DNA from: Paenibacillus piri
Lineage (GTDB): Bacteria > Bacillota > Bacilli > Paenibacillales > NBRC-103111
Assembly (NCBI RefSeq): GCF_004354045.1
Contig: NZ_SMRT01000007.1
Span: 62,001-126,000 of the forward strand
Length of the DNA stretch: 64,000 bases
Direction: 5' to 3'
The stretch's first letter is position 1. The number at the start of each line of letters is the position of its first letter. The notes beneath the pieces were generated by a model, which worked only from the letters and a program-made list of their open reading frames with translations, ran no database searches and was not told where the DNA came from. The position numbers were made by a program, and so were the translations under genes. Positions 1-64,000 of the stretch are shown here, piece by piece.

Positions 1-1076
1 CGCTCGTTATGATCGATTGTAAGGATCTTAAATCGCTCAATACAACGAATGGCTTCCACGGCGTCAATCGCATTCTGAAGCAGGCGGCGCAGCTGCTGCG
101 CATTATGTTTCCCGACGCTCTGTTTATAAGCAGGTATGGCGGCGACGAGTTTGCCATCGTGGTCGAATCCCGGGACAGCGAGCGGACGACGAACATGATT
201 TCCCAGCAGCTGGCACTGGAATTCCCGAAGCTGACCGGCATCGAAATCAATTACGGCATGGCTTTTTACCCCGAGGACGGCGTTTCCAAGGACGATCTTA
301 TCTTTATCGCAGAGCGCAATTTGTATAATATGAAAAGAGAGTCTTGGCTGAAGCGCGAAGAGCATATGCTCCGTTCGGAAAAGCTGCGTGTCGTCGGCGA
401 GCTGGCCTCCGGCATGGCGCATGAAATCCGTAATCCGCTCACTACAATCAAAGGATTTCTGCAGCTATCCAAAGCGGACAATTACAACATAGGCCCGTGG
501 TACGATTTAATTATGGATGAAATTACGAGAATGAGTATGCTGACGGCGGAATTTTTGCAGTTTTCCAGACCTCACGCGACCCAGTTTAAAATTCATCCGA
601 TCCAGCATTGCATTCAGCGCGTCATCTCGCTGCTCGACTCGGAGACAGGCCGTCTCGGACATCAAATATTGTTCGACGCGGAGCCTCAGCCGCTTCATAT
701 GTTAATGGATCAGGACAAGATGCTGCAAATGCTGCTCAATCTGATTAAAAACGCGTTTGAAGCGATGCCCGACCAAGGCTTCGTTCATATCCGGCTGTAT
801 GTCGACAACGGCAGTGCGGTCATCGAAATCGCGGATACCGGCAGCGGCATTCCGGAAGAAGAACTGGACAAAATTTTTCTTCCCTTCTATACGACGAAAG
901 AATCGGGCACAGGCCTGGGGCTGTCGATATGCCATAAGATCGTTCAAGATCATGAAGGCACAATGGAAGTTGAAAGCGTCATCGGTCAAGGGACCAAATT
1001 TATTATTACGGTCCCAATTGCCCAACCGGAAGGTACCGGCTGCGATATGGCCGCAAGCGAGCCGTATGTCTCGTGA
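1..1076 (+). CDS. GGDEF domain-histidine kinase fusion (5' truncated by window edge)
   Basis: The reading frame is open to the left edge, so the N-terminus is missing; the first visible ATG lies inside a GGDEF domain (MIDCKDLKSLN aligns with the usual IDID.FK.IN segment). An intact RYGGDEF active-site motif follows near residue 45, then a short linker, a HisKA domain with the phospho-accepting His in MAHEIRNPL, and a HATPase domain with N box (NLIKNAFEA), DTGSGI and GTGLGL motifs. The kinase part resembles the orphan sporulation kinases of Bacillales. No response regulator lies beside it, so its phosphate probably goes to a shared relay. The intact GGDEF motif means c-di-GMP synthesis is possible but unproven; the domain could also act as a sensor. 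Confidence 0.85.
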   Translation, partial: LVMIDCKDLKSLNTTNGFHGVNRILKQAAQLLRIMFPDALFISRYGGDEFAIVVESRDSERTTNMISQQLALEFPKLTGIEINYGMAFYPEDGVSKDDLIFIAERNLYNMKRESWLKREEHMLRSEKLRVVGELASGMAHEIRNPLTTIKGFLQLSKADNYNIGPWYDLIMDEITRMSMLTAEFLQFSRPHATQFKIHPIQHCIQRVISLLDSETGRLGHQILFDAEPQPLHMLMDQDKMLQMLLNLIKNAFEAMPDQGFVHIRLYVDNGSAVIEIADTGSGIPEEELDKIFLPFYTTKESGTGLGLSICHKIVQDHEGTMEVESVIGQGTKFIITVPIAQPEGTGCDMAASEPYVS

Positions 1077-1080
1077 ACCG

Positions 1081-1122
1081 ACAACCCCTCTTTCTTTGCC
1101 GCGGCAAAGAAAGAGGGGTTGT
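1081..1122. repeat. Perfect 42-bp palindrome between convergent genes
   Basis: The two 21-base arms are exact reverse complements with no loop, centred on CCGCGG. It sits five bases after the kinase stop codon and before the convergent PAP2-like gene. Neither side has a clean T-run, so it is at best a weak terminator in either direction. Confidence 0.75.
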
Positions 1123-1164
1123 TCATTGCTGTTATTATTGGGAATGGAAATGCACAAGCCGCCG

Positions 1165-1662
1165 TTACCGAAAAAGGCGTAACAGCCTGTTGGGACGGTC
1201 GGGCTTTTCCAGTAAATAGCTTAATGCTCCCGTTGCAATTCCGAGCATTACGCCCCCGAGCACTTCTACCGGCAAATGACCCAGACTTTCCTCCAAACGC
1301 GCTCTTTCTTCCTTTTTGTCCCTGGCAGCCGGCTTATGCTGCTCGACCAATTGATCGACCGTTTCCTCCAACGCGTTCACTTCGGTAGCAATGTTGCCGG
1401 CCTGTCTGCGGATGCCCATCGCATCGTACATCACAACCAGGCTGAACATTCCCGCAAGGGCAAACGGAATGCTGGAGACCCCCCTCTTCAAGGCGACATA
1501 TGTAGTCAACGCGGTTACCCCGGCCGAATGGGAACTCGGCATCCCGCCGGTTTTAAACATGGTCGACCACTTCCATTGCCCTGTCTCCATTTGCGAAATA
1601 GGGGCTTTTATAAATTGCGCCAAGCCTACGGTAGCTAACGATGTCAACAAAGCTCGGTTCAT
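1165..1662 (-). CDS. Divergent PAP2 family membrane protein (DUF212, YuiD-like)
   Basis: The 165-residue protein has the features of the DUF212/divergent PAP2 family: a GGMPSSHSAGVTAL segment related to the PAP2 phosphatase SGH motif, hydrophobic helices near residues 5-18, 65-80 and 135-152, and a DAMGIRRQAG segment. Length is normal. Family members are membrane proteins related to phosphatidic acid phosphatases; their substrate is not established. The start is an ATG preceded by a GAGGTGAT ribosome site. It stands alone, convergent with the upstream kinase gene. Confidence 0.85.
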   Translation of the reverse strand: MNRALLTSLATVGLAQFIKAPISQMETGQWKWSTMFKTGGMPSSHSAGVTALTTYVALKRGVSSIPFALAGMFSLVVMYDAMGIRRQAGNIATEVNALEETVDQLVEQHKPAARDKKEERARLEESLGHLPVEVLGGVMLGIATGALSYLLEKPDRPNRLLRLFR

Positions 1663-1719
1663 GTTATCACCTCAACTATAGAATCCTTATTTGGATTGAA
1701 TTCTATTCGCCTGCGGGCT

Positions 1720-3171
1720 TTAATTGGGCTCAATGAACAAGCTGCTGCCTTTATTGTCGTAATGCAACGATACCCCGAACATTTGCGGCAGGTCATCTGC
1801 CGAAACGTAAGGCTCGTTATCGATCCACCGCATCGGCTTCTTCAGCCTTGCCGGCACATCGTCCACCGTAAACCGCTCGTAATCCGATTGAAACTCGACG
1901 GAATGACGATTCCAATCCGCCGTTAACATGCGGCTGTCGTATTCCGGATTGAAGAGACGCCAAGGTACATACGGTTCATCTTCCTCCGCAGGTCTGCTAA
2001 TGGCATCCACCGGCAAACCGTCGATAAAAATATGAAGCAGCGGCCATCTTTCCATTCCTTCCTTCTTGAGTATTTCCTGCCATCCGGACCTGTAAAATGG
2101 CGGGGAAATGCTTTGCAGCAGAAGGGTGGACGGATCATACTCGAACCAGTTCATATACAATGGCGTCTGGTTCAGCTGACCTCCCAGCCGGTCCAATGCC
2201 CATACCTGCAGGTGAAAATAATCGTACCGGGTGTTCGGCGGCTGCTCCACATCGAGCTTGGCTCCTACCCATTCTTTCCCTTTTGCCGCCGTACCTGCCG
2301 TCCAATGGAGCGGAACACCGGCTTGCCTGCCGAAGCCGGTTAAGCTGATTCCATAATCGATGAGCTGGGTGTCCTCCACAGCTGCGGGCGAGAAGGTAAA
2401 CCGGAAAGTCACCGTTTCCGTCCCGCTTTCGGTATTCGGGGATGAAGATGCCTCCCAATTTTGCAGTAATGGCATCTTCAGCGGCTGCCGCTTCGTTAAA
2501 CCGGCCAATTCTTCCCAGTAGCTGCGAAGCGCCGGTATCGACTGGGCTGGCGGTATATATTCATTCTCATGACGAATGTGCCGGACGACATCCTTCGCTT
2601 GTTCAGGCATCTCCATGGCCTCGACACCGAACAAAGCGACGTAATCCTCGGCCATAATTTCGTCGGGATCCCACTGGTGGCTGTATGGCAGCGAGCTGCC
2701 CCACCAGCGGATCGGGTAACCGTCCAGCTGCCGGATATGCGACCAGGCTGCGCCGGCGGTTAAGCGGTGCGGAGCCAGGCCCTCCTTATTCCGGAGCCAA
2801 TAGTAAGAGAAGTGATGCCCGTACTCATGGATCAGCGTACGCTCGACCGGCAGCGAATCGACTTCAAACAAACGGATCGTGCGTGACGATTCGTCATAGT
2901 TGCCGACCTTGTAGCCGCTTCTCCCTTTGACGGAATCCGGGTTCAAAATGACCTGCTTCAGCATGGCAAACTCCTCACCATGCTCGCATTTCAACAAAAC
3001 GCGATACAAGCCTTCCAGCTTCTGCTCATTCCAAAGCGGGCTGTGGCTTACAAATTGAATCCCCTCCGGTGATGTGTAGCTGACCGATTGTCCCTCCTCA
3101 GCATGCGCTTGTACAGAAACGAACATACATAAAATACATAGAAGCCCGATCATCAAGTTTCTCACAAGCAT
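1720..3171 (-). CDS. Secreted HExxH metallopeptidase-like protein with C-terminal stalk domain
   Basis: The protein begins with a signal peptide (hydrophobic stretch ending in VQAHA-EE). A zinc-binding HEYGHH motif lies at residues 115-120, and AEDYVALFG downstream may supply the third Glu ligand, giving a gluzincin-like arrangement. The middle holds beta-rich segments and the last 45 residues (PMRWIDNEPYVSADDLPQMFGVSL) resemble the copper amine oxidase N-terminal-like or stalk domain common in Paenibacillus secreted proteins. It is therefore a probable extracellular zinc peptidase of unknown substrate. It is monocistronic, about 50 bases before the PAP2 gene. Confidence 0.75.
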   Translation of the reverse strand: MLVRNLMIGLLCILCMFVSVQAHAEEGQSVSYTSPEGIQFVSHSPLWNEQKLEGLYRVLLKCEHGEEFAMLKQVILNPDSVKGRSGYKVGNYDESSRTIRLFEVDSLPVERTLIHEYGHHFSYYWLRNKEGLAPHRLTAGAAWSHIRQLDGYPIRWWGSSLPYSHQWDPDEIMAEDYVALFGVEAMEMPEQAKDVVRHIRHENEYIPPAQSIPALRSYWEELAGLTKRQPLKMPLLQNWEASSSPNTESGTETVTFRFTFSPAAVEDTQLIDYGISLTGFGRQAGVPLHWTAGTAAKGKEWVGAKLDVEQPPNTRYDYFHLQVWALDRLGGQLNQTPLYMNWFEYDPSTLLLQSISPPFYRSGWQEILKKEGMERWPLLHIFIDGLPVDAISRPAEEDEPYVPWRLFNPEYDSRMLTADWNRHSVEFQSDYERFTVDDVPARLKKPMRWIDNEPYVSADDLPQMFGVSLHYDNKGSSLFIEPN

Positions 3172-3323
3172 CGCCCTCCGTCAGCAATCAATTCGTTCAT
3201 AAAAACTTAATGAATGCGCTTTCATTACGTGACAACTTACGTTGCCTGAAATATTCTACCATATGAACCGGTTAAACAACCAGTACAATTTTTAGATTTT
3301 TCAGCGCTTGATTACCTGAGAAC

Positions 3324-3440
3324 ATAAGAAAACCTCTATCGAGGCCTTTCAAGGATGAGCGACCGCGATTTAAATGTAGGTTTTCTTGCAATATCAGAAT
3401 TTTTCAGCTCCGCTGAAAACATATAAATTTTGATATTATA
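3324..3440. repeat. Two-part inverted-repeat element, copy 1
   Basis: Part A is bounded by AAGAAAACCT (3326-3335) and its complement AGGTTTTCTT (3378-3387). Part B follows: outer arms AATATCAGAATTT (3390-3402) and AAATTTTGATATT (3426-3438) with one mismatch, enclosing the hairpin TTTTCAGC-TCC-GCTGAAAA. Related copies lie near 20.1 and 25.0 kb. The element abuts the poly-T end of the terminator of the minus-strand isomerase gene. The rest of the 3172-3566 gap shows no gene. Confidence 0.85.
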
Positions 3441-3470
3441 AAAAAGGTGCTCGTCTCCCGGACGGGCACC
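3439..3470 (-). terminator. Rho-independent terminator of the isomerase gene
   Basis: On the minus strand a stem (GGTGCCCGTC / GACGAGCACC with one wobble pair and loop CGGGA, 3446-3470) is followed by a T-run at 3439-3445. It ends the transcript of the gene at 3567-4487. Confidence 0.85.
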
Positions 3471-3566
3471 ATTCAGTTCGTATCGATCACAGGCATTAGT
3501 ACAGGCTCCGCCCGAACGTATGTTTGACGCTGCCTCACGGCGGACAGCCCCTCTGCCTCATCTGCC

Positions 3567-4487
3567 TTACTGGCCGCGATTGGCCTGCGCATGCTCCCAC
3601 GCTTCCTCGCCCAGACGCTTCAGAACTAACGCCTGCTGCCAACGATCGGAAATTTCCGTACGGTCTTCCCTCTTGTAGGTCGCTTCCGTAATGGCATAAT
3701 CGGGCGGCCCCAGCTCGGTTACAAACGGCAATATATCGCCCGGCTTCGCTTCATTGAGCCAGCAGCTCATTCCCCGCTCCCACCATTTCATGAACGGTTT
3801 AACCATCGGGTGCTCGCCATTCGGACCGATATCGACCTGCACCTGCTCTCCGTTCGAAACTCGCGCATGAATTGCGGACGTACGCTGCAGCAGCACATCG
3901 AACAGCTCGCCGGCCATTTCCAATTCTCTGGAAGCGGCAGCCGTCAGCTCGCCGGCCACTATATAATGAGACAAATCAATCGTAAGTCTAAGCTCCGGAA
4001 TCGCTTTGACATAATCGACTGTGCGGTGCAAATCCTGGGTGACCCGTCCGCGATGCGTTTCGATCATATACGGGATTTGAGCTTTACGCGCCTCCTCAAC
4101 GAGTCCGTGGAGCAATTCGACAGCCGCCTGCCCGATCACGAAAGAATCCATTACCTGTGAATTGACATACAGCACGCCGAATTGCTTCGCTTCCCGGAGC
4201 AGCTCCGTCATATCCTCGGGCTTGCGCGGAAATGAGTGAATCCCGAGACTGAAGCCGTACTCATCGAGCAGCCGACGCCACAGACCGGCGTCTTGTCCGG
4301 TAGGCAGATGCGCCATAATTCCGGTAAAACCGGCTTCCGCAATTTTTTCGAACTTTTCTTCAATCGACCATTCGCGGCCTCCGCTGCCGACACCGTTCAT
4401 CGCCCACCATGATTGGTGCACTTCCATCCTTGGCGGGTTGGAGCTGCCATCCCGAAAAGATTGTCTTCGTTCGTTTTCCATTGTCAC
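3567..4487 (-). CDS. Sugar phosphate isomerase/epimerase family TIM-barrel protein
   Basis: The 306-residue protein matches the xylose isomerase-like TIM barrel superfamily. Metal-binding positions of that fold are visible in order: Glu in MIETHRGRVTQD, Asp in LTIDLSHY, His in AIHARVSNG and Glu in PFVTELGPPDYAIT. Family members isomerise, epimerise or dehydrate sugars, inositols or related compounds in the cytoplasm; the substrate cannot be named here. It directly follows the MobA-like gene with three bases between them and is probably cotranscribed. A strong terminator follows. Confidence 0.75.
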   Translation of the reverse strand: MTMENERRQSFRDGSSNPPRMEVHQSWWAMNGVGSGGREWSIEEKFEKIAEAGFTGIMAHLPTGQDAGLWRRLLDEYGFSLGIHSFPRKPEDMTELLREAKQFGVLYVNSQVMDSFVIGQAAVELLHGLVEEARKAQIPYMIETHRGRVTQDLHRTVDYVKAIPELRLTIDLSHYIVAGELTAAASRELEMAGELFDVLLQRTSAIHARVSNGEQVQVDIGPNGEHPMVKPFMKWWERGMSCWLNEAKPGDILPFVTELGPPDYAITEATYKREDRTEISDRWQQALVLKRLGEEAWEHAQANRGQ

Positions 4488-4490
4488 ACC

Positions 4491-5120
4491 TCATTTTCCA
4501 AAATTATCAGCACCGTTCTGTTCACCAGAATACGATACATGAGGCGATCTGTCACGACTTTTATTCAGCTTACGCTCCATCCGATCGAAATTGCCCGTAT
4601 CCACCTGCCGATCATGAAAAAAGGCTTCATCCACCGCACCCCACGATATTCGTTTCAGCAGCTCGTCAATCCCGCGTTCCTTCATTTCCAGCAAGCCGGT
4701 TATCGGCGCCAGACAGCTTCGGCTGTATACGCCGTGAAACGGCAGCGGATGCTCCTGATACATAGGAAGCGCCGCCTCATAATCGAACGACCGCCTTCGT
4801 TCGCATAGCAGCTGTGCAGCGGCCGAGGAAATCGAGCGTTCCCGGCAGGTAATCACCCAAATTTCGTAATGCTTCGCCAAAGTAAAAGCCGCATGCATGC
4901 CGCTCAACGCCCCGAATCCGGGAATAAAATCCGTAATGATCCGAACCGATCGCGGCACGACCGGCAGCAGCTTCCGCGGCTCATTGGCGACTATAATGAT
5001 TTCCTCACATACGGCTTGCATTTCGCCGATTTGCCGGCTAATCCGCGGTTCGCCATTTATTAAGCGGAGCGCACTGCCGACATCATGCTCCCCACCGGCC
5101 AATATAACTCCCGTCAGCAT
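4491..5120 (-). CDS. MobA-like nucleotidyltransferase, apparently degenerate
   Basis: The N-terminus MLTGVILAGG and the later GFGALSGMHAAF segment match the fold of molybdenum cofactor guanylyltransferase MobA and related NTP transferases. Key residues are missing: the usual GG-x-S-x-R-x-G-x-x-K loop reads GGEHDVGSALRL, the metal-binding Asp segment (normally CDxP) reads ITCRERS, and the NVNTPxD-like segment reads QVDTGNFD. It may be inactive or have changed substrate. The ATG at 5120 is chosen because the NTP-binding strand follows at once; a TTG at 5144 would add eight residues. It is divergent from fnr, whose FNR site lies between the two genes, and is followed closely by the isomerase gene. 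Confidence 0.6.
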   Translation of the reverse strand: MLTGVILAGGEHDVGSALRLINGEPRISRQIGEMQAVCEEIIIVANEPRKLLPVVPRSVRIITDFIPGFGALSGMHAAFTLAKHYEIWVITCRERSISSAAAQLLCERRRSFDYEAALPMYQEHPLPFHGVYSRSCLAPITGLLEMKERGIDELLKRISWGAVDEAFFHDRQVDTGNFDRMERKLNKSRDRSPHVSYSGEQNGADNFGK

Positions 5121-5233
5121 AGGGCAAACACGACCTTTCCGCAAAAGTTTTCTTTTTCTTAACTAAATATAGCGGATAGGACGGCGTCTGCATGTTATAT
5201 TTATCACAGGAAATTAAAATCAGGCTATTACTT

Positions 5234-5283
5234 TGTGACATAAGTCACATCCTTCGGAACGTAAATCCATTATGGTAGGAATA
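5234..5283 (+). promoter_or_regulatory. FNR/CRP-type operator and promoter of fnr
   Basis: TGTGA-CATAAG-TCACA at 5234-5249 is an exact match to the TGTGA-N6-TCACA site used by Bacillus Fnr. A weak -10 hexamer TATGGT lies at 5271-5276, which puts the start near 5283 and the site centre (5241.5) at -41.5, the normal class II activator position. Positive autoregulation by Fnr is the likely meaning; the divergent MobA-like gene could also respond. Confidence 0.75.
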
Positions 5284-5311
5284 CGACGTTTTTTGATCAG
5301 GAGGAATCCAG

Positions 5312-6028
5312 ATGAAAGATATAAACTCAAACGTGGACGGAAACTTTAACACAGCGTGCTTTTCGGAGGAAAACTTCGGGAAGCTGATGGATATTATGTA
5401 CGAGCAAAAGGCCGAAGCCGGATCCCATTTGTTCTGGGAAGGCGAAACGGCGGATAAGCTGTATTTTATTAAACGCGGACGCATCCAGATTACGAAGACG
5501 AACGATGACGGTAAAAGCTTTATTCTATATATGTACGGCAAAAACGATCTGTTCGGTCAACTGGACCCGTTTCACCAGTCGATACACAGCTTTAACGGCG
5601 AAGTGATGGAAGACAGCGTCATCGGCGTTATTCAACAGAAGGATCTGGAAGTGCTGCTGTGGCAGCATGGCGATTTGGCGGTTGAGTTTATGAAATGGAT
5701 GGGGCTTATGCATCGGATGACGCAGACGAAATTCCGCGATCTGATGATGTTCGGCAAGCCCGGAGCGCTGTGCTCGACCTTAATCCGGTTAACCAACTCC
5801 TACGGCAAGCCGAACGGCAGCGGCATCGTCATCACGAAAAAGCTGAGCAACAGCGAGTTGGCCGATATGATTGGCGCCACCCGCGAAAGCGTCAACCGGA
5901 TGCTGAGCGATTTAAAAAAACTGGATATTTTGACGATGGAAAACGGTTTGATGGTAATTCAGGATATCGAACATTTGCGCAGCATTTGCCAATGTGAAAA
6001 TTGTCCGAAAAATATTTGCCGCATTTAA
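5312..6028 (+). CDS. fnr: Anaerobic regulator Fnr, Crp/Fnr family
   Basis: The 238-residue protein has an N-terminal cyclic nucleotide-binding-type beta barrel (GSHLFWEGETADKLYFIKRGRI near residues 31-52), a dimerisation helix, and a C-terminal winged helix with ELADMIGATRESVNRML as the recognition region. The C-terminus carries four cysteines (C226, C228, C231, C236 in CQCENCPKNIC). B. subtilis Fnr holds its oxygen-labile [4Fe-4S] cluster through C-terminal cysteines, unlike the N-terminal ones of E. coli FNR, so this is most likely an oxygen-sensing activator of anaerobic genes. A GAGGAAT ribosome site precedes the ATG. The stop overlaps the end of the convergent DUF1811 gene by four bases. 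Confidence 0.88.
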   Translation: MKDINSNVDGNFNTACFSEENFGKLMDIMYEQKAEAGSHLFWEGETADKLYFIKRGRIQITKTNDDGKSFILYMYGKNDLFGQLDPFHQSIHSFNGEVMEDSVIGVIQQKDLEVLLWQHGDLAVEFMKWMGLMHRMTQTKFRDLMMFGKPGALCSTLIRLTNSYGKPNGSGIVITKKLSNSELADMIGATRESVNRMLSDLKKLDILTMENGLMVIQDIEHLRSICQCENCPKNICRI

Positions 6029-6354
6029 ACACGCGATAGCATGGACAGGGGGAAGCTGGCTTCAAGGTCTTCTCCCATAACGCCCCACCCCATGATTCCA
6101 TTTATGTACCGGAGTTGAAAAATGACGTCCGAATAACCTTCGACCTTGTAGGCGCCGGGCGGGTAATCCGCCGGATTCAACGTATACGCCTTGGCGGTAT
6201 AATATTTTCGTTCAAACTGCTCTTTCTGGCTTGGAAATTCAGCCTGCTCCATCGCTTTTAAGCTATCCAGCATCTCCGCCTCCAGCTCTTCGCGCGACAT
6301 TTGGCTGTACAGCTTTTTCACTTGTCTCCTCCTTCCTTGAAATTCCGTTGACAT
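6025..6354 (-). CDS. DUF1811 family protein (YfhH-like)
   Basis: The protein shows the DUF1811 pattern: YSQMSREELEAEM at the start, a central KYYTAKAYTLNPADYPPGAYKVEG segment and a C-terminal FQLRYINGIMGWGVM segment ending in PLSML. Its length of 109 residues is typical. The function of the family is unknown. The ATG at 6354 is taken, although a shorter form from the internal MSREELEAE is possible. It is convergent with fnr and overlaps its stop. Confidence 0.75.
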   Translation of the reverse strand: MSTEFQGRRRQVKKLYSQMSREELEAEMLDSLKAMEQAEFPSQKEQFERKYYTAKAYTLNPADYPPGAYKVEGYSDVIFQLRYINGIMGWGVMGEDLEASFPLSMLSRV

Positions 6355-6416
6355 AACGCCGGTCTGGACGGACCGTACCTTCCATCTGCACGGCCCGGCT
6401 TATCCGCTTGCTTGCG

Positions 6417-7364
6417 CTACTGAACAGGACTTCCGGAAATTCCGGCAACGATATATTTTCTTTCTTTTCCGGGGATCCACACCCAGCTTTTGAACAGCAA
6501 TCCTTCCTGCTTCATCTGCTCGTACAAATCCTTGAGGCCGTTAACAGCCGCTTCGATGCCGTATTGACCGAATGCCCGGAACAAATAACCGATGCGCTCG
6601 GATTCGCTTTGCAAACCGTATAGCTGCTCCAGCAGCTCCTCGTTAGCCTCGTCCATGCGGATCATATCGGACCACATAACCAGTTTTCCTTCCGGCTTCA
6701 ATAATGATAGCAGCAATCGATTGTAATCCAGTATCAGGTTATTTCGCATAAACGATAACGCATCGATAATCAGACGTACATCCTGTTCTTCATACTGGCC
6801 CGCATATCCGGCGAACTGCGACAGCGCGTGAATGTAAAATAATTGCGTATGTACGGAAGAAGATACGACGAGCTGAAAGCTCTTCTTCAAATGGGGCAGC
6901 GCTTCGTATTTACGGACGGCAAAAGCGCAGTCCTTCAAATAGGAAGCCATCTCAGCGGCCGGTGTCCGATTCAGCAGCATCTCTTCCCACGTTTCATAAA
7001 ATTGTATTTGATCCAGACAAGTGTAATCGACTGTCGTCAATGACTTCACTCTGGCCGAAGCGCCCGCTCCGCTCTGAGTCAAAACCTCCTCGATCGAATT
7101 GGCCTCGGTATCCAGCACCGTTACTTGCGAGAAATGACCTGCCAGCTCCGGTAAATCTACATCGCCGTGATTCCCGGCGCCGAATACGGCAACCTTCTCT
7201 TTGACCGGAAGCCGGTCCATCGCATGCTCCAGCAGCTGGCGTATATGATAACGGTGCGTGCCCCACTCCTGGCTCCCCCAATCGACGGATTCCGCGTAAT
7301 CGCCCTGCTGTTCAACATACTGATCTGCAGCCGGATGGCCCGGCGGTTGTTGAAATTCCCTCAT
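6417..7364 (-). CDS. Conserved hypothetical protein with Rossmann/methyltransferase-like core
   Basis: No family is recognised with confidence. Residues near 58-85 (VKEKVAVFGAGNHGDVDLPELAGHF...VTVLDTE) look like the first strands and glycine loop of a class I SAM-dependent methyltransferase or other Rossmann fold: a GAGNHGD loop followed by an acidic end of strand 2. The C-terminal half is helical, with LVMWSDMI and ending in KYIVAGISGSPVQ. It is a cytoplasmic protein without membrane segments. Transcription is probably its own, and it lies 62 bases upstream of the DUF1811 gene in the same direction. Confidence 0.5.
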   Translation of the reverse strand: MREFQQPPGHPAADQYVEQQGDYAESVDWGSQEWGTHRYHIRQLLEHAMDRLPVKEKVAVFGAGNHGDVDLPELAGHFSQVTVLDTEANSIEEVLTQSGAGASARVKSLTTVDYTCLDQIQFYETWEEMLLNRTPAAEMASYLKDCAFAVRKYEALPHLKKSFQLVVSSSVHTQLFYIHALSQFAGYAGQYEEQDVRLIIDALSFMRNNLILDYNRLLLSLLKPEGKLVMWSDMIRMDEANEELLEQLYGLQSESERIGYLFRAFGQYGIEAAVNGLKDLYEQMKQEGLLFKSWVWIPGKERKYIVAGISGSPVQ

Positions 7365-7564
7365 ACTATACCCTCTTCCACACTATGAAATATGCCTGTA
7401 TTATACCATAACAGGCGTATCTCCGTGCAGTGGACTTATTTATCGAAAATGGGCGGGCATCGAGACAAGCTTAGTTCCGGCGGCCTAATTAGACAGTAAA
7501 CGATACTTAATGATGTTCCTTTTGCGCTCAACGCTTGTCGTGTAAATTTTTTTTGAACGAATTG

Positions 7565-7593
7565 TTGACAAGTCAGCATCACGTTGGTATTAT
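7565..7593 (+). promoter_or_regulatory. Sigma-A promoter of tRNA-Val
   Basis: TTGACA at 7565-7570 and TATTAT at 7588-7593 are separated by 17 bases. The tRNA starts 20 bases further on. The rest of the 7365-7613 gap shows nothing recognisable. Confidence 0.8.
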
Positions 7594-7613
7594 ATTAAAT
7601 GTCCCTCAAACAT

Positions 7614-7686
7614 GACTTGTTAGCTCAGCTGGGAGAGCACCATCTTGACAGGGTGGGGGTCAGTGGTTCGAGCCCACTACAGGTCA
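7614..7686 (+). tRNA. tRNA-Val (GAC)
   Basis: A full cloverleaf is visible: acceptor GACTTGT pairing with ACAGGTC (one G-T pair), D stem GCTC/GAGC, anticodon loop TTGACAG giving GAC, T stem AGTGG/CCACT with loop TTCGAGC, discriminator A and no encoded CCA. Its 3' 45 bases form the start of the attachment site of the integrated element. Confidence 0.92.
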
Positions 7687-7719
7687 TATAGAAAAACCCT
7701 TGATAATCAAGGGTTTTTT
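7642..7719. repeat. attL: 78-bp direct repeat (tRNA-Val 3' end plus terminator)
   Basis: It is identical base for base to 14067-14144; the bases on either side differ. It covers the anticodon arm through the tRNA 3' end and the following terminator. Confidence 0.93.
7691..7719 (+). terminator. Terminator of tRNA-Val, bidirectional
   Basis: AAAAACCCTTGA-TAA-TCAAGGGTTTTTT forms a stem with T-runs on both strands, so it can also stop the minus-strand integrase transcript. Confidence 0.85.
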
Positions 7720-7768
7720 GCATGTTTAAAGAAAGCTTCGTTTTAATTTCTTCAAAAATAAGCTTTTC

Positions 7769-7785
7769 GGTCACGTAATGGTCAC
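7769..7785. promoter_or_regulatory. Candidate integrase arm-type sites at the left end
   Basis: GGTCAC occurs twice as a direct repeat (7769-7774, 7780-7785; 11-base period), 50 bases inside attL. The same hexamer pair occurs inside attR at 13934-13951. Paired direct repeats at both ends fit arm-type binding sites of a tyrosine integrase. Confidence 0.5.
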
Positions 7786-7797
7786 AACAATGAGAGT

Positions 7798-8181
7798 TTA
7801 AATATCATCGTTATCTTCGTCCTCCTCGATCCAGTCTGCATTCCAATCTACATTCCAATCAATTAAATCCTTAAATAGTTCTTTATTCGATCTTGGGTAT
7901 TCGTACCCGAGATCAATCCTAACGATTTGTGCAATATTATTCAAAATAGGCAGTACCTGCATAAATTTTTCATGAGTTGTTTTATTATCTTTCGTTGAAA
8001 AATAATTTTCAATCAGAGAATTAGCGGCTCTAAGAGATTTACTTTGAATTGTTTGGTCCTCAGCTTTATTACCATATTCTTGTAGGATGATTGTACGACC
8101 GTTGCCGTCAAAATCCATTTCAGTAACGATCTTAACAGGATAGTCGATATTAAGTCCTAATTTTTTGTATGTATCGTTCAT
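7798..8181 (-). CDS. Hypothetical protein of the integrative element
   Basis: No family is recognised. The 127-residue acidic protein starts at an ATG preceded by GAGGAG seven bases upstream (MNDTYKKLGLN); longer upstream starts would overlap the integrase gene. It ends in a Trp/Asp-rich tail with a short repeated unit (DWNVDWNADW) and a run of acidic residues (EEDEDNDD). No membrane segment is seen. It follows the integrase gene by 28 bases in the same direction and lies next to attL. Confidence 0.6.
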   Translation of the reverse strand: MNDTYKKLGLNIDYPVKIVTEMDFDGNGRTIILQEYGNKAEDQTIQSKSLRAANSLIENYFSTKDNKTTHEKFMQVLPILNNIAQIVRIDLGYEYPRSNKELFKDLIDWNVDWNADWIEEDEDNDDI

Positions 8182-8209
8182 TTTTAATTCTCCTCTACAA
8201 TCTTTCATT

Positions 8210-9322
8210 TTAACCAAATAATAACTTCCCAAAGTTTTGTGCAGTTTCTTTTTGCATACTCGGCATTAAATGGCTGTATGTTTCCAAGGTAATACGGATA
8301 TTTGCATGTCCAAGCCTTTCAGCTACAATCTTGGGATTTACGCCTTGCTTAAGCAGCATAGAAGCGTGAGTATGTCTTAAATCGTGGAAGCGAATTTTCG
8401 GGACACCAGCATTTCGGGTGATACGGTAAAAGGAACGCATTAAATTTCTTGGAATTACAGGTGTTCCAAGCTGAGTACATACTACAAGATCATGATCTTG
8501 ATAGCCGTCTTCTAACTCACACTTTTCAAAATGAATCAATTTATAATGAATCCTAAGTGCTCTAAGAGTTTCTTCGGGTAAATCAACCTTTCGAATACTT
8601 GCATTTGTTTTGGCACCTGTTATTAATCGTTTTCCATCGTGGCTTAGAGTTTGGACTATACACAGTGATCCATCGTTGAAATCGATATCTTTCCATCTTA
8701 AGCCTAATATTTCAGCCTGTCTCATTCCAGTTGTGATTGCTAGCAAAAATGCGCCGTAAAGACGATCATCCTTGGCTTCCTTAAGGAACGTTAATACTTC
8801 TTCTTGTGTCCAAAAGCTCATTTCCTTTTTAGAGGCTCTAGGACGGTCTACAAGGCTTGCAGGATTCCGCTGTATTAACTCCCAACGTTCGGCACGCTTT
8901 AATGAATCATGGACGAGAGAATGCACTTTCTGTACGTTTTCTCTAGATAACTTGCCTTGATTAACAAGCTCATTATAAAAATCTTGAATGATCCAAGGTT
9001 TAAGATTACTGAGTTCATACATGCCAAGAGTTGGGCTAATGTATGTATTAGTTAACCATGTATAAGTTGATAAAGTAGATTCTTTGACCTTTGTTTTCTT
9101 ATCTTCAAGCCATTTATCCAGAAAATCTTTATACAGTATTTCTGTTTCAACAAATGTCCCTTTTAATACTTCATTCTCCGCTTGGACTAATGCAGCCTGA
9201 GCTTCTTTTTTCGTTTTAAAACCACGCTTCTTCTTTTGCTTTCTTTTCCCCGATTTAGGGTCTTTTCCTAACTCCAAGATATAGTACCACGTACTGCCGT
9301 CTTTCTTTATCGAACCAGGCAT
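8210..9322 (-). CDS. int: Tyrosine recombinase (phage/ICE integrase)
   Basis: The 370-residue protein has an AP2-like arm-binding N-terminus (residues 1-60, SIKKDGSTWYYILELGKDPKSGKR), a SAM-like core-binding domain (about 62-160) and a C-terminal catalytic domain. The catalytic set is complete: R201 (TGMRQAEIL), H313 and R316 (FHDLRHTHASML), H339 (LGHANI) and the nucleophile Y349 (LETYSH). It is of the Tn916/ICEBs1 class of integrases and should recombine the tRNA-Val 3' end. It follows the excisionase gene by 15 bases, so both are probably expressed together from the relaxase side. Confidence 0.95.
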   Translation of the reverse strand: MPGSIKKDGSTWYYILELGKDPKSGKRKQKKKRGFKTKKEAQAALVQAENEVLKGTFVETEILYKDFLDKWLEDKKTKVKESTLSTYTWLTNTYISPTLGMYELSNLKPWIIQDFYNELVNQGKLSRENVQKVHSLVHDSLKRAERWELIQRNPASLVDRPRASKKEMSFWTQEEVLTFLKEAKDDRLYGAFLLAITTGMRQAEILGLRWKDIDFNDGSLCIVQTLSHDGKRLITGAKTNASIRKVDLPEETLRALRIHYKLIHFEKCELEDGYQDHDLVVCTQLGTPVIPRNLMRSFYRITRNAGVPKIRFHDLRHTHASMLLKQGVNPKIVAERLGHANIRITLETYSHLMPSMQKETAQNFGKLLFG

Positions 9323-9337
9323 AACTTACACATCCTT

Positions 9338-9520
9338 TTAGTTGCCTTCCAACCATTTAATGAAGATAGATTTTACAACCTTGATTCGCTTTCCGATACG
9401 TACCACTTTAAAACTGTTTGAATGTACTAGCTCGTATGCTTGTCTTCTTCCTATTCCCAATATTTCTTGAATATGAGTTACGTCGATAACTGGCGGGTAA
9501 TGGTCTAATGCATTGTTCAT
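9338..9520 (-). CDS. xis: Excisionase-type small helix-turn-helix protein
   Basis: The 60-residue protein carries a MerR-like/HTH_17 winged helix: VTHIQEILGIGRRQAYELVHSN followed by FKVVRIGKRIKVVKSIFIKWLEG. This is the common layout of excisionases encoded next to tyrosine integrases. An AAGGAGCAA ribosome site precedes the ATG. It should bend the attachment-site DNA and favour excision. It lies between the relaxase and integrase genes in the same direction. Confidence 0.8.
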   Translation of the reverse strand: MNNALDHYPPVIDVTHIQEILGIGRRQAYELVHSNSFKVVRIGKRIKVVKSIFIKWLEGN

Positions 9521-9539
9521 TTTAAATTGCTCCTTATAA

Positions 9540-10604
9540 TTAAATTTGAATGAATCTTAATTTTCGTAATGTGGTCTCAGCTTGAAATGTTGAGTTTTTT
9601 TGATCTAGCTTTCTATGAATCCAATTATCCACTATGTGAAGTACCTCTGGTGTGTCTTCAAATTCATTCCGTGCTGCAAGTGAGATTACCAGACCTGCTA
9701 TCTGGTTCAGAGTTCTTGTGGAGTCGCCAACGATAACCTTCTTACGTACAAGGGGGGATGCTTCTTGATTTAAAAAAGCTCTCTGTATAACCTTCCATTT
9801 TCGTTTAAGAGGCCAACGTGACACGTTATCGTCTTTTGGGCTTCTTATTGTCAACCATTCTTTAGTTAAGGAAGACCAGAGATTTGCTTCAACAGGTAAC
9901 ACATCATCTAGAGTACGAATGCCAAATTCCTTCAGAACGTCACCCCTTAACTGGAATTCAACTCTCCAAACTTCCTTCTTTTCATTCCAACCGTGTTTAA
10001 TCCACAGATCCTTAAACCATACCTTTGCTGATTTCTTGATTTCAAGTGACTTATTGTATATCCGTGCAAGTATGGGATTTCGTCCCACGACAAAACCACT
10101 AAACCTTTTTCCTTGAAAATAAGTAGAGTCATCTACTCCATGGATGGCAATACCTTTAGCCCTCGTTACGATTCCTTTCCGATCAGCTTCGATAAACTGG
10201 GCTTCATCTGTGTCTGCACAAATATCTAGCCTTGAAAGCTTGGTTTCTGATATCTGTAAATTGAAATTTGAAAACCAGTGATAAAAACTTTTTACACATT
10301 CAGCTAATCCCATTGACCATAAGTATCCAGAGAGAAATCGTACTCTAACAGGCGGAAATTCTCCTTTACTACTGTCACGAAACCAAACAATAAAATCATT
10401 CGTCGTTAACGTATAGGAATAGAAGCGAATACCTGCTCTACCGATTTTTACTGTGACACCATGCAGATCGATTTCTTGCTCTATGCTTGTTTCTTGAGCT
10501 TTTCGTTTGTATTCCGCAAACATCGTAAGATAAGGATCGAATGATTCATCGTAGTTCTCAAAATATAAACTAAATTCAATGCTGTCAAAACCCTTTAATA
10601 TCAA
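9540..10604 (-). CDS. Rep_trans-family relaxase/replication initiator (MobT/NicK-like)
   Basis: The protein matches the replication initiation factor family that includes Tn916 Orf20 and ICEBs1 NicK: LSRLDICADTDE near residue 135, a Tyr in LARIYNKSLE that is a candidate nicking residue, and WRVEFQLRGDVL. It should nick one DNA strand at oriT and start rolling-circle transfer or replication. A TTG at 10604 is chosen as start because GGGAGGT lies eight bases before it; the ATG at 10643 has no visible ribosome site and would add 13 residues. The upstream DNA holds a nested inverted repeat suited to its target. Confidence 0.75.
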   Translation of the reverse strand: MILKGFDSIEFSLYFENYDESFDPYLTMFAEYKRKAQETSIEQEIDLHGVTVKIGRAGIRFYSYTLTTNDFIVWFRDSSKGEFPPVRVRFLSGYLWSMGLAECVKSFYHWFSNFNLQISETKLSRLDICADTDEAQFIEADRKGIVTRAKGIAIHGVDDSTYFQGKRFSGFVVGRNPILARIYNKSLEIKKSAKVWFKDLWIKHGWNEKKEVWRVEFQLRGDVLKEFGIRTLDDVLPVEANLWSSLTKEWLTIRSPKDDNVSRWPLKRKWKVIQRAFLNQEASPLVRKKVIVGDSTRTLNQIAGLVISLAARNEFEDTPEVLHIVDNWIHRKLDQKNSTFQAETTLRKLRFIQI

Positions 10605-10711
10605 GGCTTTGTACCTCCCTCGTATGTAATTTGCACCCAGCATGTTATAAGGTTGCTGGGTGGCACCATATGTGCCTCGTCCATCGCCTCAGCCTTGACT
10701 TGGAGCCTCTA

Positions 10712-10784
10712 CAAGTCATGCAGGACAGGTTTTGCGGCCATGCCACGGAGTGGCCTGTCCGCTAAAACAGCCTTGCATGACTTG
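10712..10784. other. Candidate oriT / rolling-circle origin (nested inverted repeats)
   Basis: An exact 11-base inverted repeat CAAGTCATGCA / TGCATGACTTG (10712-10722, 10774-10784) encloses GGACAGG / CCTGTCC (10723-10729, 10754-10760) and GGCCA / TGGCC (10736-10740, 10751-10755). It lies just upstream of the relaxase gene, the usual place for its oriT. The nick position cannot be set from sequence alone. Confidence 0.55.
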
Positions 10785-10794
10785 CCCCTCCATA

Positions 10795-10983
10795 TCAAGG
10801 CCAAGCCGTTGCGTCGCTCTGCTCCTTACCGGTATCGGCTGCGCTTTCCAAGCTACGCCGAAGGTCTTCAATATTATTTAGGAGTTTCTTTTCAGTAGAT
10901 ATTTGTATTACTCGGGTTTTTGCCAATTTTCTTAGTGATGAATATACTTCGTCGAGCAGTTTAATAAAATTTTTATCAGTCAA
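10795..10983 (-). CDS. Small hypothetical protein of the integrative element
   Basis: The 62-residue helical protein (MTDKNFIKLLDEVYSSLRKLAKTRVIQISTEKKL in overlapping parts) starts at a TTG with GAGAGGTGA about seven bases before it. It is not recognised; the heptad-like spacing of Leu and Ile suggests a coiled coil. It is divergent from the repressor and its promoter lies under the five operator-like sites, so it is probably the first gene of the repressed excision/transfer transcript. Confidence 0.5.
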   Translation of the reverse strand: MTDKNFIKLLDEVYSSLRKLAKTRVIQISTEKKLLNNIEDLRRSLESAADTGKEQSDATAWP

Positions 10984-11007
10984 TTATAATCACCTCTCAT
11001 TATGTGT

Positions 11008-11132
11008 ATACTAATAAGTAATATTTAAATTACTACTTAGTTATAATGATATTATGATTCAACTAATAAGTCAATATTTGATGAATTATCAGTAAGTATA
11101 AGTTTGTTGATTTTTGAGTTACCGATAGGTAA
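11008..11132. promoter_or_regulatory. Five operator-like repeats between the repressor and the transfer transcript
   Basis: A dyad of type TTACT-N4-AGTAA recurs at 11008-11021, 11030-11043, 11060-11073, 11086-11099 and 11119-11132. The last is the perfect TTACC-GATA-GGTAA; the others have one to three changes. The array fills the space between the divergent genes and is the expected binding region of the XRE repressor. Confidence 0.65.
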
Positions 11133-11158
11133 GATTAATTGGAAGGGAGTGACTTATT

Positions 11159-11878
11159 ATGGGGTATTATGAAACTTTAAATGAGATGGTCGATAAGAGT
11201 GGCTTTACTCTTAAGGAAATAGCTCAAAAATGTGAGGAAAATGGAGTAAAGATTACTCCCTCGTATATAAGTAAGATTCTAACAACAAGACAATCTCCGG
11301 CATCAGATGAAGTTAATAAAGCTCTTGCAACTGTATGTAACTCCGATATAGATAACTTTCGATATGAAGCTTTTATGGAAAAAGCACCTGAATTTATTAA
11401 AGATTTACTAGGAAATGTAGCACATTTCTTTAGAGATTTTCTTTCGAAAGTTACAACTGATTCTTATCCAGAGGAAATTATTCCACTATTAGCAGAACAG
11501 CAAGATGGATTGTCTGATTATGAAATAATAAATCATTCGCTGGGATCAACATCAGAGTTATTTAATTTTTTTATTGAACTTAAAGATAATGCACTGTTTG
11601 GGGATGGAGTGGGACTCAAATACGAAGAAGGAGATATGTCACCTATTATTCCTCAAGGCTCCAATATACATTTTTCTTACATATCGGATATTAAGAGTGG
11701 GGATATTGTATTTGCAATTGAAGAGGACACAGGCATTCACACCATTGGGAGATTTATTCCTATTGACGATAAGGTTGTAATTATAAAGGAAGATATTAGT
11801 TTAATTCCAAAAACATATAAAAAAGAAGAGATAAAAATCGTCGCAAAAATTGGAAAAATCGTTAAGTATCTAGAATAA
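11159..11878 (+). CDS. XRE-family repressor with S24-like C-terminal domain lacking catalytic residues
   Basis: Residues 1-65 form an XRE helix-turn-helix (FTLKEIAQKCEENGVKITPSYISKIL) and the C-terminal 95 residues have the LexA/CI S24 fold signature (KYEEGDMSPIIPQGSNI, SGDIVFAI). In cleavable repressors the Ser sits three residues before the Pro of GDSMxP; here that position is Asp, and the catalytic Lys region reads HTIGRF. Self-cleavage after DNA damage is therefore unlikely, and induction probably needs an anti-repressor or another signal. AAGGGAG precedes the ATG. It is divergent from the mobility genes and should keep the element silent. Confidence 0.75.
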   Translation: MGYYETLNEMVDKSGFTLKEIAQKCEENGVKITPSYISKILTTRQSPASDEVNKALATVCNSDIDNFRYEAFMEKAPEFIKDLLGNVAHFFRDFLSKVTTDSYPEEIIPLLAEQQDGLSDYEIINHSLGSTSELFNFFIELKDNALFGDGVGLKYEEGDMSPIIPQGSNIHFSYISDIKSGDIVFAIEEDTGIHTIGRFIPIDDKVVIIKEDISLIPKTYKKEEIKIVAKIGKIVKYLE

Positions 11879-11881
11879 AAA

Positions 11882-11912
11882 AAATTGCCACTTCTTTTAT
11901 AGAATGGCAATT
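11882..11912 (-). terminator. Terminator of the ATPase-TOPRIM transcript
   Basis: On the minus strand AATTGCCA...TGGCAATT is followed by a run of T. It lies at the end of the repressor gene and stops the opposing cargo transcript, 70 bases after the TOPRIM gene. Confidence 0.75.
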
Positions 11913-11983
11913 GGCAATTTACATTGTTATAGATAGGTTATATTCCTATATAAATAGGTAATACTTGGAGAAAGTACGTTAAG

Positions 11984-12721
11984 CTATATAACTTCAAGAA
12001 GATTAAACCCACTTTGAATACTTTTATACTTTTCCCAGTTAACACCAATAAGTATTTGATTTAGTGGCTTAAAAACTCTTGTAGGGTACATTAAGGCGAA
12101 AGTTGTTCCCAATTCAGCTTTAAGCTTTAATCGATCACTTGGCAAATAAACTAAAGATTCTAAAGAAGAAAGCAAGTTTCTACTTGCATCCACAAGTACT
12201 TTAATGTCTTTATCTTCACAAAGTGCATCTAAAAGAAACGTCTCCAAAGCGCCTTGTCTATCAAAAGGTATTATCAGACATCCAATTTCTATATTTACAG
12301 TTTCACTAAATTTATTAGTAAATTGTGTCTTTACCCATTTATTGTTTTCTATTTCAATATTAATTGCTTCATTCAAGAAAATTTTATTAAAAGTATCTGT
12401 AATGTCTTTGTCCGAAGTTGTTTTGTCTCTATCAGTAACTAATACTATTTTAGTGATAGATTCGCTACTATCATAATTTCTATTAATATTCTGTATTTCT
12501 CTAATTGCAAATTCAAAGTTGGTATTTCCTCCAATCCCCCAAATACCTAACCAATCATCCCCTAATGTATACCAGTTTGCTTCTTCACATTGACTGTCCC
12601 TAATTGGGAAACTAAAAGGGCTTTTTTTCCCCTTGTAGTATTCCCACTTTTTTGTACTATTTAAATAGTAACTAATTAATATTGCATCAGTAGGACCCTC
12701 ACATAAAATTATACTTTTCAT
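11984..12721 (-). CDS. TOPRIM-domain protein, partner of the adjacent ATPase
   Basis: The 245-residue protein begins with the TOPRIM motif IILCEGPTDAILISYYL (Glu at residue 8) and carries the paired acidic motif VTDRD (D97, D99), so the metal-binding set of a TOPRIM nuclease appears intact. It is translated through a TAATG overlap from the ATPase gene. ATPase plus TOPRIM as two polypeptides is the layout of split OLD-family systems such as PARIS (AriA/AriB) or the lactococcal AbiL pair, in which the TOPRIM protein is the toxic effector against phage. Assignment to one of these is inference from layout and motifs. Confidence 0.7.
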   Translation of the reverse strand: MKSIILCEGPTDAILISYYLNSTKKWEYYKGKKSPFSFPIRDSQCEEANWYTLGDDWLGIWGIGGNTNFEFAIREIQNINRNYDSSESITKIVLVTDRDKTTSDKDITDTFNKIFLNEAINIEIENNKWVKTQFTNKFSETVNIEIGCLIIPFDRQGALETFLLDALCEDKDIKVLVDASRNLLSSLESLVYLPSDRLKLKAELGTTFALMYPTRVFKPLNQILIGVNWEKYKSIQSGFNLLEVI

Positions 12722-13845
12722 TAACGTAACTCCATCTGATATTTTTCTCTTGTTTTGAAAGCTTCTATTCCCGATAAAACCTTTGATAATGTTGCATCAT
12801 TATTCATGTTCTTCAGAGTAATAATACGAACGATATCCTCATTGTTTTCATCCACATCGGGTCCATATAATGCTTCTAAGAAATTATCAACGAATTCAAT
12901 ACTATGACAAGTTATAAATAATTGATTGTCATATTTTTTTGAGTAATTATACAAATTATGTGCTAAATCTTTTTGTGCATTCGGGTGAAAGGTAGCATCT
13001 ATTTCTTCAATACAATGAATGCCTTTTTTATATGCAATCATCCCGCCCAAGATATGGAACCATCTTTGTATACCATCACCGAAATTATTAAGAGGCAAGT
13101 ATCCCCTATTTTTTATATTTAAACTTACTGGAGCGATACTTCCGTCTGGATAAGGTATAAGATCTACATTTAAAATGTCAGGAAATGTTTTGGAAAGCTC
13201 TTCATTAAACTCTCCAAGTAATCCATCACGTTTTATGTAAGAGTAAAGTTTTAGATTCTCCTTTTGATTCCTATGAGCCAAAATGTCTACTAATCGACCA
13301 AGAATTAACGGGTTCTTGTTTTCTACGTTCATAAGAGGAAAACTTATATTGACTTTAGTAACTAAATTTTCTCTGTCTTTGATTTCCCACCTGCCAATAG
13401 TTGTAACAGGAAAATTATTACTAACATGGTTTTGATTAACATCTATTGTATTACTATCTATGCTAAATGAAACAATTGAAGAAGATAAACTCGGCTTTAT
13501 ATCAGCGAACAATGAATTGGGGTATAATGTATGTTCAAAGTATTGATCTCTTTTTCCATTAAATTTAGCAGACAGTTTAAATTTAAATGGAGCAGTTTCG
13601 TCGTTATGAAATCCTTTAAGCAATTGTTCTATATAGTTATAGATGCTTATCTCGTCTTTATAACGTATAATGCTATTATTTAAAAGTGGTGGAAGATTAT
13701 TTCCACTTGCTAAAGCAAAAATGGCCTCTAACAAAGTTGTTTTACCAACATTATTATTACCAAGGAAAATATTGATACGATTTAAATCCTTAATATTCAA
13801 AAATTTAAATTTTTTGAAATTATTAATTTCAAACTCTTTTATCAA
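12721..13845 (-). CDS. OLD/RecF-like AAA ATPase, probable sensor of a two-gene defence module
   Basis: The 374-residue ATPase has Walker A GNNNVGKT (29-36), a signature-like GDGIQR (256-261), Walker B CIEEID (278-283) and an H-loop TCHS (His314), the set of ABC/OLD-class ATPases. The insert between Walker A and the signature is about 220 residues, without a coiled coil long enough for an SMC protein. A TTG start is used, with GGAGGTG eight bases before it. The gene couples directly to the TOPRIM gene. In PARIS-type systems the ATPase senses a phage trigger and releases the TOPRIM partner; that role here is inferred. Confidence 0.75.
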   Translation of the reverse strand: MIKEFEINNFKKFKFLNIKDLNRINIFLGNNNVGKTTLLEAIFALASGNNLPPLLNNSIIRYKDEISIYNYIEQLLKGFHNDETAPFKFKLSAKFNGKRDQYFEHTLYPNSLFADIKPSLSSSIVSFSIDSNTIDVNQNHVSNNFPVTTIGRWEIKDRENLVTKVNISFPLMNVENKNPLILGRLVDILAHRNQKENLKLYSYIKRDGLLGEFNEELSKTFPDILNVDLIPYPDGSIAPVSLNIKNRGYLPLNNFGDGIQRWFHILGGMIAYKKGIHCIEEIDATFHPNAQKDLAHNLYNYSKKYDNQLFITCHSIEFVDNFLEALYGPDVDENNEDIVRIITLKNMNNDATLSKVLSGIEAFKTREKYQMELR

Positions 13846-13933
13846 AGTAGTTACACCTCCCGATTATATATCCAAATTGTACCACAATAATAGTATAACC
13901 AATACTTTCATTTTAAAGAAAAAAGAATATTGT

Positions 13934-13951
13934 GGTCACCATTTTGGTCAC
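13934..13951. promoter_or_regulatory. Candidate integrase arm-type sites at the right end
   Basis: Two direct GGTCAC hexamers (13934-13939, 13946-13951; 12-base period) lie 116 bases inside attR and mirror the pair near attL. Confidence 0.5.
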
Positions 13952-14015
13952 TAACTACTAATAATCGTAGGAAACCCAGGTTAACGACAATTATCTAAAT
14001 TAAGCCTACATTCTC

Positions 14016-14033
14016 ATGATAGGGTCCTATCAT
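14016..14033. repeat. Palindrome next to attR
   Basis: ATGATAGG-GT-CCTATCAT is an inverted repeat with exact eight-base arms, 33 bases inside attR. It could be an Xis or Int site; no T-run follows. The remaining 13846-14066 stretch holds the promoter region of the ATPase gene and no clear gene. Confidence 0.45.
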
Positions 14034-14066
14034 TACTATCAGGAAAAAGAGGAAATAACCTTTTTA

Positions 14067-14144
14067 ATCTTGACAGGGTGGGGGTCAGTGGTTCGAGCCC
14101 ACTACAGGTCATATAGAAAAACCCTTGATAATCAAGGGTTTTTT
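14067..14144. repeat. attR: second copy of the 78-bp direct repeat
   Basis: It is an exact copy of 7642-7719. It contains only the 3' 45 bases of tRNA-Val plus the terminator, so it is not a functional tRNA gene. Confidence 0.93.
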
Positions 14145-14274
14145 CGCTTTTTCAGGGATTGCTATGGATACGAAATATCAATAAAATCGGCTTTGTGATC
14201 GATCAAGATTTGGTCAAGAATGCTTATTTCGGTCAAAAATAAAAGCCCACTCGTTATTGGATGAGTGAGCTTCA

Positions 14275-14505
14275 CTACATTTTTCGTTTAAAATCCCGAA
14301 TGTATGAGTCCGTTTCAATGGATTTAACGGAGAGCATTTCAAGAATACGATCCTGCCTTTCTTGACCCTGCATCAATTCTTTAACGCTGCCTTTTACCTC
14401 TTGCATATCTTCCTCTAATGTCTTCAGCCTGCTATTATTTTCTCCAACCATTTTGACGAGGGCTCCCAGCATTTCTTCCATACGGTTTAGTTGATTGTTC
14501 TCCAA
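14275..14505 (-). CDS. Small coiled-coil protein, hypothetical
   Basis: The 76-residue protein is predicted to be one long coiled coil: NRMEEMLGALVKMVGEN and SRLKTLEEDMQEVKGSVKEL show heptad spacing. The start is TTG with an AAGGAGG site eight bases before it. No function is assigned. It lies just outside attR, in host DNA, and could have been the neighbour of tRNA-Val before integration. Confidence 0.6.
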   Translation of the reverse strand: MENNQLNRMEEMLGALVKMVGENNSRLKTLEEDMQEVKGSVKELMQGQERQDRILEMLSVKSIETDSYIRDFKRKM

Positions 14506-14736
14506 TCTCGCAACCTCCTTTATCTTTTTTATGATGTATTTAATTCTAGCATATATGACAAGAATCTGCTTGTAAACTCATTCGTTCTGATCGAAAATCT
14601 GCTTTTCCGAGAAGGCAAACAATACTGGAATTCCAACTTGCACCTATGCGTACGGCGAATGGTGTGACTTCACTTCCTAAGCAAAATAAATCAGCCCTCC
14701 ATCCCGAAGGAAAGAGGGCTATCAGCTTACGAAGAA

Positions 14737-14808
14737 TAGGCCCGGTGGGACTCGAACCCACAACCTACCGGTTAAGAGCCGGTTGCTCTGCCATTGAGCT
14801 ACGAACCT
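14737..14808 (-). tRNA. tRNA-Lys (CTT)
   Basis: The minus strand folds into a cloverleaf: acceptor AGGTTCG with CGGGCCT (two G-T pairs), D stem GCTC/GAGC, anticodon stem ACCGG/CCGGT with loop CTCTTAA (anticodon CTT), T stem GTGGG/CCCAC and discriminator A. No CCA is encoded. A TATAAT-like -10 lies a few bases upstream. Confidence 0.85.
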
Positions 14809-14905
14809 GAATTAACTTTATTATAGCATTTCTCCATTTAAAATAAAACTTCCAGTTCAACCGAATCAGGAAGCGACCCTCATGCGCCGCATCCCGCCAA
14901 CTCCC

Positions 14906-14932
14906 AAAAAAACTCAGCCGCGGAGACTGAGC
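14906..14932 (-). terminator. Terminator of the Pmp3-family gene
   Basis: The minus strand reads AGCTCAG...CTGAG followed by seven T. It lies 110 bases after the Pmp3-like gene. The stretch between shows no gene. Confidence 0.7.
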
Positions 14933-15044
14933 TTTCCAAGCACGATATATGATCGATTCAAAACGAATCGAACGTACGGGATTTTTTCCCAAGGCGGTTT
15001 TGAGCCCGCATCAAACGATCTGCAACTGTATTTATGCATTCCTG

Positions 15045-15233
15045 TCAGCGCCTCATGTTTCTGGCCAGCTGTTCCATCCGTTTGTTGTTTTTAGCTTCAT
15101 TCACGACCAGAACCGCATGGATAATCCCGGGAACCCAGAAGAAGCAGGTTAAAATAAAATTCAGCAAGGCTTGAATCGGTTTCCCGCAAAAAAGAACGGC
15201 TACGGGAGGCAGTATAATCGCCAGCAAATACAT
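15045..15233 (-). CDS. YqaE/Pmp3 family small membrane protein
   Basis: The 62-residue protein has the Pmp3 signature, LLAIILPPVAVLFCGKP followed by a second hydrophobic segment FILTCFFWVPGIIHAVLVV, giving two membrane helices joined by a short loop. Family members are small proteolipids linked to salt and membrane-potential stress. The start at 15233 (MYLLAI) is chosen because AAGGTGG lies eight bases before it and the family begins just before the first helix; a start at 15254 is possible. Confidence 0.85.
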   Translation of the reverse strand: MYLLAIILPPVAVLFCGKPIQALLNFILTCFFWVPGIIHAVLVVNEAKNNKRMEQLARNMRR

Positions 15234-15410
15234 GGTCTTCACCACCTTAATCATCAGAGGTTTCTTATATATGTTTACGAAATGAAGCTGCATTTGTTTC
15301 AGACGCCTTTTTACGACAAAACTTCCTATATTCCATGGTATCACTATTTTAGAGCATATTGTAAACTATTTCTAGAGACCTATTTCCTCAAAAATAAGGA
15401 GCTGATCGAA

Positions 15411-15563
15411 ATGAACGAGCAACCGCAAAAACCGATTTATTACGATGGAAGCGGAATGTTGTCAATCCCACTTAACGTGCCTGCGGGCGAAATCGTTATT
15501 AAGCCGAAGGAGGCAGATAATTCCATGCTTTATCCGGTATTTCCGTATACAAAACACGAATAG
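15411..15563 (+). CDS. Small hypothetical protein, 50 residues
   Basis: A short reading frame starting MNEQPQKPIYYDGSGM is preceded by AAGGAG with a nine-base spacer, which makes it a credible small gene. The product is soluble and Pro/Tyr-rich, ending in YPVFPYTKHE. No family is recognised. Upstream in-frame codons are discarded because they overlap the divergent Pmp3-like gene and lack a ribosome site. Confidence 0.5.
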   Translation: MNEQPQKPIYYDGSGMLSIPLNVPAGEIVIKPKEADNSMLYPVFPYTKHE

Positions 15564-15585
15564 AGCGCTTACAATTACGTCTGCA

Positions 15586-16839
15586 TCATGCCTTCGGAAA
15601 TACGATATTGTATTCCGTACCCCGACCGACCTGGCTTTTAATGTCAACCTTGCCCATCATGCTCTGAATAATATGAAACGCAACCATCGTGCCTAAACCC
15701 GTGCCTTTGTCTTTTGTCGAATAATACGGCGTTCCCAGACGGCGAATTTGATCTTCCGTCATGCCGGAACCGGTGTCGCTGATCAGAACGGTTACGATAT
15801 CCTTTTGTTCAATGACGCTCAGCGTCAGGATGCCGCCCCGCTCCCCCATCGCCTCGATGCCGTTTTTGGAAATGTTAATGATGCTTTGCCGGAACTTTTG
15901 CCGGTCGCCCAGCACATACAGGTTCGACTCATGATGGATATGCACTTGAACATTTTTCAGATTTGCATAAGACGACAGCACATTGCTGACATACTGGATT
16001 TCTTCACCCAGATCCAGCTTCTCGATCTTACCGTCATGCGGCTTGGCCAAAGACAAATAATCGTTAATGATCTGCTGGGCGCGGTCGATCTCTTCCAGAC
16101 AGATTTGGCTGTACAGCTGCTTTTTATCGGAGTCCAATTGTGCCGCGCCGAGCAGTTGTATAAATCCTCGCACCGCGGTCAACGGATTTCTGATTTCATG
16201 GGCCACCGATGCGGATATGACGCTGGCCACCTTCATTTTTTCGGCATCCATCAGGTCTTTCCGCAGTTGAATGCTTCTGACGATCGATTCGATGATATAA
16301 ATGGTCAATCCCATCAGCACGCTTTGAAACAAATAAAACATAATGCCGTATTGGATATGATAATCGGGATCGAACAGAAGATTGCTGGAAATTCCGATCA
16401 GCTTGCAAATAAAGGAAAGCGCTGCGGCAAAGACGATTTTATGCACAAGCCTTAACGAATGAAATCTTTTGGCGAACGAGATGAAGATCAGAAACGATAT
16501 CGAACTTGAAATCAGGTTCAAATACGCGCCCATACCGCCAAGCATAAACCGGGAACCAACCAAGGTGACGAACAGCATCAGCGCCGTGGTCAAATTGCCG
16601 TAAAAGCACCCCAGCAGCAAAGGAATGACGCGCAGGTCGAATAAAAATTCTTCCTCCTTCACAATCGGAAAAAACATACATAAAACCATCGGCAGACCGA
16701 ATAACAGGTACGTCAGCATTGTATTTGCGATAAAATGCCGCTTCATTTTCTCCTGGATGACAAATTGGTAAAATATTAACGGGAACATGATAAAGAACAC
16801 ATTTAGCAAAAACTCATTTAATGCGTAATTAAATTGCAT
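15586..16839 (-). CDS. Membrane sensor histidine kinase, 5TMR/KinB-like (sporulation-type orphan kinase)
   Basis: The first 195 residues hold about six hydrophobic helices of the 5TMR-LYT/KinB type with almost no extracellular domain. A HisKA domain follows with the phospho-accepting His in VAHEIRNPLTAVRG, then a HATPase domain with NISKNGIEAM, DTGSGM and GTGLGTMVA. No partner regulator is adjacent. The form and the HEIRNPLT box are those of phosphorelay kinases feeding Spo0F in Bacillales, so a sporulation role is likely but inferred. Its promoter region contains a Spo0A-box heptamer. Confidence 0.82.
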   Translation of the reverse strand: MQFNYALNEFLLNVFFIMFPLIFYQFVIQEKMKRHFIANTMLTYLLFGLPMVLCMFFPIVKEEEFLFDLRVIPLLLGCFYGNLTTALMLFVTLVGSRFMLGGMGAYLNLISSSISFLIFISFAKRFHSLRLVHKIVFAAALSFICKLIGISSNLLFDPDYHIQYGIMFYLFQSVLMGLTIYIIESIVRSIQLRKDLMDAEKMKVASVISASVAHEIRNPLTAVRGFIQLLGAAQLDSDKKQLYSQICLEEIDRAQQIINDYLSLAKPHDGKIEKLDLGEEIQYVSNVLSSYANLKNVQVHIHHESNLYVLGDRQKFRQSIINISKNGIEAMGERGGILTLSVIEQKDIVTVLISDTGSGMTEDQIRRLGTPYYSTKDKGTGLGTMVAFHIIQSMMGKVDIKSQVGRGTEYNIVFPKA

Positions 16840-16886
16840 CCCATTCCCACCACTTTTTGTGTAATAAGAATCGTACCGCAGAAGAC

Positions 16887-16903
16887 ATTATACCAATTCG
16901 ACA
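16887..16903 (-). promoter_or_regulatory. -10 element and Spo0A-box-like heptamer upstream of the KinB-like gene
   Basis: On the minus strand TGTCGAA (16897-16903) lies four bases upstream of a perfect TATAAT (16887-16892). TGTCGAA/TTCGACA is the 0A-box consensus. Its place between -35 and -10 would fit control by Spo0A. The -35 is poor. Confidence 0.45.
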
Positions 16904-17047
16904 CACAATGACTTGTTCCTTCCTAAAAAGATCCATTTTACATTATTTTGGAAATAATTCCGCGAAATTATGTCGGCCCAGCTGGATATTCTGTTTATAT
17001 TTGGATACGCTAATCATTAAACTTCTATATTTTCCAAAGGAGCAATT

Positions 17048-17626
17048 ATGATTAGCAACCGTGAAATTAAGGGGCAAATTGATGAGCTAACCGAACAAAA
17101 CCAATTTTTGACCCAAGAGCTGCAGGAAATTAAAGAACTGATTCAAAGCCAAAGCCAACAAGGTCAAAACCAGGACCAGAACCAGGAGCAGGGCTCGAAT
17201 CAAAAGCAAAATCAGAAGCAGAATCGGAAACAGGGACAGGATCAGGATCAGAATCAAAATCAGAGCCAAAGCAGCCAAAGCGATCCATCCACCCAAAGCA
17301 GCCAAGGCGATCAGCAAAATCAAAGCAACGGGAGCGGCCAGCAGAGCCAAGACAGCGGAAGCAGCAATCAAAACACAAGCAGCGGCGGCAATCAAGGGAA
17401 CGATCTTTTTCAAATCGCTGGCGATTTTTTGAAGCTGAAAGGGATGATCGGCGGCTTGGAGCAGAAAATGAAATCGTATATTTCCAACCAGGCTTCCGGC
17501 AAGCAGCTAACCGAAGAAGATGTCATTAACTTGATGCTGTCGATGATGAACGGCATGATTGACTGGACAGTGGATTACGCTTATAAGCAAAGCGGACAAA
17601 ACCAATCCTCGGGCCAGCTGCAATAA
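17048..17626 (+). CDS. Gln/Asn/Ser-rich low-complexity protein
   Basis: The 192-residue protein has a short N-terminal coiled coil (IDELTEQNQFLTQELQEIKELIQ, read in two parts), a central block of about 85 residues made almost only of Q, N, S, G, D and K, and a structured C-terminal 65 residues (GDFLKLKGMIGGLEQKM...LTEEDVINLMLSMMNGMIDW). AAAGGAG precedes the ATG by five bases. No family is recognised. The composition is that of disordered or prion-like linkers between two folded ends. A terminator follows. Confidence 0.7.
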   Translation: MISNREIKGQIDELTEQNQFLTQELQEIKELIQSQSQQGQNQDQNQEQGSNQKQNQKQNRKQGQDQDQNQNQSQSSQSDPSTQSSQGDQQNQSNGSGQQSQDSGSSNQNTSSGGNQGNDLFQIAGDFLKLKGMIGGLEQKMKSYISNQASGKQLTEEDVINLMLSMMNGMIDWTVDYAYKQSGQNQSSGQLQ

Positions 17627-17643
17627 CCGGTGCGTTCCATGTG

Positions 17644-17668
17644 CCTGACCATTTGCCGAATGGTCAGG
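17644..17668. terminator. Bidirectional hairpin between convergent genes
   Basis: CCTGACCATT-TGCCG-AATGGTCAGG is a perfect ten-base stem followed by a T-rich stretch on the plus strand. It separates the Q/N-rich gene from the convergent MFS gene. Confidence 0.7.
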
Positions 17669-17697
17669 TCTATTTGCTTTGGCAGCCGCCCCGCCCT

Positions 17698-18915
17698 TTA
17701 CATAGCGGATTCGACAGAGCCGGCTTTGCTGCCGTTGGTTGCACCGACCTTGCGGCTCTTGACGAAAAAGGCAATCACGAAAAGCAGAATGCTGTTGACC
17801 AAAAACACCATCGGGATCGAAATATGACTCGCCAGCAGCCCGCCCATAACCGGGCCGGCCATCGTCCCCATCTGCATGGCGGATTGATTCAGCCCGAACG
17901 CCCGGCCCCTGAAGCCGATATCCGTCGTTTTTACGATCAACGAGCTTAATGCCGGATACACCGCTGCGAAAAACAACCCGTAACCGAAGCGAAGAGCGCC
18001 AAAGCCGATCAGGCTGTGGAATGCAATTTGCAGCAAATTGCCCAGAGCTCCGCCAAGAAGGCCGATGAACAGCACTTTTTCGTAGCCGATTTTGGCGCCG
18101 ATTTTCCCCCAGCGCGGCGCAGCGATCAAGGTGGCGATCCCGACCGCCGAGAAAATGATGCCTGAGCTTAATGAAGCTTCGCTTTTGTTGGCACCGAGCT
18201 GCAGCACATAAATGGTCAGCAGCGGCTCGATAATCATGACGGATGCGCTGACCACGAAAGTGATCAAAATGATCGGCAGCAAACTCGTGCTGGAAACGGC
18301 TATTTTCAAATCGTTCAGCACATGCGACCGCTCCGTCTTTTTGTTCACATTCGCCTCCTTTACCCACACCAAGGCAATGATCAAGGCGATGAATACCATT
18401 CCGCTAGACAGCAGGAACGCTTCGCGGTTGCCGATCCAATGGCTGACCGAGCCTCCGACCAACGGCCCGATAATGCCTCCCGCTGCGGTTGCCGTCGTCA
18501 TGATGCTAAGCGAATATCCGACATGCTTCTCGGGGGTGCTGGTGGCGACCAGCGCAACCGCAGACGGGATATAGCCCGCCAGCAGTCCCTCCAACAATCG
18601 GATAGCGAACAGCTCATACGGATTATGTACGAAATAATACAATAAATAAACGACGGATAGGCTGGCCGCGGCTCGGATCATCATCGGCTTGCGTCCGTAC
18701 TTATCCGCCAGCGACCCCCAGAACGGCGAAATGAATGCGCTCGCAAGGAAGCTTACCGAAAATATCGCACCCGACCATAATTCCAGATGCTCCTGCACCT
18801 GAAGCTGCTCCTGCAAAAAAATCGGCAAAAAAGGAATCGATATGGAAAAGGACATGCTGACGAAAAAAGAACCGATCCATAAAATCAATAACTGAAACTT
18901 CCATTTGTCGGGCAT
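17698..18915 (-). CDS. MFS transporter, multidrug efflux type
   Basis: The 405-residue protein has about twelve hydrophobic helices and the MFS motif A between helices 2 and 3 (SPFWGSLADKYGRKPM), plus motif C-like glycine-rich TATAAGGIIGPLVGG in helix 5, which marks drug:H+ antiporters of the DHA1 type. It should export small toxic compounds across the membrane. The start at MPDKWKF is taken, with AGGATG upstream. It is monocistronic, with a terminator on both sides. Confidence 0.82.
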   Translation of the reverse strand: MPDKWKFQLLILWIGSFFVSMSFSISIPFLPIFLQEQLQVQEHLELWSGAIFSVSFLASAFISPFWGSLADKYGRKPMMIRAAASLSVVYLLYYFVHNPYELFAIRLLEGLLAGYIPSAVALVATSTPEKHVGYSLSIMTTATAAGGIIGPLVGGSVSHWIGNREAFLLSSGMVFIALIIALVWVKEANVNKKTERSHVLNDLKIAVSSTSLLPIILITFVVSASVMIIEPLLTIYVLQLGANKSEASLSSGIIFSAVGIATLIAAPRWGKIGAKIGYEKVLFIGLLGGALGNLLQIAFHSLIGFGALRFGYGLFFAAVYPALSSLIVKTTDIGFRGRAFGLNQSAMQMGTMAGPVMGGLLASHISIPMVFLVNSILLFVIAFFVKSRKVGATNGSKAGSVESAM

Positions 18916-18982
18916 CTGCACACATCCTAACAACGCGAGTTATCATCATCATAGCACGGGGAAAGAAGCTTACCAAGACATG

Positions 18983-19014
18983 AAAAAATCCCCTCAGCTC
19001 CGGTTCGAGGGGAT
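18983..19014 (-). terminator. Terminator of the 19025-19255 gene
   Basis: On the minus strand ATCCCCTC...GAGGGGAT is followed by TTTTT. The stem sits just after the stop codon of the small gene. Confidence 0.8.
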
Positions 19015-19024
19015 TGTCGTTATT

Positions 19025-19255
19025 TTACATATGAGTCATTCGTTCCGATCTATATTTGCGCAGGCCGTTGCATGCGGTTTCCAGCTGGCTGTACACGAAG
19101 TCCTCGCGCGATGAATCTGTCATCATTTCGCAGGCCCGTACCAAGCTGTCAATAACACTAAACAACTCAGGATCGGTCCGGTAGCAATCAAAGGCCAACT
19201 CCTGCATCTCCTCGAGTTTTTCCTTATATCCTGCATAAGTATTCCATTGCGCCAC
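19025..19255 (-). CDS. Small hypothetical protein, 76 residues
   Basis: The helical, acidic protein (VAQWNTYAGYKEKLEEMQELAFDCYRTDPELFS, read in parts) has no recognised family. A GTG at 19255 is taken as start because AAGGGA lies about ten bases before it; a TTG nine bases further upstream is too close to that site. It has its own strong terminator, which supports it as a real gene. Confidence 0.55.
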   Translation of the reverse strand: MAQWNTYAGYKEKLEEMQELAFDCYRTDPELFSVIDSLVRACEMMTDSSREDFVYSQLETACNGLRKYRSERMTHM

Positions 19256-19406
19256 GTTAATCAATTCCCTTCTTTAATTAAGAATGAATTAAATTAATAC
19301 ACAATATATAAGGTTTAGTGTGTCTTAATTAACATTGTAGCGCTTACAGGTATGTTTGACAATAACCATTTCTAAAAAATCTCAAAAATAGATGCATCAT
19401 CCTGTA

Positions 19407-19664
19407 CTACTCGCGCAATGCATCCTTCAGCTTCGTCGACATGGAGTTGACTGTTTTCCCGTAATACAGTTCCCGCAGTCGTTTCGCTTCCTGCTTCAGC
19501 CGGTTGTTCTCGGCTTCAAGCGCAGCTAACCGTTCATCCCCAGCTTCCTGCCGTTCAACCCCGCGAAGCGCTTGCTCCAGCTCCGGTATCGTGTAGCCTG
19601 CATCGGCAAATAGCTGCCGGAGCGCTTCGTGCAATCGGGCATATTCAAATTCTTTGTTCGTCAT
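19407..19664 (-). CDS. Small coiled-coil hypothetical protein
   Basis: The 85-residue product starts MTNKEFEYARLHEALRQL and holds a coiled coil (DERLAALEAENNRLKQEAKRL, leucine-zipper spacing). GGAGAGG precedes the chosen ATG. A longer form from 19784 would overlap the upstream small gene. It lies 60 bases after that gene and is probably cotranscribed. No function is known. Confidence 0.5.
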   Translation of the reverse strand: MTNKEFEYARLHEALRQLFADAGYTIPELEQALRGVERQEAGDERLAALEAENNRLKQEAKRLRELYYGKTVNSMSTKLKDALRE

Positions 19665-19725
19665 GGGCCTCTCCATCTTTCCTGTCCGGTCGTATACTGG
19701 AAGTACCTGGCTTTCGGACACGTCG

Positions 19726-19926
19726 TTATTTCCGCTTGCTTCTGGAGCTCCAATCGATCGAGTTATCGGAAGTTTTGGGAGCATTCACCGATTCGTTTCG
19801 CGCCATTTGCTGCAGATCGGCGATCGTTTTGTTCAACAACTCGCCCCTGTGCTTCGAAAAGATGCGCCGGCGCTCCTTCATCAAAATTTCAAGTATAAGC
19901 TGCTTCTGGCTATTTGAGAATAACAT
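19726..19926 (-). CDS. Small basic hypothetical protein
   Basis: The 66-residue product (MLFSNSQKQLILEILMKERRR...) is rich in Lys and Arg and helical. The ATG at 19926 has GAGGTG seven bases before it. No family is recognised. The downstream gene in the same direction encodes a coiled-coil protein. Confidence 0.45.
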   Translation of the reverse strand: MLFSNSQKQLILEILMKERRRIFSKHRGELLNKTIADLQQMARNESVNAPKTSDNSIDWSSRSKRK

Positions 19927-20021
19927 GGAATCGCACCTCGTCATTTTAAGCTCGTTATTCAAATTTTAACATACCGCCTTCGTTACCTCCACCCCACACC
20001 GCATAAATCGGTCAATCATTA

Positions 20022-20170
20022 TTCAGCTCCGCTGAAATCTTATTGTTTCTATCATTATAAGAAAACCTCTATTGAAGCCTATCCAAGATGAGCGACCGCG
20101 ATTTAAATGTAGGTTTTCTTGCAATGATAGAAAGCTTCAGCTCCGCTGAAAACTTATTCTTTCTATCATT
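20022..20170. repeat. Two-part inverted-repeat element, copy 2 (B-A-B form)
   Basis: Part A runs from AAGAAAACCT (20059-20068) to AGGTTTTCTT (20111-20120). Part B has outer arms AATGATAGAAAG (20123-20134) and CTTTCTATCATT (20159-20170), an exact 12-base match, around TTCAGC-TCC-GCTGAA (20136-20150). A partial second B (TTCAGCTCCGCTGAA at 20022-20036 plus TTTCTATCATTATAA) lies on the other side of A. Confidence 0.85.
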
Positions 20171-20202
20171 ATAAAAAAGCGGCCCGCACCGGAACCGCCA
20201 AG
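20171..20202 (-). terminator. Terminator of the 20217-20420 gene
   Basis: On the minus strand an imperfect GC-rich hairpin (GGCGGTTCCGGTGCGGGCCGC) is followed by a run of six T that merges into repeat copy 2. Confidence 0.7.
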
Positions 20203-20216
20203 CTCAATCATTACGC

Positions 20217-20420
20217 TTATACGTAAGCTTTGCCTCTCGTCAAAATGCAAGGAACGCCATTGCCGACCGCGCCCGGCTGCGACATTTTCTCCAGGTAGCG
20301 GAGTCCCCGCTGGCATTGCCTGCATTTGGCGCATACATCGGACGTTACGACCTTCATGTTAAACCGGTTTTTGTCTACGATTTGCGCTACCGTTTTCTTC
20401 TTCACCTTTTTGCCGCTCAT
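20217..20420 (-). CDS. Small CxxCxxC protein, hypothetical
   Basis: The 67-residue basic protein contains CAKCRQC followed by a further Cys near the end (GVPCILTRGKAYV), suggesting metal binding by a small zinc-ribbon-like unit. The N-terminus is Lys-rich (SGKKVKKKTVAQIVDK). GAGGTG lies six bases before the chosen ATG. No family is named. A terminator and repeat copy 2 follow. Confidence 0.5.
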   Translation of the reverse strand: MSGKKVKKKTVAQIVDKNRFNMKVVTSDVCAKCRQCQRGLRYLEKMSQPGAVGNGVPCILTRGKAYV

Positions 20421-20489
20421 CACGTTCACCTCAACCCGTTAGTTGATGTATACTATGTGACTTGCAGCTATTTGGCTACTGAACGATCT

Positions 20490-21638
20490 TTACGCCGCGG
20501 ATTTGCGGGGAGCCGGAATACCACTTAATAACCGTCCGAGCGAAAATTTGCCGAGCAGGACGGCCAATCCGACCGACAGCAGCGTGCAGACGGCAAAAGC
20601 AGCTAACGTTTTAAGCGTTGCGTTCCAGCCCGGAAGCGCCCAGTCCGCGGCAAGCGTTGCAGGGTTAAGCAGAAGAGCGTGAGCCAAATACGCGCTGTAG
20701 GAATAATGGCCGAGAACGGTCAGCATCCGTTTCATCCGAGGTCCCGCCGATCGTTCGAAAACGACGGAGACGATGCACATGGCGACAACGGAAAGCGATA
20801 GAAACAACGCCATAAAGGGCTGCACCAGCAGCGTGTTGTTGAATTGAATCACAATTCCGGCGTCCGTCCGGAAGCTTGCCGCCATTTGATAAAGCAGTAT
20901 GCCCGAAACGATCGTAAACAAGCCGAGCCAGCATGCTTTCCAGCTCATGATTTTCGTTTTCCACGACTCCAGATTGAGTCCTGCCGCCGCTCCCATTAAG
21001 AAATAGAGGTAAAAATAGAGCGCATTGCGATCGGCATATTCGGTAAAAAACGGGGTCAGCACGGGAAGCTGCAGCTTCTCCGCGGCGCTGCCGATCACCG
21101 AAACCTGTCCCGTCAGCCATACATAAAATGCCGCCAAAACGATAAACCATGCCGTCAGCTGCCATGACTTCAAACTTTTATGAATGCGCAATAACAAAGG
21201 CTGCAGCCATGGGAATACGATGTACAGCTGAATGACCATTACAACATACCATAGATGGTAGGAGGCTTTTCCGGTAAACAGGTCCAGCACGAACTGCTTT
21301 ATCCACGCCCACGCCGTTCCATGATCCCCTCCGAAGAGGAGACCGTACACGACAGTCCATACCGCATAGGGCAGCACAATATCTTTGCACCGTTTGCGGA
21401 GAAATGAACCGTAAGACACTGGGTCCCGGTAGTTGTAGAACAGCACCAGTCCGGTTATAAAAATAAACAAGGGTACGGCAAATTTGGACGCGATCAGCAG
21501 GATGCCCAGCAAGACACCGTCCTGCAGGCCCGCCTCCGGCAAATAGGCATAGTGCCCGATGGCATGCTGAAGGACGACGGCCAAAAATGCAAAGCCGCGC
21601 AAATATTGGATTTCTTCTATTTTGGCCCGCTTAGCCAT
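20490..21638 (-). CDS. Acyltransferase 3 family membrane protein
   Basis: The 382-residue protein has ten or so hydrophobic helices and the acyltransferase 3 signature at the start: IQYLRGFAFLAVVLQHAIGHYAY, with the conserved Arg and His. The cytosolic loop after helix 2 holds FLRKRCKDIVLPYAVW. Family members (OafA/YrhL, WecH, IcaC) move acetyl or succinyl groups onto surface sugars or peptides. The acceptor is unknown here. It is alone in its transcription unit. Confidence 0.82.
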   Translation of the reverse strand: MAKRAKIEEIQYLRGFAFLAVVLQHAIGHYAYLPEAGLQDGVLLGILLIASKFAVPLFIFITGLVLFYNYRDPVSYGSFLRKRCKDIVLPYAVWTVVYGLLFGGDHGTAWAWIKQFVLDLFTGKASYHLWYVVMVIQLYIVFPWLQPLLLRIHKSLKSWQLTAWFIVLAAFYVWLTGQVSVIGSAAEKLQLPVLTPFFTEYADRNALYFYLYFLMGAAAGLNLESWKTKIMSWKACWLGLFTIVSGILLYQMAASFRTDAGIVIQFNNTLLVQPFMALFLSLSVVAMCIVSVVFERSAGPRMKRMLTVLGHYSYSAYLAHALLLNPATLAADWALPGWNATLKTLAAFAVCTLLSVGLAVLLGKFSLGRLLSGIPAPRKSAA

Positions 21639-21689
21639 TGGTTCTGCTCCTCTCGATGCCTGACCGAACGGATCAAGATCCGCCTCCGG

Positions 21690-22082
21690 TTAACGGGTCG
21701 ATTGAAAAAATTCAATCCACTCGCCGTCAGGTCCATGGAAGAAGAAATACCGGGACCCGTTAGGCAGTGTAATAATTTCCGAATCGATCAGTTGAACCTG
21801 CTGCAGCAACTTGATCCGCTCCAATTCATGCTCGACGTTATCGACGGTAAACGCAATATGGTGAACCTTGCCTTCCTGCGGCAGCTTGTCGCTATACCCT
21901 TGTATCAGCTCGAGCTCGGTTTCGCCGGCCTGGTCAAAGCCGAGAAAAGCAAGCTGGATCACACCGTTGGAATGAAGAAGCGTGTCTTTTAAGACGAGAC
22001 CGACCACTTCGCGGTAGAAGCGGATCGATCGGTTCAAGTCGGAAACCATGATCCCGACATGTTCAATTTTTTGACGTGCCAT
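21690..22082 (-). CDS. VOC family (glyoxalase/dioxygenase fold) protein
   Basis: The 130-residue protein has two beta-alpha-beta-beta-beta modules. Metal-ligand positions are visible: His in KIEHVGIMV, Glu in TELELIQG, His in VHHIAFTVDN and Glu in GEWIEFFQS. It is the size of a single glyoxalase-like subunit that works as a dimer. The reaction is unknown. The ATG at 22082 (MARQKIEHVG) follows a GGGAGGTAAAAG site. Confidence 0.8.
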   Translation of the reverse strand: MARQKIEHVGIMVSDLNRSIRFYREVVGLVLKDTLLHSNGVIQLAFLGFDQAGETELELIQGYSDKLPQEGKVHHIAFTVDNVEHELERIKLLQQVQLIDSEIITLPNGSRYFFFHGPDGEWIEFFQSTR

Positions 22083-22256
22083 ACTTTTACCTCCCAAATA
22101 TTGTTATATTCCATCTTATCCGAAATTGGACACGGACACAACTTGGGGTTCTGGGGGGAAGCCGCATCTCGCTTGAATATATTTGGCTGCTTCGGTATAG
22201 TTAGTGGTAGATCAGGAACGGCAGACACGACGCCATTAAATAAAAGGAGCGATCGC

Positions 22257-22958
22257 ATGATACGCATTTACCCTTCCGCTTCGCGCTATTCCGCCGATCA
22301 CGGCTGGCTTCAGAGCAATTTCAGCTTTTCCTTCGGCGATTATTACGATCCCGACAATACGAAGTTCGGACCGCTGCGCGTATTCAACGACGATGTCATT
22401 GCCGGACATCGCGGCTTTGGCGCGCACCCGCACCGCGAGATGGAGATTGTCTCCATCGTTTTATCGGGTCAGCTGAAGCACGAGGACAGCACCGGCCATA
22501 CGGCAGTCACCGGCTTCGGCGGCGTGCAGCGGATGTCCGCAGGCACGGGAATCATTCATTCCGAAGTAAACCCGGGCGATGAGCCGGTCAGTCTGCTGCA
22601 AATCTGGTTCGAGCCGAACCAGCGGCAGCTGGAGCCGTCGTATGAAACGTCCAGCTACGACACTGCCATGCTGCTTAACCGCTGGCTTCCCGTCGTCTCC
22701 AATCATTCGGGTCCCGGCGTAGCCCATATTCACCAGGATTTGACGATTTATATGAGCAGGCTGGAGGCGGGTCAGTCCTTGTCCTACGAACAGCAGGACG
22801 GCCGCAGCATGTACGTGTATCTTATCGAAGGCACCGCTGCGTTAAACGCGGACAACCGATTGAATCGCCGCGATGCCGCGCGAATTACGGATACTGCGGC
22901 TTTAACGGTTCATAACGGATCTGAGGAATCATTGCTGCTGCTTATCGATTTGCCATAA
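22257..22958 (+). CDS. Pirin family protein (YhhW/quercetinase-like)
   Basis: The 233-residue bicupin begins MIRIYPSASRYSADHGWLQSNFSF and has the pirin metal-binding set in the N-terminal cupin: FGAHPHREMEIVSIVLSG with HPHRE and, further on, GIIHSEVN. Bacterial pirins of this type can act as quercetin 2,3-dioxygenases; the physiological role is often a redox or regulatory one. AAAGGAG lies seven bases before the ATG. It is followed after 23 bases by a small gene, probably in the same operon. Confidence 0.88.
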   Translation: MIRIYPSASRYSADHGWLQSNFSFSFGDYYDPDNTKFGPLRVFNDDVIAGHRGFGAHPHREMEIVSIVLSGQLKHEDSTGHTAVTGFGGVQRMSAGTGIIHSEVNPGDEPVSLLQIWFEPNQRQLEPSYETSSYDTAMLLNRWLPVVSNHSGPGVAHIHQDLTIYMSRLEAGQSLSYEQQDGRSMYVYLIEGTAALNADNRLNRRDAARITDTAALTVHNGSEESLLLLIDLP

Positions 22959-22981
22959 CCGATGGAAGGAGCTGAACGAAC

Positions 22982-23320
22982 ATGTCTGCCGGAGCAACCA
23001 AGCATTTATATATCAAGCACGCGGTAGGAAGCCGGATGCTGTTTGACGTCTCCGCCAGTGGCAATGCCTTCGAGCTGTTATCGTCTTCCGGCGGCGGCTG
23101 GAAATTCGTCATTGCCGATGTGGAGCCGGATACCGTCCAATGCCTTCGCGACAACCTCATGGAGCTCAATCTGTTTTATTTTATAGAGCAGCCGGGGCAG
23201 CCCGTTCAAAAGAGCTGGCTCTACGATAAAGCATGTCCCGTCATTGAATACGACGACGGATCGCGGCAATGTGTTATTGAAGTCGATTCCAAAGTCGAAT
23301 ATAACAACGAAAACGTATAA
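22982..23320 (+). CDS. Hypothetical protein downstream of pirin
   Basis: The 112-residue soluble protein (MSAGATKHLYIKHAVGSRM...) is predicted alpha/beta. Three Cys (one each in QCLRDNL, KACPVIE, RQCVIEV) are visible. No family is recognised. GGAAGGAG precedes the ATG, and the 23-base gap after pirin suggests cotranscription. A strong hairpin follows. Confidence 0.6.
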   Translation: MSAGATKHLYIKHAVGSRMLFDVSASGNAFELLSSSGGGWKFVIADVEPDTVQCLRDNLMELNLFYFIEQPGQPVQKSWLYDKACPVIEYDDGSRQCVIEVDSKVEYNNENV

Positions 23321-23362
23321 GCGCGTGAAGGTGATCGTCGTATGATGGACGACTCATGCGGC

Positions 23363-23413
23363 AAAACCGGCGTCCCGAAACCGCAAGACTTGCGGAATCG
23401 GGACGCCGGTTTT
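23363..23413. terminator. Bidirectional terminator
   Basis: AAAACCGGCGTCCCGA and its exact complement TCGGGACGCCGGTTTT flank an inner CCGCAAGACTTGCGG hairpin. It lies between the convergent pirin operon and the anti-sigma gene. Confidence 0.85.
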
Positions 23414-23448
23414 GAGTTGTGCCATCGAAAAAGGGGCCTGGATCTGCT

Positions 23449-24234
23449 CTACGATGTACCCAGCACTTTTTTGCCGCGCGGTTTTGTGCCCTTCGCGTCA
23501 GGCTCCAATGTGATTCCAATCCGGTCAAACCCGCTTTCCTGCGAATTGAGATCATACGTCAGAACACCGCTGCCTTTATCGTCCACTTGAAACGTGCCGC
23601 CGTTAAACCTCGTACCTTCCTTCACAATCCATACCTGGTACGCCTCATCGCCGGCATTGCGGCCGAGCCCGTTGACCTGCACGACCAACTGCTTGGACTT
23701 GCCCTGCTCCTTGATCCAGCAATGACCGCTTGCGGCCGGCATGTCCGGGTCGAATGCCTTCAGCGCGTACTGATCGACCACCTTGGCCGGCGCCGCTAAT
23801 CTATCGCTTGCGGCCAAATGGCTTCGTCCGTATTCATTGATACCCCAGCCTGCCGCCGCTCCGATCATCGCGAAAACGACAGCCGCCGCCGCATAGGTCC
23901 AACGTTTGCTTATTGGCGCCGCCGGCTTCGCTTTCTGAAGCGGCGGGCTTTCCGATTCGAATGGCTCATCAGCTATCTCTTGTTCTTCCGCATGAAGAGG
24001 CTGCTGAATATTTCTCGAAATTTGTTCGAACATTCGTTCCTTTAACGAATCGGGAATATCCGTTTCATCCATTTCAAAGGGGAGCGTCTGCCAGACCCGC
24101 TGAAGATTGTTCCACTCGTCCCGACATGACGGACACGCGGCCAAATGAAGCTTGAACGCTTCCGTCTCTTGCTCCGGCAGTTCGTTAAGAAAAAAGGCAA
24201 ACATTCGCTCGCAAGTATTGTTAGATTGTGTCAT
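23449..24234 (-). CDS. Anti-sigma factor, zf-HC2 plus RskA-type domain
   Basis: The N-terminus carries the zinc-binding anti-sigma motif HLAACPSC (residues 29-36) with an upstream Cys. A single membrane helix follows (WTYAAAAVVFAMIGAAAGWGI, near residue 118), and the extracytoplasmic part matches the RskA C-terminal domain (EAYQVWIVKEGTRFNGGTF). It should hold the ECF sigma factor encoded six bases upstream until a surface signal triggers proteolysis. It is the second gene of a sigma-anti-sigma operon. Confidence 0.87.
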   Translation of the reverse strand: MTQSNNTCERMFAFFLNELPEQETEAFKLHLAACPSCRDEWNNLQRVWQTLPFEMDETDIPDSLKERMFEQISRNIQQPLHAEEQEIADEPFESESPPLQKAKPAAPISKRWTYAAAAVVFAMIGAAAGWGINEYGRSHLAASDRLAAPAKVVDQYALKAFDPDMPAASGHCWIKEQGKSKQLVVQVNGLGRNAGDEAYQVWIVKEGTRFNGGTFQVDDKGSGVLTYDLNSQESGFDRIGITLEPDAKGTKPRGKKVLGTS

Positions 24235-24240
24235 GGCAGC

Positions 24241-24819
24241 TCACTCCTCTCCGTCAGGCTTCAATTGCTTGCGTAATGTTTTCAACGCCTGATGCAGCCT
24301 GCTTTTTACGGTTCCCAATGGCTCGCCGTTTCGCTCGGCAATTTCATTTAATGTATAGCCGTCCCAATAAAAATCGCGGATTAATTGTACCTGGCTGTTC
24401 GACAAAAATCGATAGGCCGCCTCAATCTGCTGTTTTAGCATCATGCGCGATACGGCATCCTGCAGCATATCCTGCCTGTAATAATCAGCCAGCTCCGCTT
24501 CCGTCGATTCGTTGTCGAACGGGACAAGCCGCTCCTGCTTGCGCCGCTTCCTGAGCTGATCAATGGTAATATTTCTTGTAACCGTTATAAGCCAGTTGAC
24601 GAATTGGCCTTTGCCCGGATCGTAGCCGGTCTCCGTCGTCCAGATGCGCGTAAATACGAGCTGCACGATATCCTGTACAAACTGCGGATCGCCGCCCGCT
24701 CCCGATTTGAGCACAAATGAATAAACAAGCCGCACGTAGCGATCGTATAAAATACGAAGCGCAGCGCTTTGCTTTTCCTTAATTTGCTGCATCAATTGTT
24801 CATCTGAATATTGCTGCAC
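24241..24819 (-). CDS. ECF-type RNA polymerase sigma factor
   Basis: The 192-residue protein has sigma region 2 (LYDRYVRLVYSFVLKSGAG...IVQLVFTRIW, then FVNWLITVTRNITIDQLRKRR) and region 4 (QVQLIRDFYWDGYTLNEIAERNGEPLGTVKSRLHQALKTLR, read in parts). It is of the SigK/RskA-associated ECF group. The GTG at 24819 is preferred because GGGGAG lies ten bases before it and the length then fits the family; an ATG at 24882 would add 21 unconserved residues. It should be controlled by the adjacent anti-sigma factor. Confidence 0.87.
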   Translation of the reverse strand: MQQYSDEQLMQQIKEKQSAALRILYDRYVRLVYSFVLKSGAGGDPQFVQDIVQLVFTRIWTTETGYDPGKGQFVNWLITVTRNITIDQLRKRRKQERLVPFDNESTEAELADYYRQDMLQDAVSRMMLKQQIEAAYRFLSNSQVQLIRDFYWDGYTLNEIAERNGEPLGTVKSRLHQALKTLRKQLKPDGEE

Positions 24820-24945
24820 GTGATCGGCGCTCCCCAAGTCGCAAAACGACTCTCTCAATATAAGAAACGGATATAACGACATTCCAGTTTAGTGTTATCT
24901 TCTTACATATAGAAATATTTTGCAATAGGGTAAGGCGTGCCGAAC

Positions 24946-25103
24946 AAGAAAAGCTTCTGATCGAACGCCCTTTTGACGAAGCTATATAAGAAAAGCTTCT
25001 GACCGAAGCCCTTTCGATGAAGATACATTCGTGTTTTAGATGTAGCTTTTCTTGCAATATCAGAATTGTTCAGCTTCGCTGAAAACTTATAAATTCTGAT
25101 ATT
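24946..25103. repeat. Two-part inverted-repeat element, copy 3 (with partial A duplication)
   Basis: Part A runs from AAGAAAAGCT (24988-24997) to AGCTTTTCTT (25044-25053). Part B has exact 12-base arms AATATCAGAATT (25056-25067) and AATTCTGATATT (25092-25103) around TTCAGC-TTC-GCTGAA. A 42-base partial duplicate of the left half of A starts at 24946. The terminal A stem differs from copies 1 and 2 on both sides together. Confidence 0.85.
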
Positions 25104-25109
25104 ATAAAG

Positions 25110-25150
25110 AAAAGCCCAACGTCCCGGACATGCCGGTTCATCGGGCTTTT
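25110..25150 (-). terminator. Terminator of the cupredoxin-protein gene
   Basis: AAAAGCCC (25110-25117) pairs with GGGCTTTT (25143-25150) with an inner CCGG/CCGG step; T-rich bases follow on the minus strand before repeat copy 3. Confidence 0.75.
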
Positions 25151-25159
25151 TAGAGCTGT

Positions 25160-26776
25160 TTACTTGACGATAATAGTCGCCTTCATATTGGCCTTATGCG
25201 GAAGGCAGTAATAAGTATACACACCGGGTTTGTCGATTGTGACCGATTCGGATTCTCCTTTGCCCAGCAGCTTCGTTTCGAAGAAGGGCGTGCCGTCCTC
25301 CTTAAGCAAGTCGGAGACCGCATTATGCATGACGGGATCGTTATTGGTAAAGGTGATGGTCGAGCCGGCTTCAACCGTCAATTCCTGTACGGAAAAAGCG
25401 AACTTGGCGATTTCGATCGAGTACGTTTTTGGCTCGGCTTTGACTACAGGCTTGGCAGCGGCGGTCGGATCAATGACATACCAGACCTTGCCCACATCCT
25501 GGCCCTTTACCTCTCCCGGCTTTGTATCTTTTACGTAATAATAGAGCGGCCAGCCCTGATACGTCGTTTGCTTGGTTCCATCTTCACGTGTAATCGTCGC
25601 GAAATCGGTTGATTTCAATTGTCCCATTACCGGCAGGTGCTCAGTATAAAAGATCGGCCAGTTCACCTCGCAGTTCCCTTTGCAGACGCTCAGATTGGCC
25701 GAGTCTTTCGTATACAAGTAGAGCGCCATCCCTTTGGAGTCCGCAATATAGCTGCCCAGACCTTCCAGACTGGCGATCGTGACGCCGGAATGGTTCATAA
25801 CCATCCATACTTGATTGACGCCTTGCCCCAACGTATCGCCGGCCTTCCCGTCTTTGGCATAATAGTATAACGGCCAGCCTTGGTACGTCGTCTGTTTTTT
25901 CCCGTCATCGCGAACGATCGTCTTGAAATCGGCGGCATTCAAGTCCGCCGGGATTTGAATGTTCTCGGCATAATAGACCGGCCAATTGACGGCACATTGA
26001 TCCTTGCAAGTACTTATACCGGGCGTGTCCTTCATGAACATGTACAGTGTTTTACCGGCTTCGTCCACCAGGTAGGAGCCCAGCGCCGCGTCCGTTGCGA
26101 TGCGGATCGAGGCGTATTGGGCGGCGGCGGCCTTGGCGGCATCGATCACCTTTTGCCCGGCGAGCGAATCGAGCAGTGTCTTGCCGCCGCTTTTCATTCT
26201 CGCCTTCAGCGCTTCGACCGTAGCCGCTGCGACATGTGCGTTGCGCAGCGAGCCTGCGCCTGCCGCCTGTGACAAGCCCAAGCCGCGCGCATAGTTAAGC
26301 GTCTGATCGTATGTAAAATCTGCGTCCTGCTTGTAGCCCAGCGCCTCCAGCAGTACTTTGTAATACTGCTGCGCCGTTACCTGTGCGGCAGGTTCGAATT
26401 TGCCGCTTCCCGTTCCGGTCCAGCCCAATTGCGGATTCGCTTTTAAATAAGCGAGTATCGCTTTATTGCCGTCGCTGACCGTTCCCGCGTCGGAGAAATT
26501 ATCGGTGCCGCCGAAGGCCGACGCAACCGCTTCCAAACCTTTGAGCCGAAGAAATAAAATAGCCGCCTGCATTCTCGTCGTCGTCTTCGCAAGGTAAGCA
26601 GCGGTGACGCCGCTACCGTCCCCTTGCAGCACGCCAAGGTCGGTCGCTATTTGCATGTCGGTCTTTACGATGCCCGGTGCCGTCGGTTCCGCCGCCCACG
26701 CCGGAATTGCGCTCCCGAGCATAAATGCAACGGCCAGCAGCCACGCCGCCGCTTTACTGCGTTTGCGTTTGTTCAT
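25160..26776 (-). CDS. Secreted protein: SLH-like region, two COG4315 repeats and C-terminal cupredoxin
   Basis: A signal peptide (KAAAWLLAVAFMLGSAIPAWA-A) is followed by an SLH-like region (DLGVLQGDGSG and LAKTTTRMQAAILFLRLKG). Two repeats of the secreted COG4315 family come next, each with an LYxFxKD-type motif, a CxxxC pair (CKDQC, CKGNC) and NWP. The last 100 residues form a cupredoxin with type 1 copper ligands: His in VMHNAV, then Cys, His and Met in YYCLPHKANM. It probably acts in extracellular copper or electron handling. The ATG at 26776 has GGGAGGT upstream. It lies upstream of the ECF sigma operon but is separated from it by a terminator. Confidence 0.8.
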   Translation of the reverse strand: MNKRKRSKAAAWLLAVAFMLGSAIPAWAAEPTAPGIVKTDMQIATDLGVLQGDGSGVTAAYLAKTTTRMQAAILFLRLKGLEAVASAFGGTDNFSDAGTVSDGNKAILAYLKANPQLGWTGTGSGKFEPAAQVTAQQYYKVLLEALGYKQDADFTYDQTLNYARGLGLSQAAGAGSLRNAHVAAATVEALKARMKSGGKTLLDSLAGQKVIDAAKAAAAQYASIRIATDAALGSYLVDEAGKTLYMFMKDTPGISTCKDQCAVNWPVYYAENIQIPADLNAADFKTIVRDDGKKQTTYQGWPLYYYAKDGKAGDTLGQGVNQVWMVMNHSGVTIASLEGLGSYIADSKGMALYLYTKDSANLSVCKGNCEVNWPIFYTEHLPVMGQLKSTDFATITREDGTKQTTYQGWPLYYYVKDTKPGEVKGQDVGKVWYVIDPTAAAKPVVKAEPKTYSIEIAKFAFSVQELTVEAGSTITFTNNDPVMHNAVSDLLKEDGTPFFETKLLGKGESESVTIDKPGVYTYYCLPHKANMKATIIVK

Positions 26777-26923
26777 ACGAATTATACCTCCCAATTTCAT
26801 GATATAGATCGAATGCATCCATTCATCTCAGGTAACGTAGATCGCGAATAAACGGTTTGACGGCGGATTGAAAAGTTCGCTTCGAGGTTATATGCAAGGA
26901 AGCTTTGCTTCTTCAAAATAAAT

Positions 26924-26960
26924 AAATCCCGAGCCGGGCTCAACGACCCGATCAGGATTT
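26924..26960 (-). terminator. Terminator of the tRNA cluster
   Basis: On the minus strand AAATCC...GGATTT encloses a CGGG/CCCG step and is followed by TATTTATTTT. It lies 31 bases after tRNA-Leu. Confidence 0.65.
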
Positions 26961-26990
26961 ACAGTCATTCATATTCGATTATTCCATTGA

Positions 26991-27075
26991 TGCCGAAGGC
27001 GGGACTCGAACCCGCACGATAGTCACCTACCGCAGGATTTTAAGTCCTGTGCGTCTGCCATTCCGCCACTTCGGC
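26991..27075 (-). tRNA. tRNA-Leu (TAA)
   Basis: The 85-base class II tRNA has acceptor GCCGAAG/CTTCGGC, anticodon stem CAGGA/TCCTG with loop CTTAAAA (anticodon TAA), a long variable arm and T stem GCGGG/CCCGC. No CCA is encoded. Confidence 0.92.
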
Positions 27076-27179
27076 AAGTCACGTACCGTTCATCCGTCCG
27101 ATCGGATGAACGCTTCATGCTTATAAAGGATAAGTCCACTAAGCCACCGTACATGAACATTTCAAGTAAAATGGGGTTA

Positions 27180-27253
27180 TGGGCCCTGAGGGACTCGAAC
27201 CCCCGACCAATCGGTTATGAGCCGACCGCTCTAACCAACTGAGCTAAGGGCCC
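27180..27253 (-). tRNA. tRNA with CAT anticodon, probably tRNA-Ile2
   Basis: Acceptor GGGCCCT/AGGGCCC, D arm GCTC-AGTTGGTTA-GAGC, anticodon loop CTCATAA (CAT) and T stem GGGGG/TCCC-type pairing are clear. The anticodon arm with CTCATAACCG resembles Bacillus Ile2 (lysidine-modified CAT) more than elongator Met; that choice is inferred. Confidence 0.85.
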
Positions 27254-27259
27254 TTGATG

Positions 27260-27339
<80 letters not shown>

Positions 27340-27372
27340 ATGGTTGGTTAGCCTGTCATAGCGACGAAACCT

Positions 27373-27402
27373 ATTGTACAACAAACAAAAAAGAAAAGTC
27401 AA
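27373..27402 (-). promoter_or_regulatory. Promoter of the fMet-Ile-Leu tRNA cluster
   Basis: On the minus strand TTGACT (27397-27402) and TACAAT (27373-27378) are 18 bases apart; tRNA-fMet begins 34 bases after the -10. Confidence 0.75.
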
Positions 27403-27410
27403 GGAAAAAT

Positions 27411-27575
27411 TTAGACTAAATATCGCACCCCGAATCGCCCTCTTTTAGATTTAAACACTTCGACCTCCTGAGGGCATTCGTAGCCGTAGATCCACCAATC
27501 TTCCTCCATCCGTTTGGCCAAGCAGCCTGCCTGAAATTTGCTTTCGTATAATTTTACCCAATATACCCAATGCAT
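27411..27575 (-). CDS. Small aromatic-rich hypothetical protein
   Basis: The 54-residue product (MHWVYWVKLYESKFQ...) is rich in Trp and Tyr with two Cys. GGAGTG lies eight bases before the ATG at 27575. No family is known. It ends just upstream of the tRNA promoter. Confidence 0.45.
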   Translation of the reverse strand: MHWVYWVKLYESKFQAGCLAKRMEEDWWIYGYECPQEVEVFKSKRGRFGVRYLV

Positions 27576-27830
27576 AAGGCATTCACTCCACTTATTCATG
27601 TAAGTTTTATTGATTCAAGGATACATGGATAGCATAACCAAAATGGAGCCGTCTTATTGATGCAAAAAAATATGAACAATCAACATAACAATCGGTTCTG
27701 ACATCCATAATATATTCATACTTGTTAATGGCTGCCATACCGCCGATACGACTTGGAACGAAGGAGCAATCAAAGGTATAATAAAGGTGCAGCCCATGCT
27801 TTTGAAGAAGTTTTGCGAGGAGGGATCCAT

Positions 27831-28349
27831 ATGTTATATGGCATAGCCGTCTTTCCGTCAAAAGAAATCCAGGATACTGCGAACCGGCTCCGTCAAAGAT
27901 ACGATCCGCAGTTCGCATTTATCGATCCGCACTTGACGCTTCGCGCAAGCGAGGACTGGACGGATGATCAGCTTCGCGACGTCCATGAGCTTTTGGAGCG
28001 TACAGCGGCGCAATGCAAGCCGATTCGGCTGCATTTCAACCGGTTTTCCACCTTTTTCCCGGTCAATAACGTCATTTATTTGGCCCTCTCGGACCCCGAG
28101 CCGATGCAATCGTTATACAAACGGATTTGCGGTGGCGGCATGCTGGCCGAGCCGGATAAGCCTTACGCTTACACCCCTCATTTAACCGTGGCCCAAAATC
28201 TGGGCGATGACGAGCTGCACGATCTATACGGCAGCCTGAGACTGCGAGATGTAGATATTGCCTGCACGGTAGACAAACTGGAGCTGTTGAGGAGATCGGC
28301 GGACGGCATATGGGAACATATGCACGCTTATCCGCTGACGAATAAATAA
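27831..28349 (+). CDS. 2'-5' RNA ligase superfamily protein (YjcG-like)
   Basis: The 172-residue protein carries the two HxT motifs of the 2H phosphoesterase/RNA ligase fold: PHLTLRA (H34, T36) and PHLTVAQ (H117, T119). These form the active site for 2',3'-cyclic or 2'-5' phosphodiester chemistry on RNA or nucleotides. The length and spacing fit B. subtilis YjcG. GAGGAGGG precedes the ATG. A terminator follows. Confidence 0.85.
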   Translation: MLYGIAVFPSKEIQDTANRLRQRYDPQFAFIDPHLTLRASEDWTDDQLRDVHELLERTAAQCKPIRLHFNRFSTFFPVNNVIYLALSDPEPMQSLYKRICGGGMLAEPDKPYAYTPHLTVAQNLGDDELHDLYGSLRLRDVDIACTVDKLELLRRSADGIWEHMHAYPLTNK

Positions 28350-28484
28350 TCCGGTACGCGCTGGATGTGTGAATCAAATTGACGAAAGCTCCGGTCTTTC
28401 AACAACGGCCTCCGCGGCAGCCGATTGAAGGAAGCTTGCCGTCGAAACCGACGTTCATCGTTCATACCTTGCTGAACATACAGG

Positions 28485-28515
28485 AAACAAGCCGGCTCTT
28501 GGGCCGGCTTGTTTT
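28485..28515. terminator. Bidirectional terminator after the RNA ligase-like gene
   Basis: AAACAAGCCGGC and GCCGGCTTGTTT form an exact 12-base stem with a six-base loop and T-runs on both strands. It separates convergent transcripts. Confidence 0.85.
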
Positions 28516-28548
28516 GCCATTTCGTATGATCCTAATAATAGCTGGGAT

Positions 28549-30450
28549 TTATTGCGTGTATACGCCGATTAAACGTTTGGACTCGCCGGCCGGCGTTTGG
28601 AACACTTCATACAGCTTAACGGTCAATGGTCGCTCCAATTGTTCGGAGGTGGCATTCAGCATAATATTGTTTTCTCCCGAAACGAGCCGGTTGGCTCCCG
28701 TGAAGCTGACTGGCGTCGCTCCGATCAGGTTGTTCGTCGAGTTGTAGATTTCGAACTGCAGCTTCGAGAAGGAAGGATCAAGCTGAACTTGCTCGGCGCG
28801 TTTCAGCTCCAGATCGAATCTTACTTTATAAGAATAGGTCATATCGCCTCTGCGATTAAACATCGGAGTGATCGTCCAGTAACCGACCTTCGCTTCAAAC
28901 GGATACACATCAAACGATTCGTTCGTATCCGGCTGCTGCAGGCCGATTCCGTAAGAGGCGATCGTTGTTTTATACGGCGCCGCTTTTTGCGTATCGTTGA
29001 CCCGTATGATCAGGCCGCTGCCGGTTTCGGAAGCCGGGAGCGTATAGGCATAATTGATGACGACGCCGGAATTGGGCAATATGCGCTGCGCCGCTATATT
29101 TTGACGGCTGCCGGTATATGTATAGCCATCCGAGCTGACCAGATCCGTTTGGAAAACGGGTACTGCCATCGGCTGATCCGTTTTATTAAACAGCTTGAAC
29201 TTGGCCGTAACGCTTTTGGAACCTTCATCCTCATTATCATTCATATGGAATTCGACGATCGACACATCCAAATTCGGGTGAATCAGATCGCTTAAAGCAT
29301 CGAATTTCATCGTTTGCCCGATCTGATAAGAGGATGCGGCGGTCCGTGCGGTGCTGTCCGGCAAAAGCACCTTCAATCTGCCGACGAGATAAGACGTCTG
29401 CTGCCCTCCGGCCTGAGCGAATTTTTCCGGCGTCAACACGGTCAGGCTGGACAATGCCGTATCGTTGTCGGTCGCTATCGCATAGTGCACATATTTTTTC
29501 TCTTTCGGCTCAAGGATGATTTCACCCTGCTCCATCTTTTGGCCGGAATAGGACTGGGAATCCGCCTTTTTCAATCCTGTCGCGCCTACAGCGGCTGCTG
29601 CAGCGTTTGCCGCCGCCGGAGCCGCTCCGGAAGTGTCTGCGCTGCCCGCAGCCGCCGTTCCGCCGGCAGCCTCCCCGGCAGCCGGCGGAACGGCCGAAGC
29701 CGCGGCTCCCTGCGCGATTTTTTCACCGGCATATACCTGCGAATCCGATTTGCCGTCGATGAGAAATTCGGGCAGCGTTTCGCGTTGGCCGGTCGGATTC
29801 GTTACAAGCAGTTGAACGACTTGCACCGTCCCCTTCTCGGTCACTTCCTTGTCGATGCTTAGCGGTTGAAACTGCAGCGGCGAAAGCAGCGACGGAATCG
29901 TGAACGTTTCGCCCCATTTCTTGATCATCGCCGGATTCGTAATCGGCGCATCCGCGCCCTTCCAGGCTTGATCGCTGATCGGAACGGCGACCATCAACGT
30001 TTCTTTTTTCGGGTAAACGTAATAGTCGACATCCGTCCAATTAACCTCGGCCAATGTTACGGTGTCCGTGCGATCGACTACGGCCAAATAGCTTAATTCC
30101 GTTTTCGCCTTCGGCTGGATCGATTTCGGGTTCGCCGCGCTCGCCTGCAGCGTATATTCCACACCGTCATTCGTTTTCATGCGCACCTCATATTCCGGTA
30201 CGCGCGCAACCGCTGCGCCGTTATTATTCATTCTGACGACAACGCCAAGCCTCGTTCCTCCGAGAACATGCTCGTTCAATACGGTTTTAAGCTCCACGCT
30301 TAACGTATCGTTTAACGGATAAGAAACGGCCGCGGCCGATTCGGCATTCATGTCTGCGGACGGTGCGGCGATAGCGGTAAAGCTTGTTGTCATAAGCGAG
30401 GTTGATATCACAACGGTCGTTACCGTTTTTTTCCAGTTCATCTTCAACAT
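28549..30450 (-). CDS. Secreted multidomain protein of the RND cluster (unknown family)
   Basis: The 633-residue protein has a signal peptide (MNWKKTVTTVVISTSLMTTSFTAIAA, read in parts) and then several beta-rich modules with the pattern VVRMNNNGAA-VARVPEYEVRMKTNDGVEYTL. A Gly/Ala/Pro-rich stretch of about 45 residues lies near residue 250, flanked by the related sequences KSDSQVYAGEKIAQG and KADSQSYSGQKMEQG. A protein of the same pattern closes the ABC cluster at 35674. It is the last gene of the RND operon, 22 bases after the adaptor gene, and probably works outside the membrane with the pump. AGGAGGAG precedes the ATG. Confidence 0.65.
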   Translation of the reverse strand: MLKMNWKKTVTTVVISTSLMTTSFTAIAAPSADMNAESAAAVSYPLNDTLSVELKTVLNEHVLGGTRLGVVVRMNNNGAAVARVPEYEVRMKTNDGVEYTLQASAANPKSIQPKAKTELSYLAVVDRTDTVTLAEVNWTDVDYYVYPKKETLMVAVPISDQAWKGADAPITNPAMIKKWGETFTIPSLLSPLQFQPLSIDKEVTEKGTVQVVQLLVTNPTGQRETLPEFLIDGKSDSQVYAGEKIAQGAAASAVPPAAGEAAGGTAAAGSADTSGAAPAAANAAAAAVGATGLKKADSQSYSGQKMEQGEIILEPKEKKYVHYAIATDNDTALSSLTVLTPEKFAQAGGQQTSYLVGRLKVLLPDSTARTAASSYQIGQTMKFDALSDLIHPNLDVSIVEFHMNDNEDEGSKSVTAKFKLFNKTDQPMAVPVFQTDLVSSDGYTYTGSRQNIAAQRILPNSGVVINYAYTLPASETGSGLIIRVNDTQKAAPYKTTIASYGIGLQQPDTNESFDVYPFEAKVGYWTITPMFNRRGDMTYSYKVRFDLELKRAEQVQLDPSFSKLQFEIYNSTNNLIGATPVSFTGANRLVSGENNIMLNATSEQLERPLTVKLYEVFQTPAGESKRLIGVYTQ

Positions 30451-30472
30451 GATCTCCTCCTGTGGCCGCTAT

Positions 30473-31723
30473 TTACTTGGCCAGCTGTACTTTTTCTTTG
30501 TCTTTTAATTGGTTTTGACCGGAAACGATTAATTGTTCCCCTTCTTTGATGCCGGAGAGCACCTCTTGGATCGTCTCATTCAGGCGGCCCAGCTCGACCT
30601 TGCGCTTCTCGGCGACGTCGCCCACCAGAACGAATACGAATGTATCGCCACCTTCTCGCACAACGCTAAGCGTCGGTACGGTAATGACCACTTCATCCTT
30701 CTCTTCGGTCAGCAATATTTGCACCTTGCTGCCCGGCTTCAGCTTCCGTTCGGCATTCGACACTTGCAGCTCCAACGAATACGATTTGGATTGAGCGCTC
30801 ATGACATCGGCCAAATAGCTGATTTGCCCTTTGAGCTTGTCTTTGCTGCCCGGCACATAGAAGCCTAGTTCCTGTTTGCCGCGAATAAGCGCAGCGGACG
30901 CCTCCGTCAGTTCGGCTTTGATTTTGACCGGATCAAGCTGCTGCACCTGCGCCGCTTTAAATCCGGGAGACAAGCTCATGCCTGTCTCGATGGGAAGCTC
31001 CGTGAGCACGCCGCTGACAGGCGCCTTCAGCTCCATATTTTCCAATGTACGGTCCGCTTCGCGAACCGAAAGATTCGACGATTCCAGCTGCGTTTCGAGC
31101 TGTGACAACGAATTGGTCGACTCCAACGTTTTCAGCTTGTTTTTCGCGCTTTCCAAATCCAGCTTCAAGTTATTGAGCTGGGTTTCCATCTGATCGAGCT
31201 GATTTTTCGTAATAAGACCGGAATCATAATCATTACGTCCTTTGCTATAGCTTTTTTCGGCGTCTTTTACTGCCGTTTCCGACTTGGTTACAGCGTTTTG
31301 CAAATCGACCTTCGAATTGGCCAAATCTTCCTTCGCCTTCGTCAACTGCTGACCAGCGCTTTTAACTCCCAGCACGCCTTTTTGCTTTTGCAACGCCACG
31401 TCGGTTGGGTCCATTCTCGCAATGACCTCTCCTTTTTGTACCAGCTCTCCGCGCTTCTTATAAATTTCAAGCACATCGCCGTTTGCTTTCGTCACCACGT
31501 CCATCGTTACCGACGATACGACATCCGCCACCTGTTCCAACGGATCGCCAATCGATTTCTTCGTGATAGGGCTGACCTTGACTGTTTTCAATGCCGCCTC
31601 CGCAGCGTTAGGCTGCGGTTTGGCCGCAGGTGCCGTGCAGCCAGTCAGCAGCGCTGTGCTCAATACGACGGCCCCCATCCATTTCGTGCTATGTTTGACC
31701 GATTTCATCTTGTTTAAGTTCAT
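30473..31723 (-). CDS. RND efflux adaptor lipoprotein (HlyD/MFP family)
   Basis: A lipobox (LSTALLTGC) follows the signal sequence, so the protein is a membrane-anchored lipoprotein. Two lipoyl-like halves (VTKANGDVLEIYKKRGELVQKGEVIARMDP and VSGVLTELPIETGMSL) flank a coiled-coil hairpin of about 110 residues (SKVDLQNAVTKSETAVKDAEKS...). C-terminal beta-barrel and membrane-proximal domains follow. It links the RND pump encoded upstream to the extracellular side. The ATG at 31723 is chosen because AAAAGGAG lies nine bases before it. Confidence 0.87.
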   Translation of the reverse strand: MNLNKMKSVKHSTKWMGAVVLSTALLTGCTAPAAKPQPNAAEAALKTVKVSPITKKSIGDPLEQVADVVSSVTMDVVTKANGDVLEIYKKRGELVQKGEVIARMDPTDVALQKQKGVLGVKSAGQQLTKAKEDLANSKVDLQNAVTKSETAVKDAEKSYSKGRNDYDSGLITKNQLDQMETQLNNLKLDLESAKNKLKTLESTNSLSQLETQLESSNLSVREADRTLENMELKAPVSGVLTELPIETGMSLSPGFKAAQVQQLDPVKIKAELTEASAALIRGKQELGFYVPGSKDKLKGQISYLADVMSAQSKSYSLELQVSNAERKLKPGSKVQILLTEEKDEVVITVPTLSVVREGGDTFVFVLVGDVAEKRKVELGRLNETIQEVLSGIKEGEQLIVSGQNQLKDKEKVQLAK

Positions 31724-31753
31724 TTGCCGATTCTCCTTTTCCATGTCTCTCTA

Positions 31754-34700
31754 TTAATGAATAACCGTCGGCGTGCTAGGCTGCACGTCGGCTGGTTGAG
31801 TTTTTTTTCTGAACAATCTCGCCACTCTGCCTTTAAATCGGTCAATCATTTCATAAACGATCGGCACGATGACAAGCGTTAGCAGGGTGGAGGTCGTTAA
31901 ACCGCCGATGACGACAACCGCCAGTCCTTTGGAAATGAGCGTTCCTTTCGACAGACCCAATCCAAGCGGCATGAGAGCGATAATTGTCGCGCCGGCCGTC
32001 ATAATGATCGGTCTCAATCGGGTCATTCCCGCCTCGACCAACGATTCGCGTACGCTGTGCCCGCTTTCGCGAAGCTGCTGCACCCGGTCGACCAACACGA
32101 TCGCGTTCGTTACGACGACGCCGATCAGCATCAAAAATCCGATAAGCGACGTAATATTTACCGACTCGTTGGTAACGAACAGCCCGAGCAACCCGCCGAT
32201 CGCCGCAAGCGGCAGCGAGAACAAAATGGCGAATGGCGCGCTGCCGTTTCCAAAAGCAAGCACCATGACAAGATAAACGATAAAGATGGAAGCGCCCATC
32301 GCGATAAACATTTGCTGGAAGCTCGTTTGGATGTCATCGGTTACCCCTTTGACCTGCGTCCGTACATCGCTCGGCAGCTCGACGGTTTTGAGCGCTGCGC
32401 TTACCTTGGCGCTGACGCCCCCCTTATCGACGCTGTCGATTTTGGCGTTAACCGTCACAATCTGCTCTTCCGCTTCGCGCGTAATGGCAACCGGTGCGTC
32501 GATCTGGCGGACCTTGGCTACCTCGTTCAGGCTTACTGTCGCGCCGGTGGCGGTTTTAATCGGGAAACGCCCGATCTTGTCGACGGAATCCTTAAAGGAA
32601 GAATCCAGCATGACCTTTGTTTTAAAGGTCGTATTGTCGAACTTCAAGTCCCCGATTTTTTCTTCCGCCAGCCAGCTGTGCACCGTTTCCGTAATTTGAG
32701 CGGACGACAAGCCGTACAGCCGGGCTTTATTTTGATCGACATTAATTTCAACCTCGGTTTTCGATTCGCTGAGCGAATCTTTAATTTCGATCATTTCGGG
32801 AAATTCCTTCATCTTGGCCTTAACCAGCTCGGCAGCCGCCTTCAGGCTGTTCAAATCATCGCCCTTCAGCGCATAGGAAAAGTCTGTATTGGAACCGCCC
32901 GGCCCGCCGCCTGCGAGTACTTGCCCCTCCGCTTCGGAGCCTTTTGGCAGCGTGAATAATATTTTCTCTTTGTACTGCTTCACAACCTCTTTGGCATGGG
33001 CATCCTTGGACGCCGCTGCAAAAAACATCGTCCGGTACGGAATGCGGTCCGTACCGTTGTTATAACCGATGAGCGACTCCACGTAATCGAAGGTCGGCTG
33101 TCCGTTCGGCTCCTTCGCTTCGCGCAGCACGCCTTCAATTTCCTTGACCTTCGCATCCATCGTTTCAATGGAGGTTTCACGGGGCATTTTGATCGAAAAC
33201 ATCATTTGCTTATCCGCTTCGCTCTCCGGCATAAACGATGTGGACAGGAACGGCGCAGTCGATACAATCGTTACAATAAATAATATGAAGGCCAGAAGCA
33301 TCGTTTTTTTGCTGTTATTAAGCGACCAAATCAACGTCTTTTTGTAGCCGGCCGAAAATTTTCCCAACGATGCTTCTTCATGATGCGCTTTGATTTTGCC
33401 TTTCATCACCATCAGCTTCGCCATCATCGGAATGACGGTTAATGCAACGATCAGTGACGACAGCAGCGCGACAACCAGCGTAATGGCAAAGGGACGGAAC
33501 ACCTCGCCCAACACCCCGCTGACAAATGCGATCGGTCCGAATACCCCAACCGTTGTAATGGTCGAGGATGTGATGGCCGAAGCGACCTGCGCCGTCGCCA
33601 TGCGGATGACCGATTCGTTGCGTTCCTGGGCTTTTTCCAATTCGCTGTAAATATTCTCGATAACGACGATACTATCGTCGACGACCCGGCCGATCGCAAT
33701 TGCCATACCGCCGAGCGTCATAATATTTAATGAAATGCCGAGCGGACCCATAACCAGCAGCGTGACCAGAATGGAGAGCGGGATCGAGACGAGTACGATG
33801 ATGGTCATCCGGATATTCCGGAGAAACAATAAAATCATGATCGAAGCCAAAATGGCTCCGAGCGAGCCTTCCTGCACCATACCGTTAATCGAATGCTTGA
33901 TGTCCACCGCGCTGTTGTAAATCGTATGGAACACGATGTTCGGATACTGCTCTTTCCAGCCGGCCATCAGCTTATCGGCTTCGTCGCCGAATTCAACCGC
34001 GTTGGCATTTTTGGTTTTGAACAAGTGGACGCCGATCGCCGGCTGTCCGTCCAAGCGGGAGCGGAAGGTCGATTCCGTGATCGCTTCCACTTTGGCGATC
34101 TGTCTCAGCAGCAGCGTATCGCCTGCAACCGTCGTTATTTTCATATTTTCAAGATTGTACACCGAGTTCAAATCGCTTTTGACCCGAACCATCTGGGTGT
34201 TGCCGTTAAAATCGACCGAGCCTGCGGGACTGCTCAGAAGCGCCGACTTAATGCTTCCTGAAACCTGTGCCGGCGTTAAATTGTAGTTCGTCAGCGCATT
34301 CGCATCCAGCTTCATCGTTAAAACCGCTTCCTGGTTGCCGATGGAGTCGACATGGTCGATGCCTTTGATGGATTCGAAGCCCGGCAAAATCACGTCCTTA
34401 TACACTTTGTCGAGATCCTGCTGACTCATGCCGTTCTTTCCGTACACCGACAAATAATAAACCGGCTCGGACGCGAATCCGAATGTCTGTACCTTGGGCT
34501 TTTCCGCGCTTTGGGGCAGCTTTACGTTGGAGATCAAGCTCTCCACATCCCGTTTGGCGTCCTCGGATTTAATGTTATTTTCCAGCTCAATGACGATGGA
34601 CGAAAAGTTGTCGCTGGAGGTGGAACTTAACGTTTTGGTGCCTTCAAGACTTGAGACCGCCTTTTCCAACGGCTTCGTAATATCTTCAAGGACATCCTTT

Positions 34701-34867
34701 GGAGGCGCCGTATACTGGGTGTTGATCAAGACGACCGGAAAGGAAATATCCGGGAAGCTTTCCACCTTCAGAGTGGTCGCCGTATACATACCGCCTCCCA
34801 GCAAAAGAAGGGCAATAATAATGACGGCGGTTATGTTTTTCATTGAAAATTGAGTCAACTTATTCAT
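31754..34867 (-). CDS. RND family efflux permease (AcrB/SwrC type)
   Basis: The 1037-residue protein has the full RND layout: helix 1 (ITAVIIIALLLLGGGMYTATTL), a large extracytoplasmic loop, helices 2-6, a second loop and helices 8-12. The proton-relay acidic pair is present in helix 4 (AIGRVVDDSIVVIENI), and the FISGVLG-like and IGVVVTNAIVLVDRV motifs are conserved. In Gram-positives such pumps (YerP/SwrC) export surfactants, antibiotics or lipids without an outer-membrane partner. It is preceded by its putative regulator and followed by its adaptor. Confidence 0.92.
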   Translation of the reverse strand: MNKLTQFSMKNITAVIIIALLLLGGGMYTATTLKVESFPDISFPVVLINTQYTAPPKDVLEDITKPLEKAVSSLEGTKTLSSTSSDNFSSIVIELENNIKSEDAKRDVESLISNVKLPQSAEKPKVQTFGFASEPVYYLSVYGKNGMSQQDLDKVYKDVILPGFESIKGIDHVDSIGNQEAVLTMKLDANALTNYNLTPAQVSGSIKSALLSSPAGSVDFNGNTQMVRVKSDLNSVYNLENMKITTVAGDTLLLRQIAKVEAITESTFRSRLDGQPAIGVHLFKTKNANAVEFGDEADKLMAGWKEQYPNIVFHTIYNSAVDIKHSINGMVQEGSLGAILASIMILLFLRNIRMTIIVLVSIPLSILVTLLVMGPLGISLNIMTLGGMAIAIGRVVDDSIVVIENIYSELEKAQERNESVIRMATAQVASAITSSTITTVGVFGPIAFVSGVLGEVFRPFAITLVVALLSSLIVALTVIPMMAKLMVMKGKIKAHHEEASLGKFSAGYKKTLIWSLNNSKKTMLLAFILFIVTIVSTAPFLSTSFMPESEADKQMMFSIKMPRETSIETMDAKVKEIEGVLREAKEPNGQPTFDYVESLIGYNNGTDRIPYRTMFFAAASKDAHAKEVVKQYKEKILFTLPKGSEAEGQVLAGGGPGGSNTDFSYALKGDDLNSLKAAAELVKAKMKEFPEMIEIKDSLSESKTEVEINVDQNKARLYGLSSAQITETVHSWLAEEKIGDLKFDNTTFKTKVMLDSSFKDSVDKIGRFPIKTATGATVSLNEVAKVRQIDAPVAITREAEEQIVTVNAKIDSVDKGGVSAKVSAALKTVELPSDVRTQVKGVTDDIQTSFQQMFIAMGASIFIVYLVMVLAFGNGSAPFAILFSLPLAAIGGLLGLFVTNESVNITSLIGFLMLIGVVVTNAIVLVDRVQQLRESGHSVRESLVEAGMTRLRPIIMTAGATIIALMPLGLGLSKGTLISKGLAVVVIGGLTTSTLLTLVIVPIVYEMIDRFKGRVARLFRKKTQPADVQPSTPTVIH

Positions 34868-34936
34868 CTCTCTACTCCTCCATTACATTTGCTGACAACT
34901 TAGACGTAGCATTGCCTGTTAACCCTTCATTTTTTT

Positions 34937-35470
34937 TCATAAATTGGATTCATTAGCAGGAAAAAGCTGTTTCTTGCGCTCGTCCCACTCCTCCTCCAGC
35001 CCATCCAGACGGTCTAAAAAAATTTGATGCAGCTCCTTCATTTCGACAAATCTTCGCCTGGAGATGTCATAGGAACGACGCTCCTCCTGCTCGATTTGCT
35101 CCAAGCTGTTAAACTGCGCCAGCGTCGATTCCATCTGCTGCAAAACGCCTCTCATTTTGACGATGCTGTTCTGAACGGCCTTCATGCTGAAATCTTCCGA
35201 TATGTAGTAATAATCTTTGCGGTCGCTTGCGGTCGGCAGCTTCTGGCACATCAAATGCTTCTCAAGCGTTCTCACCTGTACGCTGATCGCCGCTTTGGTG
35301 ACGCCAAGCTGATCCGCCATCTCCTGCAGGCTGACCGGCTCCACAGAAAACAGCAAATACGCAAAAATCCGCCCGACCAGCGGACTGAATCCTTCATTCT
35401 CGAACGTGAGCGACATATGGTCGGTGATACGCTGCTTCAAGCCGGCATACGAATGTTGCGCTGATCTCAT
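34937..35470 (-). CDS. GbsR/MarR-family transcriptional regulator of the RND cluster
   Basis: The 177-residue protein has a winged helix (EPVSLQEMADQLGVTKAAISVQVRTLEKHLM) followed by a wing and a long C-terminal dimerisation helix (SRRRFVEMKELHQIFLDRLDGLEEEW), the layout of GbsR-type MarR proteins. GAGGAG lies six bases before the ATG. It is the first gene of the RND operon, and an exact inverted repeat overlaps its own transcription start, so autorepression and release by a pump substrate are likely. Confidence 0.85.
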   Translation of the reverse strand: MRSAQHSYAGLKQRITDHMSLTFENEGFSPLVGRIFAYLLFSVEPVSLQEMADQLGVTKAAISVQVRTLEKHLMCQKLPTASDRKDYYYISEDFSMKAVQNSIVKMRGVLQQMESTLAQFNSLEQIEQEERRSYDISRRRFVEMKELHQIFLDRLDGLEEEWDERKKQLFPANESNL

Positions 35471-35500
35471 AGCAATCTCCTCAATTGTTTACGTTGTTGT

Positions 35501-35554
35501 CGTTAAGAACAATCTTAACGTTAATAACATATTTCCTTTTGAAAAAGTTGTCAA
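35501..35554 (-). promoter_or_regulatory. Promoter and operator of the RND operon
   Basis: On the minus strand TTGACA (35549-35554), 17 bases, then TATGTT (35526-35531). The inverted repeat CGTTAAG-AACAAT-CTTAACG (35501-35520) starts six bases after the -10 and covers the start point, a typical place for a MarR-type repressor. Confidence 0.75.
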
Positions 35555-35602
35555 TACATTTTCTGACAAATTAACAAAACATTCATAAAAGGAATAATCA
35601 AC

Positions 35603-35646
35603 AAAAAAAACGTCCCGTCATGCTGCATGCAGCTTCTGACAGGACG
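35603..35646 (-). terminator. Terminator of the ABC export operon
   Basis: On the minus strand CGTCCTGTCA pairs with TGACGGGACG around a self-complementary GCTGCATGCAGC loop, followed by eight T. It lies 28 bases after the last gene. Confidence 0.9.
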
Positions 35647-35673
35647 GTCGGTTGTCAATGAAATCATGGTCAT

Positions 35674-37839
35674 TTAATCGGTTGTTGAGAACCAGTCGAT
35701 CTTTTTGCTCGCAAGCAGCTTCTTCTGCCCTTGGAACGAATCGTAAATGCTCAGCTTGTATGTTTTCAACGTTTCCAGTTTAAAAATAAGGTCCTGATCG
35801 CGCTCGATAATTTTAACGCCGTCATGCTTGCCGATTTTCAGCTTTGTGATCGCCGTATCCTCGCTCGAGCTTTCCGCTCCCGCATCGCTCGTGTCAAAAT
35901 CTTTGAAATCGAACTCTCTTGTAAACGTCTTGTTGCCGTTCTCGTCCTCCAAGCCGATCACCAGCTTGCGGCCTTCCGTATTTGCTTCCATCAGCAAGTT
36001 TTTGGTCAGCTCATAATTGAAGGTCAGTTTCAGCTGCCCTTGCAGCAGCCATGTATTGATATGATTCATTGAGAATGTGTACGGCATCAGATCGACGTTC
36101 AGCAAATCGTCCGCGACGGTTTTGTTTTCGTCCGGCAGCCAGAAGGCGGCGGCATTGACGTAAGCATCCGGCACGGCGTCTTTTTCCGTATATTTATCCT
36201 CGGTCACAGCCTCGCCGATCATTACATGCATATTGGAGGTCGGGAAGCCTTTGGGCAGTGCAGCGGACAGGTACAGCAGCGCGGAAGAACCAGGTGCTAC
36301 CTTTTTCTTAATGTCCGAAACGGCGGCCGGGTAAACCGTACCGTCAGCCGTCTTCAGCTGAGCGACCAGCTTGGACACATCGGTGAACCGTTTCTCCAGA
36401 TTCGTAGCCTCCAGCTGTACGGTGAAAATATCAGCCGTATCGCCTCCATAGGTTCTGATGCTTTTCACCGAGTAGCTCGCGCTGCGGCCGACATTGGTCA
36501 TTTTATGCGTTTCGCCGACATTGAGGTAAGGGACGTTCAGCAGCTCGGAGGTTTGCGCAAACTCCAGCAGCTCCTCCGCCTCATTCTCGCCGGTTTTCTC
36601 CTCCAGCACCAGCTTGACGGTTGAAAACGGGTACGTGTACGGCATTTTCCCGATAAACTGGAAGTTCGCGGAGGCGCCCTTCGGCAAGCCGATCGTCTTA
36701 TCCGTCCTTATCAGCTTCGCCTCCACCTTCACCGCGTCGTCCAGCATGTAATAGCCGGTCAGCTCGGGAATCGGCAGCGCCTCCGGTCCCTTGTTCATCA
36801 GCGAAATATTGGCCGTCAAAATATCCTGATCCTCCCACGGCAAACGCTGGAACGAGTTCAGCACGGTCGTATAAGTGCCCTTCTTGTTCGTAAAATGGTA
36901 CTCGATTCCCGTAGCGACCGCATCCGTGTCCGATACGGCCGGCATTTGGAAGTAAGCGATCGGCAAATTCAATTTGATATCTGCCGCCTCCTGCACGATG
37001 ACGAGCTGCCAGCCGTCCGTGCTGACGGCAATAGGCACAGAGCCGGAAAGCTCGATTTCATCCTCGACAACCTGCGGATTGATCGTCAAATCTTTCTTTT
37101 TCTTGGCGTCCATAGGATACATGAACCCCTCCTTCGTGCGCAGCAAATATTGATAGCCGGGAACGACAGCCGTACGGTTGCCAATATTCTCCATCCTGAG
37201 GACGACAGTCGGCGAATAGTTTTTCTCATTTTTGGTCATGAGCACTTTTTTAATCGATGTTTTCACATCGGTGCCCGACATCGAAATCGCATGCGAGCCG
37301 CCAACCGGCGTCAACGTCGAATAATCGTCAGGTACGGAGACATCGCCGACTTTGCGTTCAAAGTTGGGCTGGCTGAAATCCCATTTGATAAACTCAAACG
37401 CCAGCTGATTGAGCTCTGTCGTCTCGTTGATGGATGCGTAAAAGTTAATATCCTGAACGGTTTTAGCCGAAATTTTGTTCTTTTCCTTATCCTGCGGCAG
37501 GATGCGCACCGAAATCTGCTCGCCGGTTTTCGTCCGCAGCCGCACCCAATAATCGATAAATAATAAATCCGTGCTGCTCTCGTTATGAACGCTAACCGTA
37601 AAGGTGACCGTTCTTCCTTTTTGCTCGGTTAGCATCATCACATTTTTCAGTTCAAAGAAGCTGCCGCCATCGATTTTAACCGTTCCAAGCGCCGGAGCGT
37701 TACCCATCGTCAAAGTGGCTGCGCCGCCGCTTGCGGGCGGCGCAGTCGTCCCTTCGGCGGCCCATGACGGGGAGGCGCCGCCGCATGTCAGTGCGGCAGC
37801 CAACAGCCATATGCAAGCCGAGTTTTTTTTCCGTTTCAT
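35674..37839 (-). CDS. Secreted multidomain protein of the ABC cluster (unknown family)
   Basis: The 721-residue protein starts with a signal peptide (KNSACIWLLAAALTCGGASPSWA-A) and consists of at least four beta-rich modules, for example VVLRMENIGNRTAVVPGYQYLLRTKEGFMYPM, which match the pattern of the secreted protein at 28549. A longer upstream start at 38037 would overlap the solute-binding protein gene; the ATG at 37839 has GAGGG upstream and a signal peptide directly after it. It follows the binding-protein gene by seven bases and ends the operon. The function is unknown; an extracellular partner or substrate chaperone of the exporter is the simplest guess. Confidence 0.65.
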   Translation of the reverse strand: MKRKKNSACIWLLAAALTCGGASPSWAAEGTTAPPASGGAATLTMGNAPALGTVKIDGGSFFELKNVMMLTEQKGRTVTFTVSVHNESSTDLLFIDYWVRLRTKTGEQISVRILPQDKEKNKISAKTVQDINFYASINETTELNQLAFEFIKWDFSQPNFERKVGDVSVPDDYSTLTPVGGSHAISMSGTDVKTSIKKVLMTKNEKNYSPTVVLRMENIGNRTAVVPGYQYLLRTKEGFMYPMDAKKKKDLTINPQVVEDEIELSGSVPIAVSTDGWQLVIVQEAADIKLNLPIAYFQMPAVSDTDAVATGIEYHFTNKKGTYTTVLNSFQRLPWEDQDILTANISLMNKGPEALPIPELTGYYMLDDAVKVEAKLIRTDKTIGLPKGASANFQFIGKMPYTYPFSTVKLVLEEKTGENEAEELLEFAQTSELLNVPYLNVGETHKMTNVGRSASYSVKSIRTYGGDTADIFTVQLEATNLEKRFTDVSKLVAQLKTADGTVYPAAVSDIKKKVAPGSSALLYLSAALPKGFPTSNMHVMIGEAVTEDKYTEKDAVPDAYVNAAAFWLPDENKTVADDLLNVDLMPYTFSMNHINTWLLQGQLKLTFNYELTKNLLMEANTEGRKLVIGLEDENGNKTFTREFDFKDFDTSDAGAESSSEDTAITKLKIGKHDGVKIIERDQDLIFKLETLKTYKLSIYDSFQGQKKLLASKKIDWFSTTD

Positions 37840-37846
37840 GTTGTCT

Positions 37847-39310
37847 CTACCCTCTTCCTCCCGGAATTCCATTCGGATTATTTTGAATTTGCTGCAGCAT
37901 GGCATCGCCGTCGGTTTGCCATTTTTTGAGCGCTTCGCGAACCTGCATTTTACCTTGAACGACATCATTGAATAAACGCCGTCCGATATCCTGCGCCGGA
38001 TAAATATTCGGATTACTTCTGAAAACTTTGCCGTCAACCTGAGGTGCCGGCGTCAAGGTCGTGAAGGCTTCCATATGGAACTGGACGCCGTCCTTTGGCT
38101 TGATATATTTTTTGCGGGTCACGATATTATAAGAGCTGGTTGACTTCAGACGGGCCCAATCCTCGCCGTTAATAAATTTAATGAATTTCCATGCATCGTC
38201 AACATTTTGCGCTTTCGTATTGATGCCCATAATTCCGTTCATCCCGATCTGGCCGCCCACTTCAGGCGCTTCCGGATGCACAGGCATCGTGACGACATCC
38301 CAGTCGATCGGCGTAAAGCCTTTAATGCTTTGCGCGTTCTTGTTGGCGTTGTTGATCTGGCTGATTTGCCCGTAATTAATAATCGACATGGCTACACGGC
38401 CGGATAAAAAATCATCGAATTGGAACGGATTGAAATCTTCACCGCTCGCATTCATGACGCGGCTTTTCATCGCTGCGGGCTCCTGCTGCTGCGGCGTTAT
38501 TTTATCCTGGGAGAGCTGAACCATCCGTTTCCATACTTTTTCCCATTGATCCGTATCAACGGTCATCTTTTCGCCTTTCTCGTCAAACATGCTCAGCTGC
38601 AGCGGAAGCGTATAAGCCTGCTGCATGGAATAAAACATATCCCCCATCGATTGCGTCGAGAACGAGAAGCCGTATTTCCGGTTGTCCCCTTCTCCCTTGG
38701 TCAACCGTTTGCCTAGATCGAACGTTTCGTCCCAAGTCATTTTATCCTTCGGATACGATACGCCCGCTTCGTCAAACATTTGCTTGTTAAAGATGAGAGC
38801 CGAAGAATTGAAGGTCGGCGCCAACGCATACAGCTTGTTGTCTCCCACCTTCTTCAAGCCGTCGATGACGGCGGGAACCATGTCCGAAGTATCGAACTTA
38901 TCCTTGGTGATCATCGGATCCAGCTGCATCAGCAAATTGCCGCCGATCAAATCTTCGAGCTGCTCGTAGTTGACCATGACGACATCCGGCGGGTTATCGC
39001 CCTGCATCACTTCCTTCAGCTTTTCCATCGGATCGGCAGGCTTCTTGTTCGGATCATACCTTCCATAACGCATGCTTTCATCCGCCGTCGAAATCATTTC
39101 CAGCTTAATATTGGGGTTGGCGAACTCAAATACTTCCGTAAATTGTTGGCGGAAATATTCGTCATCCCCGTAACCGAAGCTCGTTGCTACCCGCAGCACC
39201 CGCTCCGTGTTCGTATTGCCGCTCCCGGTCTTGCTGCATGCCGAAAGCATCGGCACCATAAGACTTGTGGAAACGGTAAGCAGCATCGTTCGTTTCACCC
39301 ATGTTTTCAT
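37847..39310 (-). CDS. Extracellular solute-binding protein (family 1), lipoprotein
   Basis: The 487-residue lipoprotein (lipobox LMVPMLSAC) has the family 1 fold of sugar-type binding proteins: YGDDEYFRQQFTEVFEFANPNI, PDVVMVNYEQLEDLIGGNLLMQLDPM and a C-terminal GGQIGMNGIMGINTKAQNVDDAWKFIKFINGE segment. CUT1-type permeases normally follow such a gene; none is here. It lies between the AbrB-tailed ATPase and the secreted protein of a MacAB-like export operon, so it may sense or deliver a ligand to that complex. GGAGGAG precedes the ATG. Confidence 0.82.
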   Translation of the reverse strand: MKTWVKRTMLLTVSTSLMVPMLSACSKTGSGNTNTERVLRVATSFGYGDDEYFRQQFTEVFEFANPNIKLEMISTADESMRYGRYDPNKKPADPMEKLKEVMQGDNPPDVVMVNYEQLEDLIGGNLLMQLDPMITKDKFDTSDMVPAVIDGLKKVGDNKLYALAPTFNSSALIFNKQMFDEAGVSYPKDKMTWDETFDLGKRLTKGEGDNRKYGFSFSTQSMGDMFYSMQQAYTLPLQLSMFDEKGEKMTVDTDQWEKVWKRMVQLSQDKITPQQQEPAAMKSRVMNASGEDFNPFQFDDFLSGRVAMSIINYGQISQINNANKNAQSIKGFTPIDWDVVTMPVHPEAPEVGGQIGMNGIMGINTKAQNVDDAWKFIKFINGEDWARLKSTSSYNIVTRKKYIKPKDGVQFHMEAFTTLTPAPQVDGKVFRSNPNIYPAQDIGRRLFNDVVQGKMQVREALKKWQTDGDAMLQQIQNNPNGIPGGRG

Positions 39311-39357
39311 TCAGGCACTCCTCCATGTGATTAATATTCTCTTTCGTGACACCCTTG

Positions 39358-40227
39358 TTAAGTAAGCGATTTGGGGGGACGGATAATGATTTTATCCCCG
39401 TCAAACTCCATTGACGCCTTGTTGTCGATCCCCAGTGCCTGCAGATAAGTTTTCGGAATTTGCAGCCGGCCGGCCCGATCCAGCACGACGTATTCCTCAT
39501 GCGCTTCCTGAATCGAATGCCCGCCCGCTTCCAGCTGATCCAAATTCGGATTCCGCTTAATAAATTCCGTGCTGGTCATGCCGTCGCGAATGGCAACGAC
39601 ACGGTCCACCTTGCCAGCCAGCGTCATATCATGGGTGACGATAACGATGGTGACGCCCAGCTCGCGGTTCAATTTGCGGAAAATATCCATGATCATGTCG
39701 GATGTTCGCGTATCGACCGAACCGGTCGGTTCGTCAGCCAGCAGCAGCGAAGGCCGGTTGGCCAGCGAAATCGCAATCGCGACGCGCTGCTGCTCGCCGC
39801 CGGACAGCTGCTGCAGCTTGTTGCCCATCCGCTCCTTAAGGCCTACCCATTCAAGCAGCTGCTTCGCATAGGTCCGGTCATACTGCCCGCTCAGCATCAT
39901 CGGCATCTCCACATTTTCCAGAGCGGTTAAATAGGGCACCAAATTGCGGGCGTTGTTTTGCCAAATGAAGCCGACGGTTTTACGTTTGTACTTGACCAGC
40001 TCGTCGTCGGTAATTTTTAGCAGGTTCCATTCCCCGACCTGAACCTGGCCGGCCGAAGGACGGTCGAGGCCGCCCAATATATTCAGAAGCGTCGACTTGC
40101 CGCTGCCGCTGTTGCCGATGATCGCCATCATTTCGCCGTCGGCCACGCTGATGTTAAGCCCTTTTAGAGCGACGACCTCGATGTCGTCGGTTTTGTAAAT
40201 TTTGACGAGCTCCTCGCATGAAATCAT
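39358..40227 (-). CDS. ABC ATPase (LolD/MacB type) with C-terminal AbrB-like domain
   Basis: Walker A GNSGSGKS (38-45), Q-loop Q90, signature LSGGEQQR (141-148), Walker B LLLADEP (161-167) and H199 are all intact. Residues 245-285 (EYVVLDRAGRLQIPKTYLQALGI then FDGDKIIIRPP) match the swapped-hairpin AbrB/MazE fold, normally a DNA-binding or dimerisation unit. It may couple the ATPase to regulation or stabilise its dimer. Its ribosome site GGGGAGG lies inside the end of the permease gene, four bases upstream. It is the second ATPase of the operon. Confidence 0.85.
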   Translation of the reverse strand: MISCEELVKIYKTDDIEVVALKGLNISVADGEMMAIIGNSGSGKSTLLNILGGLDRPSAGQVQVGEWNLLKITDDELVKYKRKTVGFIWQNNARNLVPYLTALENVEMPMMLSGQYDRTYAKQLLEWVGLKERMGNKLQQLSGGEQQRVAIAISLANRPSLLLADEPTGSVDTRTSDMIMDIFRKLNRELGVTIVIVTHDMTLAGKVDRVVAIRDGMTSTEFIKRNPNLDQLEAGGHSIQEAHEEYVVLDRAGRLQIPKTYLQALGIDNKASMEFDGDKIIIRPPKSLT

Positions 40228-40230
40228 CGC

Positions 40231-43161
40231 TTATTTCTCCTCCCCGAGCTTCACCGCTTGATGCACCCGCAGCCTGCGGATATGAAGGAATAACAGGCAG
40301 GCGCCGGTCAGCATCATGAAGGCTACGACGATGTAAAGCTGATCCGTATCCCGCGCATTGAATACGACCCGGAACGGCGGCACCTGCATCTTGACGTTTT
40401 CCGCAGTTTGCAGGAAAGGCAGGAACAGGTAGCTGGTCAGCTTGCCGATTCCAATCCCCAGAGCGATGGAAAGTCCGGCCGTAAAGCCCTGCTCAAGCAG
40501 CAGCATCCCGGTCAATTGCCGGCGCGACAGTCCCATCGCCCGCAGCACGCCGAACTGGACAACCCGGCTCGACAAATTGAAGAACCAGTACAGGATATAG
40601 CCGATCAGCGAGACGAGCACGGATACGAGAAAGCCGAGACTCAAAATCCCGAACACGCCGCCGCGGGCGGGATGCTTTTTCTGTGCAATCAGCTCGTTGC
40701 GCACATCCTTGACGCTTGCAATCTGAATCTGCTTCTCATTCAACGCTTCGATCAGCGGAGTCGTCTTCGCCCCCTCCTTCATCTTCAGCCACACCTCATA
40801 CGGCGTCATTGGAGCCTGATCGTAAATATAGTCCAAATTCGTGATGAAAAACGGCATTTGCTCCGGATATTGGCTGGGCCAGTACGGAACGGTGGCGACG
40901 ACAACAAATTCGATCAGCTGCTGCTGGACGGAGATGCTGATCAGATCGCCCGCTTTAATATGATGCTTCTCGGCAAATGAGGTCGGCACAATGGCCGCCT
41001 GTTCATACGTCCCCAACAGATTTAAATACCGGAAAGGATGCGCCTTGAACAAATCGCTGCGGAACCAGGCCACTTTGGCAAAATCGACATTATCGATACC
41101 CATCAGCATTCCCTGCCCCAGCGATTTGCCCGATACGACCACATTTCCTTTGGTCCGCAAAACGCGGGCGGCATGCTCCACGCCTTCCATTTGCCTGTAA
41201 ACCTCAAAAGGAGGCTCCACATACCGCAGCTTGGGCGGCGGATCATCCATGCCGGGACCGCCGCCGCCAGGAGCGCCTCCCTGCTGCCCGCCGCCTCCCT
41301 GCGCGCCTCCGGAACCGCCGGCCGACCCCGAGCCCGAACCGGATCCGCCAGCGCCGCCGTTCTGCCCGCCGGATTGATCCTGTGGCAGCTCGTCGGAGAC
41401 GCCTTCCCATACGGGCTGCAGCACGACATCCGACCCGTAGGCGTATAAAATGCGGTCGGTCGAATTCAAATCAATCGTCCGGGCGGCCGATGAATTGTAT
41501 ACGCCCAGTCCAAGCGTCAAAATCAATAAAAGCATGAGCGGATAATACGATTGGGCGGAACGCGACAGCTGCGTCAGCGTCAAATATACCGGCACCGGCA
41601 AAAACCTTTTGCCAATCCAATTCCAAAGGCGCAGCAGCCACGGAAATATCCGCAAAAAAAACAAGCCTAAGGCGATAATCGACAAGGCAGGTACGAAAAA
41701 CAGCAGCGGATGCACCTGCAGCTGATCCGTCGTCAAGCCCGTTTGCACGGACAAAACCTGTCTTTGATCAAATAAATAGTAGCCGTAGACGACTACGCCG
41801 ATCAGCAGGACGTCGAGAAACCACTTCTGCCAAAACGGCGGCTTGTCGGAACGGGCCAGCTTTTGCTTATAGCCAACGATGGACGATCTGGCAAAGACGA
41901 CAGCCGGAATGACGCTCGCCATCAACGCAATCAGCACGGCGGCGGCGCCATAGAACAACGCCTCCGCCGAAACGCCGACCGGTACGGATTGGCGGTCGAC
42001 GAACGTCAGAAATCCGCTTGAGGAGCCGATGCTCTTCGCCATGAACCAGCCAAGCAGCGGACCGATCAATAAGGCGGTAATTCCTAGCAGCAGTCCTTCG
42101 AGCACGTATATCCCGATAATTTGCCGCGTACTGCCTCCCCGGCTGCGCAGCACCGCAATGACGCTGCGCTGACGGTCAAGTGATTGGCGGGCATTCATGA
42201 CTATATAATAGAACACCATGGCAATCATCGGCGCCGCCAATGTAAACAACATGATTTGCAGCTGCAGGCTTTGCGTTTTAAACTCTTGCAAAATGGGAAT
42301 AAACGATAAATCGACTCGCGTATTTTTCAATTTTTGATACAATATGACGTCCAGCCGTTCCAGCTTCGTTTCAAGAGGCGACAGCTGACTCGTCTGAATA
42401 TTCCGCAGATCGAACGCATAATACCAGTTCGCAAGGTTCAGCGGTATTTTTTTTTGCTTCAATATGTAATCTTGGAAAACCGGCTCGCTCGCAAAAAATG
42501 TATTGATAAGTCCTTCCTGGCCCTGAAACCAGTACGGATCGTCTTCGGACTTCGGCTTGACGGTGCCGGCCACCCTTAATTTCAATGGCGCAATGCCCAG
42601 CCCGCCGCTGATCGGATACGAAAATACGTCGCCGACATGAATGTCGTTGCGGTACATCGCTTCTTCCATCATGACCACGTCCACAACGCCTCCGGACATC
42701 GCATCCGCGAACCAGTTACCCTGGGCAAGCTCCGCATGCTCCTTCAGACTGTTTTGCGACATCAACGTCATTTGCCGCTTCTTGCTCGGATCCACCTTCT
42801 GCGGATCGTCCGGCGTAAGCTGGGCGGCGCGAATGGAATAGCTCTTGACGTAGGTTTGATACGGGAAAGCAATTTCTTTGGGAAGCTCGTTCTGAATATA
42901 TTGATCGGCATCGGCCAATGCATCGAGCTCCGCCTTATCGCTGCCCGCCGCCTGAAAGCGGATCAGCACGGAACCGGCCGGCAAGCCGCCGTTTTTCTCC
43001 TGCAGCGACTTCGTAACGACTCTTTTCAAAGAGCCGTCGGCATACATCGGAATGCTTGTCGTAAAAGCTACGGCCATAATCAAACCAAGCAGTGAGCTGA
43101 CGGTCAGCCAGCGCGTATTCCACATTTTACGGAATAAAAAACGAAGCATCGGCATCGACAT
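40231..43161 (-). CDS. FtsX/MacB-like ABC permease with two FtsX modules
   Basis: The 976-residue protein has an N-terminal helix and large extracytoplasmic domain, an FtsX module (LFTLAAPMIAMVFYYIVMNARQSLDRQRSVIAVLRSRGGS), further helices, a second extracytoplasmic domain opened by a Gly-rich linker (about residues 597-637, with runs such as GGQQGGAPGGGG) and a C-terminal FtsX module (SRVVQFGVLRAMGLSRRQLTGMLLLEQGF). This is a fused, double-module permease that can form the channel part on its own. Its start overlaps the adaptor stop (TGATG). It should work with one or both flanking ATPases. Confidence 0.85.
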   Translation of the reverse strand: MSMPMLRFLFRKMWNTRWLTVSSLLGLIMAVAFTTSIPMYADGSLKRVVTKSLQEKNGGLPAGSVLIRFQAAGSDKAELDALADADQYIQNELPKEIAFPYQTYVKSYSIRAAQLTPDDPQKVDPSKKRQMTLMSQNSLKEHAELAQGNWFADAMSGGVVDVVMMEEAMYRNDIHVGDVFSYPISGGLGIAPLKLRVAGTVKPKSEDDPYWFQGQEGLINTFFASEPVFQDYILKQKKIPLNLANWYYAFDLRNIQTSQLSPLETKLERLDVILYQKLKNTRVDLSFIPILQEFKTQSLQLQIMLFTLAAPMIAMVFYYIVMNARQSLDRQRSVIAVLRSRGGSTRQIIGIYVLEGLLLGITALLIGPLLGWFMAKSIGSSSGFLTFVDRQSVPVGVSAEALFYGAAAVLIALMASVIPAVVFARSSIVGYKQKLARSDKPPFWQKWFLDVLLIGVVVYGYYLFDQRQVLSVQTGLTTDQLQVHPLLFFVPALSIIALGLFFLRIFPWLLRLWNWIGKRFLPVPVYLTLTQLSRSAQSYYPLMLLLILTLGLGVYNSSAARTIDLNSTDRILYAYGSDVVLQPVWEGVSDELPQDQSGGQNGGAGGSGSGSGSAGGSGGAQGGGGQQGGAPGGGGPGMDDPPPKLRYVEPPFEVYRQMEGVEHAARVLRTKGNVVVSGKSLGQGMLMGIDNVDFAKVAWFRSDLFKAHPFRYLNLLGTYEQAAIVPTSFAEKHHIKAGDLISISVQQQLIEFVVVATVPYWPSQYPEQMPFFITNLDYIYDQAPMTPYEVWLKMKEGAKTTPLIEALNEKQIQIASVKDVRNELIAQKKHPARGGVFGILSLGFLVSVLVSLIGYILYWFFNLSSRVVQFGVLRAMGLSRRQLTGMLLLEQGFTAGLSIALGIGIGKLTSYLFLPFLQTAENVKMQVPPFRVVFNARDTDQLYIVVAFMMLTGACLLFLHIRRLRVHQAVKLGEEK

Positions 43162-44444
43162 CAGCGGCCCACTACTTTCTGTCCCGGCGTCAAGCCTTTA
43201 ATGATTTCGACGTCGGTAGCGGTTTGCTGGCCGATTTCCACGTCCACTTCCTTCTTGTTCCCCTGCTCGTCGACGACCTGCACATAGTTGCGTCCGGAAT
43301 AGGAACGAAGCGCGGCAAGCGGAATCAACACGGCCTTCTCTTTTCGCTGAGTAATAATCGAAACGCTGAGCGGCGCTCCCCGGTTTAAGCCTTGAGGCAT
43401 TTCATCCAGTTGTACGACGAGGTAGTTGTCGATCGTGTCGATCGGCTTCGCTTGGTTGTTTCCCCCCTGATTGCCCTGGTTTCCGTTATTGCCGTCATCT
43501 TCCTTCGGAACCGGAAGCTGTGTTACCTTCCCCTTATGCTGACCGGCTCCGTTAATATCGACGACCGCCTCCATGCCGACGGATACTTTTTTCAAGTCAT
43601 CCTGGTTTAAAGTCGCCACTACCGTCAGCTGCGCCAAGTCGGCAATCGTCGCGACAACGCCGTAAGCCTGGGCCGAGTCGCCCTTTTTCATATAAAGGGT
43701 AACAATCGTGCCGGCAAAAGGCGCCTTCAGCTTCGCATTGGCAATCGTCTCTTCGAGCTTGTTCAATTCTTCGCGCTTCAGCTCAAAATCAATTTTGGCC
43801 TGTTCCAGCGATTCCGCGCTCATTTCATCGGCCTTGCGCAGCGATTCGATCATCGCAAGCTCGTCCTTGCGCGTCTGCAGCCTTTGCTGCTTCAGCTTGC
43901 TCTCCTGCTCGGTCACATCCAGCTCGGCGATAACCTGACCCTGCTCGACCTTGTCCCCCGTTTTTACATTCATCGCTTTGATGCGCCGGTTCGCTTCATC
44001 GGTAAAATACAAATCTTCCTCTTTGGTCGCCATCATTCTGCCGGAGCCGCGCACCTTCGTTTCCAGCGTATCGGTCTTTACGACGTACTCCGGTTTTTTG
44101 GACAGCTTCGGAGGGGTGATCGCAGGCAGCGTCTCCTCTTCGTCTTCCTTAGGAAGGATCGAGCATCCGGAGCTGACGGCCATTACGGAGGCCATGCAAA
44201 TAATAAACAGCATTCTCGCCGATCTTCCGGGAGTCCGGTGAATGTATGCGCGTTGTGCAGGCGGTTCATTGTTCCGTTCGCTGTTGTCTCCTGAATTATT
44301 GGATTGAAACCGCTCCAGCAGCGGTAAAAATCCGGTTAAAAGGGCAAGCGCGGACGCTTCTCCGGAACGATTCCGGCCTCTCCGCTTCTTGCCGGCTGAA
44401 TTTCTAGCCGTTAATAAATTTTCCATCCACCATTTCGAATACAT
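43161..44444 (-). CDS. MacA-like/HlyD adaptor of the ABC exporter
   Basis: The 427-residue protein has a hydrophobic segment and lipobox-like LFIICMASVMAVSSGC at about residues 79-94, then paired lipoyl-like halves (DKVEQGQVIAELDVTEQESKL and LKAPFAGTIVTLYMKKGDS) around a short coiled-coil hairpin and a C-terminal barrel. The ATG at 44444 has GGAGG nine bases before it, which leaves a 77-residue Arg/Ser-rich extension ahead of the lipobox, unusual for a lipoprotein. It overlaps the upstream ATPase gene by 41 bases. It should bridge the permease to the extracellular partners. Confidence 0.8.
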   Translation of the reverse strand: MYSKWWMENLLTARNSAGKKRRGRNRSGEASALALLTGFLPLLERFQSNNSGDNSERNNEPPAQRAYIHRTPGRSARMLFIICMASVMAVSSGCSILPKEDEEETLPAITPPKLSKKPEYVVKTDTLETKVRGSGRMMATKEEDLYFTDEANRRIKAMNVKTGDKVEQGQVIAELDVTEQESKLKQQRLQTRKDELAMIESLRKADEMSAESLEQAKIDFELKREELNKLEETIANAKLKAPFAGTIVTLYMKKGDSAQAYGVVATIADLAQLTVVATLNQDDLKKVSVGMEAVVDINGAGQHKGKVTQLPVPKEDDGNNGNQGNQGGNNQAKPIDTIDNYLVVQLDEMPQGLNRGAPLSVSIITQRKEKAVLIPLAALRSYSGRNYVQVVDEQGNKKEVDVEIGQQTATDVEIIKGLTPGQKVVGR

Positions 44445-45285
44445 GGTCGGCAACCTCCATAATTGTCGGATCATGTGTTGTCATACAAATCGTAACCTGC
44501 TCAGTTTGAATAATATCGCGAAAAACGGCCATCACCTGTGCCCCCATCTGCGAATCGAGCTCCGCAGTCGGCTCGTCGGCCAGCAGCAGACATGGACGGT
44601 GAGCTATCGCCTTGGCAATGGCCACACGCTGCTGTTCTCCGCCGGACAGCTCGAACGGACGGTGATGCATCCGCTTGCCCAGCCCGACCAGTTCCAGGCA
44701 GTGAGCGGTTCGCCGTTTCCATTCGGAACGCGGCACCTCGGCCATACGAAGCGCCAGCTCCACATTTTCCCAAGCCGACAGCAACGGCATCAGCGCAAAC
44801 GATTGGAAAATGAAGCCGATTTCCTTGCGTCTGATTTGCGTGCGCTGATCGTCACCGCTTTGGTGAAAAGCATGCCCCATAAATACAATCTCGCCCTTAT
44901 TGGGCTGATCCAGGCCGCCGATCATATTAAGCAGCGTCGTCTTCCCCGAGCCTGAGCGTCCCTTTAACATGACAAGCTGCATCGGGTACAACGCCATATC
45001 GATCCCCTTCAGCACATGCAGCTGCCCGCCCCCTACGGGAAAGGAACGCTCCACACCGGAAACGGTGAGCAGCGGCTTCGTCTCGTCCCAAGCACGGGGC
45101 TTAAACAGCGGACCTTTGCCGATCGATTTCTCCTCCTCCGGCTGCTGAACGGCCTGCCGGCTCGACCCGGCGTCGTCAGACGGCTGTGCGTCTGATGTCG
45201 AAACAGCTTCCCGCCGCTCCCCTGTCGAATCTGAAACCTGCGTTGATCCGGCGGTTTTATTTTTTGATCGCAGCCAGCCTATCAT
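44404..45285 (-). CDS. ABC ATPase of the MacB/LolD type, first gene of the export operon
   Basis: After a Ser/Glu-rich, probably disordered extension of about 70 residues, the domain has Walker A GRSGSGKT, Q-loop FQSF, signature LSGGEQQR, Walker B LLLADEP and an H-loop TTHD. It is a typical FtsX-partner ATPase. It leads the operon of adaptor, permease, second ATPase, solute-binding protein and secreted protein. A TATAAT-like -10 lies at 45511-45516 on the minus strand, but no good -35 is seen. Together with the second ATPase, the operon has two ATPases for one fused permease. Confidence 0.88.
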   Translation of the reverse strand: MIGWLRSKNKTAGSTQVSDSTGERREAVSTSDAQPSDDAGSSRQAVQQPEEEKSIGKGPLFKPRAWDETKPLLTVSGVERSFPVGGGQLHVLKGIDMALYPMQLVMLKGRSGSGKTTLLNMIGGLDQPNKGEIVFMGHAFHQSGDDQRTQIRRKEIGFIFQSFALMPLLSAWENVELALRMAEVPRSEWKRRTAHCLELVGLGKRMHHRPFELSGGEQQRVAIAKAIAHRPCLLLADEPTAELDSQMGAQVMAVFRDIIQTEQVTICMTTHDPTIMEVADHVFEMVDGKFING

Positions 45286-45622
45286 CTCTATCCCCCTGCC
45301 TGATGTGCTCTTTAAGTCCGGTGAAAAAATGCCCGCTGCGCGGACGGATCATGGCCGGACGCTGTTGCCCCTGAGATCTCAGGGAGCCGTCCCGGCGGTC
45401 GAAATTTGGAAAATAACGGAAGATGCCTTCCGTATCTTATGTATAATGCCGTTCGCAGCGCCGCTAATTCACAGGACTTCTATGATCTATCAGCTTCAAT
45501 CCGTTTCCCCATTATAGACGATGCTTAAGCGCAAAAAGTTACAAAAAATTATCAACAAAATATAACTTTTACACGATTTCACATCATTTGGACGACTTAT
45601 GTACGTTTTGTTTGTTTTGGTA

Positions 45623-45651
45623 TATAATTACTTTTGTAATAATAATTACAA
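45623..45651 (+). promoter_or_regulatory. -10 element and inverted-repeat operator before the RHH-ankyrin gene
   Basis: TATAAT (45623-45628) is followed by TTGTAAT-AATA-ATTACAA (45634-45651), an exact seven-base inverted repeat over the expected start site. The -35 is poor. It is a plausible autoregulatory site for the ribbon-helix-helix-like protein. The rest of the 45286-45672 gap is AT-rich and shows no gene. Confidence 0.5.
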
Positions 45652-45672
45652 TGTCAGGAATGATCGAAAGCG

Positions 45673-46560
45673 ATGGCCAGAACGAAAAAAACAACCCCCG
45701 CCAAACAGCATGTCATCTCCGTCCGGGTGGACGATTTAACGCTGCAGGCAATGGATCTGCTTGTCGAAGCCGGCCTCGCCCAGAGCCGCTCTGAAGCGGC
45801 TACGCAGTTCGTGCGCTGCGGCGTTGCGTCCAGCGAAAGCTTGCTGCTGCGGGCAAAAGGCTTGGCCGAGCATGTTCGCTCGCTGCGCCGGGACATGCTC
45901 GAGGCCGTCAAGGAACGCGATATCGCCCGTGTGCAGGAATTGCTCGAAGCTGACGCGGGACTGGCGAACGCGCGGAATGAGCGGGGCGAAACGGCTGTGC
46001 TGCTGTCGGCCTACTACCGCGCTGCGGAAATTAAACAATTGCTGATCGAGCGGGGCGCCGAGCTGACGCTTTATGAGGCGGCGGCAATCGGCGATCTGGA
46101 GCTGGTCAAGGCGCAGCTTGCCGCGGCGCCGCGGCTTCTTGACAGCCACAGCCCGGACGGCTTTACCCCGTTGGCGCTGGCCAGTCATTTCGGCCATGCG
46201 GAGGTCGTGTCGTTCCTGCTCGAACGGGGAGCGCAGCCCGGCCTGCTCGGCCGGGACGGCCGGCTCAACAACACCGCATTGCAGGCCGCCTGCGCCGGCC
46301 AGCATGCGGCAATCGTGCAGCTGCTGCTGGCGCGCGGCGCCGATGTCCGGCAGCCGGCCGAAGGCAGCATCCGGGCGGGCTTCACGCCGCTGCATGTGGC
46401 CGCGGGCCGCGGCAATATCGCCATCGCGGAGCTGCTGCTCGTCCATGGCGCGCCGCTCGACGCGCGCAAGGCAGACGGGCAGACGCCGCTCGCCTACGCG
46501 CGGCAGCAGGGCAAGACCGCTATGGCGGCATGGCTGCGCGAGCGCGGCGCGGGCGAATAG
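45673..46560 (+). CDS. Ankyrin-repeat protein with N-terminal ribbon-helix-helix-like domain
   Basis: Residues 14-50 (HVISVRVDDLTLQAMDLLVEAGLAQSRSEAATQFVR, read in parts) match the ribbon-helix-helix pattern: a basic beta strand, helix, GxxxSRSEA turn and second helix. About six ankyrin repeats follow, with GFTPLHVAAGRGNIAIAELLLVHGA as the clearest. It could be a DNA-binding regulator controlled through its ankyrin surface. The DNA is much more GC-rich than its neighbours. The ribosome site is weak. A second ankyrin gene follows after 79 bases. Confidence 0.75.
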   Translation: MARTKKTTPAKQHVISVRVDDLTLQAMDLLVEAGLAQSRSEAATQFVRCGVASSESLLLRAKGLAEHVRSLRRDMLEAVKERDIARVQELLEADAGLANARNERGETAVLLSAYYRAAEIKQLLIERGAELTLYEAAAIGDLELVKAQLAAAPRLLDSHSPDGFTPLALASHFGHAEVVSFLLERGAQPGLLGRDGRLNNTALQAACAGQHAAIVQLLLARGADVRQPAEGSIRAGFTPLHVAAGRGNIAIAELLLVHGAPLDARKADGQTPLAYARQQGKTAMAAWLRERGAGE

Positions 46561-46639
46561 CCGCAGCGGCGGCACATCGTGATGCGGCTATCGCTGCAAG
46601 CGAATGGAATCGCTTTATATGCCAAGGGAGGTAACGGTC

Positions 46640-47329
46640 ATGGACAATGGATTAATTGAAACGGAGCAACTCATGCAGGCCATCAAAGCGAAGGATACGA
46701 ACCGCGTACAGGCGCTGCTGGAACGGCAGCCGCAGTTGGCGTCCGCCCGCGACGCGCAGGGCAACAGCCCGATTCTGCTCGCCCGTTATTACGGGGCGCA
46801 CGATATCATCGGGCTGCTGCTGGCACGCGGCGTCCCGCTCAGCGTGCACGAAGCCGCCGCGGTCGGGCAATCCGCCGCACTGCTCAGCCTGCTCGGCGAA
46901 TCGCCGGAGCTCGCGGACAGCTTCTCGCACGACGGCTACACGCCGCTCGGCCTTGCCGCTTTTTTCGGCCACGCGGACATCGCGGCCGAGCTGCTGCAGC
47001 GCGGCGCCGACGTCCATGCGGCTTCGCGCAACGAGATGCGCGTGACGCCGCTGCATTCGGCGGCGGCCGGGCGCCATGCCGCGATCGCGCATGCGCTGCT
47101 GGAGCATGGCGCCGACGCTAACGCGCGCCAGCAGAGCGGCTGGACGCCGCTGCACTCGGCCGTGCATAACCGGCACGCCGAGCTGGCTGCGCTGCTGCTG
47201 GCGCACGGCGCGGATGCGCACGCGGCCAACGACGCCGGAGCGACGCCGCTTTCGATGGCGCGCGAGCTTGGCGACGCGCAGCTCGAAAGGCTGCTGGCGC
47301 GCCCGAACGATCAGGCCGGAGGCCATTGA
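46640..47329 (+). CDS. Ankyrin-repeat protein
   Basis: The 229-residue protein consists of about six ankyrin repeats; the consensus is clear in TPLHSAAAGRHAAIAHALLEHGADANARQ and the next two units. It has no N-terminal DNA-binding part, signal peptide or membrane segment. AAGGGAGG lies eight bases before the chosen ATG at 46640; in-frame codons upstream lack a ribosome site. It is likely cotranscribed with the RHH-ankyrin gene and shares its high GC content and repeat sequence, so the two probably arose by duplication. Confidence 0.82.
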   Translation: MDNGLIETEQLMQAIKAKDTNRVQALLERQPQLASARDAQGNSPILLARYYGAHDIIGLLLARGVPLSVHEAAAVGQSAALLSLLGESPELADSFSHDGYTPLGLAAFFGHADIAAELLQRGADVHAASRNEMRVTPLHSAAAGRHAAIAHALLEHGADANARQQSGWTPLHSAVHNRHAELAALLLAHGADAHAANDAGATPLSMARELGDAQLERLLARPNDQAGGH

Positions 47330-47344
47330 TCCGGCCTGATTAAC

Positions 47345-47389
47345 GCAAAAAAACGCTGTGTTCCCGGCATGGGCACAGCGTTTTTTTGC
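47345..47389. terminator. Bidirectional terminator
   Basis: GCAAAAAAACGCTGTG pairs with CACAGCGTTTTTTTGC, giving T-runs on both strands between the ankyrin and dnaD genes. Confidence 0.9.
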
Positions 47390-47412
47390 ATATCGGCTCC
47401 AAAGCCGCGGCT

Positions 47413-48093
47413 TTACCGGATCGAGCGAAACTTCTGCGAATGCTCTTTCGCCTGCTCCACCGTCGTAATCCGGTTCCGGCTCCATTCGAGCAAAATCCGG
47501 TCGATGTAACGGAAATGGACTTTGCCTGCAAACACGGCCTCCTTCAACCCGGCCAAAATCAGCTGCTCCGGATATTGATCCTTATCCAGCCAGCCTGTAA
47601 TGGACTCCAGCTCCATCGGCGTCAGCGGCCGCCCGAACTCTTTTTCGAAAATGCTGAAAATATCGTTGCGCACTGCCGGCTCCGCCGGTTCCCGTTCGTT
47701 CCGCTGAGCGATCATGTCATCGTACCAGCAGCCCGCCAGCCGTTCGAACAGCGGACTGAAATTATAGGTTTCGGACTGCAGTCCGCTCTGCGGGTTGATA
47801 TGCTCGTCAATCGTCATCAGCCCCTGCACGAGCAGCTTTTGCAGCGCCGCGATTACTTTTTCAGGAGGAATGGACATCCGTCCCTGCAGCTCGTCCAAGG
47901 TCGGAAAGCCTTTTTGTTCTTTTTCCTTCAAGGCCATCACATGGATCATCAGCATGACCTCGGTTTCGTTCAGCTTTAATTGGCTGTAGTGCTTCAGCAG
48001 CAGGTACGGGAGCTCAACGCTTCCCGCCTTCCAGCCCGCCACAAAAGCAGCCTGCAGCATAGTCCGTTCATGCTCGCTATCGTTGCGTTTCAT
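47413..48093 (-). CDS. dnaD: DnaD replication-initiation protein
   Basis: The 226-residue protein has the DnaD N-terminal winged-helix domain (LPYLLLKHYSQLKLNETEVMLMIHVMAL) and the C-terminal DnaB_2/DnaD domain (DIFSIFEKEFGRPLTPMELESITGWLDK...YIDRILLEW). DnaD works with DnaB and DnaI to load the replicative helicase at oriC and stalled forks. Its place directly after asnS matches Bacillus, where nth comes next; here nth is missing from the spot and a terminator follows. Confidence 0.92.
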   Translation of the reverse strand: MKRNDSEHERTMLQAAFVAGWKAGSVELPYLLLKHYSQLKLNETEVMLMIHVMALKEKEQKGFPTLDELQGRMSIPPEKVIAALQKLLVQGLMTIDEHINPQSGLQSETYNFSPLFERLAGCWYDDMIAQRNEREPAEPAVRNDIFSIFEKEFGRPLTPMELESITGWLDKDQYPEQLILAGLKEAVFAGKVHFRYIDRILLEWSRNRITTVEQAKEHSQKFRSIR

Positions 48094-48176
48094 CCGTCCA
48101 CCTCTTTAAGCAATGCTTTCCTATTCAACAATTCCTTCCATATTCACTAACAGGCCGATAAGTCTTTTTTTCGATG

Positions 48177-49475
48177 CTACGGATACAGCCGGTACAGCAA
48201 TCTTGGAAATGGAATCGTCTCCCGTACATGCTCCAGACCGCATATCCAGGCTACCGTTCGTTCAAGGCCCAGCCCGAAGCCGGAATGCGGTACGGAGCCG
48301 TATTTGCGCAAATCCATATACCATTGGTACGCTTCCCTGGACAATTCATGCTCGGCAAACCGCTTCTCCATCAGCTCCGGGTCGTCGATCCGCTGGCTGC
48401 CGCCTATAATTTCGCCATAGCCTTCCGGCGCGATCATATCGGCGCACAGCACAACCTCGGGGCGGCTCGGATCCGGCTTCATATAAAAGGCTTTAATATC
48501 CGTCGGCCAATGCGTAATAAACACCGGCTTCTCATAGCTTGCGGCAAGCGCGGTTTCATGAGGCGCGCCGAAATCTTCGCCCCATTCGAATTCGTGTCCG
48601 TTCGCCTTCAAAAACTTGACGGCCTCGTCATAAGTGATCCGCGGGAACGGGGCTGTAATTTTTTCAAGCTTGGCAGTGTCGCGCTCGAGTACCTCAAGCT
48701 CCTTGTGGCAATGCTGCAGTACGGAGGCGACAATGTGGGAGACAAACTGCTCCTGCACCTCCAAATTTTCCTCATGCGTTACAAAGGCCATCTCCGGCTC
48801 GATCATCCAAAATTCGATCAAATGCCGGCGTGTCTTCGACTTCTCCGCACGGAAGGTCGGCCCGAAAGAGTACACTTTGCCCAGCGCCATCGCCGCCGCT
48901 TCCATATACAGCTGGCCGCTTTGCGTCAAATAGGCGTCCTCGTCAAAATATTTGGTATGGAACAAATTCGTCGTTCCTTCGCAGGAGGAAGGCGTTAAAA
49001 TCGGCGGATCGACAAGCTGGAATCCGCGTTCGTCAAAAAACTGCTGGACCGCCCGGATGATTTGCGCCCGAATAACAAGGATCGCGCGCTGGCGCGGCGA
49101 ACGGATCCACAAATGGCGATGATCCATCAAATAGTCGACCCCATGCTCCTTCGGCGTAATCGGGTAATCGTTCGCAATCTGGATAATTTCGACGCCGGTA
49201 ACATTCAGCTCGAAGCCGCTCTTGCTTCGCGAGTCTTCCCGAACCGTTCCGGTCACGTACAGCGAGCTTTCCTGAGTCAGCTTGGCGGCGGCGTCCCATA
49301 CTTCCGGCGGCACTTCGCTCTTGACGACGACGCCTTGAATAAACCCGGAGCCGTCGCGCAGCTGCAAAAATTGAATTTTGCCGCTCGACCGCTTGTTGTG
49401 CAGCCAGCAGCCGATCGTCACGGTTTCGTTAATATGCTGATTCACATCGCGGATCATGGATAAGTTACGACTCAT
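48177..49475 (-). CDS. asnS: Asparaginyl-tRNA synthetase
   Basis: The 432-residue protein has the OB-fold anticodon-binding domain ([34 protein letters not shown], read in parts) and the class II catalytic core: motif 2 [21 protein letters not shown] and motif 3 [16 protein letters not shown]. It charges tRNA-Asn with asparagine. GGAAGGATG precedes the ATG. Only 43 bases separate it from ackA, so no T-box leader can be present; a possible promoter lies in that gap. Confidence 0.95.
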
Positions 49476-49517
49476 CGGACCGACATCCTTCCTTGTTCTG
49501 CTTTCATGGCTCCCTTT

Positions 49518-49546
49518 ATTATACTACATCTTCCTTGCTGTCTAAA
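49518..49546 (-). promoter_or_regulatory. Possible promoter of asnS-dnaD at the end of ackA
   Basis: On the minus strand TTTAGA (49541-49546), 17 bases, TATAAT (49518-49523). The -10 is perfect and the -35 matches four of six consensus bases. It overlaps the ackA 3' end. Confidence 0.45.
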
Positions 49547-50736
49547 ATTAACCGGTGCGTATCGCGCGCGATCACAAGCTCCTCATTTGTCGGAATGACC
49601 AGCACCTGCACTTTGGAGCCGGTCGTCGAGATCGCACGTTCCGCGGCACTCGGCTGTTCGTTGGCCGGTTCGTCCAGCTCCAGTCCGAGGAACGTCAGAT
49701 TGCGGCATACCGCTCTCCGCATCGCCGCCGAATTTTCTCCGACGCCGGCTGTAAAAACCAGCACATCCATCCCGTTCATGGCCGCTGCGAACGCCCCGAT
49801 ATATTTGCGCAGCCGGTATTCGTACATGTCGAAGGCAAGCGCCGCATTCCGGTCGCCCGCTTCCATCGCCTCGACGATTTCCCGCATATCGCTGCTGAGA
49901 CCGGATACTGCCATCAGACCGCTGTGCTTGTTCAGCATGGAGGTAACCTCATTTAACGTCAGCTCCTCCTTGCCCATCGCGAACGGCACGATCGCCGGGT
50001 CGATATCGCCGCTGCGCGTCCCCATCATAAGCCCTTCCAGCGGCGTCAAGCCCATGCTCGTATCAACGGATCGCCCGTTCAGCACGGCAGCGCAGCTTGC
50101 CCCGTTGCCGATGTGGCATGTAACGATTTTCAGCTCATGCAGCGGCCATCGCAGAAAAGCGGCGGCACGCTCGCTGACATAAGCATGGGAAGTGCCGTGA
50201 AAGCCATATCTGCGGATTTTATGCTTTTTGTACAGCACCATCGGAATCGGATATAAATACGACTTCGGCGGCATCGTCTGATGAAACGCCGTATCGAATA
50301 CGACCGCCTGCGGCACGTTCGGCATATTGGTCTCGACGGCTTGAATGCCGAGCATATGGGCCGGATTATGCAGCGGAGCCAGATCGAACAACCGCTTGAT
50401 TTCGCGCTTTACATCCTCATTGACGATTACGGAGCTGGAAAACGATTCGCCGCCGTGCACAATCCGGTGCCCGACCGCATCGATCTCGTCCATCGAGGAG
50501 AGAACGCCATGCTCCTTATGTACGAGTATCGCCAGCACCTTGCGGATCGCCGTCGTATGCTCCAATATTTCCTCAACCTCGCGGATTTCAGCCCCGCTTT
50601 CCGGCTCGTAGCTCAAGATCGCCGATTCCATGCCGATCCGTTCGACTTTGCCTTTAGCCAGCACCTCTTCATGATCCATATTGTACAGCTGAAACTTTAA
50701 TGACGAGCTGCCCGCATTAATTACCAATATGTTCAC
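49519..50736 (-). CDS. ackA: Acetate kinase
   Basis: The 405-residue protein shows the acetate kinase signatures: [14 protein letters not shown] at the N-terminus, [49 protein letters not shown] and [10 protein letters not shown]. It makes ATP from acetyl phosphate and takes part in overflow and anaerobic metabolism. Its start overlaps the end of the dehydrogenase gene by four bases (ATGA), so both are translated from one mRNA. Confidence 0.95.
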
Positions 50737-51605
50737 AGGCGGTCGCCCTCCTTATCGTAGCTGAAAAATCCTTGTCCCGTTTTCGTCCCCAGTTGGCCCG
50801 CCCGTACCATTTGCTTCAACAGCACGGAAGGCCGGTACTTGACGTCGCCGAATTCCCGGAACATTCTTTCCATGGCATCAAGCACGGAGTCCAGTCCAAA
50901 CCGGTCGGCCATCTCCAGCGGCCCGTAATGAAAATCATAGCCCAGCCGCATCGCCGAATCGATATCCTCGGCTGTGGCCACCCGTTCCGACAACGTGTGC
51001 ATCGCTTCGTTAATGAGCACGCAGATCAACCGCGTAGTCACGAAACCGGGCGATTCGTACACCTGGATGCCGCGTTTCTGGATGGTCGTTTCAATAAACA
51101 CCTTCGTCTGCACGAACGTTTGTTCCGAAGTTTTAAGCGCGCGCACGATTTCCACCAGACTTACCTTCGATACCGGGGGCAGGAAATGAACGCCAATCAC
51201 GCGCCCGGGCTGCGTCGTCACAGCAGCGATTTCGGTCAAGCTCAATGTGGACGTATTGCTGGCAAGTATGACCGAAGGCGGGCAAATCGCATCCAACTGC
51301 TGAAACAGCTGCTTCTTCTGTTCCAGATCTTCGCTGATCGATTCGATGACCATATCGCATTTCGCCAGCTTTTGCAAATCGGTTTCTTTATGTATTTTGG
51401 ACAAAATCAGCTTCTTCTCCGAAGCCGTTATCGCCCATTTCTCCATCCGTTTATCCAGGCTCATCTCAATATGCTCGAACGCCTGCTCCAGCTTCTCCGG
51501 CGTACGCTCCAGCAGCAGCACTTCCAAGCCTTGCTCCGCCAGCATTTCGGCGATCCCCTGTCCCATCGTGCCGGCTCCGATGACGCCGATTTTATTGAAT
51601 TGCAT
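50733..51605 (-). CDS. 3-hydroxybutyryl-CoA dehydrogenase-type enzyme
   Basis: The 290-residue protein has an NAD-binding fold (KIGVIGAGTMGQGIAEMLAEQG) and the 3-hydroxyacyl-CoA dehydrogenase signature: catalytic His-Glu in GVHFLPPVSKVSLVEIVRALKTS and the C-terminal DSAMRLGYDFHYGPLEMADRFGLD helix. It should oxidise 3-hydroxyacyl-CoA to the 3-keto form or the reverse. The start at 51605 has GGGGGAG eight bases before it; longer upstream frames are not conserved-looking. Translational coupling with ackA is unusual, as no thiolase or crotonase gene is nearby. Confidence 0.87.
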   Translation of the reverse strand: MQFNKIGVIGAGTMGQGIAEMLAEQGLEVLLLERTPEKLEQAFEHIEMSLDKRMEKWAITASEKKLILSKIHKETDLQKLAKCDMVIESISEDLEQKKQLFQQLDAICPPSVILASNTSTLSLTEIAAVTTQPGRVIGVHFLPPVSKVSLVEIVRALKTSEQTFVQTKVFIETTIQKRGIQVYESPGFVTTRLICVLINEAMHTLSERVATAEDIDSAMRLGYDFHYGPLEMADRFGLDSVLDAMERMFREFGDVKYRPSVLLKQMVRAGQLGTKTGQGFFSYDKEGDRL

Positions 51606-51815
51606 CTTGTAGTCTCCCCCTGCCACCTTTACCTGGACCCATCGAGCATTCGCCGCTAAAGCGGGATGCTTGTCCATATATGTATTATACATCATCCCCG
51701 GTTCGAATAGACACCGACATCTATATGACAAATCGGAGCAGCCCGCGTCCGGTCCGCTCCAAATGCTGTGCCCCCCGGTTGACAAACGACCATACGGCTT
51801 CATCGGCATAAAAGA

Positions 51816-51851
51816 ATGGGCCTGCGGCCGCAAAGCGGCAAACAGGCCCAT
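51816..51851 (-). terminator. Terminator of the isomerase-oxidoreductase operon
   Basis: On the minus strand ATGGGCCTG pairs with CAGGCCCAT around a GCCGC/GCGGC step, followed by TTCTTTTAT. It lies 18 bases after the oxidoreductase gene. The region 51606-51815 holds no clear gene. Confidence 0.7.
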
Positions 51852-51869
51852 ACGTATTAAAAAAATCGA

Positions 51870-52892
51870 TTATTTCACCAAAACATTTTGCTTCGTCGCC
51901 TGCGATTCGAATGCCGCCAAAATGACGTTCAACGATCTTAAGCCTTCTTCTCCGGAAATGGTCGGCGGCGTATTCGTCACGATACATTGGACGAAAGCGT
52001 CAATGACGCCGCTTGTTGTCTGCTTTTCGTTGGTAGCCATGGCGCCGACTCTATATTTCTCCACCGTGCCGTCGCGCAGCTCGACGATGACCTGATCTTC
52101 CGGATGCGTACCGATGTGCATCGCCCCGTTTTCACACCACAGGACGGTGCTGTTATCCTGGCCTTTATAATAGGTCCAGCTTGCTACGAGCGTACCGATG
52201 GCGCCGCTCTTCATACGCAGCAAGCAGGTCGAGTTGTCGTCGCATTCCGTGCCGTCCTTATGCAGCGTGTCTACAAATGCGGCAACCTCGGTCACCTCGT
52301 CTTCAAGCAGCCAGCGGATCAAGTCGGATTTATGCACGCCCAGATCGCCCATCGCGCCCATAATGGCTTCTTCTTTGCGGAAAAACCAGCTGCCGCGTCC
52401 GTCGATGCTCCAATTTTCCGGTCCCGGATGTCCGAAGGAGGTACGGAAGGTCAATACTTTGCCCAGCTTGCCAGTTTCCAATATTTCCTTCGCCTTCACA
52501 TGCGGCGGCATGAGGCGCTGATTATGACCGACCATCAGGAAAACGCCGTTTTTCTTGGCGGCTTCGATCATGGCCAAGCCTTCCTCGTAAGTCGTAGCCA
52601 TCGGCTTCTCGACAAGCACATGCGCGCCCGCGTTGGCCACGTCTATCGATACCGGAGCATGCAGTACGTTAGGCAGATTGACGCTGACCGCATCCGGCTT
52701 GACCGTGCGCAGCATTTCTTCATAATCGGTGAATGCCTTACCGCCATGCAGCTCGGCATAATGATCCGCGCGCTCTTTTACGAGATCGCAAAAGGCGACC
52801 AGTTCGACATGGGGATTAGCCGCATATTCCGGAATGTGGCGATGCTTGGAAATGGACCCGCAGCCGATGACGGCAACTCTAATTTTACTCAT
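51870..52892 (-). CDS. Gfo/Idh/MocA family oxidoreductase
   Basis: The 340-residue protein has an N-terminal Rossmann fold (VAVIGCGSISKHRHIPEY), the conserved EKP motif (HVLVEKPMATTYEEG) carrying the catalytic Lys, GHNQR and a C-terminal beta-sheet domain (MGAMGDLGVHKSDLIRWLL, with Asp and His near the active site). Such enzymes oxidise hydroxyls of sugars or inositols with NAD(P). It follows the sugar isomerase gene in one operon divergent from an AraC regulator, so it probably works on a mannose- or mannoside-derived substrate. Confidence 0.87.
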   Translation of the reverse strand: MSKIRVAVIGCGSISKHRHIPEYAANPHVELVAFCDLVKERADHYAELHGGKAFTDYEEMLRTVKPDAVSVNLPNVLHAPVSIDVANAGAHVLVEKPMATTYEEGLAMIEAAKKNGVFLMVGHNQRLMPPHVKAKEILETGKLGKVLTFRTSFGHPGPENWSIDGRGSWFFRKEEAIMGAMGDLGVHKSDLIRWLLEDEVTEVAAFVDTLHKDGTECDDNSTCLLRMKSGAIGTLVASWTYYKGQDNSTVLWCENGAMHIGTHPEDQVIVELRDGTVEKYRVGAMATNEKQTTSGVIDAFVQCIVTNTPPTISGEEGLRSLNVILAAFESQATKQNVLVK

Positions 52893-52953
52893 GTTCTAGT
52901 TCGACTCCTTATTCAATCATATAGTTGGTTGGTGCTGCGCATGGATTGGCGTG

Positions 52954-53727
52954 TTAAAATTTGGACAAATAGTTGTCCTTCAGCCAGTTGTAGCTTGTGG
53001 CGACGCTTTCCAGCGGCGGATTGGCGCAGCGGTCCTGCTCCACGATGATCCATTCCACGCCGGCATCGGAGCCCGCCTGGATAACGGATGGCAGATCGAT
53101 CTCGCCGTGTCCGAGCTCCACCGTATTGATGAGCCCGTTGACTGTACCTTTGAAATCTTTCAGATGCAGCAGCGGGAGACGCCCTTTGTAATTGGCGATA
53201 TATTGCAGCGTATCCAGCCCCGCGTATTGAACCCAACCTGCGTCCAGCTCGACCTGGAGCGCTTCCGGAGATGCGGAGGCATACAAGGCGTCGAATATAT
53301 ATTGACCGTCCGTTTTCATTTCGAATTCGAAGGCATGGTTATGATAAGCGAATTGCAGCCCCTGATCCTTCACCTGCTGTCCGGCTTGAGCGAAATAAGC
53401 GAACAGGCTTTTCCAAGCCTCCACGTCTTGGCGATCCTCCGCAGCGATGTAAGGACAGATCAAATAAGGCGCGCCAATCGTCTGCAAATAGGCGATTTCT
53501 TTGTTCAGATCAGCTTTCATATTGGCAAGGCTTACATGAGCGCCGATCGCTTTCAGGTTTAATTCCTGCAGCAGGTCCTTCAGCTCTTCTGCCGACAAGC
53601 CGCCGTAACCGGCAAACTCTACGCCCTCATAACCCATTTCAGCCACGCGCCGAAGCGTCCCGCGAAAATCTTTGGCCATATCGTCGCGCACAGTATAAAG
53701 CTGCAAACCAATCCCCATTCTTCTCAT
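52954..53727 (-). CDS. Sugar phosphate isomerase/epimerase
   Basis: The 257-residue TIM barrel starts MGIGLQLYTVRDDMAKDFRGTL and keeps the metal ligands of the xylose isomerase-like family: Glu in VEFAGYGG, Asp in VELDAGWVQYAGL, His in LLHLKDFKG and Glu in WIIVEQDRC. It is first in an operon with the Gfo/Idh/MocA oxidoreductase. The pair is typical of pathways that oxidise and epimerise sugars. Substrate unknown. Confidence 0.85.
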   Translation of the reverse strand: MRRMGIGLQLYTVRDDMAKDFRGTLRRVAEMGYEGVEFAGYGGLSAEELKDLLQELNLKAIGAHVSLANMKADLNKEIAYLQTIGAPYLICPYIAAEDRQDVEAWKSLFAYFAQAGQQVKDQGLQFAYHNHAFEFEMKTDGQYIFDALYASASPEALQVELDAGWVQYAGLDTLQYIANYKGRLPLLHLKDFKGTVNGLINTVELGHGEIDLPSVIQAGSDAGVEWIIVEQDRCANPPLESVATSYNWLKDNYLSKF

Positions 53728-53782
53728 TGATCCAGTACCTCCATCGAAATGATGTATTTGATACTATTTTAATCAGACATGC

Positions 53783-53811
53783 CTTATAATAGCTATGAAC
53801 GATGTGGTCAA
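53783..53811 (-). promoter_or_regulatory. Promoter of the isomerase-oxidoreductase operon
   Basis: On the minus strand TTGACC (53806-53811), 17 bases, TATAAG (53783-53788). It lies in the space divergent from the AraC regulator gene. Confidence 0.7.
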
Positions 53812-53879
53812 AACATGAACTATTTGGCTAGAAAAATATCCCGCTTGACGGACAACGCTGCAAAAAGGAGCTGTTGAAT

Positions 53880-54734
53880 ATGTCGTCCGCCATTTTAACT
53901 TGCGGCTACTCGTATCATTCACAGCCGTTTCAAAACATCCATAAAGAGGGCGTTCCCTCCTATTTATTTCGTCTGCAAACCGAAGGAAGCTCGCAGGTGC
54001 TGGTCAGAGGCGTTACGCATACCATCGAGCAGGGCGACCTGCTGCTGATTCAGCCGGGAGACCCTTACGAGCTTCGTGTCGACGCGCATACGAACAAGCT
54101 GAACCAAACGCTCGTTTCGAGCGGCGATTATTACATCTTTTGCATGGGGAATTGGTTGGACGCCTGGTGGAAAAAAGGGAAAAAGCCGCAAAAGGTCCGA
54201 ATTGCCGCATATGAACGACTGCTAACTTTGTGGCGGCAAATTATTTTGGAAAAGCGGAGGTTCGAAGAAGAGAACAAAGAGCTGTCGGATTATTTGCTCC
54301 GCGCCCTCTGTCTGCACATCGACCGCGCCATTTCCGAGACGCGTACTCTGCATGGCAGCTCGTTTCTCGCTTCGCGGATGAAAAGCTTTATCGAGGAGCA
54401 CGCCTTCCTGTCTCTCAAGGTTGAGGACGTCGCCGGGCATGTCGGATTAAGCGTCTCCCGCTCGGTTCATTTGTTCAAGGAGTGCTTCGGCAAGACGATC
54501 ATTCAATATGCGATGGAAATTCGGCTGTCCACTGCGATCGAGCGGATGAATTATACCGGGATGAGCCTGGAGCAAATAGCCGAAACGTCCGGCTTCGCCA
54601 GCTATTCGTATTTTCATCGCGTGTTCCGCGACAAATACGGCATTTCGCCCAAGCAGTACCGGCTGCGGCAGGAAGGCGGGGTGCGGCGGCAGCCGTACAT
54701 TGACATGGAGCATGTCGACAACTCGCTTGTCTGA
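53880..54734 (+). CDS. AraC family transcriptional regulator
   Basis: The 284-residue protein has an N-terminal cupin-like sensor domain (VRGVTHTIEQGDLLLIQPGDPYEL) and a C-terminal pair of helix-turn-helices (LKVEDVAGHVGLSVSRSVHLFKECFG and MSLEQIAETSGFASYSYFHRVFRDKYGISPKQYR). It should sense a sugar and control the divergent isomerase-oxidoreductase operon and possibly the mannoside operon. The ATG at 53880 is chosen with AAGGAG nine bases before; the TTG six bases upstream is too close to that site. Confidence 0.87.
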   Translation: MSSAILTCGYSYHSQPFQNIHKEGVPSYLFRLQTEGSSQVLVRGVTHTIEQGDLLLIQPGDPYELRVDAHTNKLNQTLVSSGDYYIFCMGNWLDAWWKKGKKPQKVRIAAYERLLTLWRQIILEKRRFEEENKELSDYLLRALCLHIDRAISETRTLHGSSFLASRMKSFIEEHAFLSLKVEDVAGHVGLSVSRSVHLFKECFGKTIIQYAMEIRLSTAIERMNYTGMSLEQIAETSGFASYSYFHRVFRDKYGISPKQYRLRQEGGVRRQPYIDMEHVDNSLV

Positions 54735-54771
54735 GGTTGAATCGATGCGGGCTTTTTGCGGGTTGAATCTC

Positions 54772-54812
54772 AAAAAACCAGCTCGCCTTATATGCAAGGG
54801 AGCTGGTTTTTT
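54772..54812. terminator. Bidirectional terminator
   Basis: AAAAAACCAGCTC pairs with GAGCTGGTTTTTT, giving T-runs on both strands between the AraC gene and the convergent beta-mannosidase gene. Confidence 0.9.
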
Positions 54813-54824
54813 CATCCACGCCTA

Positions 54825-57332
54825 TTATATATTCATCGCCGAAACTTTCAAACCGTCAAGCGATACCGGAATTCCCCGCGGATCGCGGATGTGCACGACG
54901 GCCGACTCGCCCGGCTGCAGATCGAAGAAATTATCGCTGAACCGGATATTGCCCTGCGGCAAATCGATTTTGACAAGCCGGGCATGGCTGCCCTCTGCCG
55001 TAATCGTCACGGTTTGGGCGCTCTCGTCCGCTTCGGCCTTGAGCGAAGCCGCCGGCATCCGCAAATCTTTGGGATCGCGCAGGTAATAGCTGTTATCCGG
55101 CGCTGCGAAGCCTTGCGCCGTCAGCTTCACGAAAACCTCCTCCGGCGCCCGGCCGTTCAGCACGTCCGCCTCCGGCAGGCTGCCCAATTGAATGGCTCCG
55201 CCCGCCGGAACCGGCGCGGAGAACGTACGGCGGTACAGCTCGTTTCCGGCAAAGTCGCAGACGGACAGGCTCACCTCGCCCTCATAGCTTTCCGTGCGAT
55301 CATTCACCACCCATACTTGCAGCGGCTGCCCCGGCTCATGATCGATTGTCAGCAGCAGCGGATGATAAAACTTTTTCGCATAATAGTACGACGCCTTCGG
55401 CAGCAGCTCATAGTCGATCAACGACCAGCTCGTACCCGGCCAGCTGTCGTTATGCTGCCAGACAAGCGAGCCGCTCGTCCGCTTCTTGTTGCGGCGGTAA
55501 TGCTCGATTCCGTATTTCAAGCCCTCGGCCTGCGTCAGCATGGAAAAGTTCATGTATTCCTCGATATTGTTCGGGATGCCGGTAAAGCCTTCCATCAGCA
55601 AAATCCCTTTTTGATGATTCGTATCTTTGTTGCGGTATGCCATTTCGACGCTTCCCCAATAAAACTGACCGTCCGGAATGTTTTTTTCCAGCGTATACCG
55701 GTTAGCGGAAGCATGCATGCCGAATTCGGAGCTGAACAGCGTGAAATCTTTTTTATAATTTTTGAACGTCACGCCTTGAATGCTGTAGTCCAGTATCGGC
55801 TTGTCCCCGAATTTGCGCGGATAAACGGAGCCATGCCATACTTGCCAGTTATGGCGGTCGCCGATATCGGGATCATTGGCATCGTTGCCGCCAAACGGCG
55901 AGGAAGGCCAATAAGGACGGCTTACGTCCAGCTCATCAAGCACCCCGGGAATCAGCTCGTGATAGATGGCTTCGCCATAAAAAGGCGTTGTGATGCTTCC
56001 CTCGGAAGATTTCATATCATACAGCCAGTCGATCTCGTTGTTGCCGCACCAAAGCGCAAGCGAAGCGTGATTGCGCAGCCGTTTGACGTTGTACTCCACT
56101 TCTTTGCGCACGTTGTCCATAAAATTTTTGTTAAAATCCGGAAACAGCGCATTGGCAAAAGCGAAATCCTGCCACACCAGCACGCCGCGGCGGTCGCATT
56201 CATCATAAAACACGTCCGTTTCGTAAATGCCGCCCGCCCAAATACGAAGCATGTTCATATTCGCCTCAACGGATAAATCGATCAAATCTTTATACCGCTC
56301 ATCCGTAATCGCGCCGATGAAGTTATCCGCCGGAATCCAGTTGGAGCCTTTGGCGAACAGCTTGACGCCGTTTAATATAAACGCAAACGCATGGTTCCCG
56401 TCCGCATCCTTCAACTGCAGCTCGATCGTCCGGATGCCGAACGGCTTCGCATAGCTGTCCACCTGCTTGCCATCCGCAAGCAGCTCGACCTGAAGCTCGT
56501 ACAAATACGGCTCGCCCAAATCATGCGTCCACCAAAGCTTCGGCGACGCTACCGACAGATCGACTGCTGCGTTTTTGCCGTCGACAGACCGGCGGGCTTC
56601 CGCTGCAATTTGACCTTCACGGTCGAGAAGCCTGACGATGCATTGTTTCGCGAGCCCTTTTCGGTAAGAGACGACATCCAATTCCACGCGGACCGCAGCT
56701 TCGTCGGAGCCAACCGTCAATGTGCGGCCGTACACGCTGTCCAGCTTGGCCGATCGATAACGTTCGACGCGAACCTTGCCCCAGATGCCGACCGTCACCA
56801 TCCGCGGGCCCCAATCCCAGCCGAAGTTCATCGCCGCTTTACGGAGCCATGGCCGCTCCTTCGTATAAGAAGACCATTGAAACTGCTCTTTATTTTTATT
56901 GTGAAGATAGAGAGGATCGAACTTGACCGCAATGCTGTTCCACCCGTGGCGAATCACTTTGGTCACATCGAAAGAATGGGCCATTAACGCATTATCCGTA
57001 CTCCCGATCTCCAACCCGTTCAAATATACGGTGGCAAACGTATCGAGCCCTTCGAAAACAAGCTCATGCCGCTCGTCGCCGCCTTCCGGTATCGCGTAGT
57101 CAAACGAGGTTCTGTACCACCACTCCTTTTGCTCGATCCAGCGGCATTTGGCATCGTTATGCCCGAAATACGGGTTTTCGATAATGTTCCTCTCGATTAA
57201 CGCGGAATGCACATCCCCCGGCACCTTCGCCGTAATCCAGAACCGGTCGTCCAATCCCGGAAACGCCAGCTCCTGCGGCCTAACCTGACCTGCGTCAAAA
57301 TGTTGGATTCTCCATAAGCTTTTCAGTTCCAT
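54825..57332 (-). CDS. Glycoside hydrolase family 2 beta-mannosidase
   Basis: The 835-residue protein has the GH2 sandwich domain at the N-terminus (FWITAKVPGDVHSALIERNIIENPYFG), a TIM barrel and C-terminal beta domains. The acid/base is E433 in WCGNNEIDW and the nucleophile is E536 in LFSSEFGMHAS, as in GH2 beta-mannosidases. There is no signal peptide, so it cleaves imported manno-oligosaccharides or mannosides in the cytoplasm. It is the last gene of the transporter-kinase-regulator operon, 36 bases after the response regulator. Confidence 0.9.
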   Translation of the reverse strand: MELKSLWRIQHFDAGQVRPQELAFPGLDDRFWITAKVPGDVHSALIERNIIENPYFGHNDAKCRWIEQKEWWYRTSFDYAIPEGGDERHELVFEGLDTFATVYLNGLEIGSTDNALMAHSFDVTKVIRHGWNSIAVKFDPLYLHNKNKEQFQWSSYTKERPWLRKAAMNFGWDWGPRMVTVGIWGKVRVERYRSAKLDSVYGRTLTVGSDEAAVRVELDVVSYRKGLAKQCIVRLLDREGQIAAEARRSVDGKNAAVDLSVASPKLWWTHDLGEPYLYELQVELLADGKQVDSYAKPFGIRTIELQLKDADGNHAFAFILNGVKLFAKGSNWIPADNFIGAITDERYKDLIDLSVEANMNMLRIWAGGIYETDVFYDECDRRGVLVWQDFAFANALFPDFNKNFMDNVRKEVEYNVKRLRNHASLALWCGNNEIDWLYDMKSSEGSITTPFYGEAIYHELIPGVLDELDVSRPYWPSSPFGGNDANDPDIGDRHNWQVWHGSVYPRKFGDKPILDYSIQGVTFKNYKKDFTLFSSEFGMHASANRYTLEKNIPDGQFYWGSVEMAYRNKDTNHQKGILLMEGFTGIPNNIEEYMNFSMLTQAEGLKYGIEHYRRNKKRTSGSLVWQHNDSWPGTSWSLIDYELLPKASYYYAKKFYHPLLLTIDHEPGQPLQVWVVNDRTESYEGEVSLSVCDFAGNELYRRTFSAPVPAGGAIQLGSLPEADVLNGRAPEEVFVKLTAQGFAAPDNSYYLRDPKDLRMPAASLKAEADESAQTVTITAEGSHARLVKIDLPQGNIRFSDNFFDLQPGESAVVHIRDPRGIPVSLDGLKVSAMNI

Positions 57333-57368
57333 CCTGCTTCCGCTCCCCGCCCAAAATTTAAAATTTCA

Positions 57369-58943
57369 TCATTGTCCTGCACCCTGAGCGGCATCCTCCC
57401 GATATTCGCTCGGTGTTTTTCCGGTATACTTTTTAAACAGCTGGCTGAAATATTTGACATCCTCGTAACCGACGCTCGAAGCAACCTCGCTGACCTTCGC
57501 CGGAGATACCTTCAAAATTTCCATCGCACGCCTTATTTTTTGCCTCGTCACGTAATCGCCGAAATTCAAGCCTGTTTCCTTTTTGAATACTTCGCTTAAA
57601 TGGTTCGGGTGCAAATGAACGTGCTTGGCTACCTGCTGGAGACCGACATCGTGCCCGAGATGCTCTTCGATATAAGCCATCGCCTTTTGCGCATGCGTCG
57701 CCCGGCTCTCGGCCAGCCGGTTATGATACAGCTTCATGATCGCGTACAGCCTTTGAAACAATGCGTCCTTCGGCAGAACGATCGGATGGAGCTGCAAATG
57801 TCCGGTTTCGATGCTTTCCTCAACGGTCTGGCCCCGTCCGGTCGCCGCGAGCACTCTGTTCAACCATCGGCGTGCGGCTACGGCGGCTGAATGAATCAAA
57901 GCTTCCAGCGATTCCCGGGTCATCTGCGGATCATCCAACTGCTCCTGAATGAGACGGGCGACCCAGCTTTTCAGCGCTACCGGGTCATCCTCCAGCAAAA
58001 TCGACGACAGCTCCAGCTCTTCTTCATGCGTGCAAACCGTTTTGCCGCCTTTGCGCTGTACGATGTCCGCGTAATCGCACAGACTGTCCGAAATCAACGC
58101 TTTATACCCGAAAGCCGCATCCGCGGACACGTACGAGTCGTGCAGCTCCTCCTTGTTCTTGACGCGCTTGCCCAGAGCGGCGAACAGGCTGCAAGTCAGT
58201 AAACGTTCGATTTTTTGGAAAACCGACCGCAGCTGGCTTACGGTCTCCTCCGCGCCGCGGCTTGACGACAGCGCCACGACGATTCTTCTTTTCTCCAGCA
58301 GCGTCTCGCAGCTCAGCAGATCATGCAGCATATTTTCCACCGCAAAATGGAGCAATGACCCTGAAACGGGTGAATCGTCCCAACCTTCTGCCGTTACGAT
58401 TACAATTTGAAAGTAATGATCCTTATCGCCATCCCATAGAAGCCTGGAAAAGTAGTCGGGGAGCAGCTCCGGATCGACCGCTTCGGTATCACCGTTGATC
58501 ACCCATCGTTCAAAAATCCGGTTGACCGCTTCCTTCTGCCTGAAATGATCCTGGCTGCGTGCCGCCCATTTCTCCTCCACCCGCTGTTTCGCCTTCAATA
58601 CCGCCTTGACGATATCCTCCGGCCGGCTCGTTTTAAGCAAATAATCGCTAACCTCCTGGCGGATCGCCTGTTGAGCGTAAGAGAAGTCGTCGTAGCCGGA
58701 CAATATGATCACTTCCAGCTCGGGGATAAGCAGTTTGGCTTCATCGGCAAGCTGGAGCCCCGTTTTGCCGGTCATCCGAATGTCGGTCAATAAAATGTTC
58801 GGCCGCTCCGCCGCAAGCCGCTCCAAAGCTTTTTCAGCGGATTCGGCAGGCTCCAGCAGCTCGAGGCCCAGTTCCTCCCACCGGATCACTTTGGCGAGAC
58901 CGGTACGTATGATCACTTCATCATCGACGATCATGATTTTCAT
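57369..58943 (-). CDS. YesN-type response regulator with AraC output domain
   Basis: The 524-residue protein has a receiver domain with phospho-acceptor Asp in LLTDIRMTGKTGLQLADEA, the acidic pair in MIVDDEV and Lys in LLKTSRPED, a long middle region and two C-terminal AraC helix-turn-helices (VGLQQVAKHVHLHPNHLSEVFKKETG and KVSEVASSVGYEDVKYFSQLFKKYTG). It should activate the transporter operon when phosphorylated by the kinase encoded before it. GGAGGAGG precedes the ATG at 58943; the gene overlaps the kinase gene by 23 bases. Confidence 0.9.
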   Translation of the reverse strand: MKIMIVDDEVIIRTGLAKVIRWEELGLELLEPAESAEKALERLAAERPNILLTDIRMTGKTGLQLADEAKLLIPELEVIILSGYDDFSYAQQAIRQEVSDYLLKTSRPEDIVKAVLKAKQRVEEKWAARSQDHFRQKEAVNRIFERWVINGDTEAVDPELLPDYFSRLLWDGDKDHYFQIVIVTAEGWDDSPVSGSLLHFAVENMLHDLLSCETLLEKRRIVVALSSSRGAEETVSQLRSVFQKIERLLTCSLFAALGKRVKNKEELHDSYVSADAAFGYKALISDSLCDYADIVQRKGGKTVCTHEEELELSSILLEDDPVALKSWVARLIQEQLDDPQMTRESLEALIHSAAVAARRWLNRVLAATGRGQTVEESIETGHLQLHPIVLPKDALFQRLYAIMKLYHNRLAESRATHAQKAMAYIEEHLGHDVGLQQVAKHVHLHPNHLSEVFKKETGLNFGDYVTRQKIRRAMEILKVSPAKVSEVASSVGYEDVKYFSQLFKKYTGKTPSEYREDAAQGAGQ

Positions 58944-60708
58944 GGCTTCCTCCTCCTTCCAGCATCGGGATCGTAAAGGAAACACGCGTTCCGGCGTGCG
59001 GCTTGCTATCAATCACCAGGCCTGCGTCGGGCCCATAGTGCAGCTTTAGACGTTCATTGACATTTCTTAATCCATAGCTGGCGGTATCCGGGAAACTCTG
59101 CTCGTCCTCACGCTCCTGCAAGCTGTTTCTGATCGCGGCAAGCTGTTCCTCCGACATTCCAATGCCGTCATCCAGCACCAGGAAGCTCATCCGATCGCCT
59201 TTGGGCTCCACGTACACGGCAATCATACCTTTGCCGTCTTTTTTCTGAACACCGTGAATCATCGCATTTTCCACCAACGGCTGGAGCAGCAGCTTCAACA
59301 TTAATTTATCGTGCAGCTCCGGGTCGACGACAATGTCCACGTCGAATTTATCGGGAAAACGGATCGACTGGACCTGAGCATAGTTTTTAATATGTGCCAG
59401 CTCCTGATGTACGGGGCAAAATTCTTTCCCTTTATTCAGGCTGAACCGCAAAAAATCGCTTAACGCCCCGACCATATCGGCAATCCGCTTCTCTTCCGTC
59501 AACAAAGCGATCCAATGAATCGAAGAAAGCGTGTTGTACAAAAAATGGGGGTTGATCTGCGCCTGCAGCGCCCGCATGTCGGCCTCCTTCTTCCTGACCT
59601 CGTTGCGGATGACCTGCTGCTTCAGCTTCTCGATATGCGAGCCGAGCATATTATAGCTTTCCGCCAGCTTCCCTATTTCGTCGGAGGTTCCGGTCGAGTA
59701 ATGCGGCAGCGGCTTTTCCGGGTCGACCTTGGACAACAGCCGCGCCAGCGCGCGCAGCGGGTTCGTCACCCGGTAAACGACGAAAAACACAATCCCTACT
59801 GTCGCAAGGATCGAGACCAGGACAGCAATGGCTGTGAGCTGTAAAATATACCGGTTTTGCGCGCTGTACAGCTCGAATGGAATAACCCCGACGAGCGACC
59901 AGCCGACGAGCGGTTCGTTATAATATAGCATCGATTTTTTATCGTCGCTTTTCGTCCCGTATGTTGTCGTCCCGAATTCGTTCCGTGTCATATTTGCCAA
60001 CGCGCCGGGATACAACGCTTCAAACGATTGGCCGAGCCATTTGCTGTCGGTTGCCGACACGACATTGCCCTTTTCGTTCAGCAAGGCTACCTCGCCCCGG
60101 CCGTCTCCCAGCTTCGGCTGGGACCAATAACGGGAAATCGCACGCTCATTCACCGAGATGGAAAGCCAGCCCATCGTTTGGTAATTGTTGACGCTGCGAA
60201 GCGGACGAATAAAAGAGAGCACATTCGCCATCCCGTTATACGCATCCACCGTGTACAATTCGGTCCACAGCTTCGCCTTCACATCGCGAATACGGACGAG
60301 GTTGTCCAGATTCGAGCTGTAAATCGTTGCCGTCGATAATACCGGATTGTCATTCGCCGGGTAAATCGTAACGTTCGAAATATAGTCCTTGGAGCTGACC
60401 AAATTGGCCATAAGAGCTATGATCCGTGTCTGATCGGCCACATTTGAATCCGCGCGGCTTACGTACTGTTGGATATCGCCATGTCCGATCAATGTGATCG
60501 ACAAATTTTCGACGTCCTGAAGGATAAAGCGGAGGTTGGCATCCATTTGCCGCAGCGTATCGATGCCCCCTTGCTCCATCTTCGCTTCCGTCAGATTGGA
60601 TGAGATCCTATACGCAAAACCCCCGAGGAATACCAAGGGGATCAGCGTAGTTACAAGCATGATGAAAGACAGCTTCCGTCCAAGGGAAAGTCCCATCCAT
60701 CGCCACAT
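58921..60708 (-). CDS. YesM-type sensor histidine kinase
   Basis: The 595-residue protein has two membrane helices (LSFIMLVTTLIPLVFLGGFAY and LTAIAVLVSILATVGIVFFVVY) around an extracellular sensor domain, a HAMP domain (RVTNPLRALARLLSKVDPEK), the His_kinase motif with phospho-His in QINPHFLYNTLSSI, and a HATPase domain (PLVENAMIHGV, DDGIGM, YGLRNVNERL). It should sense an oligosaccharide or the loaded binding protein and phosphorylate the YesN-like regulator. GGAGGATGG precedes the ATG, 32 bases after the permease gene. Confidence 0.92.
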   Translation of the reverse strand: MWRWMGLSLGRKLSFIMLVTTLIPLVFLGGFAYRISSNLTEAKMEQGGIDTLRQMDANLRFILQDVENLSITLIGHGDIQQYVSRADSNVADQTRIIALMANLVSSKDYISNVTIYPANDNPVLSTATIYSSNLDNLVRIRDVKAKLWTELYTVDAYNGMANVLSFIRPLRSVNNYQTMGWLSISVNERAISRYWSQPKLGDGRGEVALLNEKGNVVSATDSKWLGQSFEALYPGALANMTRNEFGTTTYGTKSDDKKSMLYYNEPLVGWSLVGVIPFELYSAQNRYILQLTAIAVLVSILATVGIVFFVVYRVTNPLRALARLLSKVDPEKPLPHYSTGTSDEIGKLAESYNMLGSHIEKLKQQVIRNEVRKKEADMRALQAQINPHFLYNTLSSIHWIALLTEEKRIADMVGALSDFLRFSLNKGKEFCPVHQELAHIKNYAQVQSIRFPDKFDVDIVVDPELHDKLMLKLLLQPLVENAMIHGVQKKDGKGMIAVYVEPKGDRMSFLVLDDGIGMSEEQLAAIRNSLQEREDEQSFPDTASYGLRNVNERLKLHYGPDAGLVIDSKPHAGTRVSFTIPMLEGGGSHENHDRR

Positions 60709-60740
60709 CGAAAACCATCCTCCATTGCTTGCAAGTCTTT

Positions 60741-61622
60741 TTACCCTTTCACCGCTCCCGCGGTCATCCCTTTCATTACCTGTTCCTGGAAAGCCAAATA
60801 TACGACTATCGTAGGAATAACCGCAATCGTCATAGCGGCCAATGTCAAGCCGTAATCCGTCTGATAGCCGTCCGCAAATGTCGCGATGGCAAGCGGGAGC
60901 GTTTTTAAGGTCGACTTGCTAATAAACACCAAGGCAAACGAAAAATCATTCCATGAATGCAAAAAGCTCAATATGGTGACCGTTGACAGCGCAGGCAGCG
61001 AAATCGGAAGCATGATGCGCCAAAATACGCCCCAAAGCCCGGTCCCGTCAATAAACGCCGCCTCCTCAATCTCCTTCGGCACCGACGTTAAATAGGCGGT
61101 CAGCACGAAAATCGCCGTAGGCAAAGCAAAGGCCGTATAAGGGAGAATCAATGCCCAGTACGTATTCAGTATGGACATTTGCTTCATCAAAATAAACAAC
61201 GGCACCAGCGTACTATGAATGGGAATAAGCATTCCGACAACGAAGAAGCCCAGCACCCAGCCCTTGAACCTGAATCTCAAACGCGCAATGACAAACGATG
61301 CCAACGCCGAAATAAATAATGTAAAAACAAGAGATACGATGGACACGATAACGGAATTTGAGAAAGCAATTCCCATTTTCGAAGATTTCCAGGCCCGGAC
61401 AAAGTTATCCAGCTGCCAAACCTCCGGAAGACCGAACGGACTGTTCATAAACTCGAGATTCGTTTTAAATGCGCTGACCACAAGCCAGAACAACGGATAT
61501 AACGTGAGCAGACCGTAAACCGTCAGCAGCGTCCAAAAAATCGCGCTTTTCCATTTCTTTGCCGCTCCGCTCCCGGATTTAGACGGGGACACCGATGTTT
61601 TCTGTACCATTACGCTGCTCAT
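60741..61622 (-). CDS. CUT1 sugar ABC permease, MalG type
   Basis: The 293-residue protein has six membrane helices and the inner-membrane EAA loop (EEAAFIDGTGLWGVFWRIMLPISLP) that docks the ATPase. The start at 61622 overlaps the stop of the upstream permease (TAATG), which favours it over the longer form at 61676. With the other permease and the binding protein it imports a mannoside-type sugar. No ATPase gene is present; a shared MsmX-like ATPase is expected. Confidence 0.9.
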   Translation of the reverse strand: MSSVMVQKTSVSPSKSGSGAAKKWKSAIFWTLLTVYGLLTLYPLFWLVVSAFKTNLEFMNSPFGLPEVWQLDNFVRAWKSSKMGIAFSNSVIVSIVSLVFTLFISALASFVIARLRFRFKGWVLGFFVVGMLIPIHSTLVPLFILMKQMSILNTYWALILPYTAFALPTAIFVLTAYLTSVPKEIEEAAFIDGTGLWGVFWRIMLPISLPALSTVTILSFLHSWNDFSFALVFISKSTLKTLPLAIATFADGYQTDYGLTLAAMTIAVIPTIVVYLAFQEQVMKGMTAGAVKG

Positions 61623-62524
61623 TAGGCGTGCCCTCCTCCTTTTGCTTCCTGTTTCGATTTGCGGCTTGTCAGCCATTGGCTGGTACCGATAAAGAGCAGG
61701 CTGATCAAAATAATGGACGTCGAAATCGCGCTTCCGTATCCGTAACGGTACGATGAAAAGGTGGAGTTGTACATATACGTTGCCAACAGCTCGGTCGAAT
61801 GTGCCGGACCGCCCTTGGTCATGACGTACACCAGGTCAAATGATTTCAGACTGCCCGATATACATAAAATGATCGCAACCTGCACCGTGCTCCAGATCAT
61901 CGGCAATGTAATCGAAACGAGCTTTCTCGCGCCGCTGGCGCCGTCGATCAATGCCGCATCGTGAATTTCCCCCGGAATGTTTTGAAGCGCCGAAATAAAT
62001 ATAATCAGATATAAGCCGACAAAGCTCCACAAGAGCGGAGGAATCAGCGAAAAGATCGCGATCTTATCGTCCGACAGCCACTGCAGCTTCCAGCTTCCCA
62101 AACCTAGAGCATCCAATAAAAAGTTTAAAATACCGATTTGCGGATGGTAAATGTACTGCCAGATCATCCCGATAATGACCGAGGACAGCACCATCGGCAT
62201 AAAAATCGCGGAGCGCAAAAACCGCTGGAGCCAATTGCTTTTATACAGCACGATAGCAAGCACCAAGGCCAACGGAACTTGTCCAAGCACAGAAGCCAAG
62301 ACAAAAATAACGTTGTTTTTCAATGCTCTCCAAAATACCGGGTCGTTTATGACCTCCAAATAGTTTTTCAAGCCTATAAATTTCGCTTCGCCGATTCCCT
62401 TCCAATCAAAAAAACCGTAGTAGGCGGACCAGATGACGGGCACGAATACGAACAAGGTATAGATCACCACAGCCGGAAGCAGGCCAAAGATAACGAACCG
62501 GCGCACATTCAATGTATTTATCAT
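61622..62524 (-). CDS. CUT1 sugar ABC permease, MalF type
   Basis: The 300-residue protein has six membrane helices (VIFGLLPAVVIYTLFVFVPVIWSAYYGF first) and an EAA loop (EIHDAALIDGASGARKLVSITLPMIW). It pairs with the MalG-type permease. It follows the binding-protein gene after 69 bases that contain a stable hairpin. Confidence 0.9.
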   Translation of the reverse strand: MINTLNVRRFVIFGLLPAVVIYTLFVFVPVIWSAYYGFFDWKGIGEAKFIGLKNYLEVINDPVFWRALKNNVIFVLASVLGQVPLALVLAIVLYKSNWLQRFLRSAIFMPMVLSSVIIGMIWQYIYHPQIGILNFLLDALGLGSWKLQWLSDDKIAIFSLIPPLLWSFVGLYLIIFISALQNIPGEIHDAALIDGASGARKLVSITLPMIWSTVQVAIILCISGSLKSFDLVYVMTKGGPAHSTELLATYMYNSTFSSYRYGYGSAISTSIILISLLFIGTSQWLTSRKSKQEAKGGGHA

Positions 62525-62549
62525 AATCTCACTTCCTTTTCAACTAATC

Positions 62550-62571
62550 AGCCCTCCTTGGAGGGAGGGCT
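62550..62571 (-). promoter_or_regulatory. Intercistronic hairpin between binding-protein and permease genes
   Basis: AGCCCTCC (62550-62557) and GGAGGGCT (62564-62571) form an eight-base stem without a T-run. Such hairpins after a binding-protein gene protect its mRNA or lower downstream expression. Confidence 0.65.
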
Positions 62572-62593
62572 GGCTGGATCGGGATGACCCGGT

Positions 62594-63919
62594 TTATTTA
62601 CCGATTGCACCCGCCTGTGCGTCTTGAATTTTTTTGGCAATCGCTTCAGGGTTGCCGCCCATCAGAAGCTCTTGCAGCCCGTTGTTGACTACTTCGACTG
62701 CAGCCGAGCTCAGCTTGGAATCATATACCGGTGTAATTTTCACATTCTTCATCAGCTCGTTCAGCTCAATGAACAGCGGATGGGCTTTGGACTTATCAAT
62801 ATCGATTTTATAGCTGACCAATGTGCTGCTGTCGAGCGTCGCTTTTTGTCCTTCGGGACCGGACAATGCGTAGAGCAGCTCCATCGCCGCATCTTTTTGC
62901 GCGCCGGCTACTTTTTTGCTGATTCCCATTCCCGTACCTACGACACCCGCAGTCGTTTGCGGCTCGCCTTTACCTCCGTCAACCGGGGGCAGTATGGAAA
63001 TATGCGTCGTACCGAGAATTTGTTCAGGCGCGGTTTTCACCAGGTTCGCCATCGCCCAGCCGCCATCGATAATCATGGCCGCTTTGCCTTGCGTGTAAAG
63101 CTGTATCATCTGGTTTTCGTCAATGCTGTTGAAGCCGTCCTGGAACGCTTTCGATTTGCCCAAATCCTGAAGCACGGTCAACGCTTTGACGAACTCGGGA
63201 TCCGTGAATTTGGCCCCGTCCTGCGCCGCAGCCTTCAAGAACCAATCGGTGCCGGTAACACGATCGCCAATCGTACTGAAGATAGTGGATTGCGCAACCC
63301 AGTTCGCTTTGTTGCCGAGGGCAACCGGGATAACATTGTTTTTGTTGAACGTATCGATCGCCGTTTTCAGCTCGTCCCATGTTTTCGGCACTTTCACGTT
63401 GTATTTATCGAAAATCGCCTGATTGTAATAAATGAACGAGGTCGGCGCCAAATTCATTGGCACGGAATATGTTTTACCGTCCACGGTGAAGCCGTCCAAC
63501 GCGTTCGGAATAAAGTTGTTTTTCCACTCCGGCTTGCTGTTCAAAAATTCATCGACCGGCTGAAGCAGCTTGCCGTTTACGAATTCCTTCGTCATCGCGT
63601 CCGGCCACATGACGAACATGTCCGGCATTTCATCGGCTGCGGCTACGGTGCGCAGCCGGGTTTTCAAGCCGTCCGTCGGAAGACCCTCGACTTCAAGCGT
63701 CACTTCCGGATGGGCAGCCTGGAAGTCGTCCAAAATTTTTCTCATCGCAATCGCTTTCGCATCCTGGCCTGTCCAGTTATGCCATACGGAAAGCTTCACT
63801 TTATCTTTCGAGCCGCCTGCGGCCGTTCCTTTATCATCGGCCTGTTGGCCGCTTCCGCAGCCCGCAAGCATAGTCGCAGCAGCTACCATCGCTAAACTTG
63901 CTTTCGTTATTTTTTTCAT
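62594..63919 (-). CDS. Sugar ABC transporter solute-binding protein (family 1), lipoprotein
   Basis: The 441-residue lipoprotein (lipobox ATMLAGC) has the family 1 fold: KLSVWHNWTGQDAKAIAMRKILDDF, PDMFVMWPDAMTKEFVNGKLLQPVDEF and GKAAMIIDGGWAMANLVK. It binds the substrate outside and delivers it to the two permeases. It is the first gene of the operon that ends with beta-mannosidase, so mannosides are the likely ligand. AGGGGAGAG precedes the ATG. Confidence 0.9.
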   Translation of the reverse strand: MKKITKASLAMVAAATMLAGCGSGQQADDKGTAAGGSKDKVKLSVWHNWTGQDAKAIAMRKILDDFQAAHPEVTLEVEGLPTDGLKTRLRTVAAADEMPDMFVMWPDAMTKEFVNGKLLQPVDEFLNSKPEWKNNFIPNALDGFTVDGKTYSVPMNLAPTSFIYYNQAIFDKYNVKVPKTWDELKTAIDTFNKNNVIPVALGNKANWVAQSTIFSTIGDRVTGTDWFLKAAAQDGAKFTDPEFVKALTVLQDLGKSKAFQDGFNSIDENQMIQLYTQGKAAMIIDGGWAMANLVKTAPEQILGTTHISILPPVDGGKGEPQTTAGVVGTGMGISKKVAGAQKDAAMELLYALSGPEGQKATLDSSTLVSYKIDIDKSKAHPLFIELNELMKNVKITPVYDSKLSSAAVEVVNNGLQELLMGGNPEAIAKKIQDAQAGAIGK

Positions 63920-63951
63920 ACTGATTACTCTCCCCTTTCGTTTCTATCCCC

Positions 63952-63980
63952 ATTCTATAAGTATCCATTCTTTTCAGTAA
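63952..63980 (-). promoter_or_regulatory. Probable promoter of the mannoside operon
   Basis: On the minus strand TTACTG (63975-63980), 17 bases, TAGAAT (63952-63957), 32 bases before the ATG. No cre-like site is seen within the window end. Confidence 0.55.
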
Positions 63981-64000
63981 GGGGAATTTCATAAGGAGCA

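Follow-up and report, generated by a model that had tools for sequence, protein, structure and literature searches.

Two pumps of unrelated type are encoded side by side in the genome of Paenibacillus piri, and each is accompanied by a gene for a secreted protein of apparently the same kind. What would two such exporters have in common, that they should share a partner outside the cell? The question touches on the adaptors of the AcrA/MacA/HlyD kind, which are widespread in Gram-positive bacteria. In the accessible text of a 2018 review (PMC5985334) it is asked what adaptors do in these organisms, where an outer membrane is lacking, and a tentative answer only is given, and in that of a 2026 adaptor review (PMC13328181) the term Gram-positive occurs once, in the abstract.

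The exporter gene block

The window analysed, a 64,000-nt stretch of P. piri DNA, carries both genes on its minus strand. These are IgR (28549..30450, 633 aa), the last gene of the RND operon, and IgA (35674..37839, 721 aa), both of which code for proteins taken to be secreted from signal sequences judged by eye. The original prediction assigned them to two neighbouring operons. The genes of both are present, but those for the RND and ABC exporters form one minus-strand block of ten (28549-45285), in the order IgR, MFPr, RND, MarR, IgA, SBP, ABC2, FtsX, MFPa and ABC1.

Next to IgR lie the genes, also on the minus strand, for an RND-type adaptor or membrane fusion protein (MFPr, 30473..31744; HlyD_D23 9.5e-19; TIGR01730 157.4 bits, cut-off 94.9) and an AcrB-type RND pump (31754..34867; ACR_tran 5.7e-209). 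MFPr has a lipobox-like Gly-Cys near its N-terminus which is conserved among the 60 relatives compared. The gene for a MarR-type regulator (34937..35470; MarR 25.2 bits, cut-off 24.6) separates the RND part from the ABC part. The ABC part, again on the minus strand, includes a sugar-type solute-binding protein (SBP, 37847..39310; SBP_bac_1 3.5e-21; lipobox by eye), whose gene lies 7 bp before IgA, and an ABC ATPase (ABC2, 39358..40227; ABC_tran 3.1e-31) with a C-terminal stretch that is weakly MazE/AbrB-like (MazE_antitoxin 19 bits, below the cut-off of 24.7). It continues with a 976 aa FtsX/MacB-type permease with two FtsX domains (40231..43161; FtsX 1.3e-19, two stretches), the adaptor MFPa (43161..44474; HlyD_D23 6.3e-13; TIGR01730 110.7 bits, cut-off 94.9) and a second ABC ATPase (ABC1, 44404..45285; ABC_tran 5.3e-33). 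The permease falls below the model of the ADOP subfamily, TIGR03434 (20.7 bits vs 622.3), the FtsX domain itself being detected. The longest IgA frame opens with a TTG at 38037 but runs into the SBP gene, and the start was therefore set at 37839; the start codon of MFPa is uncertain, its frame overlapping ABC1.

With the Ig gene last in its operon and its product secreted, the protein could be imagined to be the exported product of each pump, or a decoy. This is highly improbable, as its own Sec-type signal sequence (by eye) means that no RND or MFS pump is needed for it, and both IgR and IgA are larger than the usual substrates of such pumps.

IgR and IgA belong to one family

The claim that the two proteins are paralogues is borne out. 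The peptides originally cited as alike are present, IgR residues 70-114 pairing with IgA residues 212-256 (BLASTP 36% over 45 aa, E-value 2e-5 in a single comparison), and correspond to domain 1 of IgR and domain 2 of IgA. The profile-profile alignment that had been proposed as a check, run with hhalign family against family, gave a significant match (probability 98.2, score 123.1, 583 columns) which is collinear over nearly the full length and lies far above the controls (13.8-24.8 for 20 column-shuffled profiles, 20.7 for a reversed one). When single domains were compared, R1 aligned with both A1 (E-value 8e-10) and A2 (3e-11) and R3 with A2 (7e-10), and R4 and A5, which end the two chains, had each other as sole match (9e-8); R2 found no good match among the IgA domains (best probability 23.3). 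Judged by their sequence profiles, IgR and IgA are paralogues in one family.

Structure prediction, the other proposed check, gave beta-sandwich chains for both when the models were looked at separately, with middling confidence for that of IgA (AlphaFold2 pLDDT 76.9, pTM 0.56; IgR pLDDT 83.5). IgR is predicted to possess four such domains, R1 (41-160), R2 (176-366, with a disordered Ala-rich insert at 244-302), R3 (372-506) and R4 (508-633), and IgA five, A1 (46-172), A2 (180-302), A3 (308-434), A4 (440-570) and A5 (575-718). No relative was found when the PDB sequences were searched with both profiles (best E-values 0.15 and 0.69), and the 50 Foldseek matches listed per model showed, besides large unrelated proteins, nothing more specific than chains of a generic Ig-like or beta-sandwich type, with TM-scores to the query of at most 0.15. 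One domain in each of IgR and IgA shows a weak profile match to DUF4352 (PF11611); this was rejected as a family label, both scores (18.3 and 21.7 bits) being below the curated cut-off of 25.9. A paralogue at G000:C1 is just above that cut-off (26.2 bits) and also above that of DUF3426 (29.6 vs 27.7). Within the scope of this analysis the family was found only in the order to which P. piri belongs.

Linkage to HlyD-type adaptors

All 89 IgR proteins (30/30 clusters at 60% identity) have a same-strand adaptor gene within 4 kb, 87 by neighbourhood count and two through masked adaptors recovered by tblastn. A further 18 loci, not deduplicated against the 89, are adaptor-linked without exception. 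For IgA a same-strand adaptor lies within 8 kb in 57/75 proteins (56 by neighbourhood count, one recovered by tblastn), five of them coming from the eight loci read in a second family of the order (L275-L282). These linkage counts exclude 39 of 203 distinct proteins located <5 kb from a locus start, largely IgA at locus edges, and one list of relatives, being the best 80 of 199 confirmed, leans to close relatives. Neighbours were labelled by BLAST to reference genes, part of them being confirmed by Pfam. The constant feature for IgR is thus the HlyD-type adaptor, and for IgA an adaptor is commoner than not.

Within P. piri all seven family genes are adaptor-linked, against about 1.6% expected per gene (a background rate estimated in this genome only); the adaptor at C12 is identified by BLAST and is absent from the Pfam lists. 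Across 51 RND loci, IgR distances track those of the adaptor more closely than those of the pump (partial r 0.79 vs 0.35), shared ancestry inflating both correlations. No adaptor-Ig gene fusion was seen among the ORFs scanned. The linkage does not run strictly in the other direction: 6/12 adaptor loci of P. piri are without a family member. Among these is the RND-MFPr pair at C13, although P. radicis and P. foliorum both have the protein at the equivalent pair. It is thereby ruled out that all adaptors strictly require an Ig protein, which is dispensable for some pumps.

Pump types, cargo and regulators

The gene order IgA-(MarR)-RND-adaptor-IgR recurs in 29/79 loci. The proposed search for the family beside other exporters located it at several further pump types, so that the pumps adjoining it include RND, MFS, ABC-2, MacAB-type and long-FtsX ABC systems, and the observation of unrelated pumps with the same kind of secreted partner holds across all of these. 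It had also been supposed that the pumps share a cell-surface or lipid cargo. Nothing was found that points to one cargo, and a common cargo was set aside, the pump classes being too different.

As an alternative explanation, this idea is that the Ig-like chains bind an exported lipid, lipopeptide or polysaccharide outside the cell and are shared by pumps of similar cargo. IgR-adaptor pairs occur beside lasso-type genes and in Wzx/Ugd loci as well as in exopolysaccharide-type loci (Wzz/CpsD), in the latter without any of the above pumps adjoining the pair; labels such as Wzz, CpsD, GalU, Ugd, TetR and Pst were assigned from sequence appearance. The sugar-type SBP of the ABC part and weak Foldseek matches to RbmA, a biofilm matrix protein, fit with such binding too. 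However, the pump types have no obvious common substrate and the adaptor stands beside IgR in every one of the 89 cases, making cargo handling an unlikely, if the foremost, alternative. The Ig family follows the adaptor and not a cargo.

Regulatory genes are also frequent neighbours. Many loci, the BPD-MFP-MacB-SBP-IgA set and RND sets among them, have response regulator and histidine kinase genes (RR/HK) next to them, and one IgA gene (L085) sits between PhoPR-like and Pst genes, as might be expected if the secreted chain signalled the state of the wall or pump to the two-component or MarR/TetR regulators of the same loci. Such envelope-stress sensing is rather less probable than cargo handling: the regulator varies (MarR, TetR, RR/HK or none seen) whereas the adaptor is constant, and no membrane-spanning part was noticed in the chain past the signal sequence.

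SLH regions and the cell wall

At least six IgR proteins, from 4/13 genomes of the genus, are fused to a wall-binding SLH region, which was confirmed by Pfam in the one tested, a P. piri paralogue (P0003). They belong to MFS operons (L342, L344, L346) and RND operons (L345, L347, L348), and a quick tree places all of them in a single clade surrounded by MFS-linked IgR, which suggests that the gene has passed from one pump type to another. That a single clade serves both MFS and RND operons is a further point against cargo handling. Neither IgR nor IgA of the window has an SLH domain by Pfam.

Eighteen of the 75 IgA proteins lack a same-strand adaptor within 8 kb. Five of these genes follow an MsbA-like ABC gene, one is that at L085, and nine are preceded on the same strand by a gene whose product has an SLH-like N-terminus, a label resting on BLAST at 33-37% identity; in the only one of these neighbours tested by Pfam (L086) no SLH domain was found. 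Elsewhere, at C57:325k, an unrelated RCC1-SLH protein follows an adaptor-RND pair.

The SLH fusions and SLH-like neighbours, together with the RCC1-SLH protein and the adaptor-less IgA loci, could alternatively be taken to indicate surface-layer or matrix proteins merely co-regulated with envelope exporters and with no functional tie to the pump. In the loci counted, IgR is always found next to the adaptor and is tied to it in distance more closely than to the pump, and all seven P. piri genes are adaptor-linked. None of this would be expected of such bystanders, and this explanation is considered improbable.

The adaptor tip and the search for TolC

Paenibacillus-type soil bacteria have no outer membrane. 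Of the parts that make up a tripartite efflux system, the inner-membrane pump (ACR_tran, FtsX, ABC_tran) and the adaptor (TIGR01730) were found here; the outer-membrane factor was not, and the RLS/RLT tip motif was seen in hardly any of the adaptors compared. No TolC-family channel was detected in the P. piri genome by a PF02321 search, in which the sole OEP match was the hairpin of MFPr itself (22.6 bits, cut-off 22). The RLS/T tip motif, given as TolC-binding in the accessible text of PMC3391258, is present in just 1/60 adaptors (residues 111-215). The hairpin tip is conserved in 56 of the 60 relatives, the segment that covers it ranking only 38th most conserved of 398.

Proposed role

The preferred reading, to which a probability of about 0.52 is given, is that IgR and IgA act on the wall side as the third, accessory part of exporters centred on a HlyD-type adaptor. 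The pump would hand its substrate to the adaptor ring. The Ig-like chain, once secreted, would dock at or near the adaptor, a physical contact that we infer, most likely through the conserved last domain (R4/A5) or the first repeat. The chain would then retain the adaptor's outer end within the region of the cell wall or S-layer, or shield the adaptor exit. Family members without an SLH fusion would presumably also reside at the wall.

A bolder form, which is regarded as unlikely, would give the order a tripartite exporter of its own. In this a secreted multi-Ig chain would take the place of TolC: bound to the adaptor ring at its tip, it would carry or anchor the conduit across the wall as far as the S-layer, with one interchangeable family for RND, MFS, ABC-2 and MacB-type pumps.

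The secreted family may thus be the missing outer piece of adaptor-equipped pumps. As a family that tracks adaptors over several pump classes and bears SLH regions in a subset, it is a concrete candidate for the missing partner, open to testing by deletion, pull-down and localisation. No description of an association between this Ig family and adaptors was found in the one library of freely accessible journal papers that was searched.

Comparison with known systems

The SLH region of the six IgR relatives is of the same kind as in the SLH-anchored S-layer proteins of Paenibacillus, from which the IgR and IgA of the window differ in having none. Tandem Ig-like domains are also a feature of WxLIP of Enterococcus, whose setting is the Gram-positive cell wall. 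WxLIP was among the Foldseek matches (E-value 2e-3, target TM-score only 0.24), and the profile search found no sequence link between it and IgR or IgA. Spr0693-0695 and YknWXYZ come likewise from bacteria with a single membrane and pair MacB-type ABC components with an adaptor. The accessible descriptions of both systems include no secreted Ig-like partner (PMC5768738, PMC5985334); YknW itself is a membrane protein. The arrangement also resembles AcrAB-TolC, MacAB-TolC and EmrAB-TolC, in which an RND, MacB-type or MFS pump is similarly joined by an adaptor and a third product that serves several pump types, with the difference that the putative third component here is a secreted beta-sandwich chain instead of an OEP channel.

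Relationship and predicted fold of IgR and IgA

The secreted proteins IgR (633 aa, 28549-30450, minus strand) and IgA (721 aa, 35674-37839, minus strand) had been proposed in the original prediction to be paralogs sharing a common stretch of sequence. This stretch was recovered when IgR was compared to IgA by BLASTP, and the paralogy was confirmed with family profiles built from relatives (46 rows for IgR, 56 for IgA), which match collinearly with a probability of 98.4. In the alignments used for the control comparison the score is 123.1, versus 13.8-24.8 for 20 column-shuffled controls and 20.7 for a reversed control. In per-domain comparisons R1 matches both A1 and A2, and R3 matches A2; the C-terminal domains R4 and A5 match each other only, and R2 has no good partner among the IgA domains. 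AlphaFold2 models predict IgR to consist of four beta-sandwiches with a disordered Ala-rich insert (pLDDT 83.5) and IgA of five beta-sandwiches (pLDDT 76.9, pTM 0.56); similarity of both to solved structures is generic only.

Gene block

Both genes belong to the distal portion of a minus-strand block of ten genes (45285-28549), whose order is ABC ATPase 1, HlyD-type adaptor MFPa, FtsX/MacB-type permease (976 aa), ABC ATPase 2, sugar-type solute-binding protein, IgA, MarR regulator, AcrB-type RND pump, adaptor MFPr and IgR. Intergenic gaps within each part of the block are 3-47 bp, small overlaps aside, with spacings of 203 bp between IgA and MarR and 69 bp between MarR and the RND gene. Both adaptors score above the cut-off of the RND_mfp model TIGR01730. 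ABC ATPase 2 (39358-40227) shows a weak C-terminal likeness to MazE/AbrB DNA-binding domains (residues 250-287), under the cut-off.

Linkage to adaptor genes

Gene contexts were labeled by BLAST to reference genes, a portion being checked with Pfam, and of 203 distinct family proteins 164 had flanks sufficient for counting. The common denominator of these loci is the adaptor. For IgR, whose contexts were read inside the bacterial family of Paenibacillus piri, a same-strand HlyD-type adaptor gene lies within 4 kb in 89/89 proteins (two recovered by tblastn, an antisense frame having masked the adaptor gene), as well as in 18/18 further loci, while the nearest labeled gene varies: RND (63), ABC-2 (13), Wzz/CpsD (8), MFS (3), other exopolysaccharide (1) and MacAB (1). 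For IgA, 57 of 75 proteins have a same-strand adaptor within 8 kb (56 in the initial count, one recovered later). The remaining 18 comprise nine lying downstream of a gene whose N-terminus is SLH-like (SLH being the wall-binding S-layer homology region), five after an MsbA-like ABC gene, one between PhoPR-like and Pst genes, one whose adaptor gene is in opposite orientation (L245) and two unassigned (L236, L271). Eight IgA loci were read in a different family of this order (L275-L282): a MacAB-type set including an adaptor is present in five and an SLH-like neighbor in three.

In the P. piri genome all seven family genes lie near an adaptor, the one at C12 being identified by BLAST to MFPa and absent from the Pfam lists. 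The 15 adaptor genes of this one genome, from which the background rate was taken, give a chance of ~1.6% per gene and 2e-13 for seven of seven under independence, an assumption that does not hold for IgR and IgA in the present block. The association is weaker from adaptor to family member than from family member to adaptor, 6/12 adaptor loci of the genome being without a family member. An example is L336 (G000:C13), with TetR/MarR-RND-MFPr and no IgR; its counterparts in P. radicis (L150) and P. foliorum (L158) carry IgR.

Other P. piri and related loci show further arrangements. A single run (L069:2822-11073, G000:C4) encodes two BPD_transp_1 importer-type permeases, an HlyD adaptor, a MacB_PCD protein, a sugar solute-binding protein and IgA; no ATPase was seen within it, and it is a mixture of importer and exporter parts. 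In L140, L151 and L156, Wzz-CpsD-MFPr-IgR has as neighbors an ABC exporter and a lasso-peptide-type set of asparagine-synthase, HPr-kinase-like and transglutaminase-like genes (Pfam, L140 only), with similar frame sizes in L153, L163, L169 and L173.

Across 51 RND loci, IgR distances track the adaptor (partial r of 0.79, given the pump) more closely than the pump (0.35, given the adaptor), figures whose weight is limited by shared ancestry. The adaptor hairpin tip K/R-x-[RK]-N-[DE]-[YF]-[DE] is kept in 56/60 adaptors, and the TolC-binding motif RxxxLxxxxxx[ST] is present in 1/60 only (residues 111-215). A search of the P. piri genome with PF02321 found no OEP-family channel, the only match being a weak one to the hairpin of MFPr.

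Association with wall-binding domains

In the P. piri family member L342 (818 aa) an SLH region precedes the IgR domains. At least six such fusions occur, in 4/13 genomes of the genus; six of them, in the usual IgR position, divide equally between MFS operons (3) and RND operons (3). A quick tree built from 101 IgR rows shows six changes of pump label (shuffled mean 34.3; 0/200 shuffles that low), and the six fusions form one clade nested in the MFS-linked group; the module therefore seems exchangeable between pump types.

IgA lies downstream of a gene of ~1000-1200 aa in L086, L099, L274, L276, L279, L281 and L284-L286, directly in seven of the nine and with one called frame intervening in L281 and L285. 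These neighbors are labeled SLH-like by an N-terminal BLAST match to the SLH part of L342; the sole one tested with Pfam (L086, 1020 aa) had no SLH match, and the gene preceding it (1781 aa) does carry SLH domains.

Elsewhere in the P. piri genome, a minus-strand run (L341:7533-15841; G000:C57:318532-326840) encodes an adaptor frame of 719 aa, an RND pump and a protein of 970 aa that combines RCC1 repeats and SLH domains, a second and unrelated wall-type protein at an adaptor-pump pair. In L338:3-9886 (G000:C14) an SLH protein of 1003 aa is encoded upstream of response regulator, histidine kinase, RND and MFPr genes, with IgR absent behind MFPr.

Distribution

The order IgA-(MarR)-RND-MFPr-IgR is kept in 29/79 named Paenibacillus loci with a plus-strand IgR frame called, from one scan of the best 80 of 199 confirmed by the IgR profile. 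The same block in Paenibacillus sp. P25 (L184) has broken IgA and RND frames, through either decay or sequencing error. Within the bacterial family, P0001 matched in 96/104 genomes and P0002 in 99/104, the two profiles cross-matching weakly. The IgR profile matches 118/198 genomes of the order, 25 of the 118 weakly (E 5e-8 to 8e-4) and all in one other family; these may be IgA relatives. The IgA profile matches 7/398 genomes drawn from the phylum, all seven of this order, distant relatives possibly being overlooked because few candidates were scored per genome.

Comparison with known adaptor-based exporters

Members of the family behave as a third component would in the adaptor-based exporters of a single-membrane bacterium; we infer that they contact the adaptor and are positioned in the wall. 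A review poses the question of what adaptors do in Gram-positives, which lack an outer membrane, proposes that they clear the region beneath the wall, and reports peptidoglycan binding by the YknX adaptor (PMC5985334). The pneumococcal MacAB-like adaptor has been modeled as a channel leading to the peptidoglycan layer (PMC5768738). In the order Paenibacillales, the IgR/IgA family would provide the component at this place.
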